Origin: Halorussus vallis
Lineage (GTDB): Archaea; Halobacteriota; Halobacteria; Halobacteriales; Haladaptataceae
DNA: 64,000 bases
Assembly: GCF_024138165.1 (NCBI RefSeq)
Contig: NZ_CP100000.1
Span: 1,302,001-1,366,000 of the forward strand
Direction of reading: 5' to 3'
This document shows, piece after piece, positions 1 to 64,000 of this stretch. Numbering within the stretch: the first letter of the stretch is position 1; the number at the start of each line of letters is the position of its first letter. The position numbers were made by a program, and so were the translations under genes. The notes under the pieces are model-generated. The model did not search any database and had not been told where the DNA came from. It saw only the letters and a list, made by a program, of their open reading frames with translations.

Positions 1-2789
1 ACGTCGGCGGGACCGTCGTAGTTCCAGTCGAAGCCCATCCGGCCGGCGAGGTCCTGGAGGATGGCGGCGTCGGTGCGGGCCTCGCCGGGCGACTCGACGG
101 CGGGCCGGACGAGTTGAATCCGGCGCTCGGTGTTCGTGGCCGTGCCGTACTTCTCGGCCATCGACGCCGCCGGCAGCACCACGTCAGCGAACTTCGCCGT
201 CTCGGTCATGAACAGCTCCTGGACCACGAGGAAGTCCAGCGCCTCCAGCGCCTCGTCGGCGTGGCTGATGTCGGGTTCGGATATCGCGGGGTTCTCGCCG
301 ACGATGTACATCCCGCGCAGGTCGGTGTTGCCCGGAGTGTAGCCCTCCTCGGCGCTCGGGTCGTCGGTCCCCCGCTCGTGCTCGTCGGCGGCGTCGTCGC
401 CGCCGTACGCGTCGCTTCCCTCCCCGCCGGAGACGGTTCGTTCGACGCCCGGGACGGCGCTGAACATCTCGGTGATGCGGAGGCCGACCCGGTCGGGCGG
501 CCGGACGCCCCACGCGTCCTCGAACTTGTCGAGCACGTCTGGGTCGTCGACCGGCTGATAGCCGGGCAGGTTGTTGGGAATCGGCCCCATGTCCCCGCCG
601 CCGCCCTGGACGTTGTTCTGGCCCCGGAACGGCGACAGCCCCGAGCGGGGTTTGCCGAGGTGCCCGCAGACCAGCGCCAGGTTCGCGATGGCGAGCGCGT
701 TGTGGGTGCCGTGGGCGTGCTGGGTCAGCCCCATCGCCCAGCCGTAGACGCAAGTGTCGGCCGCCGCGATGGTTTCGGCCGCGCGCGTGAGCTGGTCGGG
801 TGGCACGTCGGTCACGTCCTCGACCAGTTCGGGGGTGTAGGGCTCGACGGCCGCCTTCAGGTCCTCGAAGTGCTTCGTCCGCTCCTCGACGAACCGCTCG
901 TCGTAGAGGTCCTCCTCGACGATGTGGCGAATCAGCCCGTTGAGCCAGACTACGTCGGTGCCGGGCCTGGTGCGGGCGTACTGGTCGGCGTGCTCGGCGA
1001 TGGTCATCTTCCGCGGGTCGAAGACGAACAGGTCGGCGCCGTCCCGGACGTTCTGGACGATGCGCGTCGCCAGCACCGGGTGGGTTTCGGTGGTGTTCGA
1101 CCCAGTGATGAGATAGCAGTCGGTTTCGCCGATGTCCTCGTTGATGCGGTTGGTCATCGCGCCGAAGCCGACCGTCTGCTTGAGCGCCGCGACCGTCGAG
1201 GAGTGACACAGCCGGGTGCAGTTGTCGACGTGGGGCGTCCCCAACACCTGCCTGGCGAACTTCTGGGCGAGGAAGTTCTCCTCGTTGGTCGCCTTCGAGG
1301 AGGAGGTCACCGCCAGCGAGTCGGCGCCGTGCTCGTCGCGAATCTCGCCCAGTCGCTCGGCGACGCGGTCCAGCGCCTCGTCCCACGACGCCTCGCGGAA
1401 CTCGCCGTCCTCCTTCACCAGCGGCGTCGTCAGTCGTTCGTCGGAGTCGACGAAGTCGTAGCCGAACTTCCCCTTCACGCAGGTCGAGAAGTCGTTGGCC
1501 GGCGTCTGCTCGGGGTCGGCCGGCCTGACGCCCAGCACCTCCTCGCCCTTGCCGTAGAGGTCGAACCGACAGCCGACCCCGCAGTAGGTGCAGGTGGTGT
1601 CCGCCACCGTGATGTTGCGTTTTCGCGCGCCGGCGACGCCCTGAGCCACGTCGAAGAGTTGGCCGACGGTCATCGACTTCTCGGCGACCCCCTCCGCCGA
1701 CTGCTCGACCGCCTTGAGCGCCCCGTCTGTCGCCCGCTTCGAGACGTCCGACGCTCGCCGCTTGGCCTTCGCCATGAACGCCGCGACGCCCGAGAGTTCC
1801 TCGCCGTCGGCCGCGGTCGGTGCGCCGGCCCCGGCGCCGTCGCGGCCCTCCCCGGGCACGTCGCGGTTCGGCGCTTCGGCCGTGTCGGCCGTCTCCACGG
1901 GGTCTTCCTCCTTGACCGTCCCGATGGAGTTCTTCTGCGTGAACCCCGGCAACGGGATGGTGGTCGCGTCGGTCAACCCGTCCTCGACCAGCGACCCGGT
2001 CGGACAGACCGTCACGCAGTGGCCGCAGGAGATGCAGGTCGACTCGTCCATCGACTCGGCCTCGGGCTTCTGGAAGTCGACGTGGATGTCGTCGCCCTTC
2101 CCGGACATCCGGAGGACGCCCGCGTTCTGGACGTCGTTGCAGGCCTCGACGCACCGGTTGCAGAGGATGCACTTGTTGCGGTCGATCTGGATGACCGACG
2201 TGCTGTCGATGGGGGCGTACTCGTCGCGCTCGTCGAACACGCCGTAGCGGGGCTGGTTGACCCCGTGGTCGATGGCGGTGTCCTGGAGTTCGCACCGGCC
2301 GTTCTGGCCGCAGGTCGTACACCGCAGGTTGTGGTTCGCCAGCACGAGGTCGAGGTTGACGTCCCGGGCCTCCTCGGCGTCGGGCGCGTCGGTGCGCACT
2401 TCCAGGCCGTCCTCGGCGGGGAAACTACAGGCGGGGACGACCCCGTGCTCGTCCGTCTCGACCATGCAGGTCCGACAGGTACCCCGCGGCCCGATGTTGT
2501 CGCTCTGCTCGGTGTCGCGGTCGTAGTAGCACAGCGCCGGCACGTCGGACTCGACGTCGACCGTCTCGATGGCGTCGACGAGCGTCGACCCCGGCGAGAC
2601 AGCAACGGGGTTGCCGTCTATCGTCACGGTCGCCATCTCCCCGCCGTCGAGGCCGACGTCGGGGTCGTTGGCCGTCCCCGTCCGGAAGTCATCGGTCAGC
2701 GGCGTGCTCGACCGCGGGTCCTCGACGTCCGGGACGCCGGGCGTCGCCTCGGTCGGCCCGTGCTCGGTCGGGCCGGGCGGGTCGTCCAT
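1..2789 (-). CDS. fdhA: Formate dehydrogenase alpha subunit (molybdopterin oxidoreductase), C-terminus beyond window edge
   Basis: Oxidises formate to CO2 in the cytoplasm and passes electrons through Fe-S clusters to the NuoF-like partner encoded just upstream. The reading frame is open from the ATG at 2789 to the left edge (about 929 codons seen). Domain order: NuoG-like [2Fe-2S] ferredoxin (Cys near residues 87, 105, 108, 121), a His-Cys3 cluster (H153, C157, C160, C166), a two-[4Fe-4S] ferredoxin (CxxCxxCxxxC near 207 and 252), then the molybdopterin domain opening with a CTYCGVGC motif. The active-site segment reads NCTRLCHSST, so the catalytic residue is Cys, not selenocysteine. A Lys/Ala-rich linker separates the ferredoxin and Mo domains. 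Its start lies 2 nt after the partner's stop, indicating co-transcription. The family call is secure; formate as substrate is inferred from the motif and gene pairing. Confidence 0.93.
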   Translation of the reverse strand, partial: MDDPPGPTEHGPTEATPGVPDVEDPRSSTPLTDDFRTGTANDPDVGLDGGEMATVTIDGNPVAVSPGSTLVDAIETVDVESDVPALCYYDRDTEQSDNIGPRGTCRTCMVETDEHGVVPACSFPAEDGLEVRTDAPDAEEARDVNLDLVLANHNLRCTTCGQNGRCELQDTAIDHGVNQPRYGVFDERDEYAPIDSTSVIQIDRNKCILCNRCVEACNDVQNAGVLRMSGKGDDIHVDFQKPEAESMDESTCISCGHCVTVCPTGSLVEDGLTDATTIPLPGFTQKNSIGTVKEEDPVETADTAEAPNRDVPGEGRDGAGAGAPTAADGEELSGVAAFMAKAKRRASDVSKRATDGALKAVEQSAEGVAEKSMTVGQLFDVAQGVAGARKRNITVADTTCTYCGVGCRFDLYGKGEEVLGVRPADPEQTPANDFSTCVKGKFGYDFVDSDERLTTPLVKEDGEFREASWDEALDRVAERLGEIRDEHGADSLAVTSSSKATNEENFLAQKFARQVLGTPHVDNCTRLCHSSTVAALKQTVGFGAMTNRINEDIGETDCYLITGSNTTETHPVLATRIVQNVRDGADLFVFDPRKMTIAEHADQYARTRPGTDVVWLNGLIRHIVEEDLYDERFVEERTKHFEDLKAAVEPYTPELVEDVTDVPPDQLTRAAETIAAADTCVYGWAMGLTQHAHGTHNALAIANLALVCGHLGKPRSGLSPFRGQNNVQGGGGDMGPIPNNLPGYQPVDDPDVLDKFEDAWGVRPPDRVGLRITEMFSAVPGVERTVSGGEGSDAYGGDDAADEHERGTDDPSAEEGYTPGNTDLRGMYIVGENPAISEPDISHADEALEALDFLVVQELFMTETAKFADVVLPAASMAEKYGTATNTERRIQLVRPAVESPGEARTDAAILQDLAGRMGFDWNYDGPAD

Positions 2790-2791
2790 GC

Positions 2792-4438
2792 TCACGGCTC
2801 GCTCACCTCGCAGGCGCCGGTCGGACAGCGGCCGTCTGCGTGGGCCTCGAACTCGGTTTCGAACCGGTCGAGGGCCGTCCCGACGCTCCGGGCGGCCGAC
2901 TGACCGAAGTGGCAGATGCTCGAACTCCGCATCGTACGGGCAAGTTCGCGTATCATGTCGTCGTCGTAGTCTCCGTCGTAGACGCCGCGGAGCAGGTCGA
3001 GGACCTGCTTGGACCCCTCGCGGCAGGGGAAACACCGGCCGCAGTTCTCCTCGCTGGCGAACCGGGCGCGCTCGCCGACGGTCGCCACCGCGCAACGGTC
3101 CTCGCCGAGTAGTTCGACCGCGCCCTCGGTGCCGAGGTCGGCGCCGGTCAGCGCCGGCGCGCTCACGCCGCGGTCGAGCGACCGGGTGAAGCCGCCGAAC
3201 TGCCCGCCGACGCACGCCATCTTGACTCGACCCGCCGCGTCGACCGCGTCCCGGACGGCGGCCAGCGACCCGCCGGTCGGCAACTCGACTGTCGCCGGCG
3301 TCTCGACGTCGCCGGCGACCGTGAAGACCCGCGTCCCGGGGTCGGCGTCCGCGGGGTCGAACGCGTCGGGGTCGAGGAGCGCCCGCCGCACCTGCGCGAA
3401 CGTCCGCGGCGTGTGGACGACGGTCGGTCGACCGTACAGGCCGTGTCGTCCCGGGCCGGGCGGGCGAAGTCGGGCTTCGAGTCGGTCGTTGCCCTCCAGC
3501 GCCTCCAGCGCCATCGTGAACTCTCCGGCGATGTACTCGTCGGGGCCGGCCACGACCTGCGGCGGGTCGTCACCGCCCACGGTCGCTTCGTCGTCACCTC
3601 GCTCGCCGAACGCATCGGTGACGGCGGCCGCCGCGCGTCGAGTCCGCCGGCGGGCGAGGTCGTCGACCTCGTTCGTGTACACGACGACGTCGCTCGGTTT
3701 CGCGCCGACGACGGCGGCGACGGCGAGCGCCCCGTCGAGCACCGCCGCCGGCGCGCCGCCAAGTAGCGTGCGGTCGGTTTCGTTGCGGCGGTCGCTCTCG
3801 TTGGCGTTCACCACCACGACCGGGTCGCCCGGCGTCTCGCGGACGGTGGTCAGGCCGTCGGCGACGGCCGCGTCCTGGCTAGCGTCGCCCCGCCCCCTGC
3901 CCAGCAGTCCGACGGTTTCGAGTTGCTCGAGCGCCGCGGTCGGGTCCTCGCGCGCGAGCGACGCGGCCGCCGCGTCGGCCGCGACTTCGCTCTCGGGGTC
4001 GACCCAGCCGCACCGTCCGAGAACGCGTCGGGTGCCGACCGCCAGCGGTCCGTCCGGTGGGGTCGGCAGCGTCTCGGCGTCGGGGTCGTGGTCGACGACC
4101 CACGTCGCGTCCTCGTCGCCGACGTCGCCCGACTCGGCGCGTTCGACGAGCGTGCGCGCCCGTTCGGGCGACGCTCGCGGGTGGTACGCCGTCCGGCCCT
4201 CCTGCGTGACGAGAACGAGCGGTTCGAGCGCCCTGACGCCGGTCGACCCGACTTCGAGCACCGCCGCCTCCTCGGCGGTGGTTCGAGCGGCCTGGAGGGT
4301 CCGTCGCCCCCGTTCGCGTCGAGGCGGTTCGCCGTCGGCGCTCGCGTCGTTCGACCGCGACCCGTCGCTCGGCGGTTCGTCGGGGCCGACCGTGACGCGG
4401 ACTACGGTCGAATCGCCCTCGGAGTTGCCCCGGAACAT
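2792..4438 (-). CDS. NuoF-like formate dehydrogenase beta subunit with degenerate FMN/NADH site
   Basis: Expected to take electrons from the formate dehydrogenase alpha subunit. The C-terminal third is a clear Complex I 51-kDa type Fe-S module: an SLBB-like stretch followed by ENCGRCFPCREG and a fourth Cys in SSICHFG, which together bind the N3-type [4Fe-4S] cluster. The protein (548 aa) ends with a CPTGAC motif. In the N-terminal half, the place where NuoF proteins have the Gly-rich GRGGAGFPTG FMN/NADH loop reads GRGRGDASQDAAVADG, so flavin or NAD binding may be altered or lost. The first ~50 residues are acidic and low complexity. It is the first gene of the fdh operon; a TATA-like ATATAAA at about 4563-4569 would give a ~100-nt leader. 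It could be a ferredoxin- or quinone-linked variant rather than NAD-linked. Confidence 0.8.
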   Translation of the reverse strand: MFRGNSEGDSTVVRVTVGPDEPPSDGSRSNDASADGEPPRRERGRRTLQAARTTAEEAAVLEVGSTGVRALEPLVLVTQEGRTAYHPRASPERARTLVERAESGDVGDEDATWVVDHDPDAETLPTPPDGPLAVGTRRVLGRCGWVDPESEVAADAAAASLAREDPTAALEQLETVGLLGRGRGDASQDAAVADGLTTVRETPGDPVVVVNANESDRRNETDRTLLGGAPAAVLDGALAVAAVVGAKPSDVVVYTNEVDDLARRRTRRAAAAVTDAFGERGDDEATVGGDDPPQVVAGPDEYIAGEFTMALEALEGNDRLEARLRPPGPGRHGLYGRPTVVHTPRTFAQVRRALLDPDAFDPADADPGTRVFTVAGDVETPATVELPTGGSLAAVRDAVDAAGRVKMACVGGQFGGFTRSLDRGVSAPALTGADLGTEGAVELLGEDRCAVATVGERARFASEENCGRCFPCREGSKQVLDLLRGVYDGDYDDDMIRELARTMRSSSICHFGQSAARSVGTALDRFETEFEAHADGRCPTGACEVSEP

Positions 4439-4561
4439 GCAAATCCCGTAGAAAGTCGTGAACGACGGTGGAAAGCGTTGTGGCCACGGCGGGGCGTCGT
4501 CTCCGGTCGCCCGATGCGGTCGGCCGATTTGGCCCTTCGTCCGTCGCCGACCGCCGCGACT

Positions 4562-4569
4562 TTATATGG
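4562..4569 (-). promoter_or_regulatory. Probable TATA box for the formate dehydrogenase operon
   Basis: On the minus strand this reads as ATATAAA in an otherwise very GC-rich stretch and overlaps the stop codon of the preceding small gene. Transcription would begin near 4538, giving the NuoF-like gene a leader of about 100 nt, unlike the leaderless genes elsewhere in the window. Confidence 0.4.
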
Positions 4570-4771
4570 GGTCGGTTCCCGGTTCGCGCTCGGGGTTGGG
4601 CTCCCCGTCGTCGCTTTCGCCGGACCGTCGCCGCGTCGCGCGTCGGTACGTCCGCGTGAGGGGTGCCTGCTTCCGCCACGCCCAGAACGCGGCCCCGCCG
4701 GCCGCCGCGAGCAGTGCGGCCGCTCCGGCGAGCGTTCGGACGCGGTTCGACGAGACGCTTAACTGGTCCAT
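4562..4771 (-). CDS. Small single-span membrane protein, unknown function
   Basis: A 69-residue protein with one hydrophobic segment (about residues 13-32, Ala/Gly/Leu-rich) followed by a strongly basic then acidic tail (RRATRRR, then ESDDGEPNPERE). I do not recognise a family. It is chosen over overlapping frames because it has a proper ATG, a membrane-anchor pattern with a positive cytosolic flank, and sits between the fdh operon and a tRNA on the same strand. Its stop codon overlaps the probable TATA box of the fdh operon. Length and composition are the only support. Confidence 0.5.
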   Translation of the reverse strand: MDQLSVSSNRVRTLAGAAALLAAAGGAAFWAWRKQAPLTRTYRRATRRRSGESDDGEPNPEREPGTDPI

Positions 4772-4995
4772 ACGGGACGTTGGCTCGCGATGAAACGTAG
4801 GAGTTCGGTCCGATTCCAGTCTCTCGGCCGGTCCTGACCAGCGGTTCGCGGACCGGCGAGTGGGTACGAATGCGACGTGTCCGAGAACGACGTGCAGAGA
4901 ATTAGCCCACGCTGTCGAAAGTGAAGTGCCGAAGTTAGATGGCTGGGGAGTTGACGGCCCCAGGCTCCGGTCGGCGAGGCCGACCGGAGAGGAGG

Positions 4996-5069
4996 TGGGC
5001 CAACGCGGATTTGAACCGCGAACCTCCCGGTTATCAGCCGAGCGCTCAACCTGATTGAGCTATTGGCCC
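4996..5069 (-). tRNA. tRNA-Ile (anticodon GAT)
   Basis: The minus strand folds into a full cloverleaf of 74 nt: acceptor GGGCCAA paired with TTGGCCC plus discriminator A; D arm AGCTCAATCAGGTTGAGC; anticodon stem CTCGG/CCGGG around loop CTGATAA (anticodon GAT, isoleucine); T arm CGCGG/CCGCG with loop TTCAAAT. CCA is not encoded, as is usual in haloarchaea. A TATA-like CTTAAACC lies near 5102-5109, the right distance upstream of the 5' end. Confidence 0.95.
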
Positions 5070-5172
5070 AGGCGAGCGCATTTTCCGATTGCCCCCTCGG
5101 AGGTTTAAGAGTTTCCTTTCACCCCGGCTTCGGTACGCCCTCACGCGGTTAACGGCCCGAATTCGGGGTCGG

Positions 5173-5721
5173 TCAGTCTTCCTTCTCGTCGTCGAACTCG
5201 ATGTCGTAGGCGTCGTCGTCCACGCGGTAGGTGTCCTCGGACCTGGCGCGCGACCGCCCCGAAGCGTCGGCCGCCGTTCCGCCGGCGGTCGCGTCTTCGG
5301 GGTTCGGGAAGCCGAAGGTGTAGAGGTTGCCCGAGGCCAGTCCGCCGGTCTTCTCGTCGAGGTAGGGCTTGACGACCCACTTCTGGACCGCCTCGCGCAC
5401 GAGGATGCGCGAGGGCGGGAACGCGAGCAGGAAGCCGACGGTGTCGGTGACCAGCCCCGGCGTCAGCAGGAACGCGCCCGCCGCGATGAGCAGCGCCCCG
5501 TCGGTGAGTTCGTCGGCGGGCACCTCGCCCTCCGCAAGCGTGCGCTGGAGTTTTCTGACGGTGTGGCGACCCTCGGCCCGGACGAACAGCGTCCCGACCA
5601 GCGCGGTCAGCACCACGAGCGCGACCGTGAGCGCGGCCCCGAGCTGTGACGCCACGTAGACGAGGAACAGCGCGTCGAGCAGCGGGATGAGCAGCAGGCC
5701 CAACAGGAGGCGTTTCACCAT
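5173..5721 (-). CDS. FxsA family membrane protein
   Basis: FxsA is a small cytoplasmic-membrane protein; in E. coli it relieves exclusion of phage T7 by the F plasmid, and its normal job is unknown. The 182-residue product has the family layout: an N-terminal hydrophobic segment with PLLDALFLVYVA, a second hydrophobic stretch leading into VGTLFVRAEG, an amphipathic helix with GALLIAAGAFLLTPGLVTD, and a third span FLLAFPPSRILV. The last ~50 residues are a polar acidic tail (ending FDDEKED) typical of halophile versions. It is followed by tRNA-Ile on the same strand; the upstream membrane gene is separated by about 95 nt and may be independent. Confidence 0.85.
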   Translation of the reverse strand: MVKRLLLGLLLIPLLDALFLVYVASQLGAALTVALVVLTALVGTLFVRAEGRHTVRKLQRTLAEGEVPADELTDGALLIAAGAFLLTPGLVTDTVGFLLAFPPSRILVREAVQKWVVKPYLDEKTGGLASGNLYTFGFPNPEDATAGGTAADASGRSRARSEDTYRVDDDAYDIEFDDEKED

Positions 5722-5816
5722 CGTTCTTGTCCCGTCTAGCGGTCCCGAGGCTAAAACGCTTTAGGTGCCGAGAGGTTCCGCGGCGAGAATTAGCGCGTCG
5801 GAGTTGACGCCGGGCG

Positions 5817-6416
5817 TCAGTCGGCCGACGCCCCGACCGCACCGCCGAGTGCCCCGAAGGCGAGCGGGTAGACCGCGCCGGCCAGCAGCACCGCCGTCAC
5901 GAGGTCGGGCGCGATGGCGGCCTCGGTGTTGCCGATGGAGTGCGAGACGGTGAACGCGACTCCCGCCGAGAGCGGGAGATAGCCCAGGACGATAGTCGCC
6001 CCTGCCGTCGCGCCGTCGCGGGAGTCGCGGGCGGGCGACTCGCCCGCCCGCGCTACGAGCCACCCCGCAATCGCCAGGAGGAACGGCGCGAGCGCCAGCA
6101 GGAGGATCGAACCGCCGCCCTCGGCGGTCACGAAGTTCTCCGTCCGGGTTCCGCCCGCGACGGTCGGAATCTCCGTGGCGACAAAGTGGGCGTTCAGGAA
6201 GAGCCAGGCGACGCCCTTCCAGGCCGGCACCGCCTCGCCGCCGAGAAGTCGGGAGACGAAGCCGATGCCCGCCAGGGCCTCGCGGACCGCGTCGGCCTGC
6301 CAGACGTAGACGACCAGGTAGCCGAGTAACCACGTCGAGACGCCCGCGAGCGCGCCGCGGGCGTACGGAAGCGGCGCGTCGCCGACGGACGCCGACCGAC
6401 GTTGCGTGACTGACAT
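5817..6416 (-). CDS. Haloarchaeal multi-span membrane protein (DUF7978-like)
   Basis: A 199-residue integral membrane protein with about five hydrophobic segments: residues ~20-42 (TWLLGYLVVYVW), a short amphipathic region around WKGVAWLFLNAHFVA, ~95-118 (ILLLALAPFLLAIAGWLVA), ~135-155 and ~165-190. I associate this pattern with an uncharacterised haloarchaeal family (probably DUF7978), from memory only. The ATG at 6416 was taken in place of a GTG 12 nt upstream because the N-terminus MSVTQRR looks typical. The codons for residues around ARAGESPARDSRD form a perfect 13-bp-arm GC palindrome (6026-6052). Function unknown. Confidence 0.65.
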   Translation of the reverse strand: MSVTQRRSASVGDAPLPYARGALAGVSTWLLGYLVVYVWQADAVREALAGIGFVSRLLGGEAVPAWKGVAWLFLNAHFVATEIPTVAGGTRTENFVTAEGGGSILLLALAPFLLAIAGWLVARAGESPARDSRDGATAGATIVLGYLPLSAGVAFTVSHSIGNTEAAIAPDLVTAVLLAGAVYPLAFGALGGAVGASAD

Positions 6417-6562
6417 GAGCGAGGGCACCGACCGACGCGACGAGTACCTTGTGGCCGAACGGGGTCAGAGCGACGCGTTCGAGAACGCGAATTAACACCG
6501 AACCGACGTGAGAGGGGATCGTTCAGTAGATTCAAAGGCGAGGGAGAACAACTAGCGACACG

Positions 6563-7750
6563 ATGATTCTACGCGACGTTCGCCTGCTTGACGGGACCGG
6601 GGAGGTCTACGAGGACGCGGCGTTGCAGTTCGACCCTGAGTCGGGGCGCATCGGGGCGGTCGGCGACGCCGACCCCGGCCCCGAGGAGGCCGTCTACGAC
6701 CTCCGGGGGAAGACGCTGGTGCCCGGTCTGGTGGACGCCCACGTCCACTTCTCGCTGTCCGGCGAGGCGAGCGTGGCCGACGTCGTCGACATGAGCGAGG
6801 GCGAACTGATGCTGGTCGAGGCGCGCAACGCCCGCCGGACGCTGGAAGCCGGCGTCACGGGCGTCCGGGCGATGGGGGCGAAGGACCTCGACGTGATACT
6901 CGCCGAGCGCGTCGCCCGCGGCGACGTGCCCGGCCCGCGGATGGTCGCCAACTGCCGCTCCATCACCATCACGGGCGGCCACGGCCACCACCTCGGCCGC
7001 GAAGTCGACGGGCCGACCGAGTGCCGGAAGGCGGTCCGCGAGCAGGTCAAGCGCGGCGCCCGGTTCATCAAGTTCATGGCGACCGGCGGGGTGACGACGC
7101 CCGGTACCGACCCCGAGAGCCCCGCGTTCACCCCCGAGGAAACCGACGCGCTGGTCGACGAGGCCCACCGCCGCGGCGCCCACGTCGCGACCCACGCCCA
7201 CGGCGCGGAGGGTGTCAAGCAGGCCGTTCGCGCCGGAGTCGACACGGTCGAACACGGCACCTTCCTCGACGAGGAGGCCGTCGACCTGCTGGTCACCGAG
7301 GACGTCGCGCTGGTGCCGACCCTCTCGGCGCCGTACCGCATCGTCCGCAACGCCGACCACGCGACCGAAGAGAGCCTCCGGAAGTCGAGCGACGTCTACG
7401 AGCGCCACATCGAGTCGTTCCGGCGCGCGGTCGAGGCGGGCGTCGACATCGTCGGCGGCACCGACGCGGGGACGCCGTTCAACTACCACGGCACGAACGC
7501 GACGGAACTGTCGTTCATGGTCGAACACGGCATGGACCCGATGGACGCGGTGGTCGCGATGACCGGACGGGCCGCCGACGAAATCGGACTGGCGGACGCG
7601 GGCGTGCTTCGGCCGGGCGCGCACGCCGACTTCCTCGTCCTCGACGAGGACCCCCTCGCGAACATTTCGACCGTTCGCGACCCCGAGGCGGTCGTGAAGG
7701 GCGGAGAGGTCGTCTCCGGACGGTCGTTAGACAGAGTCTCCGAGGAGTAG
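6563..7750 (+). CDS. Metal-dependent amidohydrolase (prolidase/imidazolonepropionase-like)
   Basis: A cytoplasmic TIM-barrel hydrolase of the amidohydrolase superfamily, acting on a cyclic or linear amide or peptide bond with one or two divalent metals. The binuclear-centre ligands are visible: HVH at residues 60 and 62 (DAHVHFS), a probable carboxylated Lys170 (FIKFMATGG), His211 (ATHAHG), His231 (VEHGT) and Asp301 (GGTDAG). The flanking beta-sandwich is present at both ends (ILRDVRLLDGTG; GAHADFLVLDEDPL). At 395 residues it matches the subgroup annotated as Xaa-Pro dipeptidase-like or metal-dependent hydrolase; substrate cannot be read from sequence. A TATA-like GATTCAAAGG at ~6531-6540 fits a leaderless transcript starting at the ATG. 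It converges on the next gene with only 12 nt between stops. Confidence 0.88.
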   Translation: MILRDVRLLDGTGEVYEDAALQFDPESGRIGAVGDADPGPEEAVYDLRGKTLVPGLVDAHVHFSLSGEASVADVVDMSEGELMLVEARNARRTLEAGVTGVRAMGAKDLDVILAERVARGDVPGPRMVANCRSITITGGHGHHLGREVDGPTECRKAVREQVKRGARFIKFMATGGVTTPGTDPESPAFTPEETDALVDEAHRRGAHVATHAHGAEGVKQAVRAGVDTVEHGTFLDEEAVDLLVTEDVALVPTLSAPYRIVRNADHATEESLRKSSDVYERHIESFRRAVEAGVDIVGGTDAGTPFNYHGTNATELSFMVEHGMDPMDAVVAMTGRAADEIGLADAGVLRPGAHADFLVLDEDPLANISTVRDPEAVVKGGEVVSGRSLDRVSEE

Positions 7751-7762
7751 CCTTCGGCCGCT

Positions 7763-8005
7763 TCAGTGCGTGAACACCAGTACTCTGTCGGACTCCCGGA
7801 CGACGCACAATGGTCCGTCGGGTCGATTGAATTGATTCCTCCGGCGCTCGGATATCAGGAGTTCGGCGAACGCCTCCTCGCAGGCCGGACAGTCGAGGCC
7901 CTTGCGATTCTCCCAGAGTTGCGTGTCGCCGGTGTCCCTGTGGAGTTTCAGCGCGTTCCGGACGGCGTGGACGTCGAAGCGCTCCGTCTCGTCGTGTTCG
8001 CTCAT
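7763..8005 (-). CDS. Small haloarchaeal CPAC protein (DUF7385-like)
   Basis: An 80-residue cytoplasmic protein with a CPAC pair (DCPACEEAF) and a conserved end VVRESDRVLVFTH. I recognise the pattern from haloarchaeal small proteins annotated DUF7385 or 'flagella cluster protein'; no activity is known to me. The two cysteines could be redox-active or bind metal with help from His residues. The start at 8005 is preferred over an in-frame ATG at 8020 because it overlaps the stop of the upstream acetyltransferase reading frame as ATGA, so the three minus-strand genes form a translationally coupled operon. Confidence 0.65.
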   Translation of the reverse strand: MSEHDETERFDVHAVRNALKLHRDTGDTQLWENRKGLDCPACEEAFAELLISERRRNQFNRPDGPLCVVRESDRVLVFTH

Positions 8006-8646
8006 CTGTTTCGTTCCCACGCTTCGCGGCCGACGGTATAACGATGGTAGTCGTCGACCCGGTCGCCCATCTGCACCCGGTTCCGCAGGCGACCCTCGTA
8101 CTCTCCGCCGTACTCGGCGACGTACTTCTCGATGGCCCGGCGGGATCTCTCGTTGCCGGCGTTACAACCCGCTTCGACGATTTCGAGGTCGAGGCGGTCG
8201 AAGGCGAGTTCGAAGAACGCCCCGGCGCGTTCGCCCGAGTACCCCCAGCCCCAGAACGGCCGCCGGAGGACGAGTCCGAGTCGCGCGACCCGGCGGTCCT
8301 ACTCGCAGTGGAGCGTGGCGTAGCCCGCGAGTTCGTCGGCTCGCGGTTCGCCGTCTCCGAGACGGTCGGCGGTTTCACCGCCTCCGGTTCGTCGGTCCTC
8401 CGACCCGACGCGCACGACGTACTCCGCGGCCCGGCCGTCGCGCCAGTTGGACTCGGCCGAGTCGATGCGGTCGCGGGCCTCATTCGGCGTTCGGTATGGT
8501 TCCTGGGGAACGTACTCGAAGACCGCCGGGTCGACCGCGCCGTCCGCGAACGCCCCGTAGAAGGCGAGGACGTCGACGTTCTCGTGACAGAGACGTTCGA
8601 ACCGAAGTCGGTCGGTTTCGAACGTCGCGGGGAACAGTTCAGTCAC
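8002..8646 (-). pseudogene. GNAT acetyltransferase interrupted by an in-frame TAG
   Basis: The frame starts at GTG 8646 (overlapping the upstream GNAT stop) and runs to TGA at 8002-8004, 213 codons, but carries TAG at 8299-8301. On both sides the protein aligns with the GNAT encoded next to it: before the stop ETDRLRFERLCHENVDVLAFY and AGYATLHCE, after it DRRVARLGLVLRRPFWGWGYSGERA and NERSRRAIEKYVAEYGG. The neighbour reads LHFEWDRRS, so TAG sits exactly where a conserved Trp (TGG) is expected; a single G-to-A change explains it. No frameshift is present and the downstream half retains the acetyl-CoA loop, so the lesion looks recent, or could be a sequencing error. The truncated product (~115 residues) would lack the acetyl-CoA binding site. 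Confidence 0.85.
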
Positions 8647-9232
8647 GGCCCGTCTCCCACTCCTCCCGGGTGACGGTGTAGCGGCGCACGTCGACCGGAC
8701 CGTCCGGGTACACCTCGAAGTTCCGGAGCGTGCCCTCGCACCGACCGCCCGCGCGCTCGACATACTTCTCGATGGCCCGCCGGGACTTCTCGTTGCCGAC
8801 GGCGTGGGTGACCGAGACGACTTCGAGGTCGAGGCGGTCGAACGCCAGTTCCATCAGCGCCGCGGCGCGCTCGCCAGAGTAGCCCCGGCCCCAGAACGGT
8901 TTACGGAGCCAAGTGCCGAGGTCCGCGCTCCGGCGGTCCCACTCGAAGTGGAGACCGGCCGCGCCGGCGAACTCGCCCGCTTGCGGTTCGCCCTCCCTCG
9001 GGCGAATCGCGTAGGTCGCGTCCTCGTGGGCGTCCCACGACTCCTCGACCGTCCGCACGAAGTCGGCGGTCTCCTTCGGCGTCTCGTGGGGCTTCCACGT
9101 GAGATACTCGGTGAGTTCCTCGATGTCGGGGTTGTGGTGCGAGCAGTGTTCGTACAGCGCCAGCACGTCGACGTTCCGGGCCGAGAGCCGTTCGAGTTGC
9201 AGACGCTCGGTTTCGATTCGCTCCGGGAACAT
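8639..9232 (-). CDS. GNAT family N-acetyltransferase (RimJ/RimL-like)
   Basis: Transfers acetyl from acetyl-CoA to an amine, possibly a protein N-terminus, as in the RimJ/RimL group. Visible features in 197 residues: family start FPERIETERLQLERL, the beta-4 strand AGAAGLHFEWDRRSADLGTWL, the acetyl-CoA pyrophosphate loop FWGRGYSGERA, and the helix VGNEKSRRAIEKYVERAGG with the usual Asn-x-x-Ser-x-x-x-x-Glu-Lys pattern. It ends RRYTVTREEW, also typical. It is the first gene of a coupled set with the interrupted paralogue and the CPAC protein. The two GNATs are a tandem duplication; this one appears intact. Substrate unknown. Confidence 0.88.
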   Translation of the reverse strand: MFPERIETERLQLERLSARNVDVLALYEHCSHHNPDIEELTEYLTWKPHETPKETADFVRTVEESWDAHEDATYAIRPREGEPQAGEFAGAAGLHFEWDRRSADLGTWLRKPFWGRGYSGERAAALMELAFDRLDLEVVSVTHAVGNEKSRRAIEKYVERAGGRCEGTLRNFEVYPDGPVDVRRYTVTREEWETGRD

Positions 9233-9342
9233 GTCGCCGACGACGGAAGCGGGGGCGAAAAGCGTTGTCCGCTTGCGTCACCCGGTGGCAGGCGGTCGCG
9301 TCCGGAGAACCGCGAAACCCTCGAACCGTCGAAATCGTCGCG

Positions 9343-10059
9343 TCACAGGAGGCTCCCTATCGCGGGCCGGAGCGCCCACTGGACCTTCCGCCCGGCGCCT
9401 TTTAGGTAGTGTTTCGTGCTCCGGTAGAGGGGCTGGCGGCGGCCGTATATCTCGGCGTCGCCGTCCTCGATGGCGGCCACCACCCGGTCGCCGTCGAGGT
9501 CGGCCTTCGAGGAGACGCCGTCGACGGTGAGTTCGGTGTACGCCCGGCCGAGGAACCGCGCGGAGTGGGCGTCGCTGGCGGCGACGCCGGGGTAGTCGTT
9601 CCGCGCCGCGAACCGCCTGGCGCGGCGGTTCCGGTAGCCGGTGAACAGCCAGGAGTTGAACACCTCGATGGCGTCGCACACGCGTATCTTGTGCTTGCGA
9701 ACCCCGTGGCGCGTCCGCTGGAACGGGTGGGGGACGACGGCGGCGCCGCCCAGTTCGCGGATGCGCTCGACCGTCTCGACGAACGGGCGGTGGGGTTCGG
9801 GGCGTTCCTCGACGCCGATGGCGAGCAGGTGGCCCGCGGCGGTCGAAACCTCGACGCCGGGGATGCCGAGCAGGCCGTACTCGGAGGCGAGTTCGGCCGC
9901 CCGGAGCGACTCGTCTATCTCGTCGTGGTCGGTGACGACGATGCCGTCGAGGCCGACCTCGCTCGCCTGTTCGAGGAGGAGTTCGACCGGTTCGTGGCCG
10001 TCGTAGGAGCCTTCCGAGTGGACGTGGGGGTCGATGGTGACGGTGACCTCGCCGGCCAT
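9343..10059 (-). CDS. PHP domain phosphoesterase
   Basis: A 238-residue stand-alone PHP protein, a fold that hydrolyses phosphoesters with a trinuclear metal site. The metal ligands appear in order: DPHVHSEGSYDG (two His), VTDHDEI (Asp-His), GVEVS (Glu), VPHPF (His), and SDAH (Asp, His) near residue 178. The start at 10059 (MAGEVTVTID) is chosen because a TATA-like element lies about 27 nt upstream at ~10086; a longer frame upstream has no support. Candidate substrates by family analogy are 3',5'-nucleoside bisphosphates, but this is not determinable here. It is divergent from a small hypothetical gene. Confidence 0.85.
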   Translation of the reverse strand: MAGEVTVTIDPHVHSEGSYDGHEPVELLLEQASEVGLDGIVVTDHDEIDESLRAAELASEYGLLGIPGVEVSTAAGHLLAIGVEERPEPHRPFVETVERIRELGGAAVVPHPFQRTRHGVRKHKIRVCDAIEVFNSWLFTGYRNRRARRFAARNDYPGVAASDAHSARFLGRAYTELTVDGVSSKADLDGDRVVAAIEDGDAEIYGRRQPLYRSTKHYLKGAGRKVQWALRPAIGSLL

Positions 10060-10122
10060 GGATGTCCGAGGATAGGCCCACAATACCAAAAGTTCCGGCG
10101 GCCGAAACGGAGGACGACCGCG

Positions 10123-10536
10123 ATGGCCCGGAACGTCGCCCTGGAGGCCGAGGAGTGGTACGTGCTCTGCAACTGGCTTCGCGAGCGGGAGAACCGCCTG
10201 ATGTACGCGCTTCGGCCTCGGTCGGCCGAGTGGGAGTTCATCCACGGGACGCGCCGGCGCATTGAGGACTCGCTCGCCGACGCCGAGAAGACCGGCGCCG
10301 AAGGGACCGACGCCGCCGAGGAAACCGGCGGCGAACTCCGGACGGTTGCGCTCTCGGACGCGCAGTTCGCCGGACTGGTGTCGTACCTTCGGCGGCGGTC
10401 ACTGGTCCTCCGGTTCCTGCCGTGGCGCTACCGGGAGCGCCGGGACGTCGTCCACCTGCGGCGTCACCTGCTCGACGCGGCGGTTCGCGTCTCGGCCGAC
10501 GGTGCTCGGTCGGGCGCGCGAACCGACTCGGCCTGA
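10123..10536 (+). CDS. Conserved haloarchaeal hypothetical protein
   Basis: A 137-residue soluble protein, MARNVALEAEEWYVLC at the start, with a charged helical middle (ERENRLMYALRPRS, then WEFIHGTRRRIEDSLADAEK) and an Arg-rich amphipathic C-terminal half (SYLRRRSLVLRFLPWRYRERR). I do not recognise a named family. It lies between the divergent PHP gene and rfcL, 63 nt before the rfcL ATG. The ATG is picked because the upstream part of the frame is antisense to the PHP gene. Function unknown. Confidence 0.6.
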   Translation: MARNVALEAEEWYVLCNWLRERENRLMYALRPRSAEWEFIHGTRRRIEDSLADAEKTGAEGTDAAEETGGELRTVALSDAQFAGLVSYLRRRSLVLRFLPWRYRERRDVVHLRRHLLDAAVRVSADGARSGARTDSA

Positions 10537-10599
10537 AGTCCGTCGCCCGAGCGCGGTGCTCCGCAACCACTAAACGCCGCTCGCACCTACCTCCCTCCA

Positions 10600-12066
10600 A
10601 TGACCGACTGGACCGAGAAGTACCGGCCCTCCACCCTCTCGGAGGTCCGCGGGAACAACAAGGCCCGCGACAAACTGAAGGAGTGGGCCGAGACGTGGGA
10701 CGAGCACGGCGAGGCCGTCATCGTCCACGGGAGCCCCGGTGTGGGCAAGACCTCCGCGGCCCACGCGCTGGCCAACGACATGGGCTGGCCGACCATCGAA
10801 CTGAACGCCAGCGACCAGCGCACCGCCTCGGTGGTCGAGCGCACCGCGGGCGAGGCCGCAAAGAGCGGCACCCTCACCGGCGGCGGCGCGGGCCGACGAC
10901 TCGTCATCATGGACGAGGCCGACAACCTCCACGGCAACGTCGACCGGGGCGGGTCGCGGGCCATCACGGGCGTCGTCAAGGACGCCGGCCAGCCGATGGT
11001 GCTCATCGCCAACGAGTTCTACGACATGTCGAACACGCTCCGAAACGCCTGCGAAACCATCGAGTTCCGGGACGTCTCCGCCCGGTCCATCGTGCCCGCG
11101 CTCCGGCACATCTGCAACGAGGAGGGCATCGAGTACGAGAAGGCGGCGCTGAAGGCCGTCGCCGACAAGAACAGCGGCGACCTGCGGTCGGCGGTCAACG
11201 ACCTCCAAGCCATCGCCGAAACCAGCGAGCGACTCACCGAGGAAGACGTCGACGTCACCGGCGAGCGCGACAGCACCAGCGGCATCTTCGACTTCCTCGA
11301 CGCGCTGTTCAAGGAAGAGGACGCCCGGGGGGCGCTCCGGGAGTCCTACGACGTCGACGAGACGCCCGACGACCTGATCAACTGGGTCGAGGACAACGTC
11401 CCGAAGGACTACGAGGGCGCGGAACTCGCCGCGGCCTACGACTTCCTGGCGAACGGCGACAAGTGGCTCGGGCGGGTGCGGGCCTCCCAGAACTACTCGT
11501 ACTGGCGCTACGCGGGCGACAACATCGCTGCCGGCGTCGCCGCGGCCCGCGGGGGCGAGAAGGGCGGGTGGACCCGGTACGGCCCGCCGAGCTACTGGCG
11601 GAAACTCGGCAGTTCGAAGGGCAATCGCAACAAGCGCGACTACATCGCCCGGAAGATCGCCGAGCGAGACGGCGTGAGCATGTCGACCGCCCGTAGGGAG
11701 ATACTACCCTTCCTCGCGGCGATGACCCACCACTGCAAGAACCGCGAACTGACCGTGGCGATGGCCGCCACCTACGACCTCGAGGAGGAACACGTCTCGT
11801 TCGTCACCGGAAGCGGCAAGACCACCAACAAGGTCCAGAACGTCGTGGCCGACGCCGAGGAACTCAAGGAGAAAGAGGCGGTCGAACACTCGGGCGGCGC
11901 GTTCGACGGCGCGAAGGCTTCCGAACCGGGCGTCGATGAAAACGGGGAGGACGGGGAGGCCGCGGAGGCCGAAGCGTCGGCGGGGACCGACGAGGAGGAC
12001 GCGAGCGCCGGCGGAGACGACGACGGCGACGACGAGGCCCAATCGGGCCTCACCGACTTCGCCTGA
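10600..12066 (+). CDS. rfcL: Replication factor C large subunit
   Basis: Large subunit of the archaeal clamp loader, which with RfcS opens the PCNA ring and loads it onto primed DNA using ATP. The 488-residue protein starts WTEKYRPSTLSEVRGN (RFC box II), has Walker A GSPGVGKTS at residues 44-52, Walker B IMDEADN near 103-109, and sensor 1 around LIANEFYDMS. After the collar domain comes an acidic Ala/Glu/Asp-rich tail of ~70 residues ending QSGLTDFA, a recognisable PIP box for docking PCNA. A TATA-like ACTAAACG at ~10569-10576 gives 28 nt to the ATG, so the transcript is probably leaderless. A perfect GC palindrome follows the stop. Confidence 0.97.
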   Translation: MTDWTEKYRPSTLSEVRGNNKARDKLKEWAETWDEHGEAVIVHGSPGVGKTSAAHALANDMGWPTIELNASDQRTASVVERTAGEAAKSGTLTGGGAGRRLVIMDEADNLHGNVDRGGSRAITGVVKDAGQPMVLIANEFYDMSNTLRNACETIEFRDVSARSIVPALRHICNEEGIEYEKAALKAVADKNSGDLRSAVNDLQAIAETSERLTEEDVDVTGERDSTSGIFDFLDALFKEEDARGALRESYDVDETPDDLINWVEDNVPKDYEGAELAAAYDFLANGDKWLGRVRASQNYSYWRYAGDNIAAGVAAARGGEKGGWTRYGPPSYWRKLGSSKGNRNKRDYIARKIAERDGVSMSTARREILPFLAAMTHHCKNRELTVAMAATYDLEEEHVSFVTGSGKTTNKVQNVVADAEELKEKEAVEHSGGAFDGAKASEPGVDENGEDGEAAEAEASAGTDEEDASAGGDDDGDDEAQSGLTDFA

Positions 12067-12081
12067 CCGTCGCCGGTCGGT

Positions 12082-12119
12082 CGCGCGACCCCGCGGCGCG
12101 AGCGCCGCGGGGTCGCGCG
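12082..12119. terminator. Perfect 18-bp-arm inverted repeat between rfcL and convergent HalOD1 gene
   Basis: Arms 12082-12099 and 12102-12119 are exact reverse complements with a 2-nt spacer; all-GC-rich, no T-tract on either side. Position between two convergent stop codons suggests a bidirectional transcription end or a protein-bound/cruciform boundary element. Confidence 0.6.
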
Positions 12120-12132
12120 GCCGGAGCGGAGT

Positions 12133-12441
12133 TTACCGCGACGGCCAGACCAGTATCTCGCCGTCCGAGCGAACTCGCACGTCGTGGCCCTCGTACTCGA
12201 ACGTCACGCTCGTCTTCGAATCGCTCTCGCGCATCGAGACGACGTACTCGTGGAGCGCGTCGGGGTCCATGTACTCGTAGAGCGGTGCGAGTTCCGTCAT
12301 CGGCGCACCCGTCGCCCGCGAGACCGCACACGCGACCGCCGAATCGAGCGTGTCGGTGTCCGACCAGTCCGTGTGCACTCGCAGTGGTGTCTCGCGTTCG
12401 TACTCCGCCGTGCGTCTCGTGCGTCTTTCTACTTTTGACAT
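12133..12441 (-). CDS. HalOD1 single-domain protein
   Basis: HalOD1 is a haloarchaeal 'output' domain often linked to response-regulator receivers; here it stands alone in 102 residues. The family signature is present: RVHTDWSDTDTLDSAVACAVSRATG, then ELAPLYEYMDPDALHEYV, and the final strand VTFEYEGHDVRVRSDGEILVW. A polar N-terminal extension of ~20 residues (KVERRTRRTAEYERET) precedes the domain. It converges on rfcL across the palindrome. Two other stand-alone HalOD1 genes occur in this window (32195 and 62447). Biochemical role is not known to me. Confidence 0.8.
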   Translation of the reverse strand: MSKVERRTRRTAEYERETPLRVHTDWSDTDTLDSAVACAVSRATGAPMTELAPLYEYMDPDALHEYVVSMRESDSKTSVTFEYEGHDVRVRSDGEILVWPSR

Positions 12442-12705
12442 GCTATCTCGCCACTCGCGTCTTCTTCGGCGACGGCCATCAACCCCCCAAACGCTGAAAG
12501 CCGATTACCGGGCCTGCGTGCGGTTTGGGACCGAATTAACCCGAGTTCAGAATCGAACCGGTGGCGTAACGCGAGGTAAGCACCGCCGGGAGTCGAGTAG
12601 CGTCGGATTGACGCTCGGTAACGCGGCGTGGAACGTCGACAGGGACGATAGGACGACCCAAAACAGCGCAACCCCTTTTTCGGTCGGCGACGGATGGACG
12701 AACAG

Positions 12706-13713
12706 ATGGGGGTGCGACAGTCCGAGCGTGTCGCCATCGCCGTGGTCCTCTGTCTGACCGCGGCGTTCGGCACGGCCAGCGGTGCGACGGCGGGTCAGCC
12801 GACCGCTCAGGCTCAGGCCCAGGGTGTGACGCCAGACACCGTCGTCATGCAGGTCGAGGTCCACGAGAACGGGTCTGCGACCTGGGACATCGCCTACCGG
12901 ACGCGCCTCGACGACCCGGAGACGGCCGCCGCGTTCAGAGGGCTGAAAGCCGACATCGAGAACAACTCCTCGCAGCACACCAAGCAGTTCGTCCGCCGGA
13001 TGCGCGACACCATCGCCGGGGCCGAGCGCGCGACCGGCCGCGAGATGAACGGGACGAACTTCAGCGTCGACGCCGAGATTCGCGAGTTCCCCCAGCGGTA
13101 CGGCGTGGTCACCTACTCGTTCCGCTGGAAGGGGTTCGCCGCGGTCGACGGGAACGATATCCGGGTCGGCGACGCGCTCTCGGGGCTGATCCTGAACGAG
13201 AAGACCCGACTGCTCATCTCGTGGCCCGAGAGGTACGAGGCGACCACGATTCGACCCTCGCCCGACGAGAAGCGCGAAACCGCCGCGGTGTGGACCGGGC
13301 CGACCGAGTTCGCCGGCGACGAACCGCGACTCGTGCTCGACGGGCCGGGAATCGGCCCGTTCGACCTCCCGATGTGGGCCGTCGCCGCGGTCGTTGGCGT
13401 CACCACCGCGGCGCTGGCCGGCGTCGGCGGTCTGTGGCTGTACCGCCGCCGGGACGCCGACGCTCCCGTGCACGACGAACCCGACGACCCCGACCTCCCC
13501 GAGGAACTGCTGAGCAACGAGGAGCGCGTGCTCCGACTCCTCGAACGCCGGGGCGGCCGGGTCAAGCAGAAGGCGGTCGTGAACGAACTCGGCTGGACGG
13601 AGGCGAAGACCAGCCAGGTCGTCGGCCAACTCCGCGAACAGGGCGAGATAGAGAGCTTCCGTCTCGGCCGGGAGAACGTCCTCGCGCTGGCGCAGGAGGA
13701 GCATAATGCCTGA
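12706..13713 (+). CDS. Membrane-anchored winged-helix regulator (DUF7345/DUF7343-like)
   Basis: A signal-transducing transcription factor: N-terminal signal segment (IAVVLCLTAAFGTASGAT), an extracellular domain of ~200 residues (VVMQVEVHENGSATWDIAYR...), one transmembrane helix near residue ~220 (MWAVAAVVGVTTAALAGVGGLWLY), then a cytoplasmic winged helix (LLSNEERVLRLLERRGGRVKQKAVVNELGWTEAKTSQVVGQLRE). The layout suggests that an external signal alters DNA binding inside. The start at 12706 is preferred to the in-frame ATG 12 nt upstream because the TATA-like CCCCTTTTT at ~12672-12680 then lies ~29 nt before it. Its stop overlaps the upstream end of the next open frame, so the two genes are probably functionally paired. 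Confidence 0.75.
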   Translation: MGVRQSERVAIAVVLCLTAAFGTASGATAGQPTAQAQAQGVTPDTVVMQVEVHENGSATWDIAYRTRLDDPETAAAFRGLKADIENNSSQHTKQFVRRMRDTIAGAERATGREMNGTNFSVDAEIREFPQRYGVVTYSFRWKGFAAVDGNDIRVGDALSGLILNEKTRLLISWPERYEATTIRPSPDEKRETAAVWTGPTEFAGDEPRLVLDGPGIGPFDLPMWAVAAVVGVTTAALAGVGGLWLYRRRDADAPVHDEPDDPDLPEELLSNEERVLRLLERRGGRVKQKAVVNELGWTEAKTSQVVGQLREQGEIESFRLGRENVLALAQEEHNA

Positions 13714-13786
13714 ATCGGCGTTAAATCGGATTAATCCGGATACAGTAACGGCGGCTTATTCCCGTTCGAGCGCGTCGAAACGGGTG

Positions 13787-14620
13787 ATGAAAGCCGCTGC
13801 CCTCACCCTCCTCGGGGCCGTCGCGGTCGCCCTCGTCGTCTTCTCCGCCCCCGTCGCGGCAGACGCGGGGGGACCGCCGCTGGTTCCGAGTCAGAACGCG
13901 ACCGTGAACGAAACGCCGGACGAGGACCCGTCCGTCGACGAGACGGTCGGCGAGCGACCGTCAACTCCGGAGACGCCGCCGACCGAACGCCGCGCCCCCA
14001 CCGAGAGCACCCCGTCCGACGACGCGCCGTCCGACGGCGACGACTCCAACGACGCCGGCGAACCGGACGCGATTCAGGACGGGACGACCACCGCGACGTC
14101 CAACGGCGAGTCGGACGTCGCCCCGGGCCAACAGCTCGCGGGAGCGGTCGGTGCACAGGGGGCCGCCGTCCAGGGCGAACTCTGGAACCGGACGCTCTCG
14201 GAGCGACTGGCGAGCGCCTCCACGCCCGACGAGCGCGCGCAGGTGCTGGCCGACGAGGTCGAAACCATCCGCGAGTACGTCGACGCGCTCGAATCCGTCC
14301 GCGAGAACCTGACCTCGGCGTGGGAGCGTGACCGGATTTCGGAGGGGGAGTTCAGGGCGTCGCTGTCGACGTTCGTCGTCCGCGCCCGCACGGTCGAGCG
14401 GCGGGCCAACCGGACCGCCGCGGCGGTCGCCGAACTCCCCCGCGACGTCCGTAGCGAGTACGGCCTGAGCGTGGCCGAGGTCCGGAACCTCTCGGTGCGC
14501 GCTCACCAACTGTACCAGTTCGAGGACGAGACGGCCCAGCAGGTGGTCGAGGAGACGCTTCGCAACCGGAGTCGGCTGGCCGAAGCCGCGCCGGGGTCCG
14601 AACGGAACGCCGGGCCGTAG
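13787..14620 (+). CDS. Secreted haloarchaeal protein (DUF7096-like)
   Basis: A 277-residue exported protein: signal peptide AAALTLLGAVAVALVVFSAPVAA, a Thr/Pro/Asp/Glu-rich disordered stretch of ~90 residues with several N-x-S/T sequons, then a helical C-terminal half (LADEVETIREYVDALESVRENLTSAWERDRI) likely to form a coiled coil. I associate this with DUF7096 proteins that sit beside the membrane-bound winged-helix regulator, from memory. The start at 13787 gives a clean signal peptide; an in-frame ATG at 13706 overlapping the previous gene would add 27 residues. It may be the external sensor or ligand partner of that regulator (inference). Confidence 0.65.
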   Translation: MKAAALTLLGAVAVALVVFSAPVAADAGGPPLVPSQNATVNETPDEDPSVDETVGERPSTPETPPTERRAPTESTPSDDAPSDGDDSNDAGEPDAIQDGTTTATSNGESDVAPGQQLAGAVGAQGAAVQGELWNRTLSERLASASTPDERAQVLADEVETIREYVDALESVRENLTSAWERDRISEGEFRASLSTFVVRARTVERRANRTAAAVAELPRDVRSEYGLSVAEVRNLSVRAHQLYQFEDETAQQVVEETLRNRSRLAEAAPGSERNAGP

Positions 14621-14698
14621 TCGAAGGACCGTCGCCGCGCCGAACTGCCGTCGAACCGCGCAGGCGGGTCGCCGCCCACGCGGTCGAGTCACCGCCTT

Positions 14699-14739
14699 CG
14701 CGGCCGGGTCGCCGTCCGTCGGACGGCGACCCGGCCGCG
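14699..14739. terminator. Perfect 20-bp-arm inverted repeat between convergent genes
   Basis: Arms 14699-14718 and 14720-14739 are exact reverse complements around a single T, followed by a short T-rich run (GTTCGTTTTCG). It lies between the DUF7096-like gene and the convergent antiporter gene, consistent with a shared transcription end. Confidence 0.6.
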
Positions 14740-14816
14740 TTCGTTTTCGAGTCCGGACGACCGTCTAGGTGGACTTCTGCGAGACGCGAAATCGGGTACT
14801 CATCGGCGGGCCGCGC

Positions 14817-16502
14817 TCAGTACGGGATGACTTCGAACCCCTGCGGGAGGACGAAGCCCAGCAGGAGGAACAGCGCGCCCGCGATGGTCGCCGACGCCAC
14901 CGCGTAGGGAATCTGGGTCCTGACGTGGACCATGTGGTCGCTCCCGCTGGTCGAGGACGCCAGCACGGTCGTGTCGGAGATGGGCGAGGAGTGGTCGCCG
15001 AAGATGCCGCCGCTGAACACCGCGCCGAGCACCAGCGGGAGGTTCGCGCCGGTCGTGAACGCCACCGGGATGGCGATAGGGAACATGATGCCGTAGGTCG
15101 ACCACGAACTCCCGTCGGCGAAGCTGATGGCCGCCGTCGCGAGGAAGACGATGAGCGGGACGACCTCGGGCGGGACGCCCGAGAACCAGTCGGTGACGAA
15201 GCTCGAGATGCCGAGCGTGGTGACGCTGTTCTGTATCGAGGAGGCGAGCGTGAGGATGAGCGCCGCCAGGAAGATACCCTTGAATCCTCGAAGCATCGCG
15301 CTGGTCGCGTCGTCGTTGCTCGGGATGTCGCCCCGGAGTCGATAGAGGACGAACGCGACGACCAGCGCGGTGGTCGCGGCCAGGCCGAGTTTCACGCCGC
15401 CGATGTTGAACGCCCACGCGCCCTCGGGCGGCACCATCAGGCTGTAGCCGCCGAGCGAGAACAGGACGTTCTCTGGCGCGCCGGGGATGTGGACCACCGG
15501 GCTTCCGCGCCAGAACATCGCGCCGAGGCCGACGACCACCATCGCGGCGATGGGAACCGCGAAGTTGCGCCAGTCGGGGTCGGCGGTTTCGGCCATCTCG
15601 TACTCGTCCATCTCCTCGGAGATCATCGGGTCGTCGTCCGGGCCGACCACGCCGCCGCCGTTTCTGGCGCGGTGCTCCTCCTCGCCCATGCCGAGGACGT
15701 TCGGGACCACCTGCCAGGCCACGCCTGCGGCGATGACCAGCGCGGCCCACGAGTAGAAGCCGAAGAAGAGGCTGTTGAAGAAGAGCGGCCATATCTCGGA
15801 GGTGACCGCCTGCGGGCCGTTGTTCGACGCCTGGACGAACCCGCTCAGCCCGCTGGGTAGCACGCCCTGGCTCCGGGCGGATTCGAGGCCCGCGCCGATG
15901 AAGCCGATGAGCGCCGCGCCCCACGTCGAGTAGAACGCCAGACGGGACGCCGGACTCCCCGCGCTGTCGACGTAGTAGGCCAGTTTGGCCCGCGAAACCT
16001 GGTAGCGGTCGGTCAGCGGGCGCATCATCGACCCGACCACCAAACAGTTGAAGTAGTCGTCGATGTGGACGGCGACGCCGGCGAGGAAGGCGGCCTTCTC
16101 GGCGTCGGCCGGGGAGTCGGCCCAGTTCGCCAGCGCTTCGAGCACGCCCTGGATCGCGCCCGCCCGGATCATCAGTCCGATGGTGCCGCCGATGGCGAAG
16201 ATGGCCAGCAGGACGTTCTCGACGTACCACGCGTCGTTGAACAGCGGCGCGGTGGCGACGAGAGTGGGTATCAGTTTCAGTCCAAACAGCGCGCCGACGA
16301 CCGGCGCGAGCGGCGTCCCGACGATGTCGGGCGGGACGCCCACCGCGCTGGCGGCGGGCCGGAGCGCGCCGTACACCGGACCAGTGCTCGCGATGCCGAC
16401 GAACAGGCCGATGATGGCGTCGCGGGTGATCCACGCCAGCGAGATGGCCAGAAGCGCGGGCACGATCGACCAGACGCCCGCGTCGATGGTTTCGAGAGCC
16501 AT
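14817..16502 (-). CDS. NhaC family Na+/H+ antiporter
   Basis: An inner-membrane exchanger of the NhaC/ion-transporter superfamily, expected to expel Na+ or exchange an organic substrate using the ion gradient. The 561-residue protein has about 12-13 hydrophobic spans. Family landmarks: AVHIDDYFNCLVVGSMMRPLTD in the first half, SISFADGSSWSTYGIMFPIAIP-like stretch (ISFADGSSWSTYGIM), and GAVFSGGIFGDHSSPISDTTVLASTS-like stretch (FGDHSSPISDTTVLASS). A polar cytoplasmic loop (EEEHRARNGGG...DEYEMAE) splits the halves. The start at 16502 (MALETIDAGVW) follows an AT-rich promoter region. NhaC-like proteins also include malate/lactate exchangers, so the ion or substrate is not certain. Confidence 0.9.
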   Translation of the reverse strand: MALETIDAGVWSIVPALLAISLAWITRDAIIGLFVGIASTGPVYGALRPAASAVGVPPDIVGTPLAPVVGALFGLKLIPTLVATAPLFNDAWYVENVLLAIFAIGGTIGLMIRAGAIQGVLEALANWADSPADAEKAAFLAGVAVHIDDYFNCLVVGSMMRPLTDRYQVSRAKLAYYVDSAGSPASRLAFYSTWGAALIGFIGAGLESARSQGVLPSGLSGFVQASNNGPQAVTSEIWPLFFNSLFFGFYSWAALVIAAGVAWQVVPNVLGMGEEEHRARNGGGVVGPDDDPMISEEMDEYEMAETADPDWRNFAVPIAAMVVVGLGAMFWRGSPVVHIPGAPENVLFSLGGYSLMVPPEGAWAFNIGGVKLGLAATTALVVAFVLYRLRGDIPSNDDATSAMLRGFKGIFLAALILTLASSIQNSVTTLGISSFVTDWFSGVPPEVVPLIVFLATAAISFADGSSWSTYGIMFPIAIPVAFTTGANLPLVLGAVFSGGIFGDHSSPISDTTVLASSTSGSDHMVHVRTQIPYAVASATIAGALFLLLGFVLPQGFEVIPY

Positions 16503-16647
16503 TTACCGCGAGTATGGTAGTTTCTACCAGATAGAGGTTTCGACCGATAAAAAGGCCAAACGGCGAGAAAGTGTGCGATTCTAAGGTTTCGGTGTCGATT
16601 TCGAAACGGGTCGAGCGGTCCACGGCCCTCGCCGAGAGACGACGAAA

Positions 16648-16683
16648 CGCGACGGCCGGGCGACGCGTCGCCCGGCCGTCGCG
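16648..16683. terminator. 36-bp perfect palindrome abutting the permease stop codon
   Basis: The 36 bp are exactly self-complementary with no spacer, and end one base before the stop codon (16684-16686) of the amino-acid permease on the minus strand. It probably marks the 3' end of the four-gene ABC operon; there is no T-tract. Confidence 0.6.
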
Positions 16684-17664
16684 CTATCCTTCCCGGCCCG
16701 CGACGTTGCCGACGCCGGGGATGGCCACTCGCCGCTCGACGGTCCCCATCAGCTTCGACGCCGTGAGGACGAGTCCGAGGTACAGCAGCGCGGCGAACGC
16801 GTAAATCGCGGTGAACTCCAGGGTCTCGGAGGCGATGGCGTCGGCCCGCTCGAACAGTTCGGGGACGGTGATGAACGCCGCCAGCGAGGAGTACTTGATG
16901 AGGTAGACCAGTTCGTTCGACCAGCCCGGTATCGCGTAGCGGAGTCCCTGCGGGAGGACGACGTAGCGAATCCCCGATAGCTTCGACATGCCGATGGCGC
17001 GGGCCGCGGTCAACTGTCCGGAGTCGACGCTTTCGACGGCGGCCCGGATGTACTCCGACTGGTAGGCCGAGCCGTTGATGGTGAAGCCGATGATGGCGAC
17101 CCAGACGGCCTGGTTCGGGACGAACCCGACGCCGACCAGCGGCAGTTCGCGAATCCAGGCCGACAGCCCCATGCCGTAGTAGAGCACGAACAGTTGGGCG
17201 AGCAGCGGCGTCCCGCGGATGAGTTCGGTGTACGCGAGCGAGAGCCACGCCGTCTTCTCGCCGTACACTCGCATGACCGCGAGCGGAACGGCGAGGACGA
17301 ACCCGAGCGCGATGCTGGTCACCGTCAACACCAGCGTCAGCCACGCGCCCTTCGCCAGCGCGGGCAACGCCGACGCGCCGGTCGCGAGGAACGAGAACAG
17401 CCCCGCGACCTGCGCGACCGGCCAGCCGAGGACGCCGAGCGCGTCGGCGGTCGCCGACAGTGAGTCGGCGATTCCGGCGAACGTCGCGGCCGGAACCAGC
17501 GGTTGGCCCGGCGGAACGACGGCCCCGGCGAGCAGCCAATCGTTGACCCACCGGAAGACGAGCCACCCCCAGAACAGCGCGGCGGCCGCGACGCCGAGCC
17601 ACTGGCGGAGTCCGAAGGAGCGCCACCGCGGGCGGGCCGTCGCACGGCGAGTTGCGTCACTCAT
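16684..17664 (-). CDS. Polar amino-acid ABC transporter permease (operon 1, second permease)
   Basis: Membrane subunit of a His/Glu-type importer. The 326-residue protein has a basic N-terminus, a first span (WLGVAAAALFWGWLVFRWV), then the permease core starting GAWLTLVLTVTSIALGFVLAVPLAVMR, the PYQ-type motif ELIRGTPLLAQLFVLYYG, NGSAYQSEYIRAAVESVDSGQLTAARAIGMS and the EAA loop LSGIRYVVLPQGLRYAIPGWSNE. It is the last gene of an SBP-permease-ATPase-permease operon and overlaps the ATPase stop by 8 nt. With the other permease of the operon it likely forms a heterodimer around one ATPase homodimer. Substrate: polar amino acid by family, not determined. Confidence 0.92.
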   Translation of the reverse strand: MSDATRRATARPRWRSFGLRQWLGVAAAALFWGWLVFRWVNDWLLAGAVVPPGQPLVPAATFAGIADSLSATADALGVLGWPVAQVAGLFSFLATGASALPALAKGAWLTLVLTVTSIALGFVLAVPLAVMRVYGEKTAWLSLAYTELIRGTPLLAQLFVLYYGMGLSAWIRELPLVGVGFVPNQAVWVAIIGFTINGSAYQSEYIRAAVESVDSGQLTAARAIGMSKLSGIRYVVLPQGLRYAIPGWSNELVYLIKYSSLAAFITVPELFERADAIASETLEFTAIYAFAALLYLGLVLTASKLMGTVERRVAIPGVGNVAGREG

Positions 17665-18406
17665 GGTCGCCGTGGGCTGTACCGAGGCGGCCGAGGAACT
17701 CCCCGGTCCGGGCCTGCTCGGGGCGTTCGAACAGTCGTTCCGGCGGGCCGCGCTCGACGATGGCGCCGTCTTCGAGGAAGGTGACGGTGCTGGCGGCCGA
17801 CCGGGCGAACCCCATCTCGTGGGTGACCACCAGCATCGTCATGCCCCGCTCGACCAGTTCGCGCATCACGCCGACCACCTCGCCGATGAGTTCGGGGTCG
17901 AGCGCGCTGGTCGGTTCGTCGAACAGCATCAGTTTCGGTTCCATCGCCAGCGCGCGAGCGATACCGACCCGCTGTTGCTGGCCGCCGGATAGCTCCGCCG
18001 GGTAGGAGTCGGCCTGGGCCGCGAGGCCGACCATCTCGAGGTGCTCGTCGGCGACCCTCCGTGCCTCCTCCTTCGAGAGTCCCTTGACCCGCCGGAGACC
18101 CAGCGTGATGTTCTTGCGAGCGGTCAGGTGCGCGAACAGGTTGAAGTCCTGGAACACCATCCCGATGTTCCGCCGGAGTTCGTTCACGTCGGCGTCCGGA
18201 CCCGTCACGAGTTCGCCGTCGAGGTAGACGTCGCCCGAGTCGACCTCCGTGAGGCGGTTGATACACCGCAACAGGGTCGACTTCCCGCTCCCGCTCGGGC
18301 CGACGACGACTTCGACGTCGCCCCGTTCCATTTTGAAGCTCACGTCCCGGAGGACGCGCTCGTCACCGTAGCTCTTCGAGAGGTTCTCGACGCGTAGTAA
18401 ACTCAC
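17657..18406 (-). CDS. Polar amino-acid ABC transporter ATP-binding protein (operon 1)
   Basis: Cytoplasmic ATPase that powers import. In 249 residues: Walker [12 protein letters not shown] near 36-46, Q-loop VFQDFNLFAHLTARKN, signature LSGGQQQRVGIARAL, Walker B LMLFDEPTSALDPE, H-loop VTHEMGFAR. The pattern is that of GlnQ/HisP. Its ATG overlaps the stop of the upstream permease by 4 nt (ATGA) and its end overlaps the downstream permease by 8 nt, so translation is coupled through the operon. Confidence 0.95.
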   Translation of the reverse strand: MSLLRVENLSKSYGDERVLRDVSFKMERGDVEVVVGPSGSGKSTLLRCINRLTEVDSGDVYLDGELVTGPDADVNELRRNIGMVFQDFNLFAHLTARKNITLGLRRVKGLSKEEARRVADEHLEMVGLAAQADSYPAELSGGQQQRVGIARALAMEPKLMLFDEPTSALDPELIGEVVGVMRELVERGMTMLVVTHEMGFARSAASTVTFLEDGAIVERGPPERLFERPEQARTGEFLGRLGTAHGDHE

Positions 18407-19077
18407 GTGGAATCACCGGTTGGAATCGCAAAGATGCGGCCGACGTAGTCCAGCGTCCGGTTCGTGGCGAACGTCAGCACGAAGTACACCGCGCTGGCGA
18501 ACAGGATGACCTCCAGCACGGCGTTGGTGTTCTGGACGAACAGGTCGTTGCTCCGTGTCAGTAGCTCCGAGAGGCCGATGGCGAACGCGACGCTCGTGTC
18601 CTTGAGGACGATGGTGAACTCGTTCTGGAACCCCGGAATCGACCGGCGGAGCGCCTGCGGAACGACGACGTGGCGAATCGCCTTCAGCCGGGACATCCCG
18701 ACGGCGCGGGCGGCCTCCATCTGGCCCTCGTCGACGCTCTGTATCGCGCCCCGGAAGATCTGAGACTGGTAAGCCGCGCTTCGGAGTCCCAGACCCAGGA
18801 CGGCGGCGAGGAACGCGCTCCCGATGTTCGTCCCGAAGTAGGCGAACAGCAGGATGACGACGATGGGCGTCCCTCGGAGGACGACGCCCACGGTTTCGAC
18901 CGCACCGCTGGCGTATCGGCCCCCGTACACCTCGACGGTGCCCGCCGGGAACCCCGCGAGGAAGCCGAGCAGGATGCTGGCGACCGTCAGCGCGACGGTC
19001 AGCACCGTCCCGCCCAGCAGGTACGGGACGTTGTCGAGGACGAACGCCCAGTCGCTCGACAGTAGGGGGTTCAACAC
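18403..19077 (-). CDS. Polar amino-acid ABC transporter permease (operon 1, first permease)
   Basis: Membrane subunit with about five spans in 224 residues. Landmarks: VLTVALTVASILLGFLAGFPAG, VVLRGTPIVVILLFAYFG, RSAAYQSQIFRGAIQSVDEGQMEAARAVGMS and the coupling loop LKAIRHVVVPQALRRSIPGFQNEFTIVLKDTS. The family is His/Glu/Gln/Arg-type importers (HisM/GlnP group). It starts 4 nt after the solute-binding protein stop. Shorter than the second permease of the same operon, which carries an extra N-terminal span. Confidence 0.92.
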   Translation of the reverse strand: MLNPLLSSDWAFVLDNVPYLLGGTVLTVALTVASILLGFLAGFPAGTVEVYGGRYASGAVETVGVVLRGTPIVVILLFAYFGTNIGSAFLAAVLGLGLRSAAYQSQIFRGAIQSVDEGQMEAARAVGMSRLKAIRHVVVPQALRRSIPGFQNEFTIVLKDTSVAFAIGLSELLTRSNDLFVQNTNAVLEVILFASAVYFVLTFATNRTLDYVGRIFAIPTGDST

Positions 19078-19081
19078 GGCT

Positions 19082-19891
19082 CTATGAGTCGCTGAACCAC
19101 TTGTTCCGGATTTCGGCGTACTTGCCGCTGTCGCGAACCGCCTTCAGGCCGTTGTTGAGCGCCTTCTGGACGTCGCCGGCGTTCTCGCGCACGCCGAAGC
19201 CGTACTGCTCGCCGGTCTTGTACGTGAACGCGATGGAGACGTCCCGCTCGCTCTGGAACGTCTGGGCGACCGGCTTGTCGATGACGATGGCGTCGATGTT
19301 GCCGTTTCCGAGGTCCTCGACCGCCAGCACGTAGCTCCCGTAGGAGTTGTAGTTCGACTGCTTGAGTTTGCCCGTCGAGATGAGTTTGTCCTTGATGATG
19401 CCCTCGCCCGTCGTCCCCTTCTGGGCGCCGATGGGGTGGCCCGAGAGGTCGGCGAGTTTCGACGGCGAGAAGTTCCCGCCCTTGCGCACGAGGACGGACT
19501 GGTCGGCGCTGTAGTAGGGGTTCGAGAAGTCGATCTTCTTGTCGCGCTCGTCGTTGATGGTCATCGCGGCCGCGATGACGTCGATCTTGTTGCTGCCGAG
19601 TGCGGGCGTGAGCCCCTTGAACTCGAACTCCTCCCAGCCCGAGAGGGTGTACTCGCTCTCGGAGACGACCGCCTCCAGCAGGTCGATGTCGAAGCCGACG
19701 AGTTCGCCGCCCTTCTTCATCTCGAACGGGGGGAAACCGGGCGCGGTGCCCGCAGTCAGTTTCTTGTTGCCCCCCCTGCCCGTGATACCGCCGAGACAGC
19801 CGGCGGTTCCGGTCAGGCCCGCGACGCCGCCCGCTCCGACGACCTTCAGATAGGTCCGACGGTCCATATCGACGGAAGTTCTGCGTTCCAT
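19082..19891 (-). CDS. Amino-acid ABC transporter solute-binding lipoprotein (operon 1)
   Basis: Captures a polar amino acid outside the cell and delivers it to the permeases. The N-terminus has a Tat-type DRRTYLKVVG followed by lipobox LTGTAGC, so it is a folded, Tat-exported, lipid-anchored protein. The SBP_bac_3 core is clear: GFPPFEMKKGGELVGFDIDLLEAV, AAAMTINDERDKKIDFSNPYY, GAQKGTTGEG, IDAIVIDKPVA. Start choice: ATG 19891 lies ~27 nt from a TATA-like TTCAAAAG (19914-19923), consistent with a leaderless transcript; ATG 19867 is an alternative and the longer frame to 19948 would overlap the promoter. First gene of a four-gene importer operon. Confidence 0.93.
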   Translation of the reverse strand: MERRTSVDMDRRTYLKVVGAGGVAGLTGTAGCLGGITGRGGNKKLTAGTAPGFPPFEMKKGGELVGFDIDLLEAVVSESEYTLSGWEEFEFKGLTPALGSNKIDVIAAAMTINDERDKKIDFSNPYYSADQSVLVRKGGNFSPSKLADLSGHPIGAQKGTTGEGIIKDKLISTGKLKQSNYNSYGSYVLAVEDLGNGNIDAIVIDKPVAQTFQSERDVSIAFTYKTGEQYGFGVRENAGDVQKALNNGLKAVRDSGKYAEIRNKWFSDS

Positions 19892-19913
19892 ACTGCCAAA
19901 GGAGGAAGAGGAC

Positions 19914-19923
19914 GCTTTTGAAC
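19914..19923 (-). promoter_or_regulatory. TATA box of amino-acid ABC operon 1
   Basis: Minus-strand GTTCAAAAGC centred about 27 nt upstream of the ATG at 19891. This spacing is seen for most single genes in the window and decides the start codon of the binding protein. Confidence 0.55.
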
Positions 19924-20040
19924 CTTTCTCACCCGGATTCCCGTTCAAGAATTGCGGAAAACGGTCCGTTTCAAGAATGGTTCCGAAGGGCGTTCAGGCA
20001 CGAAGTGAACCGACGGCGGAGGCCCCTCGGACGTCTGTTC

Positions 20041-20076
20041 GGCCTCGTAGGACCACAGCGTCGTCGCCACGAGCGC
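20041..20076 (-). pseudogene. Fragment matching the 3' part of the heme A synthase gene
   Basis: Bases 20045-20076 (32 nt) are identical to 22905-22936 inside the heme A synthase gene, and the match extends to 37 of 38 with one mismatch. In the minus frame both read ALVATTLWSY(E/D)AE. Outside this block the two regions diverge. The piece lies in the ~200-bp intergenic region between the two ABC operons and has no start or conserved flanks, so it looks like a decayed or recombined copy of the gene's end. Confidence 0.6.
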
Positions 20077-20148
20077 GAGAACGGAGTTTCGTCCGCAGAA
20101 CACGACCTGAAGACGAAACCCGGGAGGTCCAACTGATTCGGGCCGGAC

Positions 20149-20910
20149 CTACAGTACCCGCTGGAGGAACTGCTTCGCCCGGTCGGTATCAGGGTGGTCG
20201 AAGAACTCGGCCGGCGTCCCCGACTCCACGATTCGGCCCTCCGACATCAGCACCACCCGGTTGCCCACCTCGCGGGCGAACCCCATCTCGTGGGTCACGA
20301 CGAGCATCGTCATCCCCTCCTCGGCGAGTTCGCGCATGACTTCCAGCACCTCGCCGACGAGTTCGGGGTCGAGCGCCGAGGTCACCTCGTCGAACAGCAT
20401 CACCTCGGGGTCCATCGCGAGCGCGCGGGCGATGGCGACCCGCTGTTTCTGCCCGCCCGATAGCTCCGCAGGGTACGAGTCCATCTGGTCGCCGAGACCG
20501 ACCTCTTCGAGCAGGTCCTCGCCCGTCCGGCGGGCCTCGGCCTCCGAAAGACCCCGCACTCGGACCGGCGCGAGCGTGACGTTCTGCAGGGCGGTTTTGT
20601 GCGGGAAGAGGTTGAAGTGCTGGAACACCATCCCGACCTTCTGGCGGAGTCGATTCACGTCCACGCCGGGCGCGGTGATGGACTCGCCCGTGATGCGAAT
20701 CTCGCCGTCCTGAATCTCTTCGAGGCGGTTGGCGCAACGCAGGAGCGTGGACTTCCCGCTTCCGCTCGGGCCGACGATGACCACGACCTCCTGGTCCTCG
20801 ACGGCGAGGTCGATGTCCTTGAGGACGTGCGCCTCGCCGAAGTACTTGTCCACGCCCTCGAACTCGACCTCGGGAACGTTCAGCCGTTGTGCAGTCGTCT
20901 CCTCGCTCAT
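20149..20910 (-). CDS. Polar amino-acid ABC transporter ATP-binding protein (operon 2)
   Basis: Cytoplasmic ATPase of a second importer, 253 residues, GlnQ/HisP type. Walker [17 protein letters not shown] near 43-52, Q-loop [17 protein letters not shown], signature [15 protein letters not shown], Walker [16 protein letters not shown]-loop [10 protein letters not shown]. Walker B has Val where most relatives have Pro (DEVTSALD), a variant seen in this family. It is the last gene of an SBP-permease-ATPase operon, starting 34 nt after the permease stop. It resembles the operon 1 ATPase closely but is clearly a separate lineage. Confidence 0.95.
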
Positions 20911-20944
20911 ACGGTGACCCTCCGTTTGTCACGACGACGGCGCG

Positions 20945-21808
20945 TCATCCGCCGGTCCCCCACTCGGCGCGGTCTTCGAGGTACTGGACGAGTCGCATCA
21001 GCGGGAGCGTGATGGCCAAGTACGTCACGGCGACGAGGACGATGGGTGTCCACGCGTCGAACTGGTTCGAGTTGATCTCGCGGAACACGGTGATGATCTC
21101 CGGGAAGGCGATGACGGTCAACAGCGAGGTGTCCTTCACGAGGATCACCTGATCGTTGCCGATGGCCGCCAGCGCGTTGCGCCACGCCTGTGGCAGGATG
21201 ATCTCGCGCATCGAGTCGACGTACGACATCCCCAGCGAGCGCGCGGCCTCCATCTGGCCCTCAGGGACGGCGTTGATGCCGCCTTTCACCGCTTCGCCGA
21301 CGTACGCGGCGTGATTCAGGGTCAGCGCGACGACCGCCGTGATGAACGTCCAGTCGACGAGGAGGACCGGCGGTGCGACGGCCCAACCCTCCGAGATGGG
21401 GAACTCCCCCGGCGGCCACAGCGACGGGATGCCGAGGTAGATGATGAACAACTGGAACAGCAGTGGCGTCCCCCGGAAGAACTGGACGTACGCGCTGGCG
21501 ATGGCGTGGGTTAGCGACGTGCGCGAGACGCGACCCAGGCCGACGAACACCCCAGCGGTGACCGCGAAGACGCTGGAGATGGCGACCACGATCACCACGC
21601 GCAGGAACGCCACGACGAACCGGGGCACCACAGCGACCAGCAGGTCGTAGTCCACGTATTCTAGCAGGATGAGTGCGATGAATCCGAGGATGACCGCCGT
21701 GAACACGAGTGCCACCGCCATCCCGGCCCACTTGACGCGTGCGTCGGTCAGGAGTCCCTCGTCGGTCGCGGCTTCCCCGCCCCGCTCGTCGGCGTACGAT
21801 TCCGCCAT
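20945..21808 (-). CDS. Polar amino-acid ABC transporter permease (operon 2)
   Basis: Membrane subunit, 287 residues, with an N-terminal polar stretch, a first span (WAGMAVALVFTAVILGFIALILLEYV) and the permease core FLRVVIVVAISSVFAVTAGVFVGLGRVS, QFFRGTPLLFQLFIIYLGIP, NHAAYVGEAVKGGINAVPEGQMEAARSLGMS and VDSMREIILPQAWRNALAAIGNDQVILVKDTSLL. It starts 6 nt after the binding-protein stop. Operon 2 has a single permease, so it probably acts as a homodimer, unlike operon 1. Confidence 0.93.
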   Translation of the reverse strand: MAESYADERGGEAATDEGLLTDARVKWAGMAVALVFTAVILGFIALILLEYVDYDLLVAVVPRFVVAFLRVVIVVAISSVFAVTAGVFVGLGRVSRTSLTHAIASAYVQFFRGTPLLFQLFIIYLGIPSLWPPGEFPISEGWAVAPPVLLVDWTFITAVVALTLNHAAYVGEAVKGGINAVPEGQMEAARSLGMSYVDSMREIILPQAWRNALAAIGNDQVILVKDTSLLTVIAFPEIITVFREINSNQFDAWTPIVLVAVTYLAITLPLMRLVQYLEDRAEWGTGG

Positions 21809-21814
21809 TCGGGA

Positions 21815-22726
21815 TTACCCGCTGGAGTTCGTGGTTTCGGTGGCGTTCCTGGCGGTCCCGTTGGCCGCGGTCGTCCCTGGTGCCGGCCGCGCCCGCGAGA
21901 GTATGCTCTGCGGCGGCGCCCCCGTGAAGTACTTCCGGTATATCTCTTCGTACCGGCCGCTCGCGATGACCGCGTTGAGCGCCTCGTTGACACGCTTGCG
22001 GAACTGGTCGTCGTTCTCCCGAAACGCGATGCCGTAGCGTTCGACTGTCAGCGTGAGGTACGGCGGCGCGCTCTCGAACTCCTTGGCGGCTTGCCCCTCG
22101 CCCTGCAACATCACGATACTGTCCCGTTCGTTGGCGTACTGGAGATTGACCGCGTTGTCGTTGATGACCGCGACGGCCTGATTGTTCAGCAGAGCGCTGA
22201 ACGCGCCCGGAATCTGGTCGTACGCGTCGATGTTGAGATTGCCGTTAAACTGCTTTTTCAGCTTCTGGGCGGCGGCCTCTCCGGTCGTCCCCTTCTGGAC
22301 CGCGACGGTCTTGCCCTCGAGGTCCTCGACGCTCTTGATGTCGCTGCCCTTCAGAATCGCCACGGTCTGGTAGGCGATGAAGTACGGTCGCGAGAAGTCG
22401 ACCTGCTGGTCGCGCTGGTCGTTTATCGTCATCGCCGACATGATAATTCGGAAGTTCCCGTTGTTTAGACTCGGGATGATGGTGTCGAAACCCGTCTGAA
22501 CGAATTCGTAGTTCCGATTCATCTGCCCTGTGAAGATGGCCTCCGCGAGGTCCACGTCGAAGCCCGTCAGCTTCCCGCTCTGCGTCCGGTACTCGAACGG
22601 CTTGTACGGGATGTCCGAGCCGATTCTGACGGTTTGCTGGTCCTGCGCTCCGGCGAGACCCCCGAACGCGAGTCCGCCGGCGACTCCTGCACTCCCCTTG
22701 ACAAACGACCGCCTGTCGATGTCCAT
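21815..22726 (-). CDS. Amino-acid ABC transporter solute-binding protein without lipid anchor (operon 2)
   Basis: Binds a polar amino acid outside the cell. The 303-residue protein has a Tat motif (DRRSFVKGSAG) and a hydrophobic signal ending GLAGAQ, but no lipobox Cys, in contrast to the operon 1 protein. The SBP core is clear: IPYKPFEYRTQSGKLTGFDVDLAEAI, SAMTINDQRDQQVDFSRPYF, AVQKGTTGEA, AVAVINDNAV. The last ~30 residues are Pro/Ala/Thr/Asn-rich with N-x-T sequons (NGTARNATETTNSS), which could be glycosylated or help retention. Start 22726 is chosen because the longer frame's ATG at 22762 lies inside the TATA-like ATTATATGG. Confidence 0.9.
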   Translation of the reverse strand: MDIDRRSFVKGSAGVAGGLAFGGLAGAQDQQTVRIGSDIPYKPFEYRTQSGKLTGFDVDLAEAIFTGQMNRNYEFVQTGFDTIIPSLNNGNFRIIMSAMTINDQRDQQVDFSRPYFIAYQTVAILKGSDIKSVEDLEGKTVAVQKGTTGEAAAQKLKKQFNGNLNIDAYDQIPGAFSALLNNQAVAVINDNAVNLQYANERDSIVMLQGEGQAAKEFESAPPYLTLTVERYGIAFRENDDQFRKRVNEALNAVIASGRYEEIYRKYFTGAPPQSILSRARPAPGTTAANGTARNATETTNSSG

Positions 22727-22840
22727 TCGTTTTCCCCCGATGTCACGTCCACCCGATACCATATAATCGTTGGCGCGAAACGTCCAAATTCGGACGGTAG
22801 AGGCGTTAAAATCAGCGTTTATCGTCGGACGACGACTTGT

Positions 22841-23317
22841 TCAGTCGTCACTCGGATAGCCGGCGGCCGAGTCGGCCGTGCGGGCGTCGGGCGAGCGCTC
22901 GGCGTCGTAGGACCACAGCGTCGTCGCCACGAGCGCCGCGAAGATGACCAGCGCGGCGGCGTGGTGGGCGACCTGCACGGCCGGCGTGTACGCGAGCACC
23001 GTCGCGCCGCCGAGCAGCACCTGGACCGGCGTGACCACGAGCGCCGCCGTCGCGGCCCACCGAATCCGGGACTCGGCGTGGTACTTCCACGCGCCGACCG
23101 CGGTGCCGATGATGAAGAAGCCGGTCACCATCGCGACCAGGCGGTGGAACCACTCGACGAAACTCGGGAACGTCTGGGGGAGCAGGCCGCCGTCGCAGAA
23201 CGGCCACTGGGCCGAACACGACAGGCCCGCACCCATCGCGGCGGTGTAGACGCCGAGCAGGATGAGCGCGAACGTCAGGGCCGTGGTCGCGGCCGCGAGG
23301 TGACGGAAGCGAGCCAT
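22841..23317 (-). CDS. ctaA: Heme A synthase, archaeal half-size type (CtaA/Cox15)
   Basis: Converts heme O to heme A for the terminal oxidase by oxidising a methyl group, in the membrane. The 158-residue protein has four hydrophobic spans, half the size of bacterial CtaA, as in archaeal single-domain versions. Conserved His residues that would ligate heme are visible at positions 6, 58 (EWFHRLVA) and 118-119 (VAHHAA), and the Cys pair is in the first external loop (C34 and C41, SCSAQWPFC). A short upstream frame ends at its ATG (TGATG). A fragment of its 3' part is duplicated at 20045-20076. Confidence 0.88.
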   Translation of the reverse strand: MARFRHLAAATTALTFALILLGVYTAAMGAGLSCSAQWPFCDGGLLPQTFPSFVEWFHRLVAMVTGFFIIGTAVGAWKYHAESRIRWAATAALVVTPVQVLLGGATVLAYTPAVQVAHHAAALVIFAALVATTLWSYDAERSPDARTADSAAGYPSDD

Positions 23318-23394
23318 CAGCGCCCACCTCCGGCGCGAGTCGGCCGCCGCGGTCCGGGCCGGGTCGGTCGCACGGAACGGGTTCGAGCGGACAT
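23317..23394 (-). CDS. Possible 25-codon leader ORF coupled to heme A synthase
   Basis: Starts at ATG 23394 and ends with TGA sharing its A with the ctaA ATG (TGATG). The peptide is Arg/Pro-rich (MSARTRSVRPTRPGPRR...). A TATA-like TAAG element at about 23427-23430 lies ~33 nt upstream, so transcripts would begin close to this ATG. It may be a translated leader that controls ctaA by stop-restart; it may also be chance. Confidence 0.35.
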   Translation of the reverse strand: MSARTRSVRPTRPGPRRPTRAGGGR

Positions 23395-23469
23395 GATCTC
23401 TCCCTCGGACGTTTCGAGCGGTCGTACTTAGGCCTGTCCGAGTGCGTCCGAGCGACTCCGAGCGAGCGC

Positions 23470-24306
23470 CTACCGAATCTTGCGGACGTTACTCACGTCG
23501 AAGCCACCCTCGTGAATCTCGGTCTCGAAGCGGACGATGTCCTCCTGCTCGATTCGCGAGAGCACCCCGCGGAACTCCCGGACGAACATCACTCGGTCGC
23601 GCTCGTTGCCGCCGGTCTCCCACTCGAAGGCGATGGTGCCGTCGGCCGCGCCCATCAGGCTCCCCATCTCCTCGTCGGTCAACGCGTCCTGGTTGACCAG
23701 CACGAGGATGAGCCCGTTCCAGTCCCGGGAGGCCTTCTGGAGGCCCTTGACGAGCAGCGAGATGTCGCTCCAGTCGAGGTGTTCGGTCGGCGCGCGTGCA
23801 AGGTCGGTCAGCGAGTCCAGCAGGACGAGGTTCCCCGCCGCGTGCTCGGTCAGGTAGCTCCCCAGCGCCTCCAGCACTCCGCGCCGGTCGCTCCCCTGTC
23901 CGAGGTCGGTTATCGACTGGGTTCGGCTGGTGTACCACTCGCGCGGAATCGCCGACAACTGGAAGTACTCCTGGCTGAGGTCCTCGAAGGAGACGGCCTC
24001 GACGGCCGATTCGACCAGTTCGTCGCTCATCGTGTACTCGATCTCTCGGCGGAGTTCGTCGCCGCTGGCCGTGAACGAGACGTAGTGAATCTCGTCGGGA
24101 ACCGCCGCGCGGTCGTCGACGTCGCCGTAGTGGAGTTCGAACTGGTCGGGGTCGGCGTGCGCCAGGGCGTTGACGGTCGCCGACGTGTAGCAGAACTCTC
24201 GGGCGCCCGCGCCGGCCTCGCCCGCCAGCACGACGACGCTCCCGGGGGGCGCGCCGCCGCCGATGATGGCGTCGAGCTGCGAGACGCCGAACGGGATCCT
24301 GTCCAT
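23470..24306 (-). CDS. KaiC/RadA-like RecA-fold protein without Walker A lysine (haloarchaeal HTR-like)
   Basis: A 278-residue RecA-superfamily protein of the group annotated 'HTR-like' or RAD55-like in haloarchaea. It starts MDRIPFGVSQLDAIIGGGAPPGSVVVLAG, typical of KaiC family domains, but the P-loop reads GEAGAGAREF where GExGxGKT is expected: Lys is replaced by Ala. The Walker B strand NLVLLDSLTDL and a later strand LILVLVNQDAL are present. It may bind but not hydrolyse ATP, or act as a scaffold. ATG 24306 is preceded by an A-rich promoter element about 30 nt upstream; the frame extends further but without support. Role unknown; neighbours give no clear hint. Confidence 0.75.
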   Translation of the reverse strand: MDRIPFGVSQLDAIIGGGAPPGSVVVLAGEAGAGAREFCYTSATVNALAHADPDQFELHYGDVDDRAAVPDEIHYVSFTASGDELRREIEYTMSDELVESAVEAVSFEDLSQEYFQLSAIPREWYTSRTQSITDLGQGSDRRGVLEALGSYLTEHAAGNLVLLDSLTDLARAPTEHLDWSDISLLVKGLQKASRDWNGLILVLVNQDALTDEEMGSLMGAADGTIAFEWETGGNERDRVMFVREFRGVLSRIEQEDIVRFETEIHEGGFDVSNVRKIR

Positions 24307-24524
24307 GCTACGGCGTTTCGTCGGGAGCGCTTGGGTTTTTCGCCTCCCGAAGTCCGGCGAAGCGACGCGCCCGCGAAGGTTCAAGTGTAATGGCGGGACC
24401 AACTCCCGGCCGACGCCTCGCGCAGTTCGCCGTCGCGGCCGGGTGCGGTGATAATCGCTAGATGCGAGCGAACGGAGTGAGCGAGCGTATTCTTTTTTGG
24501 TCCAGGTTTTTTCGTCGTCGGATC

Positions 24525-24569
24525 GCCGAGCAGGCCTTCAGCCTGCTCGGCCACCACTCCTCAAAAAAA
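24525..24569 (-). terminator. Hairpin and T-run downstream of the beta-RFAP synthase gene
   Basis: An 11-bp stem (24525-24535 with 24541-24551, 5-nt loop) next to a run of seven T on the minus strand (24563-24569). The minus-strand gene ending at 24579 would read into the T-run and then the hairpin. More T- and A-runs follow at 24491-24512, so the region may end transcription from both sides. Confidence 0.6.
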
Positions 24570-24578
24570 GGTGGGTTA

Positions 24579-25544
24579 CTACCGTCGAATCTCCGCGCCT
24601 TCGTTCCGCGGTTCGGCGACCAGCACGTCGCCGCCGACGCCCGCCTCGGCGAGCGCGACCTCCGCGGCCTCGCGGGCCTCGGCCGCGAGGCCGCGGTTGG
24701 TCACGCCGTAGACCGCCGGCCCCCACGACGACTGGCCGGCCCCGGAGACGGCCGGCGACCGACCGAGTTCCGCGACCACGTCGCCGACGGGCGGGCGGTA
24801 GGTCCCGCCCTGCTCGTCGGCGTACCACGCGCCGTTGAGCCGACCGATCTCGGCGACCGCGGCGCCGAAGGTTTCCCAGTCGCCGCGGGCGACCGCCGGG
24901 AGCACCCGTCGTGTGACGACCGCCGCGATGTCGTCGGCGATGGCGGGGTCGGCGTTCTCGACGACCGAGCGCATGCTCGACTCCTCGTCGTCGCCGCTCC
25001 GGCCAGGTTCCGAGTCGGGGAGGACGACGACGAACCGCCAGTCGGCGGGCACGTCGTGGCGGGCCGCGACCAGCGGGACCGACCACGACCCCCGAGCGGG
25101 ACGGTCGGCGGTGAACCGCTCGGTCGGGTGACCGGCGTCGAGGACGAACCCGCCCGACTCGAACGCCGCCACGCCGACGCCGCTCCGGCCGCCGCGGTCG
25201 AGTTTCGGCGCGCGCTCGCGGACCCGGGGGTCCCGGTCGTGCGCGACCGCCACGGCCGCCAGCACCGCGAGCGCCAGCTGGGTTCCGCTCCCGAGGCCGA
25301 CGTGGGTCGGCAGCGTGCGCTCGACCGAGACGGTCGCTCCGGAGACGCCGAGCGCGTCGACTGCGCGCTCGGCGTACTCGCGGGCGCGGTCGTGGTCGCA
25401 GCGGACGCCGTCGGCGGGGTCGGCTTCGACCACCACTCGAGGGGTATCGAGGGACGTGCCGAGCGACCCGTACAGCCGCTCGTGGGCCAGCGAGAGGTTC
25501 TGGAAGCCGAAGTGCAGGCGGGCGCCTGCTGCGACGCGAACCAT
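24579..25544 (-). CDS. Beta-ribofuranosylaminobenzene 5'-phosphate synthase family protein
   Basis: GHMP-kinase-fold enzyme family whose methanogen members join 4-hydroxybenzoate (or p-aminobenzoate) to PRPP in the first step of methanopterin synthesis. In this 321-residue protein the family features are a start VRVAAGARLHFGFQNLSLAHERLYGSLGTSLD, the GHMP motif LPTHVGLGSGTQLALAV near residues 100-116, and a C-terminal segment GAGQSSWGPAVYGVTN. Haloarchaea lack methanogenesis, so the product probably feeds a pterin/folate-like C1 carrier; that is inference. It is downstream of the glycosyltransferase gene by 54 nt on the same strand and may share its transcript. Confidence 0.85.
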   Translation of the reverse strand: MVRVAAGARLHFGFQNLSLAHERLYGSLGTSLDTPRVVVEADPADGVRCDHDRAREYAERAVDALGVSGATVSVERTLPTHVGLGSGTQLALAVLAAVAVAHDRDPRVRERAPKLDRGGRSGVGVAAFESGGFVLDAGHPTERFTADRPARGSWSVPLVAARHDVPADWRFVVVLPDSEPGRSGDDEESSMRSVVENADPAIADDIAAVVTRRVLPAVARGDWETFGAAVAEIGRLNGAWYADEQGGTYRPPVGDVVAELGRSPAVSGAGQSSWGPAVYGVTNRGLAAEAREAAEVALAEAGVGGDVLVAEPRNEGAEIRR

Positions 25545-25598
25545 GTCCCGGCGTTCGGTTCGGGGGACGTTCCCCGTTCCGGCAGTGGCAAAAACTGG

Positions 25599-26558
25599 TC
25601 AGGTCAACTCGCCCAGAACGTGGTCGGCGACGCGGGTGACGCCGTTCTCGTGCCGGGGTTCTTCCGGCGGGTGACGGACCGCGCGAGCGACGTGGGCGAT
25701 GGAGTGTTCGACCTGGAACCCCCGCACGCCGCGGCGTTCGAGGACGCGGGTCACCCCGTGTTGCTCGTCGGTGAACGGATAGACGACGCAGGGCGTGCCC
25801 GCGACCGCGGCCTCCATCACGGTGGAGTACCCCGAACAGACCACCACGTCGGCCGCTCGAATCCACGGCAGGAGCGACGGCACCGCTTCCCAGTCGTCGC
25901 CGCCGACCGCCGTGACGTCGTGGCCTTCGGTCCGGAGCGTCTCGGCGAGTACGTCGAAGTTGGTCGAGTAGACGCTGGGGACGACCAGCACCCCAATGTC
26001 GGCGTCGGGTTCGGGACAGTTTGGAGGGTCGAGCGCGATGGGCGGGACGTGGGTCACGCTGGGCGGGTCGCCGTCGTCGGGCGGCCACACCGCCGGATAG
26101 AGGAACGCCTCGGCGGCCCCGAGCTGGTACCGGTTCAGCAGCCAGGTGAACACCTGCTCGACCGCGGCGTCGTAGTAGGAGGCGGCGTTGTGCGTGACGA
26201 TGTAGAGAGAGGTGCCGGTCAACGACGCGGCCATCGCGCCGAACATGTCGTCGGTGACCAGCGCCGCGGGGTCCTCCCGGCGGAGCCAACGGGCGAGGTC
26301 GCAGACGCGCTTGCAACTGTAGGGCAGACTCCGGGTCACCACGCGGCCCAGCGACCCCTGCTGGTAGTCGCCGATGTAGTCGACCGGCGCGGCCCGGAAC
26401 ACGTCGTACCCGTTGCACTCGATGAAGCGAGAACCGGGGCCGCCGCCCGCGAGGGTGACCGGCACGTCGGCGTCCTCGAACGCCTGCGCGATCGCGAGCA
26501 TGCGAGTCGCGTGACCGGCACCCTCCGGATAGTGTGCGACGGCGACCGTCTGGTCCAT
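25599..26558 (-). CDS. MurG-like glycosyltransferase (GT-B fold)
   Basis: Probably transfers a sugar from an NDP donor to an unknown acceptor in the cytoplasm. The 319-residue protein begins VAVAHYPEGAGHATRMLAIAQAF, resembling the glycine-rich N-domain of MurG, and the C-domain holds the donor-site pattern AADVVVCSGYSTVMEAAVAGTPCVVYPFTDEQ, close to the MurG consensus for binding the nucleotide and sugar. Archaea lack murein, so the acceptor is likely a lipid or protein glycan. Two ATGs six nt apart (26564 and 26558) are both possible; the TATA-like element at ~26586 fits 26558 slightly better. The next gene on the same strand is the RFAP synthase homologue. Confidence 0.78.
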   Translation of the reverse strand: MDQTVAVAHYPEGAGHATRMLAIAQAFEDADVPVTLAGGGPGSRFIECNGYDVFRAAPVDYIGDYQQGSLGRVVTRSLPYSCKRVCDLARWLRREDPAALVTDDMFGAMAASLTGTSLYIVTHNAASYYDAAVEQVFTWLLNRYQLGAAEAFLYPAVWPPDDGDPPSVTHVPPIALDPPNCPEPDADIGVLVVPSVYSTNFDVLAETLRTEGHDVTAVGGDDWEAVPSLLPWIRAADVVVCSGYSTVMEAAVAGTPCVVYPFTDEQHGVTRVLERRGVRGFQVEHSIAHVARAVRHPPEEPRHENGVTRVADHVLGELT

Positions 26559-26889
26559 GCCCATCCTTCGACGGCCGTGCGAAAAGTATGTTCCCATTCT
26601 AGGATTTCATCGGTTCGCCGACGGGTCGACAGAGGCCCGCAGTGGAGTGTCCCAGGGCATTCGTTTCCCGAGGCGACCGGCGGAATGCGGGACCGCGGTC
26701 GCCGACTTGACTGCGGGTTGAGAACACGTACCGCGGTCGTCTGTCGCCGGGGTCGAAGTCAGTGAACCTCCGGCGGACGACGACGCCGGCCGTCGCTCCC
26801 GAGCGACGCCGTCAGTAGTCGCCAAGACGGTTCGACGACCCCTAGATAGTAGAAAAAGTTATATCATACCGGTGTTGAATTTGCGCGAA
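26559..26889. other. Divergent intergenic region upstream of the CHAT locus
   Basis: About 330 bp with no convincing gene; a 72-codon minus frame (26607-26825) has no family features. It holds the promoter of the glycosyltransferase near 26586 and, on the plus strand, the AT-rich AAAAAGTTATATCATA at 26852-26867, the probable TATA box for the gene starting at 26890. Confidence 0.5.
26855..26866 (+). promoter_or_regulatory. TATA box of the DUF7504-CHAT locus
   Basis: TTATAT within an AT-rich run, centred ~29 nt before the ATG at 26890, which selects that start over the in-frame ATG at 26872 and implies a leaderless mRNA. Confidence 0.6.
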
Positions 26890-27672
26890 ATGAGCGATGG
26901 TGGAGTGCGATACCGAAGCGAGCAGGCCGGCGGCGAGGACGACGGGCCTGCCGAGTCGCCCGAGGACGACTTCTCGGACTTCCTCGGACTCCTCCACGAA
27001 CTCAAAGTAGACGGTTGCAACATCCTCGTCGTGGGCGACGCGCGTCGCGAACTGTTCACGCGGGCGAGCACGAGCCTCCTCGGCGACGCGAGCGCGCACC
27101 GCTACCGCGTCCTCGCGGTCACCGACGCGAGTTCCCGGAGCGTCGCCGACCGCTTGCCCGCGCCGGAAACGACGCCTCAGCCGCTGTCGACGACGACGAA
27201 GCTGGTGAGCCACGCCGCGCCGCCGCGGTCGCTCTCGGCCGACGCCGACGCCGACGTCCGGTCGGCGCTCGCCGACATTCCGGAGGCCCACGTCGCCGAC
27301 CCCGAACTCACGGGCCTCCGGGACGAACTGGTCGACGGGATGGCAAGGTTCGAGCGGCGGGCTGACGGCGGTCTCCGACCGGCGGAGTTACGGGTCGGCC
27401 TCGACTCGCTGTCGGCGCTGCTCGACCGCTACGACCGCGAGGTCGTCCGCGACTGCGTCGACCGGGTCACCGCGCGCGCTCGGGCCTACGACGCGATGGC
27501 GCACTACGTTCTTCCCGAACCGTACGGCGGCGACCGCGTCCAGTCGCTCGTCGACGGGTTCGACGCCGTCATCGAACTCCGGAGCGTCGACCCCGCGGGC
27601 CGGGGCCACGACGCCGAGGAACGGTGGCACGTCCCCGACCGCGACCTGACGATGGACTGGCTTCCGCTGTGA
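26890..27672 (+). CDS. DUF7504-like RecA-fold protein of the CHAT locus
   Basis: A 260-residue soluble acidic protein. An N-terminal acidic region of ~30 residues leads to a strand-loop pattern, VDGCNILVVGDARRELFTRASTSLLG, that occupies the place of a P-loop in RecA-like proteins but has no GK[ST]; then YRVLAVTDASSRSVADRLP, a second core strand. The C-terminal half has paired helices (ELRVGLDSLSALLDRYDREVV) and a strand VIELRSVD, ending in DLTMDWLPL. From memory this fits haloarchaeal DUF7504, often found with HalOD1 and DUF7503 proteins. It is 78 nt upstream of the CHAT protease on the same strand, suggesting a partner or regulator of it. No activity can be claimed. Confidence 0.65.
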   Translation: MSDGGVRYRSEQAGGEDDGPAESPEDDFSDFLGLLHELKVDGCNILVVGDARRELFTRASTSLLGDASAHRYRVLAVTDASSRSVADRLPAPETTPQPLSTTTKLVSHAAPPRSLSADADADVRSALADIPEAHVADPELTGLRDELVDGMARFERRADGGLRPAELRVGLDSLSALLDRYDREVVRDCVDRVTARARAYDAMAHYVLPEPYGGDRVQSLVDGFDAVIELRSVDPAGRGHDAEERWHVPDRDLTMDWLPL

Positions 27673-27750
27673 GAGTACCGTCGCCGTCACGGTAGACGCC
27701 GACCGATTCGTCCGTCGCAGTCGACTCGCGTCGCCAGCGCTCGACACACC

Positions 27751-29898
27751 ATGCACCCACAGTTCGAAACGCTCGCCGCAGGGACCGGACTGGTCACCAT
27801 CGACCCCGTCGAGAGCCGGCGGTTCGTTCTGTTCACGGCCGACCGCGTGACCCCGGTCGAAACCGACGTCGGCGGCTTCGTCTTCCCTGTTTCGGCCGCT
27901 GTCGCGGTCGAAACCAGTCGAGTCACGCTCCCCTACAACCTCCCGGTCACGATCCGGGACGGCGACGGCGACCACGTCGCCGACGTCGCCCACGAGACGA
28001 ACCGGACGTTTCCCCCGGGGACGCACCTCCTCGAACTGAGCGCCCCGATAAAGCTCTACCTCCGGGTCGAGGGCGAACTCGCCGTGACCGCCGACGCCGA
28101 CCGGGTACGATTCGACTTCGGCGAATCGACCCGCGTCGGCGTCGGCGCGCGGTCGTTCCACACCTCGCCGGTCGCGACCCTCACCGTCCCGGACGACCCC
28201 GAGTCGCTCCTTCGGGCGGTTTCGACGTTCTCCTCGGCGCTGAAGACCACGACCTGCGAGCGGTCCTGGCCGACGCTCCGGGGCCACCCGCCTCGGGTCG
28301 AAATCGGCGACGAACTGGCGATTCCCGACGGCCTGACCAGACCGGAGACGGGCGTGATCGTCCACGTCCCACCGGAGTACGAGTACGTCTACCCCGTCGC
28401 GCCGCTGGCGTACTACCTCGGCGCGGACGTGGTGCCGGCCGAGACGCCGCGCCTGACCACCGACGCGGGACTCGTCCACCGACTCGACACCGACCGGGGG
28501 TTCGAAGACGAGGTGATTCGAACCCTGCAACGGACGTTCGCCCTCGACTGCGTGACTCGGACCGAGGGCTACTACCCCGTGGCGTTGCACGAGCGGCGCC
28601 TCGCGGAGTCGAACCCGGCCGTCGACCTCGACTTCGCCGCGCTGTACGACGCCCCGCTGACCGCGCAACTGGAGGCGTACCTGTCGGTCCCCTTCGAGGC
28701 GGTCGAGGAACTGGTGCCGACGTGGCACCGGGTCACCCACGTCCGACCGACATCCGACAGCGCGGAACTGCTCCCCCACGTCGTCGACGACCTCTCGCTC
28801 GTCCGGGCGCGGACGCCCGCCGACCCCGGTTCACCGTCGCCGACCGAGCGCGTGGCGAAGGAGGCGGTCGGCGCGTTCAAACGCTCCGCCGGGGGTCGTC
28901 CCGACGGCGGAACGGTTCGCTCGGGCGACGCAGCGGGGTCGGGAGAGGGACTCGGACCCGGCCACGGGGAGGGCCGCGGCGTCCCCGGCCCCGGCGGGTA
29001 CGTTCCGATGCCCGACATCGACGAGGCCATCGAGCAGGCCTGGGTCGGCGACGGCACCCCCGAACGCGGCGCGAAACTCGTCCGGGAGGCCTTCGAACAC
29101 CCGCAGGGCGAACCCACCGACGGCACCATCGACGTGACCGTCGTCTGCAACGACGAGGAGATGCGCGCGGAACACGACACCGTCGCCGACGTCTACGGGA
29201 CGCGCGAGGTGGTGCCGTTCGACCTCGACTGTCGGTTCGGCGTCGAAACCGACGAGCTCCGGGACCTGCTGGCGGCCGACACCGACCTGTTCCACTTCAT
29301 CGGGCACATCGACGGCGACGGGTTCGAGTGTCCGGACGGGGTCGTGGACGCTACGACGCTGGCGAAGACGGGTGCGACCACGGCGCTGTTGAACGGCTGT
29401 CGCTCGCACGACCAGGGCGTCGCGCTGGTCGAGCGGGGGACGAAGGCGGCCGTCGTGAGTTTAGCCGACGTCGGGAACCGCGGGGCGTCGGAGGTCGGGG
29501 AGACGCTTGCGAGGCTGTTGAACCACGGATTCGGAACCGGGAGCGCGCTCGAACTTGCCCGCGAGTACACCTCGATCGGCAGAGATTACGTCGTCGTCGG
29601 CGACCCCAGTGTCGCTATCGCACAGCGGTCGGCGAACACGGCGATGACCTACGACATCCGGACAGGGTCGGCCGACGGACTGGAGATAACGCCGATGGTG
29701 TATTCGACCCGCGTCGGTGTCGTCGGAAGAATCGTGCGGTCGCACCTTCCGAAAGACGAGACGTACTTCCTTCGGTTCGGTCGCCTTCCGACGATGACGA
29801 GCGATTGGAAGCGGGTCAGACACGTCTTGGGCGATTCCGCTCCGCTCATCGTCGACGGGGATTTGCAGTGGTATAGAACGTTCTTCGACGGCCGGTGA
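27751..29898 (+). CDS. CHAT-domain (caspase-like) protease
   Basis: A 715-residue cytoplasmic protein whose C-terminal third is a CHAT peptidase domain of the caspase/gingipain clan. The dyad is visible: His519 in DLFHFIGHIDG and Cys550 in ALLNGCRSHDQG, each after a hydrophobic strand, followed by ERGTKAAVVSLADVGNRGASEVGETLARLL and the helix-strand pair ending YVVVGDPSVAIA that closes CHAT domains. The first ~350 residues form a separate beta-rich domain (VIVHVPPEYEYVYPVAPLAYYLGADVV), linked to CHAT by a Gly-rich segment (about 380-417). The last ~70 residues are less GC-rich in codon choice. It follows a DUF7504-like gene and faces a 45-residue membrane peptide gene. Such proteases act on partner proteins in signalling or defence; the substrate here is unknown. 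Confidence 0.85.
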   Translation: MHPQFETLAAGTGLVTIDPVESRRFVLFTADRVTPVETDVGGFVFPVSAAVAVETSRVTLPYNLPVTIRDGDGDHVADVAHETNRTFPPGTHLLELSAPIKLYLRVEGELAVTADADRVRFDFGESTRVGVGARSFHTSPVATLTVPDDPESLLRAVSTFSSALKTTTCERSWPTLRGHPPRVEIGDELAIPDGLTRPETGVIVHVPPEYEYVYPVAPLAYYLGADVVPAETPRLTTDAGLVHRLDTDRGFEDEVIRTLQRTFALDCVTRTEGYYPVALHERRLAESNPAVDLDFAALYDAPLTAQLEAYLSVPFEAVEELVPTWHRVTHVRPTSDSAELLPHVVDDLSLVRARTPADPGSPSPTERVAKEAVGAFKRSAGGRPDGGTVRSGDAAGSGEGLGPGHGEGRGVPGPGGYVPMPDIDEAIEQAWVGDGTPERGAKLVREAFEHPQGEPTDGTIDVTVVCNDEEMRAEHDTVADVYGTREVVPFDLDCRFGVETDELRDLLAADTDLFHFIGHIDGDGFECPDGVVDATTLAKTGATTALLNGCRSHDQGVALVERGTKAAVVSLADVGNRGASEVGETLARLLNHGFGTGSALELAREYTSIGRDYVVVGDPSVAIAQRSANTAMTYDIRTGSADGLEITPMVYSTRVGVVGRIVRSHLPKDETYFLRFGRLPTMTSDWKRVRHVLGDSAPLIVDGDLQWYRTFFDGR

Positions 29899-29901
29899 CC
29901 G

Positions 29902-30039
29902 CTACGGTCCGACGATAGCGACGCCGCCACCCGCCGACGCGTTTCCGCACGCGCCGAGGACGAGAAGCACCATCCAGAGCGCGCCCATCAGTTTCGGATT
30001 CTCTGCGAGCCATCCCGTGAGTCGGTTCGTACCGGACAT
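29902..30039 (-). CDS. Tiny lipoprotein-like membrane peptide (DUF7503-like)
   Basis: A 45-residue product: polar N-terminus MSGTNRLTGWLAENPK, one hydrophobic span LMGALWMVLLVLGAC that ends in a lipobox-like LGAC, and a small Gly/Ala-rich tail (CGNASAGGGVAIVGP). If processed at the Cys, the mature part is only 15 residues. From memory this matches the haloarchaeal DUF7503 family. It is transcribed toward the CHAT gene, with the two stops 3 nt apart. A TATA-like CATTATC lies about 25-30 nt upstream of the ATG. It could be the membrane component or the target of the CHAT protease; this is inference. Confidence 0.75.
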   Translation of the reverse strand: MSGTNRLTGWLAENPKLMGALWMVLLVLGACGNASAGGGVAIVGP

Positions 30040-30209
30040 ACCACTTACTCCGACACTGCTAGATAATGAACAAGTTTCTATTACTTCATGACAGTAATGT
30101 CCAGTACTAAAGTGGTCGCGAAGAAACCCGGGTGCGCCGTCTCGCCTCGTCGACGCAACGTTTGTGCAGGTACGACAACTTAAGCCGCTTCGCCGCCACT
30201 GCTCCCGAT

Positions 30210-31916
30210 ATGACCGAGAAGGACGAGCGACTCCGCAGCACCGAAGTCACCGAAGGGGTCGAGCGCGCGCCCCACAGGGCGATGTTCCGCGCGATGGGCT
30301 ACGACGACGAGGACCTCTCCTCGCCGATGGTCGGCGTGGCGAACCCCGCCGCCGACGTGACGCCGTGTAACGTCCACTTGGACGACGTCGCCTCGGCGGC
30401 CTACGACGGCGTGGACGACGCGGGCGGAATGCCCATCGAGTTCGGCACCATCACCGTCTCGGACGCCATCTCGATGGGGACCGAGGGGATGCGCGCCTCG
30501 CTCATCTCCCGAGAGGTCATCGCCGACTCGGTGGAACTGGTGGCGTTCGGCGAGCGCATGGACGGCCTCGTCACCGTCGCGGGTTGCGACAAGAACCTCC
30601 CGGGGATGATGATGGCGGCGATTCGAACCGACCTCCCGACCGTCTTCCTCTACGGCGGTTCCATCCTGCCCGGCGAACACGAGGGCCGGGAGGTCACGGT
30701 CCAGAACGTCTTCGAGGGCGTCGGCGCGGTCGCCGAAGGGTCGATGTCCGAGGACGAACTCGACGACCTCGAACGCCACGCCTGTCCGGGCGCGGGGTCG
30801 TGCGGCGGGATGTTCACCGCGAACACGATGGCCGCCATCTCAGAGGCGCTCGGCCTCGCTCCCTTGGGCAGTTCCGGCGCGCCCGCCGAGTACGAGGAGC
30901 GCTACGAAATCGCCGAGGAGTCGGGCGGACTCGTCCTCGACTGCATCGCTGAGGACCGCAAGCCCTCCGACCTGCTCGAGAAGCGCTCGTTCGAGAACGC
31001 CATCGCGCTCCAGGTCGCCATCGGCGGGTCGACCAACGGCGTGCTCCACCTGCTGGCGCTGGCCGCGGAGGCCGGCGTCGACCTCTCCATCGAGGAGTTC
31101 GACGAGATCTCCCGGCGCACGCCCAAGATCGCCAACCTCCAGCCCGGCGGGACGAAGACGATGCTCGACCTCTACGAGCAGGGCGGCGTGCCGGTCGTGA
31201 TCCGCCGTCTCGTCGACGCCGGCCTGTTCGACGGCGACGCGAAGACCGTGACCGGTCGGACGATAGCCGAAGAGCTGGCGGAGCTCGACCTCCCCGCGGA
31301 CGACGCCATCGACGCGGAGTTTATCCGGCCCGTCGCCGACCCGTTCCACGAGGAGGGCGCCATCAAGATTCTCACCGGCAACCTCGCACCCGACGGCGCG
31401 GTGTTGAAGGTCACCGGCGAGGACAACTTCCATCACGAGGGTCCCGCCCGGGTGTTCGAGAGCGAGGAGGACGCCATGAAGTACGTCCAGGAGGGCCGAA
31501 TCGAGTCGGGCGACGTCATCGTCATCCGCAACGAGGGACCCCGCGGCGGACCGGGCATGCGCGAGATGCTCGGGGTCACGGCCGCGGTCGTGGGCGCGGG
31601 CCACGAGGACGACGTGGCGCTGCTGACCGACGGCCGGTTCTCGGGGGCGACCCGGGGCCCGATGATTGGCCACGTCGCGCCCGAGTCGTTCGTCGGCGGC
31701 CCCATCGGCGCTCTCGAAGACGGCGACCGCGTGACCGTCGACATCGCCGACCGCACCCTGGCGGTCGACCTCGACGACGACGAGATCGAGTCTCGACTCG
31801 ACGCGCGCGAGAGCCCCGAACCCGCGTACGACAACGGCGTGCTGGCGAAGTACGGCGCGACGTTCGGGTCGGCCGCGAACGGCGCGGTCACCAACCCGGG
31901 CGCCAAGCGCGAGTGA
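30210..31916 (+). CDS. ilvD: Dihydroxy-acid dehydratase
   Basis: Dehydrates 2,3-dihydroxy-isovalerate and 2,3-dihydroxy-3-methylvalerate to the 2-keto acids, the penultimate step of valine and isoleucine synthesis; cytoplasmic, Fe-S dependent. The 568-residue protein carries the three cluster cysteines in [23 protein letters not shown] and [12 protein letters not shown], plus the signatures [14 protein letters not shown] and [16 protein letters not shown]. The ATG at 30210 is ~29 nt after a TATA-like ACTTAAG element (~30178-30184), favouring it over the longer open frame. A perfect inverted repeat overlaps the stop codon. No other ilv gene is in the window. Confidence 0.96.
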
Positions 31917-31944
31917 GCGCTCGACTCGGAGTCGAGCGCTCACT
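31912..31944. terminator. 16-bp-arm inverted repeat overlapping the ilvD stop codon
   Basis: Arms 31912-31927 and 31929-31944 are exact reverse complements around one G; the left arm includes the TGA of ilvD. No T-tract follows. Confidence 0.6.
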
Positions 31945-32194
31945 CGCGCTCCGAACGCTGACCTAGACGGTCGTTAAACGCCGGAAGGAATTGGGTCGAA
32001 AACGCTTGACCCGGCGCCCGAAACTCGCTCCGTTTCGCGAACGTCTCACCGGTCGCTATTCTCTCCGCTTTTGCGGTGACGGCCGGGTGGGCCGCAACGG
32101 TCGCAACGGTCCGTACTACCCCGAGGGTTTACATAAGAAAGCAGCACAAGAGCGATTGGAGCCTGACGCCACTCGTCACGCCTGGTGTGTGTCC

Positions 32195-32473
32195 ATGAAG
32201 AATTCAGACCCCCGAACGGACGACGTAGTACAGGTCGAACACACCGACGACAGACCGCTCGGTGTCACCGTGAGCGGCGCCATCGCGGAGGCGAAAGGCG
32301 TCTCCGCGCTCGACTTGCCGCGCCCGCTCGCCGAGTACGTCGACGTCGACGCGCTGGAGGCACTCTTCCGCGATACGGGGTCCCAGAGCGCCGTCTCGGT
32401 GCGGTTCTCGGCCTACGGCGCGACCGTCGTCGTCGACGGCGAGCGGAACGTGAGCGTCTCCGTCGAGTCGTAG
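32195..32473 (+). CDS. HalOD1 single-domain protein
   Basis: A 92-residue stand-alone HalOD1 domain: PLGVTVSGAIAEAKGVSALDLPRPLAEYVDVDALEALF, then VSVRFSAYGATVVVDGERNVSV. Compared with the copy at 12133 the N-terminal extension is shorter and the sequence is only distantly similar. A TATA-like TTTACATAAG at ~32128-32137 would give a ~38-nt leader. It converges with the next small gene (gap 38 nt). Role presumed in signalling; unproven. Confidence 0.78.
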   Translation: MKNSDPRTDDVVQVEHTDDRPLGVTVSGAIAEAKGVSALDLPRPLAEYVDVDALEALFRDTGSQSAVSVRFSAYGATVVVDGERNVSVSVES

Positions 32474-32511
32474 CCGACCGGTCGTCGGAGCCGAATCGTC
32501 GTTCGTCCGGC

Positions 32512-32805
32512 CTACGACGCCGATTCCTCGCCGCGCTCGCCCGCCGTTTCGTCGAATCGTTCGCCTTCGAGTTCGGCCTCGATGTCCTCGATTCGCCGCT
32601 GCTGGGCGAGACACACCGAAAACAACACCACGACCATCGGGTTCGGATAGTTCAGCGCACCGCCCGCGTCGGCGTGCTCGCGCGCGTCCATGAACAGTCG
32701 GTCGAACCGGTCTTGATCAGGGCGTCCGAGCGCCCGCCGGTAGTCCTCCCAGTCGTTCTGAACCGCGTGAAGCACGTCGCGGTACGTCGGACTACTGCGA
32801 ACCAT
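32512..32805 (-). CDS. Small haloarchaeal helical protein (DUF8156-like)
   Basis: A 97-residue protein that is mostly helical: YRDVLHAVQNDWEDYRRALGRPDQDRFDRLFMDAREHADAGG, then a hydrophobic helix NPMVVVLFSVCLAQQRRIEDIEAELEGE and an acidic tail. I have seen this pattern in short haloarchaeal proteins (possibly DUF8156). No function known to me. It overlaps the end of an upstream small frame by 14 nt, so the two may be co-translated. Confidence 0.6.
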   Translation of the reverse strand: MVRSSPTYRDVLHAVQNDWEDYRRALGRPDQDRFDRLFMDAREHADAGGALNYPNPMVVVLFSVCLAQQRRIEDIEAELEGERFDETAGERGEESAS

Positions 32806-33016
32806 CGGTAGTCACCTCCGGCGTCCCCGCGGTCGCGGCGTCGCACGTCCGCACCGCCGCCGTCGTTCCTTCGTCGGACTCTGCACGGTCGAGGACGAGC
32901 GAGCAATTCGTCTCGGCCCCTCGTCGGTCGGCCGCAACGTCGCGCCGACGAACCGCGTCGTCCGGGTCGGGCGACTCGGACGCTGGCTTCCATTTCGTTC
33001 GAGCGTTCGATCGCAT
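32792..33016 (-). CDS. Possible small hypothetical gene upstream of the DUF8156-like gene
   Basis: A 74-codon frame with no recognisable family, rich in Arg, Asp and Ala. Support: a TATA-like CTTAACC centred ~27 nt before its ATG, and a small perfect inverted repeat (ACCGATTGAATCGGT, 33021-33035) between them that could bind a regulator. If it is not translated, this segment is the leader of the next gene. Confidence 0.4.
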   Translation of the reverse strand: MRSNARTKWKPASESPDPDDAVRRRDVAADRRGAETNCSLVLDRAESDEGTTAAVRTCDAATAGTPEVTTDGSQ

Positions 33017-33121
33017 AGCTACCGATTCAATCGGTTTCAGGTTAAGCGTCGGCGTGTGTTTTCCGGAAGTTCCGGAACGCGGATTCTCCCCGTGAAAGAG
33101 CCGGAAGACGGCCCGAAACGG

Positions 33122-34150
33122 TCACTCTCCGAGGTTACCGAACGATTCCGAAACCGAGTGATAGGTGCGGTTTCGACTCGTCCCCTCGGCCCGAATCACG
33201 TCGTACTGGTCCATCTTCGAGAGGTAGTTGCGGACCGTCCGGTCGGTCTTGGGGTCGTCCGTTCGGGACCGGTACTCCTCGTAGAGTTCGCTCGGCGAGA
33301 TTTCCCCGCGTTCCTCGACGATCTCGTAGAGCGTCCGCTGGTGGGGCGTCAGCGTGTCCACGTCCTTCCGGTGGCGCTCGGCGCGCGCCCGCGGCATCGC
33401 GGACTCGACTATCTCGTCGGTGATTCGGGACTCGTAGTTCCGATGCGCCTGTCGGGCGGCAGTTCGGAGGATGCTGAGCGCGACTCGCGCGTCGCCCGCC
33501 GCGGCGTCGGCGATGGTCGCGAGTTGGTCGCGGTCGACGACCCCCGATTCGAGGCCGGCCTCGACGCGGGCCTCCATGATGGAGACGAGTTCGTCAGGGC
33601 CGTAGCGGTCGAAGCGCACCCGCTCGCACCCGGTGAGGCGACTCGTCAGGCGCTCGTCGGCGTTCGCGAACAGTTCCTTCTCGCGGTTGGCGACGAGCAG
33701 CATCGAGAACTGGGGGAGTTCGTGGAGGTGATAGAGGAGTCGCTTGTCGTCGAGTTGGTCGGCCTCGTCGAGGATGACGACGCACGGCGGGCCGTCGTAC
33801 CGGCGGAGTCGCTCGAAGAGTTCGTCTCGCGGCGTCGACTGGCGGTGGACGTCGACGGTCTTGCCGAGGCCTTCGAGGATTCGATAGAGCGCGCGGAACT
33901 CCGAGAAGTTCTGCCAGCAGTTGACGTACTGGTACTCGACGTCGAGGACCTCCTGGCGGAGCTGTTCGGCGGTGTACTTCGCCAGACACGTCTTGCCGAC
34001 CCCGGACGGACCGAGGAGGAGCGTGGTCGCGGCGGGGTCGCCGTCGGTGAGCGGAGCGAGAATCTCGGTGAGGTGGGTGACCTCCGCGTCCCGATGCTCG
34101 ACTTCCCGGGGGACGAAGCCTGCTCGGAGGACGCGAGCATCGGTGATCAT
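33122..34150 (-). CDS. Orc1/Cdc6 family replication initiator
   Basis: Archaeal origin-binding AAA+ ATPase. The 342-residue protein has Walker A GPSGVGKTC at residues 47-55, Walker B CVVILDEADQLDD, sensor region SMLLVANREKEL, and a C-terminal winged helix (TPHQRTLYEIVEERGEISPSELYEEY and RTVRNYLSKMDQYDVI). The start at 34150 (MITDARVLRAGFVPREVEHRD) is typical for the family and lies 28 nt from a palindromic TATA-like element; the longer open frame to 34342 runs through this promoter. Haloarchaea have several orc genes, some beside origins; this one has TTCCGGAA palindromes on both flanks. Whether it serves an origin here is unknown. Confidence 0.92.
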   Translation of the reverse strand: MITDARVLRAGFVPREVEHRDAEVTHLTEILAPLTDGDPAATTLLLGPSGVGKTCLAKYTAEQLRQEVLDVEYQYVNCWQNFSEFRALYRILEGLGKTVDVHRQSTPRDELFERLRRYDGPPCVVILDEADQLDDKRLLYHLHELPQFSMLLVANREKELFANADERLTSRLTGCERVRFDRYGPDELVSIMEARVEAGLESGVVDRDQLATIADAAAGDARVALSILRTAARQAHRNYESRITDEIVESAMPRARAERHRKDVDTLTPHQRTLYEIVEERGEISPSELYEEYRSRTDDPKTDRTVRNYLSKMDQYDVIRAEGTSRNRTYHSVSESFGNLGE

Positions 34151-34171
34151 CGGTTGCGCTATCGAGGCGTT

Positions 34172-34185
34172 CGAACTTAAGTTCG
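34172..34185. promoter_or_regulatory. Palindromic TATA-like element of the orc gene
   Basis: CGAACTTAAGTTCG is a perfect 14-bp palindrome centred ~28 nt upstream of the orc ATG, so the TATA box and a potential operator coincide. Self-regulation by a dimeric protein would be natural here (inference). Confidence 0.5.
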
Positions 34186-34406
34186 GAGGCTCGTTTCCGG
34201 AACTTCCAGAAGGAGTACCAGCGTGTGGTCCGGACTCCGCTCCGAAGGATGTCCGCGACCACGACAAGAGTGGAGCGAAGAGAGAGAGAAAGAGAAGGGA
34301 TTTCTCTTCTATGTGGTCGTAGGCGTCGGCGAGGCTCTCCATGATAATCGTACAGGCTTCTCGACACTCTCCGTCAATGGTTCGCTCGAAAAGGTTTCCA
34401 TGGCCT

Positions 34407-34429
34407 CACGCGCGTCCGGCGCGTGAGTC
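34407..34429. repeat. Hairpin CTCACGCGC/GCGCGTGAG
   Basis: Nine-bp perfect stem with a 5-nt loop, flanked by ATGG on the left (34403) and CCATGG on the right (~34436). It may be the end of a decayed small mobile element or a transcription barrier between orc and the S-layer gene. Confidence 0.4.
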
Positions 34430-34596
34430 CCTACCCATGGCGGCAATGCGGGGCAGCAGTGGTCTAACAGCCGACCGCTTCTCCAAACCGCACATTGCAT
34501 CTGGAGAATTGTCAGAGGGGGTCTAATAACTATATGGTTTCAAATTGTCTGAATTTCTGTGTCAAAATAGTTCTAGGTATGATGGAAACACAAAGC

Positions 34597-34606
34597 ATTT
34601 AATAGC
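34597..34606 (+). promoter_or_regulatory. Probable TATA box of the S-layer gene
   Basis: TTTAATAGC within CATTTAATAGCTGG. The transcript would start near 34628 and have a leader of about 95 nt, recalling the long leaders of known haloarchaeal S-layer genes. Other AT-rich elements nearby mean additional promoters are possible. Confidence 0.45.
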
Positions 34607-34721
34607 TGGATTAGTTGTCAGAATCGTACCCCTACCCAGACAGGACTCGAGTAACGTTGTATGCCCACCCCGGGTAGCTCTCAACCGAAAGAACCTGTCG
34701 ATAGAAACAACCAATCAAACC

Positions 34722-36860
34722 ATGACAAACGACAAACTCCGCAGCATCTCCCTCGCTGCGCTCGTCGTCCTCTCGGTGTTCGCAGGCAGCATCGCCTTCG
34801 CTGGCTCGGCTGCCGCCGCGAACCTCGACGACGGAGAGCGTTACTGGCAGGGACAGACTGTAACAGCAGACCAACTCAAGTTCGATTCTGACGGTGACGG
34901 TACCGACGACAGTACTGTTAGCGGTGACACCAAGCTCGAAGTGATGAAGGTCGTTGACGAAGGCTCCAACACCCTCGCGAAAGAACTTTACTCCGACGAG
35001 GACGGTGGCCTCACGCTCGAAACCACGAACCTCGAGGGTAGCTACGTCCTTCAGCGCGCCTCGGACGACGCCGAGATCGCTACGTTCTCGGTTGCGTCCC
35101 AGGACCTGAGCGCGTCGTTCGACCCCGATACGGTCGACAACAAGTTCAGCACGAAATCGGACCTCAAGCTGGACTCGAAGCGCGCAGGCTACGACGTTAC
35201 CGTCTCGGCCGACGGCCTCAGCAAGAGCGAACTCAGCAGCATCTTCGGCCCGTCCGACGAAGACCCCAACACTGACGGCTACCAGCTCACTGGTATCACG
35301 TCCGACACGATTTCGACGAACTTCGTCGACGTCAACGCCGGCAACTACACGATCGAACTCGAAGTTGTCGACACTGGCGCCACCGCCGAAGCCACCATCA
35401 ACGTCACCAAGGGCGGCTCCGCGACCGCGTCCTTCGAAGACAGCGATGTTGTCGCCCAGGAGCGCGGTGACGTCGCGAACTTCACGGTCGATCTCGACAA
35501 CGCCAAACAGAGCACCGTGACCATCGGTAGCTCGGAAGTCAACTGGGTCACGAACTTCACGGTTCACGACGACAACGACGACGGCAACGTCACGATTGAC
35601 TTCAACACCTACAAGACTGGCAGCAACACCTGGACCAGCTCTCCGGCTAACGACCTGGAGACGGTCCAGAAGTTCATCACCGTCGAAGAGGGCGACAGCA
35701 TCTCCCTCTCGTCGGTCGATGACGACAGCAACGGTAACAACGCCAACAACGACCAGGGCGTCCACTACGGCAGTGACCTGGAAGCTGGCACCACGAACAA
35801 CCCGATCGCTGACGGCGACTACGAACTGACCGTCGGTGCGGCCGGTGAGGAGACTGACGTCAACCAGCTCGTGCTCAGCAAGGGCTCGGTCGACGGTGCT
35901 CAGTCCTGGACGTACCCCGAAACCGCCACCAACATCGACGGCCTCAACACCCTCCTGGACAACGTTGCCCAGGACAACTCGGTTGCGATGGACGACCTCG
36001 CGGTCGTTCAGATCGACGCGTCCGGCCTCTACGGCCACCTCGACAAGAACAACGCGAAGGATCTGCTCGACAAGGCCGCAGGTAACAACCAGGATTACTA
36101 CTCGCTGAACTTCACCCAGACGAACGCCGGTGCGAACGCCGACGGAAACAAGTTCAACGGTGCGAACAACGACGTCGAGACGTACTTCGACGCGCAGAAC
36201 AACACGTTCTTCGCGGTCGTCGACACTACTGGCGACACCGCTGGCATCCAGGCTGGCGACGAGTACAACGCGACGTTCACGCTCCACAAGGGTAGCCCGC
36301 TCACGAAGAAGGCTCAGTCGGCTACCACTGAGTTCACTGTCGAACAGCGCACCCTCGAATTCACGGGTCTGAACGAGAGCGACGTGCTCGAGATCGGTGC
36401 TGGCAACGCCACCATCAAGGGCGACACCAGCATGGCCGCAGGCAGCGAGTTCTCCGTGAAGGTCAAGTCCGACAGCTTCGTCCGGACCTCGACCGCCACG
36501 GTCAACGAGAACGGCACGTTCACGGCTGACTTCGACTTCAGTAACGTCAACGTCGGCACGAACGTCGAGGTTTCCGCGTCGAACGGCGACGCCAGCGACA
36601 CGGTCGAAGGCGTCATCGTCGAGTCCACTGGCGGTAGCCAGGAGACCACGACGGCCACGACCAACGGTACGTCGACGACGACGACCACTACCACGACGAC
36701 CACGACCTCGAGTACGACCGAGACTACGACGACCGAAACCACGACGACGGACACGACCACCACGAACGGTGGCAGCAGTGGCATCCCCGGCTTCGGCGTC
36801 AGCGTCTCGCTGGTCGCGCTCGTGGCTGGTGCGCTCCTCGCGCTCCGCCGCAGCAACTAG
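34722..36860 (+). CDS. S-layer surface glycoprotein with PGF-CTERM
   Basis: Main cell-envelope protein of haloarchaea, forming the hexagonal surface layer. The 712-residue precursor has the haloarchaeal surface-glycoprotein signal MTNDKLRSISLAALVVLSV...AFAGSAAAAN, a long acidic beta-rich ectodomain with many N-x-S/T sequons (e.g. NYT, NVT, NFT, NTT-like sites), a Thr-rich O-glycosylation-like stretch near residues 645-680, and the C-terminal tripartite signal GIPGFGVSVSLVALVAGALLALRRSN-like: PGF motif, hydrophobic span, basic end. That signal is processed by archaeosortase A and replaced by a lipid. Codon use differs from neighbours (more A/T-ending codons, lower GC), as expected for a very highly expressed gene. 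A hairpin plus T-rich tract follows. Confidence 0.95.
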   Translation: MTNDKLRSISLAALVVLSVFAGSIAFAGSAAAANLDDGERYWQGQTVTADQLKFDSDGDGTDDSTVSGDTKLEVMKVVDEGSNTLAKELYSDEDGGLTLETTNLEGSYVLQRASDDAEIATFSVASQDLSASFDPDTVDNKFSTKSDLKLDSKRAGYDVTVSADGLSKSELSSIFGPSDEDPNTDGYQLTGITSDTISTNFVDVNAGNYTIELEVVDTGATAEATINVTKGGSATASFEDSDVVAQERGDVANFTVDLDNAKQSTVTIGSSEVNWVTNFTVHDDNDDGNVTIDFNTYKTGSNTWTSSPANDLETVQKFITVEEGDSISLSSVDDDSNGNNANNDQGVHYGSDLEAGTTNNPIADGDYELTVGAAGEETDVNQLVLSKGSVDGAQSWTYPETATNIDGLNTLLDNVAQDNSVAMDDLAVVQIDASGLYGHLDKNNAKDLLDKAAGNNQDYYSLNFTQTNAGANADGNKFNGANNDVETYFDAQNNTFFAVVDTTGDTAGIQAGDEYNATFTLHKGSPLTKKAQSATTEFTVEQRTLEFTGLNESDVLEIGAGNATIKGDTSMAAGSEFSVKVKSDSFVRTSTATVNENGTFTADFDFSNVNVGTNVEVSASNGDASDTVEGVIVESTGGSQETTTATTNGTSTTTTTTTTTTTSSTTETTTTETTTTDTTTTNGGSSGIPGFGVSVSLVALVAGALLALRRSN

Positions 36861-36874
36861 ATAGCGAAGTAACC

Positions 36875-36911
36875 ATCGGGACTCCCCCGATTCGACATTC
36901 CCTTTCTTTCG
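36875..36911 (+). terminator. S-layer gene terminator
   Basis: A 6-bp stem (ATCGGG 36875-36880 with CCCGAT 36886-36891) 14 nt after the stop, followed by the pyrimidine-rich, T-containing tract TTCCCTTTCTTTCG. This is the only terminator here that combines a hairpin with T-runs directly after a highly expressed gene. Confidence 0.55.
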
Positions 36912-37184
36912 AGACACCGACCCACCAGCGACGGCCACGCCGCTCGCAGAAATCGAATCAAGCAGTCACCGACTTACTAGCCAACTACAATCACCGAGTT
37001 TGTAAACAGCAGACAGCAGACCGCAATTTACGTAGAGTAGCCATAGACGGCGGGCTGGTCTACTCACCCGTACACAGCCAATTCTCTGTCGATTTTAGTG
37101 GCTGTGCATATAACCGCAAGAAATTTTGCACTATGAGTGCCGAAGTTACTCGCTTCGGGTGATGAAATCCGGAAGGAATGGAAG
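36912..37184. other. Intergenic region between S-layer terminator and tRNA-Pro
   Basis: No gene seen. Moderately AT-rich. It contains a hairpin CCGAAG/CTTCGG (37139-37157) just downstream of tRNA-Pro on the minus strand, followed by TTTCTTG, a probable tRNA terminator, and a TATA-like GCATATAACC (~37106) with no evident downstream gene. Confidence 0.45.
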
Positions 37185-37255
37185 TGGGACCGCCGAGATT
37201 CGAACTCAGGTCCTACCGACCCCATCGGCAGAGGATACCACTACCCTACGGTCCC
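37185..37255 (-). tRNA. tRNA-Pro (anticodon GGG)
   Basis: Minus strand folds as a 71-nt tRNA: acceptor GGGACCG/CGGTCCC with discriminator A; anticodon stem TGCCG/CGGTA around loop ATGGGGT, giving anticodon GGG (proline, reading CCC/CCU); T arm CTGAG/CTCGG with loop TTCGAAT. CCA is not encoded. The variable loop is 4 nt. A terminator-like hairpin follows at 37139-37157. Confidence 0.93.
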
Positions 37256-37355
37256 GCTCACGCGTAATAGCGTGCAACTGGACGAAAGGCCGTCCCCGAG
37301 TTAAGCCCTTCGTTTCGCCCTCGGGCGTATCGGTCGCGTCGACTTCCCTCCGTCT

Positions 37356-38438
37356 TCACGCCGACTCGTCTTCTTTTCCCGCGTCGCGCGGAACCACGAG
37401 TTCGCCGTCGTCTCGCACCGCCATGCTCGCCAGCGCGTCGTTCTCGTAGGCCGCGACGCCGTGCATCCGGCCGAGCACGTAGCCGTCGTGGTCGCTCTCG
37501 ACGCTCGTTTTCGCGTCTCCGTGGGGCGTCACGACGTCCGCGACGACGTCGCCTTCGGCCACGACGTCGCCCGCCTCGACACAGTGGCGGACGATGCCGG
37601 GCGTCTCGGTGCGGGGATGGACCGCACGCTTGACCGGGAAGTCGACGGGCGGCTCGGGACCGACCGCTTCGGGGTCGGGGTCGCCCGGTAGCACGCCGAG
37701 TTCGCACATGACGTTGCGAAGACCCGTCACGGCGGCCGCGCGAACGTCCTCTTCGACCACGTCGTGGCCACCGAGTTCGGCCGTGAACGCCGGGATGCCG
37801 GCGCTGTTGAGCGCCGCGCCGGCGGTCGAGCGCTGGAGGTTCTGCTCGACGTACTCCTCGGCGGCGTACTCGTTGACGACGGGCATCCCGAACGCGTCGA
37901 CGAGGGCTTCGAGTTCGGCGGCGAGGTCGCGGGCCTCGTCTTCGTCCCGACGCGCACCGAACAGTACCCTGTCGCGAATCAGGAACGGCATCGACCCCGC
38001 GTGGGCGGTGTGGAGGTCGACGAGCGCGTCGGCGGAGTTGGCGAACGCCTCGTAGACGCGCTCGTCGACGAGTTGCTGGACGCTCGGCGGACGCGTCGAA
38101 TCGGCGTCGGGGTCCGGGAAGTAGCGGTTGGGGTCCTCGTCGTCGTAGTAGGAGGTCCGAGCGTTGCGCCGGAGGCCGGCCGGGTTGAGGTTCGGAATGC
38201 AGACGACGGTACCGCGAATTTCGCCGGGGAGGTCGTCGGTCATCACGTCCTGGGCGGCCGCGAGGCCGGTGACCTCGTTGCCGTGAATCGAGGCCGTGAT
38301 CCAGAGCGTCGGGCCCTCTTCCTCGCCCTCCGCGACCAAGACGGGGAGGCGTTCGGGGGTTCCGGTCGGGAGGTCGGTGACGTCGAACCACCCGGTGACG
38401 AGTTCGCCGGGTGCGGATTCCGCGGTGCCGATTTTCAT
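37356..38438 (-). CDS. Succinylglutamate desuccinylase/aspartoacylase family zinc hydrolase (M14-like)
   Basis: Zinc-dependent deacylase of the AstE/ASPA group, hydrolysing an N-acyl amino acid or related amide in the cytoplasm. The 360-residue protein has the metal ligands His52 and Glu55 (ASIHGNEVTG), His143 (VDLHTAHAG), and a probable catalytic Glu in AFTAELGG. The C-terminal ~110 residues form a beta-rich, biotinyl-lipoyl-like domain (EAGDVVAEGDVVADVVTPHGD) that is common in this subgroup. A TATA-like CTTTTTACC lies ~25-30 nt before the ATG at 38438. It follows cbf5 on the same strand but has its own promoter. Exact substrate unknown. Confidence 0.85.
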   Translation of the reverse strand: MKIGTAESAPGELVTGWFDVTDLPTGTPERLPVLVAEGEEEGPTLWITASIHGNEVTGLAAAQDVMTDDLPGEIRGTVVCIPNLNPAGLRRNARTSYYDDEDPNRYFPDPDADSTRPPSVQQLVDERVYEAFANSADALVDLHTAHAGSMPFLIRDRVLFGARRDEDEARDLAAELEALVDAFGMPVVNEYAAEEYVEQNLQRSTAGAALNSAGIPAFTAELGGHDVVEEDVRAAAVTGLRNVMCELGVLPGDPDPEAVGPEPPVDFPVKRAVHPRTETPGIVRHCVEAGDVVAEGDVVADVVTPHGDAKTSVESDHDGYVLGRMHGVAAYENDALASMAVRDDGELVVPRDAGKEDESA

Positions 38439-38485
38439 GCTGTGGGTGTGGTACAGCGGCGGTAAAAAGGTGGAGGTGCCGGCAG

Positions 38486-39400
38486 TCAGACTAACACGCG
38501 CTCTAACTCCACGACCACGCCCGTCTCGGCGTCGGGGTCGCCGACCATCCGCCCGAGACAGACCGCGGCCCCATTCGGGGTGAGGCAGGCGACCAACTCG
38601 TCCTCCTCCGCGTCCTCCGCTTCGATGACGCCGGGCGCGTACACCTGTGCGCCGCGGGCGATCTCTTCCGCGGCGTTCGGCGCGACGGTGACCGCCGGGA
38701 GGTGGGCCAGCGCGCGCTCGGCGGGCGAGACGACCTCGCGGAGCCAGTCGTCCTCGCCGTCCTCGAACCACCTGGCCAGCGCGTCCGAGAGGTCCTGTAA
38801 AGTCACCAGCGTCGTGTCGTCGAAGGGGTCGGTCGCGGTCCGGCGCAGGTGGCCCATGTGGCCGCCCGTCCCGAGCGCGAGGCCGAGGTCGTGACAGAGC
38901 TTCCGGATGTAGGTGCCGCTCTCGCAGCGAATCCGGAGCAGTGTCTGCCGTCCCTCGACCTCCAACACGTCGAGGTCGTAGACCTCTCGGACGCGGAGTC
39001 GGCGGGACACCGCGCTCTTTCGGGGCGGCTTCTGGTACACCGGGCCTTCGAACTCCGAGACGATGGCTTCGAGGTCGCCGGGCGGGTCGTCGTGGAGTTC
39101 CAGCACCGCGACGTACTCTTTGCCTCCTTCGAGGAACACCTGCGAGAGGCGGGTCGCCGCCCCGGTGAGGACGGGGAGACAGCCGGTGACTTTCGGGTCC
39201 AGCGTTCCGGCGTGGGCCGCCTGGTCCACCAGTTCCGCGTGCGCGTCGGCGTGCTCCGCGGCGGTTAACGCCTCCCGCGCCATGTCGCGGACCCACCCCG
39301 CGATCTGGTGGGCCGAGGGCCCCGGCGGTTTGTCGAGGTTCACGACGCCGAACGCCAAGAGTTCGGCGGGCGACCGGTCGGCGGGAGGTCGGCGGAGCAT
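38486..39400 (-). CDS. cbf5: Cbf5 pseudouridine synthase, catalytic subunit of H/ACA RNPs
   Basis: Converts uridine to pseudouridine in rRNA (and tRNA U55) with H/ACA guide RNAs, Nop10, Gar1 and L7Ae. The 304-residue protein has the TruB catalytic loop HAGTLDPKVTGCLPV with the nucleophilic Asp, KEYVAVLELHD, the YQKPPRKSAVSRRLRVREVY motif, RIRCESGTYIRKLCHDLG, and a C-terminal PUA domain (IARGAQVYAPGVI...LVACLTPNGAAVCLGRM). N-terminus LLAFGVVNLDKPPGPSAHQIAGWVRD is typical. It starts 4 nt after the CMP kinase stop, so the two form an operon, an arrangement usual in haloarchaea. Confidence 0.95.
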   Translation of the reverse strand: MLRRPPADRSPAELLAFGVVNLDKPPGPSAHQIAGWVRDMAREALTAAEHADAHAELVDQAAHAGTLDPKVTGCLPVLTGAATRLSQVFLEGGKEYVAVLELHDDPPGDLEAIVSEFEGPVYQKPPRKSAVSRRLRVREVYDLDVLEVEGRQTLLRIRCESGTYIRKLCHDLGLALGTGGHMGHLRRTATDPFDDTTLVTLQDLSDALARWFEDGEDDWLREVVSPAERALAHLPAVTVAPNAAEEIARGAQVYAPGVIEAEDAEEDELVACLTPNGAAVCLGRMVGDPDAETGVVVELERVLV

Positions 39401-39404
39401 GGGC

Positions 39405-39980
39405 TCAGAACTCGTCGTCGAGTTCGACGGGGTACTTGCCCTCGTCGAGGTCGGCGTCGTAGTCGTCGATGGCGGTCACGAGCATGTCGAGCACCGACTC
39501 GGCGTCCCAGCGGGCGGTGTTGATACAGAGGTCGTATATCTTCAGGTCGGTGATGTCGATGCCGTAGTACTCCGCGTAGCGGTCGGTTTCGCTCCCCTCG
39601 CGGGCGGCCGTCTCCTCGCCGGCCTTTTCGACGGACTTGCCTTCGCGCTCGGCGATGCGGGCCGCGCGCACGTCCAGGGGTGCATCGAGCCACACCCGGA
39701 AGTCGGCGTGGTCGCCGGCCAGCCATCCGGCGAGCCGCGACTCCAGGATAACGTCGTCGCGCTCGGCCGCGATTTCGGCCAGGCGGTGGTCGAGGTCCCG
39801 GTCGATCTGGTCGTTCTCCTCGGCGAGTTTGTTGAACTCCAGCGGAGTGTAGTCGCGCTCGTCGGCGAGTTCGCGAAAGATATCCCCGCCGCTGACGTGC
39901 TCCAGGCCGAGCGCCTCGGCCAACTCCGAGGCGGTCGTGCTCTTGCCGCTACCCGGGGGTCCGGAGACCGTTATCAACAT
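39405..39980 (-). CDS. cmk: (d)CMP kinase, archaeal type
   Basis: Phosphorylates CMP/dCMP to CDP/dCDP with ATP. The 191-residue protein has the P-loop [12 protein letters not shown] at residues 6-17, the CMP-binding segment [28 protein letters not shown], a lid-like segment [18 protein letters not shown] and the end [13 protein letters not shown]. It leads a two-gene operon with cbf5. A TATA-like CTTTTAGACC lies ~27 nt upstream of the ATG. Confidence 0.94.
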
Positions 39981-40253
39981 ATCCTACCTCGGCCGGGCGG
40001 TCTAAAAGAGGTTTTGAACTTGCGCGGCATCGCGGGGCTGGAGGCGCGCTAACACACCGCCTGCGACGACAGTCTGCCTTTCACCGGCGACGGCCGGCAA
40101 ACCAGTCCACCCTGCTACGACTGGCCGAACGTTCCACGGGATGGGACTTTCGAGCCGCTCGCGTTGACCGTAGACTCGAAACGTCGATCGAGATAGATGA
40201 AATCGGCAAAATCCCGAAAACGGACGGCGAAGCGGTCGAAGAAGAAATCCGAT

Positions 40254-41171
40254 TTACGTCGGCGTCGTCTGGATGTTCAGCGACTTCCGGATGAGCTGGG
40301 TGAACCCCATCGAGCAGAGGAAGTACCAGACGATCCAGAGCTGCATCGGACCGACGACCTTCGACTTCCAGCCGGCCTCGCCGATGAGCGGCGCGACTAT
40401 CTGGTGTTCGTTGCCGTCGACGTGACCGGCGAACACCTTCCAGTATATCCAGAGGAAGACGGGGATGGTGAGGAACATCGTCCAGACCATCGGGCGAAAC
40501 TGCTCTTTGAACATGCCCATCTGGTCGCCCATCGCGTCCATCTGCTCCTCGCGAATCTGTTCGAGCGCCTCGTCGTCGTCCCGCTCGCGGGCCTCCTTGC
40601 GCTTCTCCTGAATGTCCTTCATGCGCTGCTGGTAGGCGCTCATCTTCTCCATGTCCATGAGGTTCGCCTGCAGCAGCGTCGAGTACAGCCCCGTCAACAG
40701 CGCCAGAATCATCACGACCACGTAGAACGGCAACACCCCGTCGACCGGGCCGATGACCAGGTCGACGGTGCCCCCGACGATGTTCCGGACGGAGTTGATG
40801 GAGTAGCCCGCGAACAGTCCGAGCGCGCCGAGCGCCGCGAGTTTGTCCCACGTGGTCCACGACGACTCCTCGTCGTCGACGTCCACGTCGGTCGTCTCGG
40901 TCGAAACCGTCGACGTCGTCGAGCCGCCGTCGCCGTCGAGTGCCGACTGTACCGCGTCGGCGTCGGCCAGTCGGAACTCGTCGCCGTCACTCACCAACAC
41001 GTCCTTCTCGATGAGACGACCCCACTGGCCGCTCGTGAGGTCGTCGTTGACGTCGGTCCACGTTATCGACTCGGACCCGCCGTCTGTGCGGTCGTAGAGG
41101 ACCGCCAGCGCGTCGCGCATCCCCGGATTCTCGGAGACGAGCGACTCTATCTTGTCCGCCGTCCGTGCCAT
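40254..41171 (-). CDS. DUF106/YidC-like membrane protein
   Basis: Archaeal member of the Oxa1/YidC/Get1 superfamily, thought to help insert membrane proteins near the ribosome and SecY. The 305-residue protein has an N-terminal haloarchaeal extension (~110 residues, ending in Thr/Asp-rich linker), then three core spans: VVVMILALLTGLYSTLLQANLMD, FRPMVWTMFLTIPVFLWIYWKVFA, and MQLWIVWYFLCSMGFTQLIRKSL. Between the first two lies the charged cytosolic coiled coil MSAYQQRMKDIQEKRKEAREROD-like, rich in Met, as in YidC homologues. In other haloarchaea it sits between adk and cmk, as here except for one inserted lipoprotein gene. Confidence 0.9.
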   Translation of the reverse strand: MARTADKIESLVSENPGMRDALAVLYDRTDGGSESITWTDVNDDLTSGQWGRLIEKDVLVSDGDEFRLADADAVQSALDGDGGSTTSTVSTETTDVDVDDEESSWTTWDKLAALGALGLFAGYSINSVRNIVGGTVDLVIGPVDGVLPFYVVVMILALLTGLYSTLLQANLMDMEKMSAYQQRMKDIQEKRKEARERDDDEALEQIREEQMDAMGDQMGMFKEQFRPMVWTMFLTIPVFLWIYWKVFAGHVDGNEHQIVAPLIGEAGWKSKVVGPMQLWIVWYFLCSMGFTQLIRKSLNIQTTPT

Positions 41172-41338
41172 TGTCGGGACTTTTGTATCCCCCGTTAATC
41201 AACTTTCGCTCTTGGTCCGGGCCGTTCGGCGCGATTCGACCGCTCCGGCGACCGCCGGTCCGGCGACCGCCGGTCCGACCGCCGCCGCATCGACCTGACG
41301 GTCGACGGAATTATAACCCGCCTTTCATACTGGAACGT

Positions 41339-43036
41339 ATGAACCGTCGGAAACTCGTCTCTATCGTCGCTGGGGCCGGTCTGTCGTCGCTCGCGGGATG
41401 TCAGTCGTTCGGTAGCATGCTCCGGCGCGAACCGGCGCGGTTCGAGGACGTCGCGGTGTCGGGTCCGGACGAAATCGGCCTCGGCGAATCCTTCTCGCTG
41501 ACGGTCTCCGTGCGGAACGCGGGCGGACGGTCCGGCGAGTTCGTCGACGAACTCACCGTACCGGGCGCGGCCGACTCGCCGACGAAGGTCCTCGTGCCCG
41601 ACGTCGCCGCCGGCGAGTCGAGGACGGTCGAGGTCGGCCCGTTCTCCATCGAGAGCGCGGGCCACCACCGACTCGCCCTCGCCGAGTCGGGCGCGACCCA
41701 CGTCGTCTCGGTCCCGACCCGGCGACTCCGCGCCGGCGAGAGGTTCTCCGCCGCTGACGGCGCGAGTCTCGCCGTCTCGAACGTCTCCTACCACACCGCC
41801 ACGTTCTACGCCGCGGCCGACGGCCGCGGCGTCGTCTCGCCCGCGGAGGGGTCGGTCCTCGCGGCCGTCGACGTCTCGGTAGCGAACCCCTCCGAGAGCG
41901 AGGTCGCCGTCGAACCGGCCAGGTTCTCCGTCGCCGACGGCGAAACCGTCGCCCTCGAACGCGAAGACGGAGCGCTGTCGGCGCTCCCCGGTCGGGACGC
42001 CGGGCCGCTCCGCGCCGGAACGCTCGCCCCGAGCGAGGTGCGGACCGGCTGGGTGCTCGCCGAGGTATCGCGCGAGCGGGCGACGAACGGCCTCAGCGTC
42101 GCGTGGAACCGCGAACGAGCTGACGGGGAGGAACGCGACTCGACGACCGAGAAACGGGACGAGCGCAGTTCGACGACCGGAACTCGGGACGAACGCGGTT
42201 CGACGACCGGAACTCGGGACGAACGCGGTTCGACGACCGCGGCGGACGACGACTCGACCCCAGAGGCGCAGTGGGCGTTCGACCTCGCTCGCCTCCCCGC
42301 ATTCGAGGTCACCGACCTCACGACGCCCGCCGAAATCGAAGTCGGGTCGTCGTTCTCCGCGACCGCGACCGTGACGAACGTCGGCGACGCGCCGGGGACG
42401 TACCGGGCGGCCGTCGAGCGACGGGGCGACGACGAGTCCGACTGGCACCGAGTGGCGACGGTGGCGCACGAACTCGAACCAGGGGCGAACGCCACCGTCG
42501 CCACCGAGGCGAAGGCCTCGACGGTCGGCCACGCCCGGTATCGACTTCGGCCGGGGACGGCGACGAGTTCCGCGACCGTCTTCGCCGCCGAGCGCGCGCT
42601 GGGCGACCGATTCACGACGCCCGCGGGCGCGGCGATACGCGTCGACCTCGGAAACGACGCCTTCGACGGGTTCCTGTCGTCGTACATCTACGGCGACTCG
42701 AAGACCCAAACGATACGGGCCGAGCGGGGCTACACCTTCGCGTTCGTCCGGCTCTCGGTCGAGAACGTCGCCGCCGAACGCGCCGCGTTCCCCGACTGGA
42801 AGGACTTCTCGGTCGTCGTCGACGGGACCGCGCGCGCCGGCTTCCACTCGTCTTCGAGCGGCGCCATCACGCTGCGGTCGCCCGTCGACGGGTCGCTGTA
42901 CCACCCGAAGGGCGCGTACGACCCCGGCGCGACGGACGCCGGTTGGCTCGTCTTCCGGGTTCCCGAAGGCCTCGCTCAGGCGGACCTCGCGGTCAGATAC
43001 GCGCCGGACGGCGAGGTCACCGCGACCTGGTCGTAG
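41339..43036 (+). CDS. Secreted lipoprotein with CARDB-like domains
   Basis: A 565-residue surface lipoprotein: signal RRKLVSIVAGAGLSSLAGC with a clear lipobox. Two halves each begin with a CARDB-like beta-sandwich (FEDVAVSGPDEIGLGESFSLTVSVRNAGGRSGEF and FEVTDLTTPAEIEVGSSFSATATVTNVGDAPGTY), each followed by a second beta domain, so the protein seems to be an internal duplication. The halves are joined by a Ser/Thr/Arg/Asp linker made of a 10-residue repeat (see 42128-42240). A TATA-like TTATAACC at ~41309-41316 gives a leaderless transcript. It is oriented against the flanking adk and DUF106 genes, which suggests a later insertion. Function unknown; binding or adhesion is possible. Confidence 0.75.
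   Translation: MNRRKLVSIVAGAGLSSLAGCQSFGSMLRREPARFEDVAVSGPDEIGLGESFSLTVSVRNAGGRSGEFVDELTVPGAADSPTKVLVPDVAAGESRTVEVGPFSIESAGHHRLALAESGATHVVSVPTRRLRAGERFSAADGASLAVSNVSYHTATFYAAADGRGVVSPAEGSVLAAVDVSVANPSESEVAVEPARFSVADGETVALEREDGALSALPGRDAGPLRAGTLAPSEVRTGWVLAEVSRERATNGLSVAWNRERADGEERDSTTEKRDERSSTTGTRDERGSTTGTRDERGSTTAADDDSTPEAQWAFDLARLPAFEVTDLTTPAEIEVGSSFSATATVTNVGDAPGTYRAAVERRGDDESDWHRVATVAHELEPGANATVATEAKASTVGHARYRLRPGTATSSATVFAAERALGDRFTTPAGAAIRVDLGNDAFDGFLSSYIYGDSKTQTIRAERGYTFAFVRLSVENVAAERAAFPDWKDFSVVVDGTARAGFHSSSSGAITLRSPVDGSLYHPKGAYDPGATDAGWLVFRVPEGLAQADLAVRYAPDGEVTATWS
42128..42240 (+). repeat. 30-bp in-frame tandem repeat
   Basis: About 3.7 copies of a 30-bp unit; units at 42158-42187 and 42188-42217 differ at two positions, with a partial third copy. 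It encodes the peptide repeat STTGTRDERG in the linker of the lipoprotein. The number of copies is likely to vary between strains. Confidence 0.85.
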
Positions 43037-43099
43037 TTCGAGAGGAAAGTACGCGAGTAGAACGTCCGAAGGAAGCGTTCGGCGGTCGGACGCCGGCGT

Positions 43100-43732
43100 T
43101 CAGGCGTTCTCCTCGATGGCGGCTTTGACGTCCTCCCACACCTCGTCGGGAGTCTGCTCGCCGTCGATGCGGATGAGGTCGCCGCGCTCGTCGTAGAACT
43201 CCACGACCGGTTCGGTGTTCTCGTGGTAGACCCGGATGCGCTCGCGGACCGTCTCCTCGGTGTCGTCCTCGCGCTGGACGAGTCGCTCGCGGACCGCCTC
43301 GTCGTCCGGCATGTCGAACTCGACGTGGTAAATGTCGCCCGTCTCGGGGTCGAGGCGACGGCCGGTGAGTCGCTCGACGAGTACCTCCTCGTCGACGTCG
43401 AGGTACAGCACGACGTCGAGGTCGGTCATCTCCGAGAGCGTCTCGGCCTGGTCGAGATTCCGCGGGTAGCCGTCGAGCACGTAGCCGTCGGCCTCGTCGA
43501 GGGCGGTGTCGACGATCTCGTTGACGACCTCGTCGGGGACGAGTTCGCCCTGGTCCATGTACTCGCCGGGCGTGTCGTACTCAAGTCCGAGGTGGCCGAT
43601 GTCCATCTCCTTGTTCGCCCGGAGCGCGTCGCCGGTCGTGACGTGCTCGACGCCGAACTCCGAGACGATGTTGTCGCTCTGGGTTCCTTTGCCCGCGCCC
43701 GGCGCACCGAGTATCAGAATGTGCGGCTCCAT
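43100..43732 (-). CDS. adk: Adenylate kinase
   Basis: Interconverts 2 ADP with ATP and AMP. The 210-residue protein is the long, bacterial-type form: P-loop [11 protein letters not shown] at residues 8-18, AMP site [13 protein letters not shown] and [15 protein letters not shown], and a LID segment [46 protein letters not shown]. The ATG at 43732 is preferred over the upstream in-frame ATG because it gives the standard N-terminus and is ~26 nt from a TATA-like TTTATGC. It normally follows secY directly; here secY is about 19.4 kb away. Confidence 0.95.
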
Positions 43733-43881
43733 GTACCGAGAACTGCACCGCCCACGCATAAAGGCTTAAAGAAACCGGACGGAATTCGGGGAATCTCCCT
43801 CTGTCGGTGTGGTTTTACATTCTCGTTCCTGTGACTACGTTCGGCTATGGATTTCGTGCCTGCACTTCGTGGAACGGTATT

Positions 43882-43953
43882 TTTGGTGAACGAAGCGCCC
43901 TGCTTGCACTTCACCAAAGGGTGTTTTTGACGGACGAAGCGCCCTGCTTGCAC
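43882..43953. repeat. Two 20-bp direct repeats, the first inside a hairpin
   Basis: ACGAAGCGCCCTGCTTGCAC occurs at 43890-43909 and 43934-43953 with no mismatch. The first copy is enclosed by TTTGGTGAA (43882-43890) and TTCACCAAA (43910-43918), forming a long stem; each copy also contains an internal AAGC/GCTT pairing. Both are preceded by a T5 run (GTATTTTTGG, GTGTTTTTGA). This looks like tandem copies of a small structured unit. Confidence 0.7.
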
Positions 43954-43981
43954 GATGCAAATGAGTCCCGCACCGCGACAG

Positions 43982-44222
43982 CACCGCAACCACACGCCTC
44001 CCCAACCGACTCCTTCGTTCGCTAACGCTCACTCGGTCGTCCCTCGCACGTGAAGGCGCGACACGGGGTCGCGCCAGCGCGCGCCGGTGACCCAAACCCG
44101 GTACCGCGAACCTCCACGGCCGCGGTGGCGCGTGCGGTCGCGCCCCTCGTGGGTGCGACGTAACCGCGCGAGGGCCGAGGACCGCAGTCGACTGGGGAGG
44201 CCTGTGGCTGTGGCGGTACGGT
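43982..44222. repeat. ~240-bp element bounded by a long imperfect inverted repeat
   Basis: The left end (43982-44013, containing CACGCCTCCCCAACCGACT) pairs with the right end (44183-44222, containing AGTCGACTGGGGAGGC) over more than 30 bp with few mismatches. Inner segments also pair (GTCCCTCGC 44039-44047 with GCGAGGGCC 44168-44176). The element fills a 670-bp gene-free region between adk (starts 43732) and the gene at 44404. It has no ORF of interest; it may be a non-autonomous mobile element or a structured RNA. Confidence 0.6.
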
Positions 44223-44403
44223 ACTCAGTTGTGGAGTGTGAGTAGCGGTCGCAGTGGTGTTAGGTCGTAGCCGTCACACAGGCTCGGTCGTATCGTAGTC
44301 GCGGGAGTACTACGGTCCTTTCACATCGGTTTCGACCCTCACTGCAACGTACTGACTCCGCGAAAAGTCGACCTTTTTCAGCCGGCCGGACCTACCGGGA
44401 ATC

Positions 44404-44799
44404 ATGACCCGATTCGACGCCGACGTCCCCGACGAGCGCCGCGAACTGTACGCCGAGGCCATCGAGGCCCACCGCGAGCGGGCCAGCGCGTACGCGACTC
44501 TCGAAGCCGACGCCGACGCCACCGACGAGGAGGAGGAACTCCCGCCGTGGGTCCAGTTCGGCGAGAACCTGCTCAACCTCGACTGCACCGAGGCGGAACT
44601 CGACGCGCTGAAGGCGTTGCTGGGGGAGTTCCCGGCGTTCGAGATAGACGACATCACCCGACCCGAGGAGGCCGAGGGCGTCAACGTCCGCGTGTCGGCG
44701 CTGGCCGACCCCGACCGAATCGCCCAGTGCATCGAGGCGGTGTTCCGGGACGTGTACGACCAACCCGAGGACTTCCGGGTGTGGGCGGCGTCGGTCTGA
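44404..44799 (+). CDS. Conserved haloarchaeal hypothetical protein
   Basis: A 131-residue acidic soluble protein: an N-terminal helix (ERRELYAEAIEAHRERASAYATLEADADA), an acidic linker, LPPWVQFGENLLNLDCTEAELDALKALLGEFPAFEIDDIT, and a C-terminal region VNVRVSALADPDRIAQCIEAVFRDVYDQPEDFRVWAASV. I do not recognise a named family with confidence. A TATA-like CCTTTTTCAG lies ~29 nt upstream of the ATG. Placed between the inverted-repeat element and two tandem regulators. Confidence 0.65.
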   Translation: MTRFDADVPDERRELYAEAIEAHRERASAYATLEADADATDEEEELPPWVQFGENLLNLDCTEAELDALKALLGEFPAFEIDDITRPEEAEGVNVRVSALADPDRIAQCIEAVFRDVYDQPEDFRVWAASV

Positions 44800-44941
44800 G
44801 CCGACCGGCGAGACGGTGGGCGGTCGCGGTGCCGGCATCACGACCGATGCCGACCACCGGTGCCGACCCCGGTGCTGACCTCCGACGCCGACCCCATCAC
44901 CGCCGAACGCACTTAATAGCTGTACGTGGTACTCGGAGTCG

Positions 44942-45598
44942 ATGAGCCTCATCGCCGAGTTCTCGGTGCCGGCCGATAGCTTCGCGCTGGCGGAGTCGCT
45001 CGCGGCGACCCCGAACATCCGCGTCGAAGTCGAGCGGCTCGCGACCCACAGTCGCGAGTGGGTGATGCCGTTCGTCTGGGCATCCGGCGACGACGTCGAC
45101 GCGTTCGGCGACGCGCTGGCCGACGACCCGAGCGTCGCCGAGGCCGAGGTACTCGACGAACTCGACGGTAGTTCGCTCTTCGTGGTGCGGTGGGCCGAGT
45201 CGGTCGAGCGGCGGGTCGACGAGATGATAAACCGCCACGCTATCGTCCGGCAGGCGATAGCCAGCGACGGCGAGTGGTTCCTGAAGCTCCGGTTCGCCGA
45301 GGACGACCAGCTCTCGGCGTTCCAGGACCACTTCGAGTCCGAGTCGTTCACGCTCCACCGCAAGTACCGCACGGCCGAACCGAAGGACGGCGAGTTCGGT
45401 CTGACGCCCGCACAGCGCGAGACGCTCGTTCTCGCCTCCGAGATGGGCTACTTCTCGGTGCCCAGAGAGTCGACCGTCGACGACATCGCCGACCGCCTCG
45501 ACATCTCGGCGAACTCCGTCTCCCAGCGACTCCGGCGCGCCCACGACGCGCTCGTCCGCCACACCCTCGTCGTCGACGGCGGGCACCCGAGCGGCTGA
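44942..45598 (+). CDS. HTH_10 (bacterio-opsin activator type) transcription regulator
   Basis: DNA-binding regulator of the Bat family, 218 residues. The N-terminal ~150 residues are a ligand-sensing or dimerisation domain typical of these proteins (LIAEFSVPADSFALAESLAATPNIRVEVERLATHS...), and the C-terminus is HTH_10: GLTPAQRETLVLASEMGYFSVPRESTVDDIADRLDISANSVSQRLRRAHDALV. A TATA-like CTTAATAGC is ~26 nt upstream of the ATG. A perfect inverted repeat follows its stop and separates it from a close paralogue in the same orientation. Target genes unknown. Confidence 0.85.
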   Translation: MSLIAEFSVPADSFALAESLAATPNIRVEVERLATHSREWVMPFVWASGDDVDAFGDALADDPSVAEAEVLDELDGSSLFVVRWAESVERRVDEMINRHAIVRQAIASDGEWFLKLRFAEDDQLSAFQDHFESESFTLHRKYRTAEPKDGEFGLTPAQRETLVLASEMGYFSVPRESTVDDIADRLDISANSVSQRLRRAHDALVRHTLVVDGGHPSG

Positions 45599-45626
45599 AC
45601 CGACGACGACCGTCCGTCGCGCTGGC

Positions 45627-45663
45627 CCGGGTCGCCGCGGTCGGCCCGACCGCGGCGACCCGG
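45627..45663. terminator. Perfect 18-bp-arm inverted repeat after the first HTH_10 gene
   Basis: Arms 45627-45644 and 45646-45663 are exact reverse complements around one C. It lies 28 nt after the stop and is followed at once by the AT-rich promoter region of the next gene. Confidence 0.6.
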
Positions 45664-45791
45664 CATTAATATTGAACCCGAGTCCTTATGCCGTTTTTTT
45701 GGCTAGTAGTGTGATACATGGGACGGACGTCGTTCGTTACGTCGGTAATCGCGGAAGGTGGTCGTTCGACGCGCCCATCCGGGGAACCAGA

Positions 45792-46451
45792 ATGAGCGGG
45801 GTGACGGTCTTCGAGGTCGAGGTGCCGGCGTCGACGCTGGCGCTCGGGGCGACGTTCGAGCGCGCCCCCGAAATCCAGTTCGAGATGGAGCGGTTGGTCG
45901 GCGGGTCCGACGACCGGGTGATGCCGTTCGTCTGGGTGTCCGGCGTCGAGGCGTGGCGCGCCGCCGAACTCCTGGAGAACGACCCGACGGTCACCGCGGT
46001 CGAACGGTTGAGCAGTGGCGACGAGGCGACGCTGTTCGAGATCACCTTCGACGGGGGTATCCGTTCGTTCGCCGAAACCATCTTCGACCGCGGCGGCGTC
46101 GTGTTGCAGGCCGACGGCGAGGACGGCGTCTGGTCGTTCGAACTCCGGTTCGGCGACCGCACCGACGTCGGGAGCGTCTTCGACGACGACTTCTGTCGGG
46201 AGTACGGCGCGACGGTCACCCGCCTCTACAGCGACCACCAGACCGCCTCGAACGGAGTCGGGCTCACGCCAAAGCAGCGCCAGGCGCTCATGGCCGCCCA
46301 CGAGATGGGCTACTACAGCGTCCCCCGTTCGGTCGACCTCCGGGCGGTCGGTGAGAAACTCGGCGTCTCCCGGCAGGCGGTTTCCGAGCGACTCCGGCGC
46401 GCCCACGACGCGCTGGTCGAGGACCACTTCCGCGGCGCGCAGAATCGGTAA
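45792..46451 (+). CDS. HTH_10 (bacterio-opsin activator type) transcription regulator, paralogue
   Basis: A 219-residue relative of the preceding gene: VTVFEVEVPASTLALGATFERAPEIQFEMERLVGGSDDRVMPFVWVSG in the sensor domain and GLTPKQRQALMAAHEMGYYSVPRSVDLRAVGEKLGVSRQAVSERLRRAHDALVEDHF as HTH_10. The two share the VMPFVW and RLRRAHDALV blocks, which supports tandem duplication. The start at 45792 aligns with the paralogue's N-terminus; the open frame extends ~120 nt upstream without homology. The TATA-like element near 45664-45671 or 45690 would give a leader of ~75-100 nt. Confidence 0.83.
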   Translation: MSGVTVFEVEVPASTLALGATFERAPEIQFEMERLVGGSDDRVMPFVWVSGVEAWRAAELLENDPTVTAVERLSSGDEATLFEITFDGGIRSFAETIFDRGGVVLQADGEDGVWSFELRFGDRTDVGSVFDDDFCREYGATVTRLYSDHQTASNGVGLTPKQRQALMAAHEMGYYSVPRSVDLRAVGEKLGVSRQAVSERLRRAHDALVEDHFRGAQNR

Positions 46452-46554
46452 CCGCCTTCTACGACCGCCGGTCTGACGCGGACCGTCGGAGTGTTCGGTC
46501 GGCTGACTGCTTAGACGGCCCATAACGAAGGGCGCCAGTCCCGTCCGACAGTCC

Positions 46555-47505
46555 ATGGATGCCAGCCAAGCGAGCGCCCGCTGCGACGACGTGCTGACAG
46601 AGGTTTCGAACGCGGTCATCGCCGACCCGGACGTGCTCGAAACCGTGTTGACCGGCTTTCTCGCCCGCGGGCACGTCCTGCTGGAGGACGTTCCCGGCAC
46701 CGGCAAGACCCTCACCGCGCGGACCTTCGCCGCCGCGCTCGGCCTGTCGTTCGGCCGCATCCAGTTCACGCCCGACCTCCTGCCGGCCGACGTGACCGGT
46801 ACCCACGTGTTCAACGAACAGGACCGCGAGTTCGAGTTCGACTCCGGCCCCATCTTCGCAAACGTCGTCCTCGCGGACGAGATCAACCGCGCGCCGCCGA
46901 AGACCCAGGCCGCCCTGCTCGAGGCGATGGGCGAGGGGCAGGTCACCGTCGACGGCGAAACCCACGAACTGCCCGACCCCTTCTTCGTCATCGCGACCCA
47001 GAACCCCGTCGAACAGGAGGGCACCTTCCCGCTCCCCGAGGCCCAGAAGGACCGCTTCATCGTCAAGACCACGCTGGGCTACCCCGACGAGGAGGGCGAA
47101 CTCGAACTGCTCGACCGCCGACTCGCCCGCGACGAGCGCATCCCGAGCGCCGACGCCGTCTGCTCGCCCGAGGCGGTCCGGGCGATGCAGGCCGCCCCGG
47201 AGACGGTCGACGTCGAACGCGACGTCCGCAGGTACATCGCCGAGGTGGCCCGGACGACCCGCGAGGACCCCCGCGTGAAGGCGGGCGTCTCGCCGCGGGG
47301 CACCGAGCGACTGCTCGAAACCGCGCGGGCGCGGGCGGTGCTGGCCGGCCGGGACTTCGTCACCCCCGACGACGTGAAGCGAGTCGCCCCGCCCGGCCTC
47401 TCTCACCGCCTCGTGCTGACCCCTGACGCGCAGGTGGACAACGTCCGGAAGTCGACCGTGATTCGGGACGTGTTAGAGGACGTGGAAGTGCCGACGGTGC
47501 GGTAG
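46555..47505 (+). CDS. MoxR family AAA+ ATPase
   Basis: A chaperone-like AAA+ ATPase of the MoxR/RavA group, usually working with DUF58 and von Willebrand A-type proteins to mature or assemble other complexes. In 316 residues: Walker A LEDVPGTGKTLTAR at about 43-56, IQFTPDLLPADVTGTHVFN, Walker B VVLADEINRAPPKTQAALLEAMGEGQV, sensor 1 FFVIATQNPVEQEGTFPLPEAQKDRF, and sensor 2 near VSPRGTERLLETARA. A TATA-like CCATAACG lies ~30 nt upstream. The matching DUF58/DUF4129 genes are on the opposite strand from 48.4 to 52.1 kb, so the cluster is convergent rather than one operon. Confidence 0.94.
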   Translation: MDASQASARCDDVLTEVSNAVIADPDVLETVLTGFLARGHVLLEDVPGTGKTLTARTFAAALGLSFGRIQFTPDLLPADVTGTHVFNEQDREFEFDSGPIFANVVLADEINRAPPKTQAALLEAMGEGQVTVDGETHELPDPFFVIATQNPVEQEGTFPLPEAQKDRFIVKTTLGYPDEEGELELLDRRLARDERIPSADAVCSPEAVRAMQAAPETVDVERDVRRYIAEVARTTREDPRVKAGVSPRGTERLLETARARAVLAGRDFVTPDDVKRVAPPGLSHRLVLTPDAQVDNVRKSTVIRDVLEDVEVPTVR

Positions 47506-47650
47506 CGGGTCGGAGACGAATCGCGTTCGTCGAGACGGTGCTCGGATTCGATTTCTGACCATCGCCGATGCGCGGAGCGCCGCCGCCGGTCGACGCGGGC
47601 CCGGTCGACGCGGGGCCGGATTCATCCCGCCGCGGGGAGTACGTGTGGGA

Positions 47651-48385
47651 ATGACCCGGAAACGCCGACTGCGGACGCTCGACTGGGACGCCGTCGGAGG
47701 GCTCGTCGCCGCGGTCCTCGCCGTGGGGCTCCACCTCCTCAACCTCGTCCAGGAACGGTTTCTGCTGGTGATCGTGACCTCGCTGTTGGCGCTCCTGCTC
47801 TTCCGCGACCTCCGGGAGGAGACCGCGACGCAGGAACTCGCCCAGTCGGTCGCGGACACCGAACGACGGGTGGCCGAAGTCAGGTCGGCGATGACCCCGC
47901 CGCAACTCGAACTCGTGGGACCGGACTCCCTCCGGCGGGTCAGCCGACAGTTCGGGCGCGACGCCGAAGGCGACCTGGTCTGGTTCAACCTCTGTCTGCT
48001 GATGGTCAGCCGACGCGAGACGTTCGACGTCCTCGTCCGACCCGCCGTCGAGAATCCAGACGTCTCCGCGCTCCAGTTCGTCCTCGACGAGAGCCAGCGC
48101 GGACGGTGGGAATCCGACGTCGAACCGCTGCTCGCGGAGGCGGTGGACGACCGGACGTCCGTCGACGTTCACTGGCGGAACATCGACGAGAGCGTCGCGT
48201 TCATCCACACCGCCTCTGAAGGCGACGCCGCGAGCGCGCTGGTCAGTTTCTGGGGGGAACCGTTCATGGCAGAAACCCTCGACCGGGACGTGACTCGGTA
48301 CATCCTCCACGCGAAGGAGCACTCGGAACTCATCCCGCACCTCCGAGAACTGGCGCGCCGGTACCGGTTACAGTCCACCTCCTGA
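47651..48385 (+). CDS. Membrane-anchored protein of unknown function
   Basis: A 244-residue protein with two N-terminal hydrophobic spans (VGGLVAAVLAVGLHLLNL and FLLVIVTSLLALLLF), a helical linker (EETATQELAQSVADTERRVAEVRSAM), and a cytoplasmic domain of ~160 residues (LVWFNLCLLMVSRRETFDVLVRPAVENPDVSALQFVLDES, then HWRNIDESVAFIHT and FWGEPFMAE). The last pattern is reminiscent of phospholipase-D-like or prokaryotic toll-independent sensor domains, but I see no catalytic HKD. ATG 47651 was taken; a GTG two codons upstream is possible. Located between MoxR and its DUF58 partners. Confidence 0.6.
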   Translation: MTRKRRLRTLDWDAVGGLVAAVLAVGLHLLNLVQERFLLVIVTSLLALLLFRDLREETATQELAQSVADTERRVAEVRSAMTPPQLELVGPDSLRRVSRQFGRDAEGDLVWFNLCLLMVSRRETFDVLVRPAVENPDVSALQFVLDESQRGRWESDVEPLLAEAVDDRTSVDVHWRNIDESVAFIHTASEGDAASALVSFWGEPFMAETLDRDVTRYILHAKEHSELIPHLRELARRYRLQSTS

Positions 48386-48452
48386 CGGTTCGGGGGGACT
48401 CCGTTCGCCTCGTACCGTCCGAACGACGGAGACGAGACGCCCGCGACCTCGC

Positions 48453-49148
48453 TCAGTTGTACAGCGCCACCGCCAGCGAGATGGCGCCGCCCAACAGCAG
48501 CGCCAGCGCCGCGAGCGAGACGCCGGTCACGTTCAGGTCGTAGACGCCCACAGCCCCGACGACCGCCAGCAGCGCCACGGCGAAACTCGCGCCGCCGTGG
48601 ACCGCCTCGACCGTCCACGTCCGGGCGCCCCGTCCGACCTGCTGGCCGAGGCTGACGGCGTTCTTTCCGGCGTCCCACGACAGTATCGCGGCGGCCATCG
48701 ACCAGAGGACGTCTATCTTGGTCGCCTCCTGCATGATGACCGCGGCCATGACGCAGATGGCCAGCCACGCGAGGCCGACCCCGAGGAGGCGTCGCTCCCA
48801 CCCCGCTCGCACCGGAACGAGCGCGGCCGCGACGAACGCCACGCCGACCACGCCCGGCAGGACGACGACCTTCTCGGAGAAGGACGGCGGGGCGCTCCAG
48901 GCGTAGCCCACCGCGCCGACCGCCGCCAGCGCGCCGAGGGCGACGAACGCCCACCCGAGGAAGTCCTGGTCGCGCTCGCGGACCGCCGCACCGACGCCGA
49001 AGATACCCGCGGCGACCGCGGCGAGCGCGAGCGGCGGGAGTTGACCCGACCCCGACGCGACGAACCGCACCGAGGCGAGCGCCGCCGCGATTGCGAGGAC
49101 GCTCCCCGCGAGCGTCGGCCGCTTCGAAACCGCTCCAGAGGCGGTCAC
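48453..49148 (-). CDS. Multi-span membrane protein of the MoxR cluster (DUF7519-like)
   Basis: A 231-residue membrane protein with about seven hydrophobic segments (e.g. SVLAIAAALASVRFV, LALAAVAAGIFGVGAAV, FLGWAFVALGALAAVGAVGYAW, VVVLPGVVGVAFVAAALVPV, LLGVGLAWLAICVMAAVIM, SFAVALLAVVGAVGVYDL, GVSLAALALLLGGAISLAVALY). It starts with GTG 49148, overlapping the DUF58 stop as GTGA. I associate it with DUF7519 proteins that end haloarchaeal MoxR clusters (from memory). Function unknown. Confidence 0.7.
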   Translation of the reverse strand: MTASGAVSKRPTLAGSVLAIAAALASVRFVASGSGQLPPLALAAVAAGIFGVGAAVRERDQDFLGWAFVALGALAAVGAVGYAWSAPPSFSEKVVVLPGVVGVAFVAAALVPVRAGWERRLLGVGLAWLAICVMAAVIMQEATKIDVLWSMAAAILSWDAGKNAVSLGQQVGRGARTWTVEAVHGGASFAVALLAVVGAVGVYDLNVTGVSLAALALLLGGAISLAVALYN

Positions 49149-50665
49149 GCCGACCGCCTCCGGAGCGACGCCGCGATGGCCGCGCCGAGGCGGTCGTCGG
49201 GGTCCCAGTCGACGACCGGGACGCTCGACCGCCGGAGGGCGTGGACCCGGTTCTCGCGCTCGACCCGCGCCAGCTTGTCGCCCGGCGTCTCGTCGGCAGT
49301 CACGTCGGGGCTGACGACCGACACCGAGGTGCCCCGAGCCTCGAGTTCGAGCGCGGTTTCGACCGGGAACTCGTCGGCCAGCGGCGTGACGAACAGCAAC
49401 TGGGTGTCGGCGGCGAGGCGTTTCTTGAGTTCGGTGACCTGCGACTCGACGGGCGACTGGTCGCGGTCGCGCCCGGCGTCGTCGCGTTCGCTCCCGCCGG
49501 ACCTGAACCCGGAATCGGAACCGGACTCCGCGCCGGCGCGCGACCGCCCGCCGTCGGCGACCGCTTTCGCCTTCCGCTCGGCCGCAGCGTCCTCGGCCGT
49601 GTCGGCGTCGTCGGCCGCTCCCTCGCCGTCCTCGGTCGGGTCGACGGGCGCGACGCCCGACCTGCCGGGGTCCCACGCGTCGCCGTCGGCCGAGGCCCCA
49701 CCCGCGGTTTCGGCCGCCTCGTGCTCTTCGGGGGGCACGGCCGACAGCGTCGGATGGGTCGCCAGCGTCTCCCGGGCGCGGGCGGCGTGTTCGGTGCCCG
49801 CGCCGGGCGCGAGCCAGCAGAACTCCCGGCCGATGGCCGCGATGCCGACCCGCTGGCGGGTGCCCAACAGCGCGGTGACGAGGCTCTCGGCGGCCGCCTT
49901 GCCGTAGGCGACCGCGTGGGGTTCGTCCTCGCGCGCCCGGTAGGCGGGCCGCCGGGCATCGATGCAGACGACCACGCTCGCCGCCCGTTCCTCGCGGAAG
50001 TCGACCGTGGTGAGTTCGCCGGTCCGGGCCAGGCGGTTCCAATCGATTCGGCTCATGGGGTCGCCGCGCTGGTAGCCCCGGGTCCGGTAGAACTCGACGC
50101 CCGACCCGCCCGAGTCGGTCGCCAGCGGGCCGACGCGAGCGTCGGTCTGCTGGCGGAGCGGCACCTCGGGCACGTCGGCGGTGCAGTCGATCTCCGTCTC
50201 GGTGCCGACGGTGGTCTCGACCTCGGTCGCGCCGCTCCAGTCGCGGGCGATGACCGTCGCGGGGTCGAACTGGTGGCGGCCCGCGACCGCCTCGACCTCG
50301 TAGGAGAACGTGGTCGTCGCGCCGGGTCGCAGGACCGCGGCGTGGCGCGCGCTCCCTTCCGCGACGGTGAGCATCGGGGGCACGCCGTCGACGATGCGGA
50401 CGTCCGGGAGCGTCCGGTCGCCCGTGTTGCGGAGCGTGACGGTCACCCCGACCGTCTCGCCGCTCCGGGCGCGCTCTTCGACCGCCCGCTCGATGTCGAG
50501 CGACACCGCCGGCGTCGGCGAGACGCGGGGGTACACCGCGAACGCCACCGCCACGACCGCCGAGAGGAGCGCGAGCGGTCGCTTGGCGACGATGCCGACG
50601 ACACCCGCGAACAGCGCGAGCGCGACCACGGCGCGCCACCGGTCGGTGGTCCGGGTGGTCGTCAT
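49145..50665 (-). CDS. DUF58 domain protein (MoxR partner)
   Basis: Membrane-anchored protein with two N-terminal spans (WRAVVALALFAGVVGIVA, LALLSAVVAVAFAVY), an external/beta region (LDIERAVEERARSGETVGVTVTLRNTGDRTLPDVRIVDGV) and the DUF58 signature FYRTRGYQRGDPMSRIDWNRLARTGELTTVDFREE, leading into a vWA-like fold (ASVVVCIDARRPAYRA). In its 506 residues a long acidic Ala/Gly/Asp-rich insert (about 315-400) interrupts the C-terminal domain before QVTELKKRLAADTQLLFVTPL. Starts with ATGA overlap with the upstream gene. Works with MoxR by family association. Confidence 0.92.
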   Translation of the reverse strand: MTTTRTTDRWRAVVALALFAGVVGIVAKRPLALLSAVVAVAFAVYPRVSPTPAVSLDIERAVEERARSGETVGVTVTLRNTGDRTLPDVRIVDGVPPMLTVAEGSARHAAVLRPGATTTFSYEVEAVAGRHQFDPATVIARDWSGATEVETTVGTETEIDCTADVPEVPLRQQTDARVGPLATDSGGSGVEFYRTRGYQRGDPMSRIDWNRLARTGELTTVDFREERAASVVVCIDARRPAYRAREDEPHAVAYGKAAAESLVTALLGTRQRVGIAAIGREFCWLAPGAGTEHAARARETLATHPTLSAVPPEEHEAAETAGGASADGDAWDPGRSGVAPVDPTEDGEGAADDADTAEDAAAERKAKAVADGGRSRAGAESGSDSGFRSGGSERDDAGRDRDQSPVESQVTELKKRLAADTQLLFVTPLADEFPVETALELEARGTSVSVVSPDVTADETPGDKLARVERENRVHALRRSSVPVVDWDPDDRLGAAIAASLRRRSA

Positions 50666-51255
50666 CGCCGCACCTCCGTGGCCTTCTCGGCGATGGCAGT
50701 GGCGGTCCGGCGCGCCCCGCGCTGGAATCCGGATTCACCTCGGAGGGCGGCCCGAACGTCGCCGGCGAGGCCGAGCGACGGCGACTCGCTGACGAGGAAC
50801 GACGCCGCCGCCCGGTCGTCGGTCCACTCGCCGGCCTCGACGCGCCGGCGAGCGGTTTCGCGGTCGCAGTCGTCGGCCCGCATCGTCGTCTTGACCGCGG
50901 TTTCGCGGAGTCTGTCGCGCATCTCGTCGGCGTCGTCGCCGAACAGGCGCTCGCGAATCGTCAGACCGTCGTCGACGTAGCGGTCGAACTCCGCACCCGG
51001 CCGAGGGCCGGAGGTAACCTCCTCGGGGTCCGGCGGGGCCGACTGGGAAACCTCCGAAACCGCCCGGAGGCCGACGACCGCGAGGGTGACGACGGCCGCG
51101 ACGGCCGCGAACACGACGACGAAGAGGTAGTCGTTGCCCACCAGCGACACGAGGGGGTCGACCGGCAACGGGACCGGCATCCCGAGGAGCGCCCCGAGCG
51201 CCAGGCCGACCGCGAGGCCGCCGGCGAGGCCGAAGAGGTAGCGCAGCGACTTCAT
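50662..51255 (-). CDS. Membrane protein of the MoxR cluster (DUF7269-like)
   Basis: A 197-residue protein with two N-terminal spans (YLFGLAGGLAVGLALGALLGM and YLFVVVFAAVAAVVTLAVVGLRAV) and a cytoplasmic helical domain (FDRYVDDGLTIRERLFGDDADEMRDRLRETAVKTTMRADDCDRETARRRVEAGEWTDDRAAASFLV). It matches my recollection of DUF7269 in haloarchaeal MoxR clusters. ATGA overlaps with both neighbours (51252-51255 and 50662-50665) show tight translational coupling. Function unknown. Confidence 0.72.
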   Translation of the reverse strand: MKSLRYLFGLAGGLAVGLALGALLGMPVPLPVDPLVSLVGNDYLFVVVFAAVAAVVTLAVVGLRAVSEVSQSAPPDPEEVTSGPRPGAEFDRYVDDGLTIRERLFGDDADEMRDRLRETAVKTTMRADDCDRETARRRVEAGEWTDDRAAASFLVSESPSLGLAGDVRAALRGESGFQRGARRTATAIAEKATEVRR

Positions 51256-52130
51256 CGGTCGTCACCTCGCTCGTCGCCGGCCGAACCGTCGCTCGGACCG
51301 CCCCGTCCGTCGTACCCCTCGCCCGCGCCGTCGGTCGCGGGGCGACCGCCGCCGCGCAGATTCTCCCGGCCCTCTCTGGCCCGGCGCTCGCGGTCGTCGG
51401 TCACGTCGGCGCCGCGGTAGCGCACCGCCTCGAACTCGCGGGTGATGGTCTCGACCGCGTCGGGGTCCATCCCCTGTTCGACGGCGGCGTCGGCGTACTC
51501 CTCGGTGGTCGTCGCCCGCGGCCGGTCGACGTGGGTTCGGCGGGCCAGCGAGAGCCACGACCGCTGGACCTCGTCGCCGGGGTCGGTGTCGGCCCACGGT
51601 CGGCCGGGACCGCCGTCGCCGTCGTTCCGGCCCGAGGGGGAGAGCGCGGCCAGGAGCGCCGCGATTCGGTCGCGGTAGCGGTAGGCCAGTCCCCCGAGCA
51701 GGGCGAGGACGAGGAGGAGCGGCCCCCACTGCTTCAGGAACGCGAGCAGTTTCTCGAGCAGGCTCTGCTTCTCGACGGTCGGGTCCGTCTTCGCCTGCTT
51801 CTGTTGCTGTTGTTGTTGCTTTTGCTGCTGTTTCTGCTTTTGCTGTTGGGACTGCTGTCGTTGCTCGCCCTGTTTCTGGGCCTGGGCTTGCTTTTCGTTC
51901 TTCTTGTGGGCCTGGCGCTTCTGGTCGCCGGAACCGGCGGCCGCGCCCGTCCCGTCGGACTGGAACTCCTTCTTGAACTGCCTGGCGTCCTCCTGGCTTA
52001 TCGGGACCTGGTCGTGGGAGAGCACGTCGTCGGGAGTCGAGGAAACCGACGATTCGAGCGTGGTCGCCGACATACCGACGGCGGCGATACACAGCAGTCC
52101 GACGACGGCGGAGACGAGCGTGTCGTTCAT
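51252..52130 (-). CDS. DUF4129 domain protein with Gln/Lys-rich spacer
   Basis: First gene of the four-gene MoxR-partner operon. The 292-residue precursor has an N-terminal hydrophobic signal or anchor (LVSAVVGLLCIAAVGM), an external polar region, a striking ~50-residue Gln/Lys repeat tract (residues ~70-115, mostly QKQ and QQQ), a transmembrane span WGPLLLVLALLGGLAYRY, and a C-terminal cytoplasmic DUF4129 domain (VQRSWLSLARRTHVDRPRATTTEEYADAAVEQGMDPDAVETITREFEAVRYRGADVTDDRE). The DUF4129 motif TTTEEYA and FEAVRYRG are typical. In other archaea DUF4129 proteins carry transglutaminase domains; none is present here. Confidence 0.88.
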   Translation of the reverse strand: MNDTLVSAVVGLLCIAAVGMSATTLESSVSSTPDDVLSHDQVPISQEDARQFKKEFQSDGTGAAAGSGDQKRQAHKKNEKQAQAQKQGEQRQQSQQQKQKQQQKQQQQQQKQAKTDPTVEKQSLLEKLLAFLKQWGPLLLVLALLGGLAYRYRDRIAALLAALSPSGRNDGDGGPGRPWADTDPGDEVQRSWLSLARRTHVDRPRATTTEEYADAAVEQGMDPDAVETITREFEAVRYRGADVTDDRERRAREGRENLRGGGRPATDGAGEGYDGRGGPSDGSAGDERGDDR

Positions 52131-52611
52131 GGTGAACGTGGAACCGAGTCGTCACAGGCTAGTCCTGCGGGTCGTTTAGTTATAAGGCGGATAACGACAC
52201 GGAAATGGACAATCGCAGGCCGTGACGGCGGATTTCCTCGGGAACGGCCCCGAGCGGCGGTCGAACCGGCGGTCCGGCCGTCAGCGGCGGTCGACTAACG
52301 ACACCGAAAGCGCTCCCGTGAACCGTTTTCTCCTCGGGAGTCGGGGAGGTTCGGCGGTGTCGTCTCCGGGGACTTCGGCCTCGAGACGGTCGGCGTCAGG
52401 CACCGCCTGTAGCCGGGTTTGTCAACGGTTTCAGATTTTCAGACGGTGATTGACGGGGGGCTGATAGCCCGCGTCCGCGTGCCGGGGTCGGGAATTCGCG
52501 CGGGCGGGCGGTCGACGCCGCCGCATCGCCAACCATCATATAAGTTATAAACTTCAAATTGAACTCGAAACCAGTAACCTTTTAAGAGGTGCATAGGACC
52601 TTGAAATCGGC
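52131..52611. other. 480-bp divergent intergenic region
   Basis: No gene seen. It holds the promoter of the DUF4129 operon (AT-rich TTTAGTTATAAGG near 52176-52188) and of the beta-helix gene (CTTTTAAG at 52579-52586, ~29 nt before its ATG). An AT-rich partial palindrome AAGTTATAAACTT lies at about 52542-52554. The middle part (52200-52500) is GC-rich without clear structure. Confidence 0.45.
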
Positions 52612-55098
52612 ATGGCACGCGACACTGCGGGCGACCGACGAGAGCGGTCGTCCCTCCACCGCAGAGACTACCTAAAGTTAGCCGGCGCGGCGGCCACCTC
52701 GGCCGCCGCCGCGGGCGCGGCAGGCGCAGTAAGTGCAGAGCGAGAACGAGTGAACGTCGTCGACGCCGGGGCCGACCCGAACGGGAACGACCCGATCGAC
52801 GGCGTCCTCCAGCGCGTCGTCGACAACGGCGTGGAAGCGTACTTCCCGGAAGGGACCTACCGGGTGAACAGCGTCCGCCTCTCGGCGAGCAACTACGCGC
52901 TCGTCGGCGACGGCGCGAAGCTGATTCCGGGCGACGAGGGCGCGACGATGCTCCACTGCTCGGGCAGCGACTGGACGGTCGACGGCTTCGAAATCGACAA
53001 CACCGTCACCGGCCGGATGCCCTACATCTGGGTCCGTAGCTCCGGCACCGACTGGACGGTCAGGAACGTGGACGTGACGGGCAAGGCCGGGGGGAGCGGT
53101 TTCCGGGTCTTCTTCGCCAGCGTCCGCGATCCCGACGCTACCGGGCGGTTCGAGAACGTCTCGGCCCCCCACGGGTCGGTCTACGGCGTCAACGCCAAGA
53201 CCACCTCGTCGGTCGGCTGTTACTACGTGAGCCAGCACCACGTCGGCACGCTGACGCTCGACAACGTCGACGTCCGGAACTTCTGGAGTCGGGGCATCTA
53301 CCACTCCGGCGTCTCGACCGGCGCGGTCCGCATCGTCAACTCCTACTGGGAGAACAACCGCGTCAACGTCCGACTCGCCGGCAAGGACTGCGTGGTCCGG
53401 AACACGACCATCAAGCAGACGATGAACAAGCCCGGTCCGAACTACTGCGTCTGGCTCCGGGCAAACCGCCAGTCGCCGTCCGAGAAGGTCCACGCCCAGG
53501 CGTACAACGCCCTCATCGAGGACTGCGACCTCATCGTCGACGGGACGAACTCCGACGATCCGCCCCAGCAGGCCTCGGCGGTCAACGCCGGGACGGGCCA
53601 CTCGAACCAGTACTTCGGCAGTTTCGCGGTCCGGAACTGTCGGATTCGCGTCGAAGGCGCGAACGCCCACGCCGGCGTCGAGGCCGGTCCGCAGTCGTAC
53701 CCGACCGCCACCTCCGGCCGACCGCCCGAGGGCGTCATCGTCGAGAACTCCACCATCGTCACCGACGGCGACACCGACGGCGTCGCCATCGAGGGCCGGA
53801 GCGACTGCGTGGTCCGGTCGAACTGCATCGACGCGGGCGGGCGCACCCTCGACTTCGCGAACTCGACGGTCGACACCAGCGACATCACCCGCGGGTCCTG
53901 CTCGCTGTCGGGCGACGCGGGCGGGTCCGACCTCCCGAACCTCCTCACCGTCTCCGGCGGCGGCGGGGGCGACCTCGTCGAGTACAAGGTCGCCGTCAGC
54001 GGCGAACTCGGCAAGAGCACGGCCGGCGGCGCGTCCATCGACCCCGAGGACGTGATTTCGGGGAACACCGCGACCGGCGGCGTGGCCGGCGGCACCGACG
54101 CCTACCGCTTCTCGGGCGACATCACCGGCTTCGCGGCCAGCGGCGACGTCACCCTCGAACTGAACGGCCGGCAGATAGACGCCGCCTCGCTCCCGAACCT
54201 CGACGGGTCGGGGACGACCGACGAGACCACGACGCCCGAAGAGACGACGACGCCCGAAGAGACGACCACACCCGAGGAGACGACCACACCCGAGGAAACC
54301 ACTCAGGAGCCCTCGCTCCCGAACCTCGTCGCCATCTCCGGCGGCGGCGGGTCGGACCTCGTCTCCTACGAGTTCAGCGTCACCGGCGCGATGCGCCGGA
54401 GTTCGGCGGCCGGCGCGACCATCGACTCCGAGGACTCGGTTTCGGGCAACACCGCGACCGGCGGCGTGGCGGGCGGCACCGACGCCTACGCGTTCGAAGG
54501 CGCGATCACCGACTTCTCGGCCGACGGCGACGTGACCGTGACGGTCAACGGCACCGAGGTCGACCCCGCGTCGCTCGGCACGCGCGTGCTGACCGTCTCC
54601 GGCGGCGGCCCGAACGAACTGGTCGAGTACGAGGTCGCCGTCGGCGGCGACCTCGCGAAGAGTTCCGCCGGCGGCGCGAGCGTCGATTCCGAGGACGCCG
54701 TCTCGGGAAGCACGGCGACCGGGGGCGTGGCGGGCGGCACCGACGCCTACCGCTTCTCGGGCGACATCACCGGCTTCGCGGCCAGCGGCGACGTGACGCT
54801 CACCGTCGACGGAACCGAAGTCGACCCCGCGTCGCTCCCGAGCCTCGAACCCGACCTCCCCAACGCCATCGTCATCGACGGCGGCCCGCGGACGACCGTC
54901 AGCAACTACGAGTTCAAGGTCAGCGGCGACGTCGAGAAGGCCGCCGACCTCGGGTCGGTCAACGCCTACGACACGATTTCGGACGGTACCGTCTCGGGCC
55001 GGGTCGTCGGCGGCAAGGACGGCTTCCGGTTCTCGGGCAGCCTGACCGGTTTCCGCATCGACGGCACCGCCAGCGTCGAGATGAACCGCACGGACTGA
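52612..55098 (+). CDS. Secreted right-handed beta-helix protein with four C-terminal repeat domains
   Basis: An exported 828-residue protein. The Tat signal HRRDYLKLAGAAATSAAAAGAAGAVSA is followed by a pectate-lyase-3-like parallel beta-helix (about residues 45-435: VVDAGADPNGNDPIDGVLQRVVDNGVEAYFPEGTYRV at the start, then many short strands with Asn ladders such as VENSTIVTDGDTDGVAIEGRSDCVVRSN). Then come four copies of an ~85-residue haloarchaeal domain (starting near 443, 566, 653 and 741; pattern VSGGG..LVEYEVAVSG..GGVAGGTDAYRFSGDITGF..DGDVTVTVNG), with a TTPEE repeat linker between the first two. No membrane anchor. Likely a polysaccharide-binding or -cleaving surface protein; no catalytic residues assigned. 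Leaderless by promoter spacing. Confidence 0.85.
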   Translation: MARDTAGDRRERSSLHRRDYLKLAGAAATSAAAAGAAGAVSAERERVNVVDAGADPNGNDPIDGVLQRVVDNGVEAYFPEGTYRVNSVRLSASNYALVGDGAKLIPGDEGATMLHCSGSDWTVDGFEIDNTVTGRMPYIWVRSSGTDWTVRNVDVTGKAGGSGFRVFFASVRDPDATGRFENVSAPHGSVYGVNAKTTSSVGCYYVSQHHVGTLTLDNVDVRNFWSRGIYHSGVSTGAVRIVNSYWENNRVNVRLAGKDCVVRNTTIKQTMNKPGPNYCVWLRANRQSPSEKVHAQAYNALIEDCDLIVDGTNSDDPPQQASAVNAGTGHSNQYFGSFAVRNCRIRVEGANAHAGVEAGPQSYPTATSGRPPEGVIVENSTIVTDGDTDGVAIEGRSDCVVRSNCIDAGGRTLDFANSTVDTSDITRGSCSLSGDAGGSDLPNLLTVSGGGGGDLVEYKVAVSGELGKSTAGGASIDPEDVISGNTATGGVAGGTDAYRFSGDITGFAASGDVTLELNGRQIDAASLPNLDGSGTTDETTTPEETTTPEETTTPEETTTPEETTQEPSLPNLVAISGGGGSDLVSYEFSVTGAMRRSSAAGATIDSEDSVSGNTATGGVAGGTDAYAFEGAITDFSADGDVTVTVNGTEVDPASLGTRVLTVSGGGPNELVEYEVAVGGDLAKSSAGGASVDSEDAVSGSTATGGVAGGTDAYRFSGDITGFAASGDVTLTVDGTEVDPASLPSLEPDLPNAIVIDGGPRTTVSNYEFKVSGDVEKAADLGSVNAYDTISDGTVSGRVVGGKDGFRFSGSLTGFRIDGTASVEMNRTD

Positions 55099-55273
55099 GC
55101 CGACTTCCGCACTCTTCTCCCCGCTTCAGCCCCCGTCTACCGCGAGGTCAGGCGACGCGTACGGCGACGCCCCGCCGTCCCTTCGGGGACCGCAGGAGCG
55201 ACCTGTCGCACCCGCAGGTGACGTATAACAAACATGAACGACGGCATAGCGAACGGTAATCTCGTGATACACG

Positions 55274-57076
55274 ATGCCAGGTATTAGCCTCGTCAGCGGT
55301 TCCGGCGTCCCGGAGGCCGCCGCGTCGTCGGCCCTGGACGCGGTGCGCTTCACCGACGAGTACGACGCCCAGACGGCGATCTCCGACGGTCGGACGTTCC
55401 TCGGGTTCAGCGGCTATCCCGACTACCCCGTTCGGACCGTCGAGACGCCCGAAGCGCTGTTCGTCCTCGAAGGACGCCTCTACGACGCCGAGGACGAGCG
55501 CCGCGACCTCCGGACGGTCGGCACCGCGCTCCTGGACGGCCGGACCGAGGAGGTCGCCGCCTGGGCCGGCGCGCGCGACGGGGACTTCCTCCTGGTCGCC
55601 TACGAGAAGGACACCGGCGCGGTGCGCATCGTCAACGACGTCTTCGCGCGCCTGCCGGTGTACTACGCCACGGTCGGCGACGCCATCGTGGTATCGCGCG
55701 AACTCAAGTTCGTTCGGGACTTCGCCCACCACGTCGGCGACGCCCCCGACATGGACCGACTGGCGGTGGCCCAGAGCCTGCTGTTCGGCTACCGCCTCGG
55801 CGACCGGACGCTGTTCGAGTCGGTACGCCGAGTGCCACCGGGGTCGGCGCTCCACGTCGAGGACGACGCCCACGGCGGGGAGTTCGGCGTCCGAGTCGAC
55901 CGACTCCACCGCCACGACTTCGAGGGGACGCCCCACGCCAACAGGAGCGTCGGGGAGAACGCCGCCGAACTCGCCTCGCGGTTCGCCGAGGCCTGCGCCG
56001 ACCGCGACGTCCCCGGCGTCCCGAACGTCGTCTCGATGTCGGGCGGCCTCGACTCGCGGGCGGTCGGCGGGGGCTATGACGCCGCGGGCGTCGACTTCAC
56101 CGCCGCGACGTTCGAGAAGCCGGGCGGCGCGAACGACGCCGACGTCCGACTGGCCCGGGAGACCGCCGGCGTCCTCGACGTCGACTGGGAGCACTACCGC
56201 GCGGAGGGGTCCGAGGCCCACCGCGCCGACCTGCTGGAGATGAAACAGGGGATGAACTTCCTCGCCATGTCGTTCATCCTCGACTTCTTCGAGCAACTCC
56301 GCGACGCCCACGGCCCGCTGGTGTACGTCACCGGCGACGGCGGCGACAAGGCGCTGCCCGACATCACCGCGCCCCGGTCGTTCTCCTCCCGGCGGGACCT
56401 CGCGGAGTACGTCGTCGACGCCCACAGCATCTTCGACCCCGAGCGGGCCGCCGCCATCGCGGGGCTGGACCCCGAGGCGCTGGTCGACGCGGTCGAAACC
56501 CGACTGGCGTCCTACCCCGAGTCGTCCTACCAGGGCAAGTACGTCCACTTCCTCGTGCGCGAGCGCGGCATCAACTGGCTCAACCACGGCGAGGACCGCA
56601 ACCGCTACTACTTCTGGAGCGTCTCGCCGTTCTACTCGCCGCGGTTCTTCCGCTACGCGATGGGCGTCCCCGCCGCCCAGAAGACCGGAAGCAAACTCCA
56701 GGCGGCGTTCCTCGACGAACTCGACCCCGCGCTCTGTGCGGTCGACGACGCCAACTACGGCGCGCCCGTGACCTCGCTCGAACACCGGGCCAAGCAGTTC
56801 GCCGCCGGACTCGTCTGTCGGTACCCCGCGGTCAAGCGGACGGTCGCCGGACTGCTGGGCGGCGGCGGGTCGCCCGAGGGCCTCGACGACGCCATCGTCG
56901 CCCAACTCCGGCGGGCCGACCGGACGCCGTTCGCCGACGAGGCGGTCGCGTCGGTGCTCCGCGGCGAGGGCGACTACGGCGCTCGAGAGCTGTACAACCT
57001 CCTGACGGTCGCCGCGATAGCCGACCGCGAACCCGACGAGGTCGTCGAGGACGTCGCGCCGCGCCTGGTCGCGTGA
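55274..57076 (+). CDS. Asparagine synthase-like protein lacking the glutaminase cysteine
   Basis: A 600-residue protein of the AsnB superfamily. Class II amidotransferases begin MCG with Cys as nucleophile; here the start is MPGISLVSG, so the N-terminal domain cannot hydrolyse glutamine in the usual way. Elements of that domain remain (LFVLEGRLYD, ARDGDFLLVAYEKDTGAVRIVNDVFARLPVYYA). The C-terminal synthetase domain has the PP-loop VVSMSGGLDSRAVGGGY (near residues 254-270), VYVTGDGGDKALPD and FYSPRFFRYAMGVP, so it probably adenylates a carboxylate. Homologues occur in surface-glycan clusters, where they amidate sugars or peptides; this is family knowledge plus inference. Follows the secreted beta-helix gene by 175 nt. 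Confidence 0.82.
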   Translation: MPGISLVSGSGVPEAAASSALDAVRFTDEYDAQTAISDGRTFLGFSGYPDYPVRTVETPEALFVLEGRLYDAEDERRDLRTVGTALLDGRTEEVAAWAGARDGDFLLVAYEKDTGAVRIVNDVFARLPVYYATVGDAIVVSRELKFVRDFAHHVGDAPDMDRLAVAQSLLFGYRLGDRTLFESVRRVPPGSALHVEDDAHGGEFGVRVDRLHRHDFEGTPHANRSVGENAAELASRFAEACADRDVPGVPNVVSMSGGLDSRAVGGGYDAAGVDFTAATFEKPGGANDADVRLARETAGVLDVDWEHYRAEGSEAHRADLLEMKQGMNFLAMSFILDFFEQLRDAHGPLVYVTGDGGDKALPDITAPRSFSSRRDLAEYVVDAHSIFDPERAAAIAGLDPEALVDAVETRLASYPESSYQGKYVHFLVRERGINWLNHGEDRNRYYFWSVSPFYSPRFFRYAMGVPAAQKTGSKLQAAFLDELDPALCAVDDANYGAPVTSLEHRAKQFAAGLVCRYPAVKRTVAGLLGGGGSPEGLDDAIVAQLRRADRTPFADEAVASVLRGEGDYGARELYNLLTVAAIADREPDEVVEDVAPRLVA

Positions 57077-57174
57077 ACGCTCGCCCGGCGAGGCGGCGGA
57101 TTCCTCGCGATTCCTGTCCGGCGTAAGTCCGTTCACTGAAACACTCTTATCCGCCTGTTGCCTACCCACCCTGC

Positions 57175-60100
57175 ATGGGAAAGGGAAACACGGCGAACGG
57201 CGGCGACGGGCCGCGCAAACCGCCAGACGGCGGCCCCAGCGGGCCGTCGGGGCCGCCGGAACCCCCGGAACCTCCCGAGGGCGGGGCCCCGGGGTCGGAC
57301 ACTTCGGCCGACTCGGCCGCCGACCTGCGGGCAGTCCTCGACCGGACGACCGACGCGGTGTACGCGCTCGACGCCGAACTCCGGTACGTCTACGTCAACG
57401 ACGCCGGCGATACGCTCAGCCGCCGGTTGTTCGACGTCCCCTGCGAGGAGATGCTCGGCGAGGTCGTCTGGGAGGTCTACCCCGCACTCGAAGCCACGGA
57501 GCTGTACCGGGGGTGCCGCGAGGCGATGGAGACCCAGGCACCGGTCGCGTTCGAGGAGTATTACCCGCCGGGTGAGTCGTGGTTCGACGTCCGATGCCAC
57601 CCCTCCGAGTCGGGGCTGACCGTCTACGTCCGGGACGTCACCGACCGCAAGCGCCGCGAACGCGCGCTCGAACAGTTCGAGGCCATCGTCGACACCACAG
57701 CCGACGGCGTCTACGTCCTCGACGACGAGTACCGGTTCACGCTCGTCAACGACGCCTACGCCGACATGGTGGGGTACGGGCACGACGAGTTGGTCGGCGA
57801 ACACGCCTCGACGGTCCTGAACGCCGAGACGTTCGAACGGGCCGACGAGGTCCGCCGGGAGATGGGCGACGACGAGAGCGTGACCGTCGAAGTCGAGTTA
57901 CTGCGGAGCGACGGGGCGACCGTCCCCGTCGAGGGTACGCTCACGCCGTTTCCGCTGACCGACGACAGTACGGGGACGGTCGGCGTCGTCCGTGACCTCA
58001 CGGAACGACGGGCCCTCGAAGCCGAGAAGCGGGCGGTCGAATGCGAGAAGGCGGCCGCGCTGAACCGAGTGAGTGACGTCGTCTGGGCCCTCGACGCGGA
58101 GTGTCGGTACACGTATCTCAACAGCGGTGCGCGAGAGATTGCCGCCCAGTGGATCGGCGAGTCGGCCGACGACCTGTACGGGCGCGTCCTCTGGGACGCG
58201 ATTCCCGAGACGAAAGAACTCGGTATCCACGAGGCGGTCCGGCGAGCACTCGACAGTCAGGAGTGCGTCGACCTCGTCGAACACCTCCCGCAGGTCGACC
58301 GGTGGTTCGAATCGCAGCTCTACCCCTCGGAGTCGGGCGTCACCATCTACTCCCGGGACGTGACCGACCGCAAGCGACTCGAATCCGAACTCGACGACGT
58401 CCTGGACCGCATCACCGACGGCTTCTACGCGCTCGACCGGGAGTTCCGCGTCGTGCGCTGGAACGACGAGATGGCCGCCCGCCTGGGCGTGTCGGCCGAC
58501 GAACTCGTCGGCGAGAAGATCACCGAGTGCTTCCCCGAGTTCCGCGACGGCGACGTCTACCCCCGGTTCGTCGAGGCGCTTTCGACCCAGGAGGCGGTGA
58601 CCTTCGAGAACTACGAGGAGCGCTGGGGCGTGTGGGCCGAGATCACCGTCTACCCCTCGGCGGCCGGCCTCTCGGTGTACTCGCGCGACGTCACGGAGCG
58701 CAAGGAGCGGGAACTCGAACTCGAAGCGACGCGCAACCGACTCGAACTCGCGCTGACGGGGACCGACAACGGCGTGTGGGAGTGGAACCGCCGAACCGAC
58801 GAGGTGGTCTGGGACGAAACCGCAGAGCGCATCTTCGGCGTCGAACCCGGCGAGTTCGAGGGGACCGCCCAGGCGTTCTTCGAGCGGGTCCACCCCGAGG
58901 ACGCCGACCGGGTCGCCGAGTGCGACTGGGTGAGCGGTCCGGGCGCGACCTCCACCCCGCTCGAACACCGCGTCCTGCGGGACGACGGCGACGAGCGGTG
59001 GGTCGAGTGTCGCGGCCGGGTCGACGACGCCGACGCCGACCGCGTCGTCGGCCTCATCCGAGACGTGACCGACCGCAAGGAGCGCGAGCGGGAACTCGAA
59101 CGGTACGAAACCATCGTCCGGACCGCCAGCGACGGCATCTACGCGGTCGACGACGACCTGCGATTCACTCTGGTCAACGACGCCTTCGCGGAGATGACCG
59201 GCTACGACCGCGCGGAACTGCTCGACGCGGACCTCTCGCTCATCGTCGAGGAGGAGACGCTCGCGGAGTCGTTCGAGGTCAGAGAGCACATCCGCTCGGG
59301 CGAGCGCGAAGTCGGCGTCATCGCCGACGACCTGCTCCGGCGGGACGGCGAACGCCTCCCGGTGGAGTCCAGAATCGCGCTCCTGGCGGCCGACGGCGAC
59401 TACCGCGGGTCGGTCGGCGTCACCCGGGACATCTCCGAGCGACTGGAACACGAGCGCGAACTCGAAGCCCGCACGGAGCGCCTCGAATCGCTGGTCGACA
59501 ACGGTCCGCTGGTGGTGTACGCCCTCGACGCCGAGGGCCGGTTCACCCTCTCGGAGGGCGCGGGCCTCGACGCCCTCGGCCTTGAACCCGGCGAGGTCGT
59601 TGGCGAGTCGGTGTTCGACGTCTACGCCGACAACCCCGGCATCGTCGACTCCCACCGCCGGGCGCTCGCGGGCGAGACGGTCCACTCGACCCACGAGGTC
59701 GACGGGCGGGTCTTCGACAACGCCGTCAGACCCACCGTCGACGACGACGAGGTCGTCCGCGTGGTCGGCGTCGCCTTCGACGTGACCGAGCGGACCCGGT
59801 ACGAGGGGGCGCTCACGGCGCTCCACGGCACGGCGCGACGACTGTCGAGCGCCGGGTCGGTCGAGGCCGTCTTCGAGGAGGTCGTCACGGCGGCGGCGGA
59901 GATCGCCGACCTCCCGTTCACCTGCATCTACGTCCCCGACGAAGCTGCGGGTGTCCTCAGACCCACGACGTACACCGAACACGTCTCCTCCGCGCTCGAA
60001 GACGCGCCGACGGTCCCGGCCGACGACAGCATCGTTGGCGCCGTCTACGCCGCGGGGACGGCCGCCAGCTTCGACGACATCCACGAGTCGCCCGACCTGT

Positions 60101-62306
60101 TCGACCGGTCGTACTCGGCCAGGAGCGGCGTGTTCGTCCCGCTGGGCGACCACGGCGTCCTCGCCGCGGGGTCGACCGAACTCGGCGCGTTCGACGAACA
60201 CACCCGTCGGCTGACCGAACTGCTGGCCGCGACCGCCGAGGCCGCCCTCGACCGCGTCGAGCGCGAGCGCGAGGTCACCGAGTGGGGCGAGCGCCTCGAA
60301 TCGGTCGTCGAGAACGCGCCGCTCGCGGTCCACACCCTCGACGCCGAGGGCCGGTTCACCCTCTCGGAGGGCGCGGGCCTCGACGCCCCGGCATCGACCC
60401 CGGCGAACTCGTCGGCGAGTCCGTCGACGACCTGTTCGGCGACGATCCGCGACTCAGCGCGCTCTACGACCGCGCCTACGACGGCGAACCGGCCCACGCG
60501 GTGGTCGAACGCGACGGCGTCGCGTTCGAGAACTGGACCAGGCCCATCTTCGACGACGACGGCGAGGTGGCCCGCGTCATCGGCGTCGCCCTCGACGTCA
60601 CCGAGCGCGCCCAGTACGAGGGCGCGCTCGCCGCCCTCCACCGGTCGAGCCGCGACCTCCTGGACGCCAAAACCGGGAACGACATCGCGAGCAAGGTGGT
60701 CGAGGCCAGCACCGAGGTGCTCGATCTGACGGGCGTCGTGGTCTACCTGTTCGACGAGGACGAGAACGTCCTCCGGCCGGCGGCGTACTCGCCCGACGTG
60801 CCCGCCACGGTCGGCGAACCGCCGACGTACGGCCCGGCGTCCAGCATCACGTGGAACGCGTTCGTCACGGGCGAAACCGCCTCGTTCGACGATGTCCGCG
60901 AGTCCGAACACGTCGCGAACCCCGACACGGCGGTTCGGAGCGGACTCTACATCCCGCTGGGCGACCACGGCGTGCTGGCGGTCATCTCGCCCGAACACGA
61001 CGTGCTCACCGACGAGACGGTCGAACTCATCGACCTGTTCGCCGCCACCGCCGAAACCGCCCTCGACCGCGTCGCCCGGGAGCGCGCGGTCCGAAATCAC
61101 CGGTGGGAACTCCGGGAGCAGGCGGCCCGGCTCGAACAGTTGAACGAGATAAACGAACAGCTCCGGCGGGTCGAGCGCGTGCTGGTGTTCGAAACCACCC
61201 GGGACGACATCGAGCGCGCGGTCTGCGAGCAGTTGACGGCGAGCGACCGCTTCGCGTTCGCCTGGATCGGCGAAGTCGAAGACGGCGAGGTCGAGGACGG
61301 CGACCTGTCGCCGCGGGCCTGGGCCGGCACCGAGCGGGGCTACTTCGACGCCGTCTCCGACCCCGACGAACCGGCCGCTCGTACCGCCCGGACCGGCGAC
61401 GTCACCGCGGTCGAGAACGTCGCCGACGGACTCAGGCGCGAACCGTGGCGGAGCGAGGCGCTCTCGCGGGGCTACCAGTCGGTCGTCGCGGTCCCGCTGG
61501 TCTACGACGACCTCGACTACGGGGTGCTCACCGTCTACGCGACCAGGGCCGACGCCTTCGACGCGATGTTCCGGACCGTCTTCGCCGAACTCGGCGACAC
61601 CATCGCCCACGCCGTCGACTCCGCCGAAACCAAACACGGCCTGCTGACCGACGGCGTGGTCGAACTCGACCTCCGGGTGCCCGAGGCGGCCGACCCGCTC
61701 GCCCACGTCGCGCGCGAAACCGGCGGACGAACCACCTTCGAGGGCGTCGCACCTCACCCGGACGGAACGCGCGTCTTCTTCTCGGCGACCGGAACGTCGG
61801 CGGCGGAGATCGTCGACGCCGCCGAGGAGTCGGTCGCGGTCCGGTCGATTCGGGTCGTCTCGGACCGCGACGACGGCGGCCTCTTCGAACTCACGGCCGA
61901 CGGCGAACTCCTCGCGACCACGCTGAGCGACCACGGTGCGCTCCCCCGCGAGATCGAAACCGAAAACGGCCGGACCCGCCTGGTCGTCGAACTCCCCCGG
62001 ACCGACGACGTGCGCTCGTTCGTCGAGATGCTCCGGACCGTCTACCCCGGCACCGAACTCGCGGCGCGTCGCGACCACGACCGGCCCGTCCGGACCCGCG
62101 AGACGTTCGCCGACAGCCTGCGAGCCCAACTCACCGACCGCCAGCGCGAGGTGCTCCGGACCGCCTACTTCAGCGGCTACTTCGCCACGCCCCGCGAGTC
62201 CACCGGCGAAGAGGTCGCCGAATCGCTCGACATCACCCAGCCCACCTTCGCCAACCACCTCCGGGCGGCCGAGCGGAAACTGTTCGAACTCCTCTACGAA
62301 TCGTAG
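57175..62306 (+). pseudogene. Giant multi-PAS/GAF sensor with HTH_10 output, split by a 1-nt deletion
   Basis: With one base restored this is a 1,710-residue sensor-regulator. The first frame (57175 to the shift) has a Pro/Gly-rich start, seven PAS domains each ending in RDVTDRK or similar (about residues 50-900), a GAF domain (~905-1040) and most of an eighth PAS. After the shift at 60388/60389 the second frame continues the eighth PAS (GIDPGELVGESVDDLFGDDPRLS), then a GAF, a bacterio-opsin-activator GAF (VLVFETTRDDIERAVCEQL...), and HTH_10 (LTDRQREVLRTAYFSGYFATPRESTGEEVAESLDITQPTFANHLRAAERKLFELLYES). There is no kinase domain. As sequenced, the first part ends at 60729 and lacks the DNA-binding domain. 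The seventh PAS and eighth PAS share a 54-bp identical stretch that ends exactly at the shift. TATA-like CTCTTATCC is ~27 nt before the ATG. Confidence 0.85.
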
Positions 62307-62362
62307 AACGGTGTTCGAACCCCTGCCCCAGACATAGGACGCCCGCCGCGGGCGGGGGCTAT

Positions 62363-62397
62363 CTATCTAGGTGCGGGTCGCCGCGACGGCTAGATAG
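62363..62397 (+). promoter_or_regulatory. Stem-loop CTATCTAG/CTAGATAG ahead of the HalOD1 operon
   Basis: An 8-bp perfect stem (62363-62370, 62390-62397) whose loop contains a second inverted repeat (GTCGCCGCGAC). It lies 50 nt before the HalOD1 start and 57 nt after the sensor gene stop. It may end the sensor transcript or act as an operator; AT-rich CTAGATAG blocks are rare in this GC-rich DNA. Confidence 0.45.
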
Positions 62398-62446
62398 CAC
62401 GATAGAAGGGCTATCCCTCGGGGGTCCTTTGCAGAGAGTGTGAACG

Positions 62447-62725
62447 ATGACCGCACGACCTACTGACACCGTCTGCCTGCCGCGCCGCGACTCGTCGGTG
62501 AGCGCGCTCGTCGTCGAGGCCCTCGCGGCGTGTGCGGACACGGACCCGACGGAACTCGGCGTGACCCTCTACGACACCGTCGACCCCGACGCACTCGACA
62601 AGATATTCTGTGCGAAGGCCGACGGGACGCCCCGAACGGGCGGCCGAGTCGTCTTCCGAATCGGCGAGTGTCGGGTCGAGGTCACCGAAGAGACGGTGAG
62701 CGCCACCCCCGAACCCCTCGCCTGA
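62447..62725 (+). CDS. HalOD1 single-domain protein
   Basis: A 92-residue stand-alone HalOD1 domain: SVSALVVEALAACADTDPTELGVTLYDTVDPDALDKIF, then VVFRIGECRVEVTEETVSATP. It is directly downstream of the large sensor-regulator and is the first gene of a three-gene operon of very small proteins (2-nt gap to the next start). It is the third such gene in the window and may be a free output module for sensor proteins. Confidence 0.82.
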   Translation: MTARPTDTVCLPRRDSSVSALVVEALAACADTDPTELGVTLYDTVDPDALDKIFCAKADGTPRTGGRVVFRIGECRVEVTEETVSATPEPLA

Positions 62726-62727
62726 CG

Positions 62728-62940
62728 ATGGCCGACGACGAGACCGACGCGAAACACGGCGGCGCCGCCACCCGCCGCCACGACGCCCGATGCGCCGAGT
62801 GCGACGCCCGCATCGACACCAGCCGCTGGTACCCCATCGTCACCAGAATCGTCGACGACGAAGTGCGACTGCACTCGTTCTGCGACGAGCACTGCCGCGA
62901 CGCCTGGGAACGAGCGGTCGAACCTCACGACGCACCATGA
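62728..62940 (+). CDS. Small zinc-ribbon-like protein (DUF7576-like)
   Basis: A 70-residue protein with CAEC near residues 22-25 and CDEHC near 52-56, giving four Cys plus His suitable for one zinc ion: RCAECDARIDTSRWYPIVTRIVDDEVRLHSFCDEHCRDAW. I recall this pattern as DUF7576 in haloarchaea. The ATG follows the HalOD1 stop by 2 nt and its own stop overlaps the next ATG (ATGA). Unknown function; treble-clef-like fold likely. Confidence 0.78.
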   Translation: MADDETDAKHGGAATRRHDARCAECDARIDTSRWYPIVTRIVDDEVRLHSFCDEHCRDAWERAVEPHDAP

Positions 62941-63086
62941 CACAGAAACGAACCAGACACCAAGCCGACCCGGTTGTCCTCTACACCGAGTACGCCCACC
63001 AGACCGCCACGATAGGACTGCTGTTCGACCCCGACAACGACGCCGCCTGGATCGAATCCGACTGCACCGTGACCGTCGAATCGTAG
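62937..63086 (+). CDS. 49-residue acidic protein (DUF7331-like)
   Basis: Begins MTQKRTRHQADPVVLYTEY and ends WIESDCTVTVES, with a predicted small beta-sheet (TATIGLLFDPDNDAAWIES). I recall similar ~50-residue haloarchaeal proteins named DUF7331. It overlaps the preceding gene by ATGA and ends the operon that starts with HalOD1. No function known. Confidence 0.7.
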   Translation: MTQKRTRHQADPVVLYTEYAHQTATIGLLFDPDNDAAWIESDCTVTVES

Positions 63087-63215
63087 TCCGTATTCGAGCG
63101 ACACCCGCACCGCGAGGCGAACGACTGCCCGTTCTCTAACCGATTCGACGCGCGAGAATCGAGTTCCGAATCCGAACGCGAAAACCGAGTAATCGTCGAG
63201 CGAGGCGTCGCCGGA

Positions 63216-64000
63216 CTATCCGCCAAACATCTCGCGCATCATCGGGTGCATCTCCATCAACTGCTCCTCGGCGATCTCCTCGTACAGTTTGTACGTGATG
63301 GAAACCGTCAGCAGCAGGCCGGTCCCGGAGACGCCACCGATGGTGCCGAGCATGTTGGCCATCACCGCGAGCAGGCCCACCAGCGCGCCGCCGATGACGG
63401 TGACCTGCGGGATGTACCGCTCCATCACCTTCTCGATGACGCCGGTGTTCTGGCGGAAGCCCGGAATCTGCATCCCGGAGTTCTGAATCTGTTCGGCCGT
63501 CGCCTCCGGCCCCATGTCGGTCGTCTCGACCCAGAAGACCGCGAAGATGGCGCCGCCGACGACCATGAACCCGAGGTCGATGAGGATGCGGATGATGATC
63601 TGCCAGGGCTCGTTACCGGTCGTCCCGGCCCACCACATCCACTGCTGGGGCGACTGGATGGGCGCGAGGTAGTAGAACAGCCCGCCGGTGGGCTGGCCCT
63701 GCGAGTACGTCCCCAGCCAGTCGGGCATCCCACTGGCCTGAAGCTGGCTGTAGAGGATGCGCCCGAGGAACTGGAGGTTCGCCTGGAGCGCCCGGACGAG
63801 AATCATCGGCAGGACGCTCGCGTAGATGAGCTTCACGGGGAAGCGACCGCGTGCTCCCTTCACCCGCGAGTGGCTGAGCGGAATCTCGACCCGGACGCTC
63901 TCCGCGTAGACGACGATGCCGAAGATGAGCAGCGTCGTGACGATGGCGATGAGGCCACCCGGCCCGGTCAGCAGGTACTGGATGCCGCCGCCGCCCAGCA
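63216..64000 (-). CDS. secY: Preprotein translocase subunit SecY, C-terminal part (5' end beyond window)
   Basis: Pore subunit of the Sec translocon in the cytoplasmic membrane. About 261 C-terminal residues are inside the window. Visible: a span upstream of VEIPLSHSRVKGARGRFPVKLIYASVLPMILVRAL (TM6-7 region typical of SecY), a haloarchaeal external loop with GQPTGGLFYYLAPIQSPQQWM, GFMVVGGAIFAVFWVETTDMGPEATAEQIQNSGMQIPGFRQNTGVIEKVMERYIPQVTVIGGALVGLLAVMANMLGTIGGVSGTGLLLTVSI and the cytoplasmic end EEIAEEQLMEMHPMMREMFGG. In haloarchaea adk usually follows it; here the next genes downstream are the small HalOD1 operon, facing it. Confidence 0.96.
   Translation of the reverse strand, partial: LGGGGIQYLLTGPGGLIAIVTTLLIFGIVVYAESVRVEIPLSHSRVKGARGRFPVKLIYASVLPMILVRALQANLQFLGRILYSQLQASGMPDWLGTYSQGQPTGGLFYYLAPIQSPQQWMWWAGTTGNEPWQIIIRILIDLGFMVVGGAIFAVFWVETTDMGPEATAEQIQNSGMQIPGFRQNTGVIEKVMERYIPQVTVIGGALVGLLAVMANMLGTIGGVSGTGLLLTVSITYKLYEEIAEEQLMEMHPMMREMFGG

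Follow-up and report, generated by a model that had tools for sequence, protein, structure and literature searches.

A predicted CHAT protease gene and a convergent gene for a Gly-Pro-tailed peptide form a conserved pair in haloarchaea

Do three neighbouring genes in Halorussus vallis work as one unit, and which part of their smallest product matters? The window, that is, the whole stretch of 64,000 nucleotides that was analysed, holds a gene for a DUF7504 protein, a gene for a CHAT protein and a small convergent gene, all of which were found where the initial annotation had placed them. That annotation had proposed a regulator, a protease and a membrane target with a role in defence or programmed death. 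Its observation on the three-gene locus is confirmed, and the core of it is stronger than could have been known when it was made. The features are as follows.

26890..27672, + strand: DUF7504 protein of 260 aa with a KaiC/RecA fold and a degenerate Walker A (ILVVGDARRELFTRAS); Pfam PF24336, E=2.1e-42
27751..29898, + strand: predicted CHAT protease of 715 aa, from the AF2 model and Foldseek (Pfam CHAT sub-threshold); N-terminal beta/alpha region, mostly beta, at residues ~1-350, low-confidence linker at ~358-407, CHAT domain at ~425-620, then a C-terminal extension
29305..29307, + strand: codon of His519, predicted catalytic, in a FIGHI motif; same residue in all 101 homologues
29398..29400, + strand: codon of Cys550, predicted catalytic, in an LNGCRS motif; same residue in all 101 homologues
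29902..30039, - strand: DUF7503 peptide of 45 aa, convergent with CHAT; Pfam PF24335, E=4.3e-11, and family survey
29905..29910, - strand: C-terminal Gly-Pro codons of the DUF7503 peptide; Gly-Pro (GP) in 72 of 78 family members

The stop codons of the CHAT and DUF7503 genes are separated by 3 nt.

Folds of the two larger proteins

The Pfam CHAT family (PF12770) scores the window protein at 16.6 bits, below the cut-off of 24, and a sequence search of the PDB gave no match; only the fold search gave relatives. A confident AlphaFold (AF2) model of the CHAT protein, built with 50 homologues as input (pLDDT 87.2, pTM 0.88), had separase (E down to 6e-8), SAVED-CHAT, gingipain and TPR-CHAT as its best PDB matches in Foldseek. 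His519 and Cys550, together with His515, Cys527 and Asn548, are invariant across an alignment of 101 homologues, from which six retrieved sequences were left out, and the His-Cys dyad is kept in every aligned sequence, with or without a peptide partner. The earlier description of a caspase-like protease with a His519/Cys550 pair is thus upheld by the confident model and by the presence of both residues in all homologues. Because the Pfam score lies under the cut-off, membership was assigned by fold and motif: as modelled, the protein is a sequence-divergent member of clan CD, for which proteolysis is predicted.

The AF2 model of the DUF7504 protein (pLDDT 90.8) has KaiC structures as its best Foldseek matches (E ~1e-6). 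The Walker A consensus GxxxxGK[ST] has been lost, with GK[ST] in none of 43 homologues, which agrees with the P-loop-like strand without lysine that had been noticed in the window. The protein is likely to be a pseudo-ATPase. In 48 of 78 loci, a DUF7504 gene immediately precedes CHAT on the same strand, and the genome of the window has 16 copies, most of them not beside a CHAT gene. DUF7504 thus accompanies the CHAT/peptide pair often but not obligatorily.

Pairing of the CHAT and peptide genes

The genome of the window contains seven CHAT genes of the same family, six of which face a convergent peptide gene of about 44 codons at their 3' end, with two of these six peptides scoring below the Pfam cut-off for DUF7503. 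The same arrangement was recovered at 80 loci from other haloarchaea. When fixed criteria were applied, a convergent 40-50-aa ORF starting with ATG and ending in Gly-Pro was found for 67 of 78 CHAT genes, as compared to none of 218 control genes. In the 32 haloarchaeal genomes with complete match lists, 52 of the 53 peptide matches (E<1e-3) adjoin a CHAT gene, all of them convergently and in no other orientation. An independent distribution, which the initial annotation had named as a refuting outcome, was thus not observed. In a survey of 59 genomes, the eight without CHAT also lacked the peptide, save for one marginal match (E=0.006). The CHAT and peptide genes form a conserved, convergent and co-inherited module, far beyond chance. 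Of the proposed three-part unit, the protease/peptide pairing is thus genuine, but DUF7504 is optional and a role as membrane target is weakened by the data on the peptide given below.

At most loci, the two genes share 4 nt at their stop codons, abut, or end no more than 7 nt from each other; the gaps reach 126 nt, and one locus overlaps by 17 nt. Many peptide genes have an AT-rich BRE/TATA-like promoter element of their own near -39. Upstream of the peptide gene in the window (30040-30130, - strand) is a strongly AT-rich, conserved promoter region, with ATTACTGTCA and CAGTG motifs farther upstream that also occur at locus L010. Distances between peptide tails correlate with distances between CHAT proteins (Mantel r ~0.5); linkage alone accounts for a value of this size, and the correlation was set aside as evidence for coevolution.

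Some CHAT genes in several clades have no detectable peptide and nevertheless keep the dyad. In a Halorussus clade close to the CHAT of the window, a convergent thioredoxin-like gene takes the place of the peptide gene (L015, L017-L019, L021, L095 and L097-L100). A deep-branching CHAT group in many haloarchaeal families is adjoined by a gene that is TbsP-like (DUF5821-type, as judged by eye), usually with no GP peptide (L107, L110-L112, L114, L118, L126, and L013 of the genome of the window). Outside Halobacteria, CHAT relatives were recovered in one family only of the phylum sample, as single and distant copies (L162-L165 in genomes G079, G088, G097 and G103). No convergent GP peptide was seen beside these four relatives, which are possibly the outgroup of the haloarchaeal CHAT family.

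In Halorussus pelagicus, a plasmid-borne CHAT/peptide pair (L141:2169-5830) directly adjoins a restriction-modification pair of the XamI type. The plasmid records label the peptide and most CHAT genes as hypothetical.

The peptide body and the Gly-Pro tail

Most peptides share a body with the pattern [NH]P[RK]-M/L-x-G-hydrophobic-QAG, followed by a tail with GP at the C-terminus. This ending is the near-invariant trait of the family and is retained even in Halorussus members with a diverged body, while the residues ahead of it vary widely. All four glycine and all four proline codons occur in the terminal GP. In pairwise comparisons within Haloferax, the summed synonymous to non-synonymous codon differences were 276:153 in the body, 47:86 in the tail before GP, and 34:0 in GP. 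These patterns indicate that GP is conserved at the amino-acid level, not at the DNA level. A DNA-level element, such as a terminator or RNA, is ruled out by the codon variety. A constraint from the overlapping CHAT frame is likewise ruled out, by the overlaps of at most 4 nt in nearly all loci (17 nt in one case), the codon variety and the gaps of up to 126 nt. The peptide body was found without a terminal GP at seven loci, all with an intact CHAT dyad; five of these belong to a single Haladaptatus clade (L056, L063, L065, L074 and L076) and the other two are L046 and L061.

The hydrophobicity of the peptides is moderate (median best 19-aa KD 1.6), most having one hydrophobic stretch. The product in the window had been described as a 45-aa lipoprotein-like peptide; its length and convergent orientation stand, but a lipobox-like LGAC is present in only one of 78 peptides, the window's own copy, and the lipoprotein reading is ruled out as a one-member coincidence. 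The charges that flank the hydrophobic segment suggest an N-in/C-out topology, in which the tail would be external and separated from a cytosolic protease. The canonical peptide is thus likely to be N-in/C-out, and the repeat form described below is likely to be soluble.

A natural experiment on which part of the peptide works is built into Haloplanus. All 12 genomes of this genus have a single CHAT gene and a convergent GP gene that overlap by 4 nt. Three species encode the canonical peptide; in the remaining nine, the hydrophobic body is missing and the tail is repeated in tandem, head to tail, with a period of exactly 13 residues. The numbers of visible units in these species are 2, 4, at least 4 (part being masked), 5, 7, 7, 10, 13 and 14 (Haloplanus loci L128-L140). 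At L128, the 13 units are identical as protein and all 13 differ in DNA, so that selection acts at the protein level on the frame and on every tail unit. We interpret the repeat as a protein-level repeat under strong selection that arose once the hydrophobic body had been lost, and its layout as the architecture of a multi-copy peptide precursor. Two other genomes (L106/L107) encode a hydrophilic 45-aa convergent peptide that ends in STYGGP. Judged by these variants, the hydrophobic segment is dispensable and the GP tail mostly is not. Since nine Haloplanus species have lost the body and amplified the tail, it is probably the tail that does the work of the peptide, rather than a membrane pore. 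The suggestion that the peptide is a pore or membrane target is accordingly weakened by the nine Haloplanus species and by the two genomes with hydrophilic peptides.

Possible functions and relation to known systems

We place slightly less than an even chance on a two-gene haloarchaeal core in which CHAT would process a dedicated GP-tailed peptide and free GP-ended tails. The peptide would be the substrate of the neighbouring protease, and the KaiC-fold DUF7504 protein that often precedes CHAT would be a regulator. In most lineages the hydrophobic body would anchor the tail to the membrane or within it. Once switched on, perhaps via DUF7504, CHAT would cut the peptide and yield one short GP-ended product, or many from the repeat form, and the freed product would be the active output, as a signal or an effector. 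Expression of the two genes may be coupled through their convergent 3' ends, which abut or overlap. CHAT without the peptide is tolerated and common, and the peptide without CHAT is essentially absent; because of this asymmetry, a substrate or dependent effector fits better than an inhibitor or antitoxin. Against the substrate model stand the cut after proline that would be needed to free GP-ended repeat units, which is unusual in clan CD proteases, the predicted C-out tail, the loci without GP, the wide variation of the residues ahead of GP, and the fact that a conserved cut site between body and tail was looked for in the peptides and not found.

Several features would also suit a GP tail that is never cut and instead docks in CHAT as a pseudosubstrate inhibitor or an activator that sets its activity, with repeats raising the dose. 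No feature of the peptide is more constrained than its free C-terminal GP, tandem identical units are suited to a multivalent ligand, and the pairing with CHAT is strict. As an essential inhibitor, such a ligand is at odds with whole clades that keep a CHAT with an intact dyad and no peptide, and orphan inhibitors would be expected, yet were not found; we consider an uncut ligand rather unlikely. Along the lines of the initial annotation, the peptide could be an effector that forms membrane pores, or a toxin, which CHAT would activate or restrain in a defence or cell-death module. CHAT proteases of bacteria activate pore-forming gasdermins, most of the peptides have one hydrophobic stretch, and the peptide is essentially never found apart from CHAT. 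The species that dropped this stretch and kept GP speak against a pore, and the defence role found no backing: PADLOC gave no defence-family match for the three locus proteins and no CHAT relatives were found in viral contigs or phages. A pore effector is in our judgement improbable. The neighbouring genes also vary between CHAT loci, and a defence-island reading was rejected on these grounds.

The Ala-rich site 10-12 residues before the C-terminus, the lineage-specific tails and the multi-copy precursor of Haloplanus might instead indicate an exported pheromone, in which the body would be a Sec-type signal with an h-region and an AxA-like c-region, the GP tail of 8-10 residues would be secreted, and CHAT would act in maturation or response. 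However, an export signal is lacking in the repeat form, and the body is conserved far beyond usual signal peptides, which makes a pheromone very unlikely. A device at the level of translation or RNA, with the peptide as a secondary product, would draw on the stop codons that overlap or fall within -4..+7 nt in most loci: GP-stop could stall termination in the manner of SecM/TnaC, or convergent transcripts could cross-regulate as in type I toxin-antitoxin systems. In bacteria, translation termination is known to be slower after a C-terminal proline. Such a device is hardly to be expected here, as gaps of up to 126 nt occur and the 13 protein-identical, DNA-different units show selection on protein; translational arrest in particular is disfavoured by the internal GP every 13 residues, where the ribosome would stall repeatedly.

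We compared the haloarchaeal pair, with CHAT as the putative processing enzyme, to known systems. TPR-CHAT/Csx29-Csx30 of the type III-E Craspase likewise combines a CHAT-fold cysteine protease with a linked, dedicated protein partner, and is among the Foldseek matches (8eey, 7y84). Craspase includes Cas7-11 and CRISPR, whereas PADLOC matched none of the three proteins here; the partner in haloarchaea is a convergent peptide of ~44 aa, not an anti-sigma-type protein, and the N-terminal domain differs. SAVED-CHAT (PDB 8tl0) shares the CHAT domain and is also among the best structural matches, but the haloarchaeal module has no SAVED domain, cyclic-nucleotide system or further caspase. Bacterial gasdermin systems resemble it in having a CHAT or caspase-like protease and a membrane-associated partner in one locus. 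The partner here is 43-49 aa long, matches only DUF7503, has no gasdermin fold and can drop its hydrophobic segment entirely, and no gasdermin gene is present in the three-gene module of the window.

In cyanobacteria, the CHAT protein HetF works in a pathway with the tiny PatS/PatX peptides, which signal through their C-terminal motif. The likeness to a CHAT protease with tiny peptides that carry a C-terminal signal motif is one of description: the PatS motif is RGSGR, as compared to GP here, and the HetF and PatS genes are no strict convergent pair. Multi-copy precursors of the yeast alpha-factor type also repeat a short unit in tandem, the copies being identical in protein and silently different in DNA; unlike these, the haloarchaeal repeat form has no leader or export signal, and in most species the tail is present only once, at the C-terminus. 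As regards toxin-antitoxin pairs, in which the toxin is not tolerated alone, CHAT occurs alone with an intact dyad and the peptide essentially never does so.

DUF7503 (PF24335) and DUF7504 (PF24336) are both Pfam families of unknown function. In the literature searched, no paper names either family or describes CHAT in Haloferax or other haloarchaea, none describes the CHAT/peptide pairing, and none was found for CHAT with arCOG. The near-constant Gly-Pro end of the peptide that faces CHAT, and its repetition in Haloplanus, point to an undescribed protease-plus-peptide system. Should the peptide be a ligand released by the protease, the pair would represent a form of protease-peptide control that has not been described in archaea.

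A strong caspase-like activity was measured in extracts of Haloferax volcanii in 2012 (PMC3615174). According to its authors, archaeal genomes have no clear caspase homologues and the responsible protein was still to be identified (PMC3615174). The haloarchaeal CHAT family is, as we infer, a candidate for this activity. A broader and doubtful proposal is that of a new archaeal intracellular peptide system, in which a caspase-like protease would act on a dedicated precursor, which in Haloplanus is multi-copy, to release short, paralogue-specific peptides with a free GP end. Several such pairs would coexist in a cell, and the system may be or include the caspase-like enzyme of H. volcanii. In the control searches with DUF7503 and DUF7504, one control genome, taken to be that of H. 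volcanii, scored over the cut-off in each. A Haloferax genome related to H. volcanii has a single CHAT copy, and with these matches the link to the caspase-like activity can be tested by a simple knock-out.

Follow-up and report, generated by a model that had tools for sequence, protein, structure and literature searches.

What is the gene-free element with long imperfect inverted ends that lies beside adk in the genome of Halorussus vallis, and to which known class of repeat, if any, can it be compared? We analysed it within a 64-kb stretch of DNA, here called the window. The original prediction placed the element at 43982-44222, which proved to lie within it; comparison with other copies of the same genome set the true bounds at 43947-44242, about 35 bp further out on the left and about 20 bp on the right. 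Its inverted ends were recovered as two ungapped stretches of 28 nt (43984-44011 and 44186-44213) that are 82% complementary. The whole folds, as expected, into one long hairpin: positions 43940-44260 gave a single rod of -173.5 kcal/mol, against -147.9 +/- 4.6 kcal/mol for 100 dinucleotide shuffles, none of which was as stable (z -5.5). The claim that the element is gene-free also held, since no gene was predicted between adk (43100-43732, minus strand) and a divergent plus-strand gene at 44404. It sits at the left border, the adk end, of the roughly 19.5 kb between adk (PF00406) and secY (PF00344, 63216-63998), as noted before. The genes in this interval (43733-63215) are unrelated, and two adjacent BAT/HTH_10 regulator genes (PF15915, PF04967) are found near the element at 44942-46451.

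The element is built from arms that follow a common plan. The arm is a polar unit of about 120-150 nt, in the order core, tip2, block B, tip1, block C and tail, and its fixed blocks (core GGCGCGCGCTGG, B GCGAGGGAYGA and C TCGGYTGGGGAGG) alternate with two hairpins of variable sequence and preserved pairing. Block C is followed by a GCGGT-rich tract and, in Halorussus vallis, also by an outer block D near TACTCATTTGTATCGTGCGAG. Arms were found singly and as inverted pairs.

The window holds one copy of the family only, composed of two arms in inverted order with the cores inward. The left arm, on the minus strand, is intact. In ascending coordinates it comprises outer block D at 43947-43967 (CTCGCACGATRCAAATGAGTA-like on the plus strand, three mismatches to the D consensus of the genome), followed by block C at 43997-44009 (CCTCCCCAACCGA on the plus strand, matching the arm pattern exactly), the tip1 hairpin at 44010-44036 with its tandem G.A steps on the minus strand, block B at 44037-44047 (TCGTCCCTCGC on the plus strand, exact), the tip2 hairpin at 44055-44075 (GGCGCGAC..GTCGCGCC) and the core at 44076-44085. 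A central spacer, assigned by position, lies between the two cores (44086-44126). The right arm, on the plus strand, has decayed and lost most of tip1; it comprises a degenerate core (44127-44136), the tip2 hairpin (44137-44159), a degenerate block B (44168-44178, GCGAGGGCCGA, one mismatch), a truncated tip1 (44179-44187, GGACCGCAG), block C (44188-44200, TCGACTGGGGAGG, one mismatch) and outer block D (44222-44242, five mismatches to the D consensus). Judged from sequence, the truncation may have arisen by direct-repeat deletion from a tip of the GAGGACCGCA type, as present in other copies. As a member of the family, the window copy is old and has partly decayed. A minisatellite of two 44-bp units, 77% alike, adjoins its left end at 43857-43944 and has the word GAAGCGCCCTGCTTGCAC in common with the element edge; a longer run of similar units was seen at L040.

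BLASTN against the own genome and other haloarchaea showed the element to be multi-copy, with at least 87 matches in the own genome (40 of 158 candidates scored). Most copies are old, and the best own-genome pair among the candidates scored reached 79%. The exact B-C pattern detected 87 arms at 71 sites (68 + 3), the reversed-pattern control none. Eighty-three of these arms are on the main contig and four elsewhere (two-sided binomial p 2e-5), and the 15 exact pairs of the main contig all have their cores inward. Regular spacing, which might have pointed to chromosome architecture, was rejected, the coefficient of variation (CV) of 1.12 on the main contig being inside the random 95% range of 0.79-1.22.

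Among 81 own-genome loci fetched, 70 passed a two-block test and 11 failed; L025 was dropped as the same site as L004, leaving 69 sites, at which genes were predicted by codon usage with the window as training sequence. All 69 sites are intergenic, lying between tandem (35), divergent (19) or convergent (15) genes. The two-block test gave two arms at 19 sites and one at 50, some of the single arms having a decayed partner. Single arms between tandem genes (n=24) were sense in 10 cases and antisense in 14, and a fixed arm orientation to genes was rejected for this lack of bias. Another repeat (GGATGAAAGGGGCCGCCCGCTCGCG-like) adjoins many arms (L020, L042, L051, L052, L069, L079, L081), and a conserved stretch, GTGTCCTTTTTTGGTCCAGCTTTTTTCGAGGAG or a near variant, lies just outside the arms of L019, L022, L038 and L099.

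The expectation that related sequences occur in other haloarchaeal intergenic regions was borne out: the exact arm pattern exists in 124 of 293 genomes of the order and in 42 of 87 genera, with no hit for reversed-pattern controls, and the intergenic position was seen in the own genome and at Natrinema loci. The distribution is patchy, and many haloarchaeal genera have no arms. A species-level genome collection contained at least 120 stretches with the pattern; among the 80 loci listed, all were haloarchaeal by title except one from Desulforhopalus, which may be a chance match. Related sequence was detected in four of 72,556 plasmid records, all four haloarchaeal, while phage records contained no similar sequence and viral contigs no exact arm pattern. 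The orientation of pairs goes with the genus, core-inward in Halorussus and core-outward in Natrinema.

The two hairpins keep their pairing while their letters change. In 88 of 88 arms tip2 has a stem of 4 bp or more; its 5' strand comes in 57 versions, and shuffling gave a mean z near -3.1. Tip1 is a ladder of three Watson-Crick pairs, a G.A/A.G step, two Watson-Crick pairs, a second G.A/A.G step, two Watson-Crick pairs and then either kind. At its variable Watson-Crick positions, the 73 distinct own tips were paired in 78-99% within a copy versus 54-80% across copies, and the ladder is present, in looser form, in 83 tips of other genomes. The covariance check that had been proposed was clearly positive: for the 71 arms of the commonest length, tip1 scored 0.524 compared with 0.190 +/- 0.013 when shuffled and at most 0.145 when slid, the changes not being independent events because the copies are related. 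With the multiple copies, this removes two of the conditions that had been named as refuting, a single copy and a lack of covariation. Helix 1 of tip1 is 92.6% paired with both sides changing in seven of nine pairs, and the two mostly-G.A positions hold standard pairs in 21% of cells.

The structure is also specific to one strand. RNA folding was better for the GAGGGAYGA..TCGG strand than for its complement in 67 of 73 own tips and 70 of 83 tips of other genomes, and DNA folding in 60 of 73 and 60 of 83, with a smaller margin; tip1 with its tandem G.A steps is formable by one strand only. Wobble-type mismatches favour the same strand, with G.T 36 versus A.C 19 in tip1 (p 0.03) and 38 versus 11 in tip2 (p 0.0001), and folding the complement of the tip2 stretch gave the mirror image (7 versus 53). 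The non-haloarchaeal L150 was kept in the set of other genomes for the ladder, strand-folding and wobble counts. The suggestion of a structured non-coding RNA holds for the strand-specific structure and the strong covariation, but an Rfam search of 41-48 kb revealed no family in the element. A sub-threshold Rfam match to ZTP inside the gene at 45033 was dismissed.

At four Natrinema loci (18 sequences, 32 ortholog pairs), the tips, blocks and centre were compared straight versus swapped, with cut-offs of our own choice (0.3 summed identity for tips, 0.08 for the centre); L251 and L261, where only one arm passed, were left out of the pair counts, and another two sets of orthologs (groups 5 and 6) were inspected outside the counts. 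Some part was swapped or inverted in 13 of the 32 pairs, at three of the four loci. Both tips are swapped between L222 and L225, the centre is inverted with straight tips between L222 and L224, and tip2 is swapped between L252 and L259; in L249 and L250, of which the flanks are 91-93% identical, tip1 is swapped at 100% identity and tip2 is straight. The fourth locus showed no swap or inversion in six pairs. Because the flips are nested, re-insertion of the whole element cannot produce them. Palindrome misassembly is a possible source of error, unlikely for the tips since a stretch of about 80 bp takes in both tip1 and tip2 and is spanned by single reads. The centre of L250 has an adapter-like stretch beside N, probably an assembly artefact, and is therefore unreliable, the tips being unaffected.

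The elements are retained at orthologous places across Natrinema species, with a mean identity of about 97% in core, B and C versus about 77% in the adjacent 60-bp flanks; the blocks were higher in 31 of 32 pairs. Of 24 sequences fetched for the first Natrinema locus, four carry the element, twelve have an intergenic space of 131-182 bp and no element, two have a longer space with no arm visible, and six are without a flank. Target duplication is unreadable there, because element-free orthologous sites are only about 80% alike.

Double hairpins of 59 and 61 bp occupy the same tip1 point in L248 and L260, and the orthologs L247 and L252 are without them. Similar nested hairpins were found in about twelve own-genome arms, two levels deep in L042. 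We observed a second family of double hairpins of about 50-60 bp in arm tips or tracts of L248, L260, L270, L013, L030 and L034-L036, further carriers being L039, L042, L044, L054, L058, L073, L076 and L078. In genome G001, two arms at unrelated sites are 98.4% identical over 127 bp, one with an extra double hairpin in tip2, and the arms of L274 and L275 are identical only across a 52-bp B-C cassette. L272 and L273 (G002:C1:50600-51900 and 3581500-3582800), at opposite ends of a 3.59-Mb contig, share 1252 identical bp, probably because a circular chromosome was left with its overlap unclosed.

The arms form a family of repeats that is widespread, intergenic, polar and structure-keeping, and in which parts invert in place and hairpins nest. 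We might explain it as a REP/BIME/REPIN-like non-autonomous repeat, recognised in the form of a folded single strand and flipping between its inverted blocks, a reading that to us is as apt to be wrong as right. A nuclease or transposase that reads hairpins, supplied in trans, would recognise the strand with GAGGGAYGA..TCGGYTGGGGAGG in its folded, single-stranded state, in the simplest case as ssDNA at the replication fork. Such an enzyme would have copied arms into intergenic DNA, and recombination or template switching between inverted blocks would flip and reshuffle the existing copies. We counted in favour of the REP-like reading the abundance, the intergenic sites, the patchy spread, the tip covariation, the strand-biased wobbles and the mixed gene orientation, together with the in-place swaps, the near-identical arms of G001 and the twelve element-free Natrinema loci versus four carriers. 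Against it we counted that no enzyme is tied to the family, that most copies are old and retained at orthologous places, and that the family is very rare in plasmid records and missing from phage records and, as the exact pattern, from viral contigs. The own genome has one intact Y1 transposase domain (C1:1724435), and a Y1 transposase adjoining arms was rejected, the nearest listed arms (1649767 and 1764645) being about 40 kb or more away; no RAYT (Y1 transposase) gene flanked by arms was seen in this genome. By eye, no GTAG/CGTC tag was seen at the foot of either hairpin in own-genome arms, and the GYRG-like words that follow block D in many copies are away from the hairpins. The family has the REP/REPIN trait of a polar hairpin that occurs singly and as inverted pairs (50 single-arm sites, 19 pairs), and we do not file it as REP/REPIN because both testable defining marks, the GTAG/CGTC tag and the flanking RAYT, were not found.

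The conservation of blocks above flanks runs counter to the REP-like reading and could reflect host function. A host-maintained structured element, selected in place as RNA (sRNA or UTR module) or as a site of DNA architecture (cruciform, topoisomerase or nucleoid-protein site), is the main rival, and we consider it somewhat unlikely. It fits the 97% block identity, the positions retained across Natrinema species, the strand-specific folding with G.T tolerance and the bias of 83 of 87 arms to the main chromosome; but the arms swap and invert, lie in mixed orientation in all three intergenic classes at random spacing, are missing from many haloarchaeal genera and have no Rfam match, and conversion between copies could equally keep the blocks alike. 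It is unlikely to a greater degree that GC-rich palindromes arose passively and were corrected, inverted and lengthened through template switching and conversion between copies, with no dedicated enzyme, which agrees with nested inversions bordering in repeated blocks, with the identity of L274 and L275 confined to the B-C cassette, with the deletion-like right arm of the window copy, and with the mergers and nesting described for yeast mitochondrial GC clusters in the excerpted text of PMC4478555. A passive process alone explains neither the fixed polar block order in 42 genera nor about 70 dispersed sites.

A classical MITE of a DDE transposon is very improbable. The MITE-like character suggested at first holds as far as the element is short, non-coding, dispersed and bounded by inverted ends; however, the ends vary by genus (core-in versus core-out), single arms are common, no target duplication was found between sites only about 80% alike, and no transposon with such ends was seen, short of a systematic search. 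Assignment to the MITE class lacks support, as neither a target duplication nor a related transposon came to light and almost every copy is old and diverged. Hardly credible is a local function as regulator or terminator for adk or the gene at 44404. The element does lie between divergent genes, but a terminator and promoter scan of 43700-44450 found none (the promoter null says little for archaea, the model being bacterial), copies occupy all intergenic classes, and block C is absent upstream of adk in 15 of 18 Halorussus genomes. At the orthologous locus in G013, only about 105 bp with a short perfect palindrome separate adk from the start of the plus-strand gene, an approximate empty site; a core/tip2 remnant persists in G008, and other species have a different neighbour gene at this locus. 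The window copy probably has no specific role for adk. Since unrelated genes fill the interval from adk to secY, and since no gene lies within 700 bp upstream of adk in the three Halorussus genomes, among 18, that have arms there, the element may be the trace of a rearrangement breakpoint.

In bacteria, dispersed hairpin repeats served by enzymes of their own have been studied in depth. The REP-like reading, if true, would add an archaeal counterpart of such repeats, in which the polar unit is longer and has two hairpins and a G.A ladder specific to one strand. The family offers a concrete, testable case of nested inversion, in place, of intergenic DNA at orthologous loci and of the insertion of small hairpins into larger elements, and one folded strand would be a specific bait for the reader protein. 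We might speculate further, with more doubt than belief and well short of likelihood, on a haloarchaea-wide selfish or regulatory nucleic acid whose tandem G.A hairpin ladder is read single-stranded, and whose inverted arms are nested invertible switches beside genes, reshuffled among species through inversion in place and through the insertion of second-order double-hairpin elements into the tips.

We found no description of the family or its block sequences in open-licence PMC literature, outside which most subscription papers lie; the only match to the block sequences, an unrelated human microRNA paper, was rejected. The tandem G.A duplex d(ATGAGCGAATA)2 shares with the arms the word TGAGCGAA, present in 23 of 88 own arms, but is a synthetic oligonucleotide and not a biological element; the adjacent G.A pairs in its solution structure are reportedly of the sheared kind. 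That structure with adjacent G.A mismatches is 1992 work, represented here by its title as cited in PMC6408435.

The REP/BIME/REPIN elements with RAYT transposases (GTAG and CGTC families), in the excerpted text of PMC3733652, are like the arms in being polar hairpin units in many dispersed copies, with head-to-head or tail-to-tail dimers and with stem covariation that includes G.T pairs. Unlike them, the haloarchaeal arm is several times longer, has two hairpins and a regular tandem G.A ladder in tip1, and is without the foot tag or a tied RAYT; the REP/RAYT phyla listed in that text are bacterial, whereas this family is archaeal. The SMR, PATE and MITE repeats of Haloquadratum walsbyi are likewise haloarchaeal, transposase-free and inverted or palindromic (PMC3119063, in excerpt). 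The same excerpt reports no target duplication for SMR and PATE and has SMR-A inserting into palindromes, which resembles the double hairpins in arm tips. The HqIRS families it describes include strain-specific recent insertions, and the arm family, compared with them by description, is old and order-wide. Yeast mitochondrial GC clusters and double-hairpin elements, as far as the excerpted PMC4478555 describes them, resemble the arms in being GC-rich hairpins of intergenic DNA that undergo merging and shuffling; they are organellar, GC42 measuring 42 nt, whereas the arms are archaeal and have fixed blocks B and C and a strand polarity.
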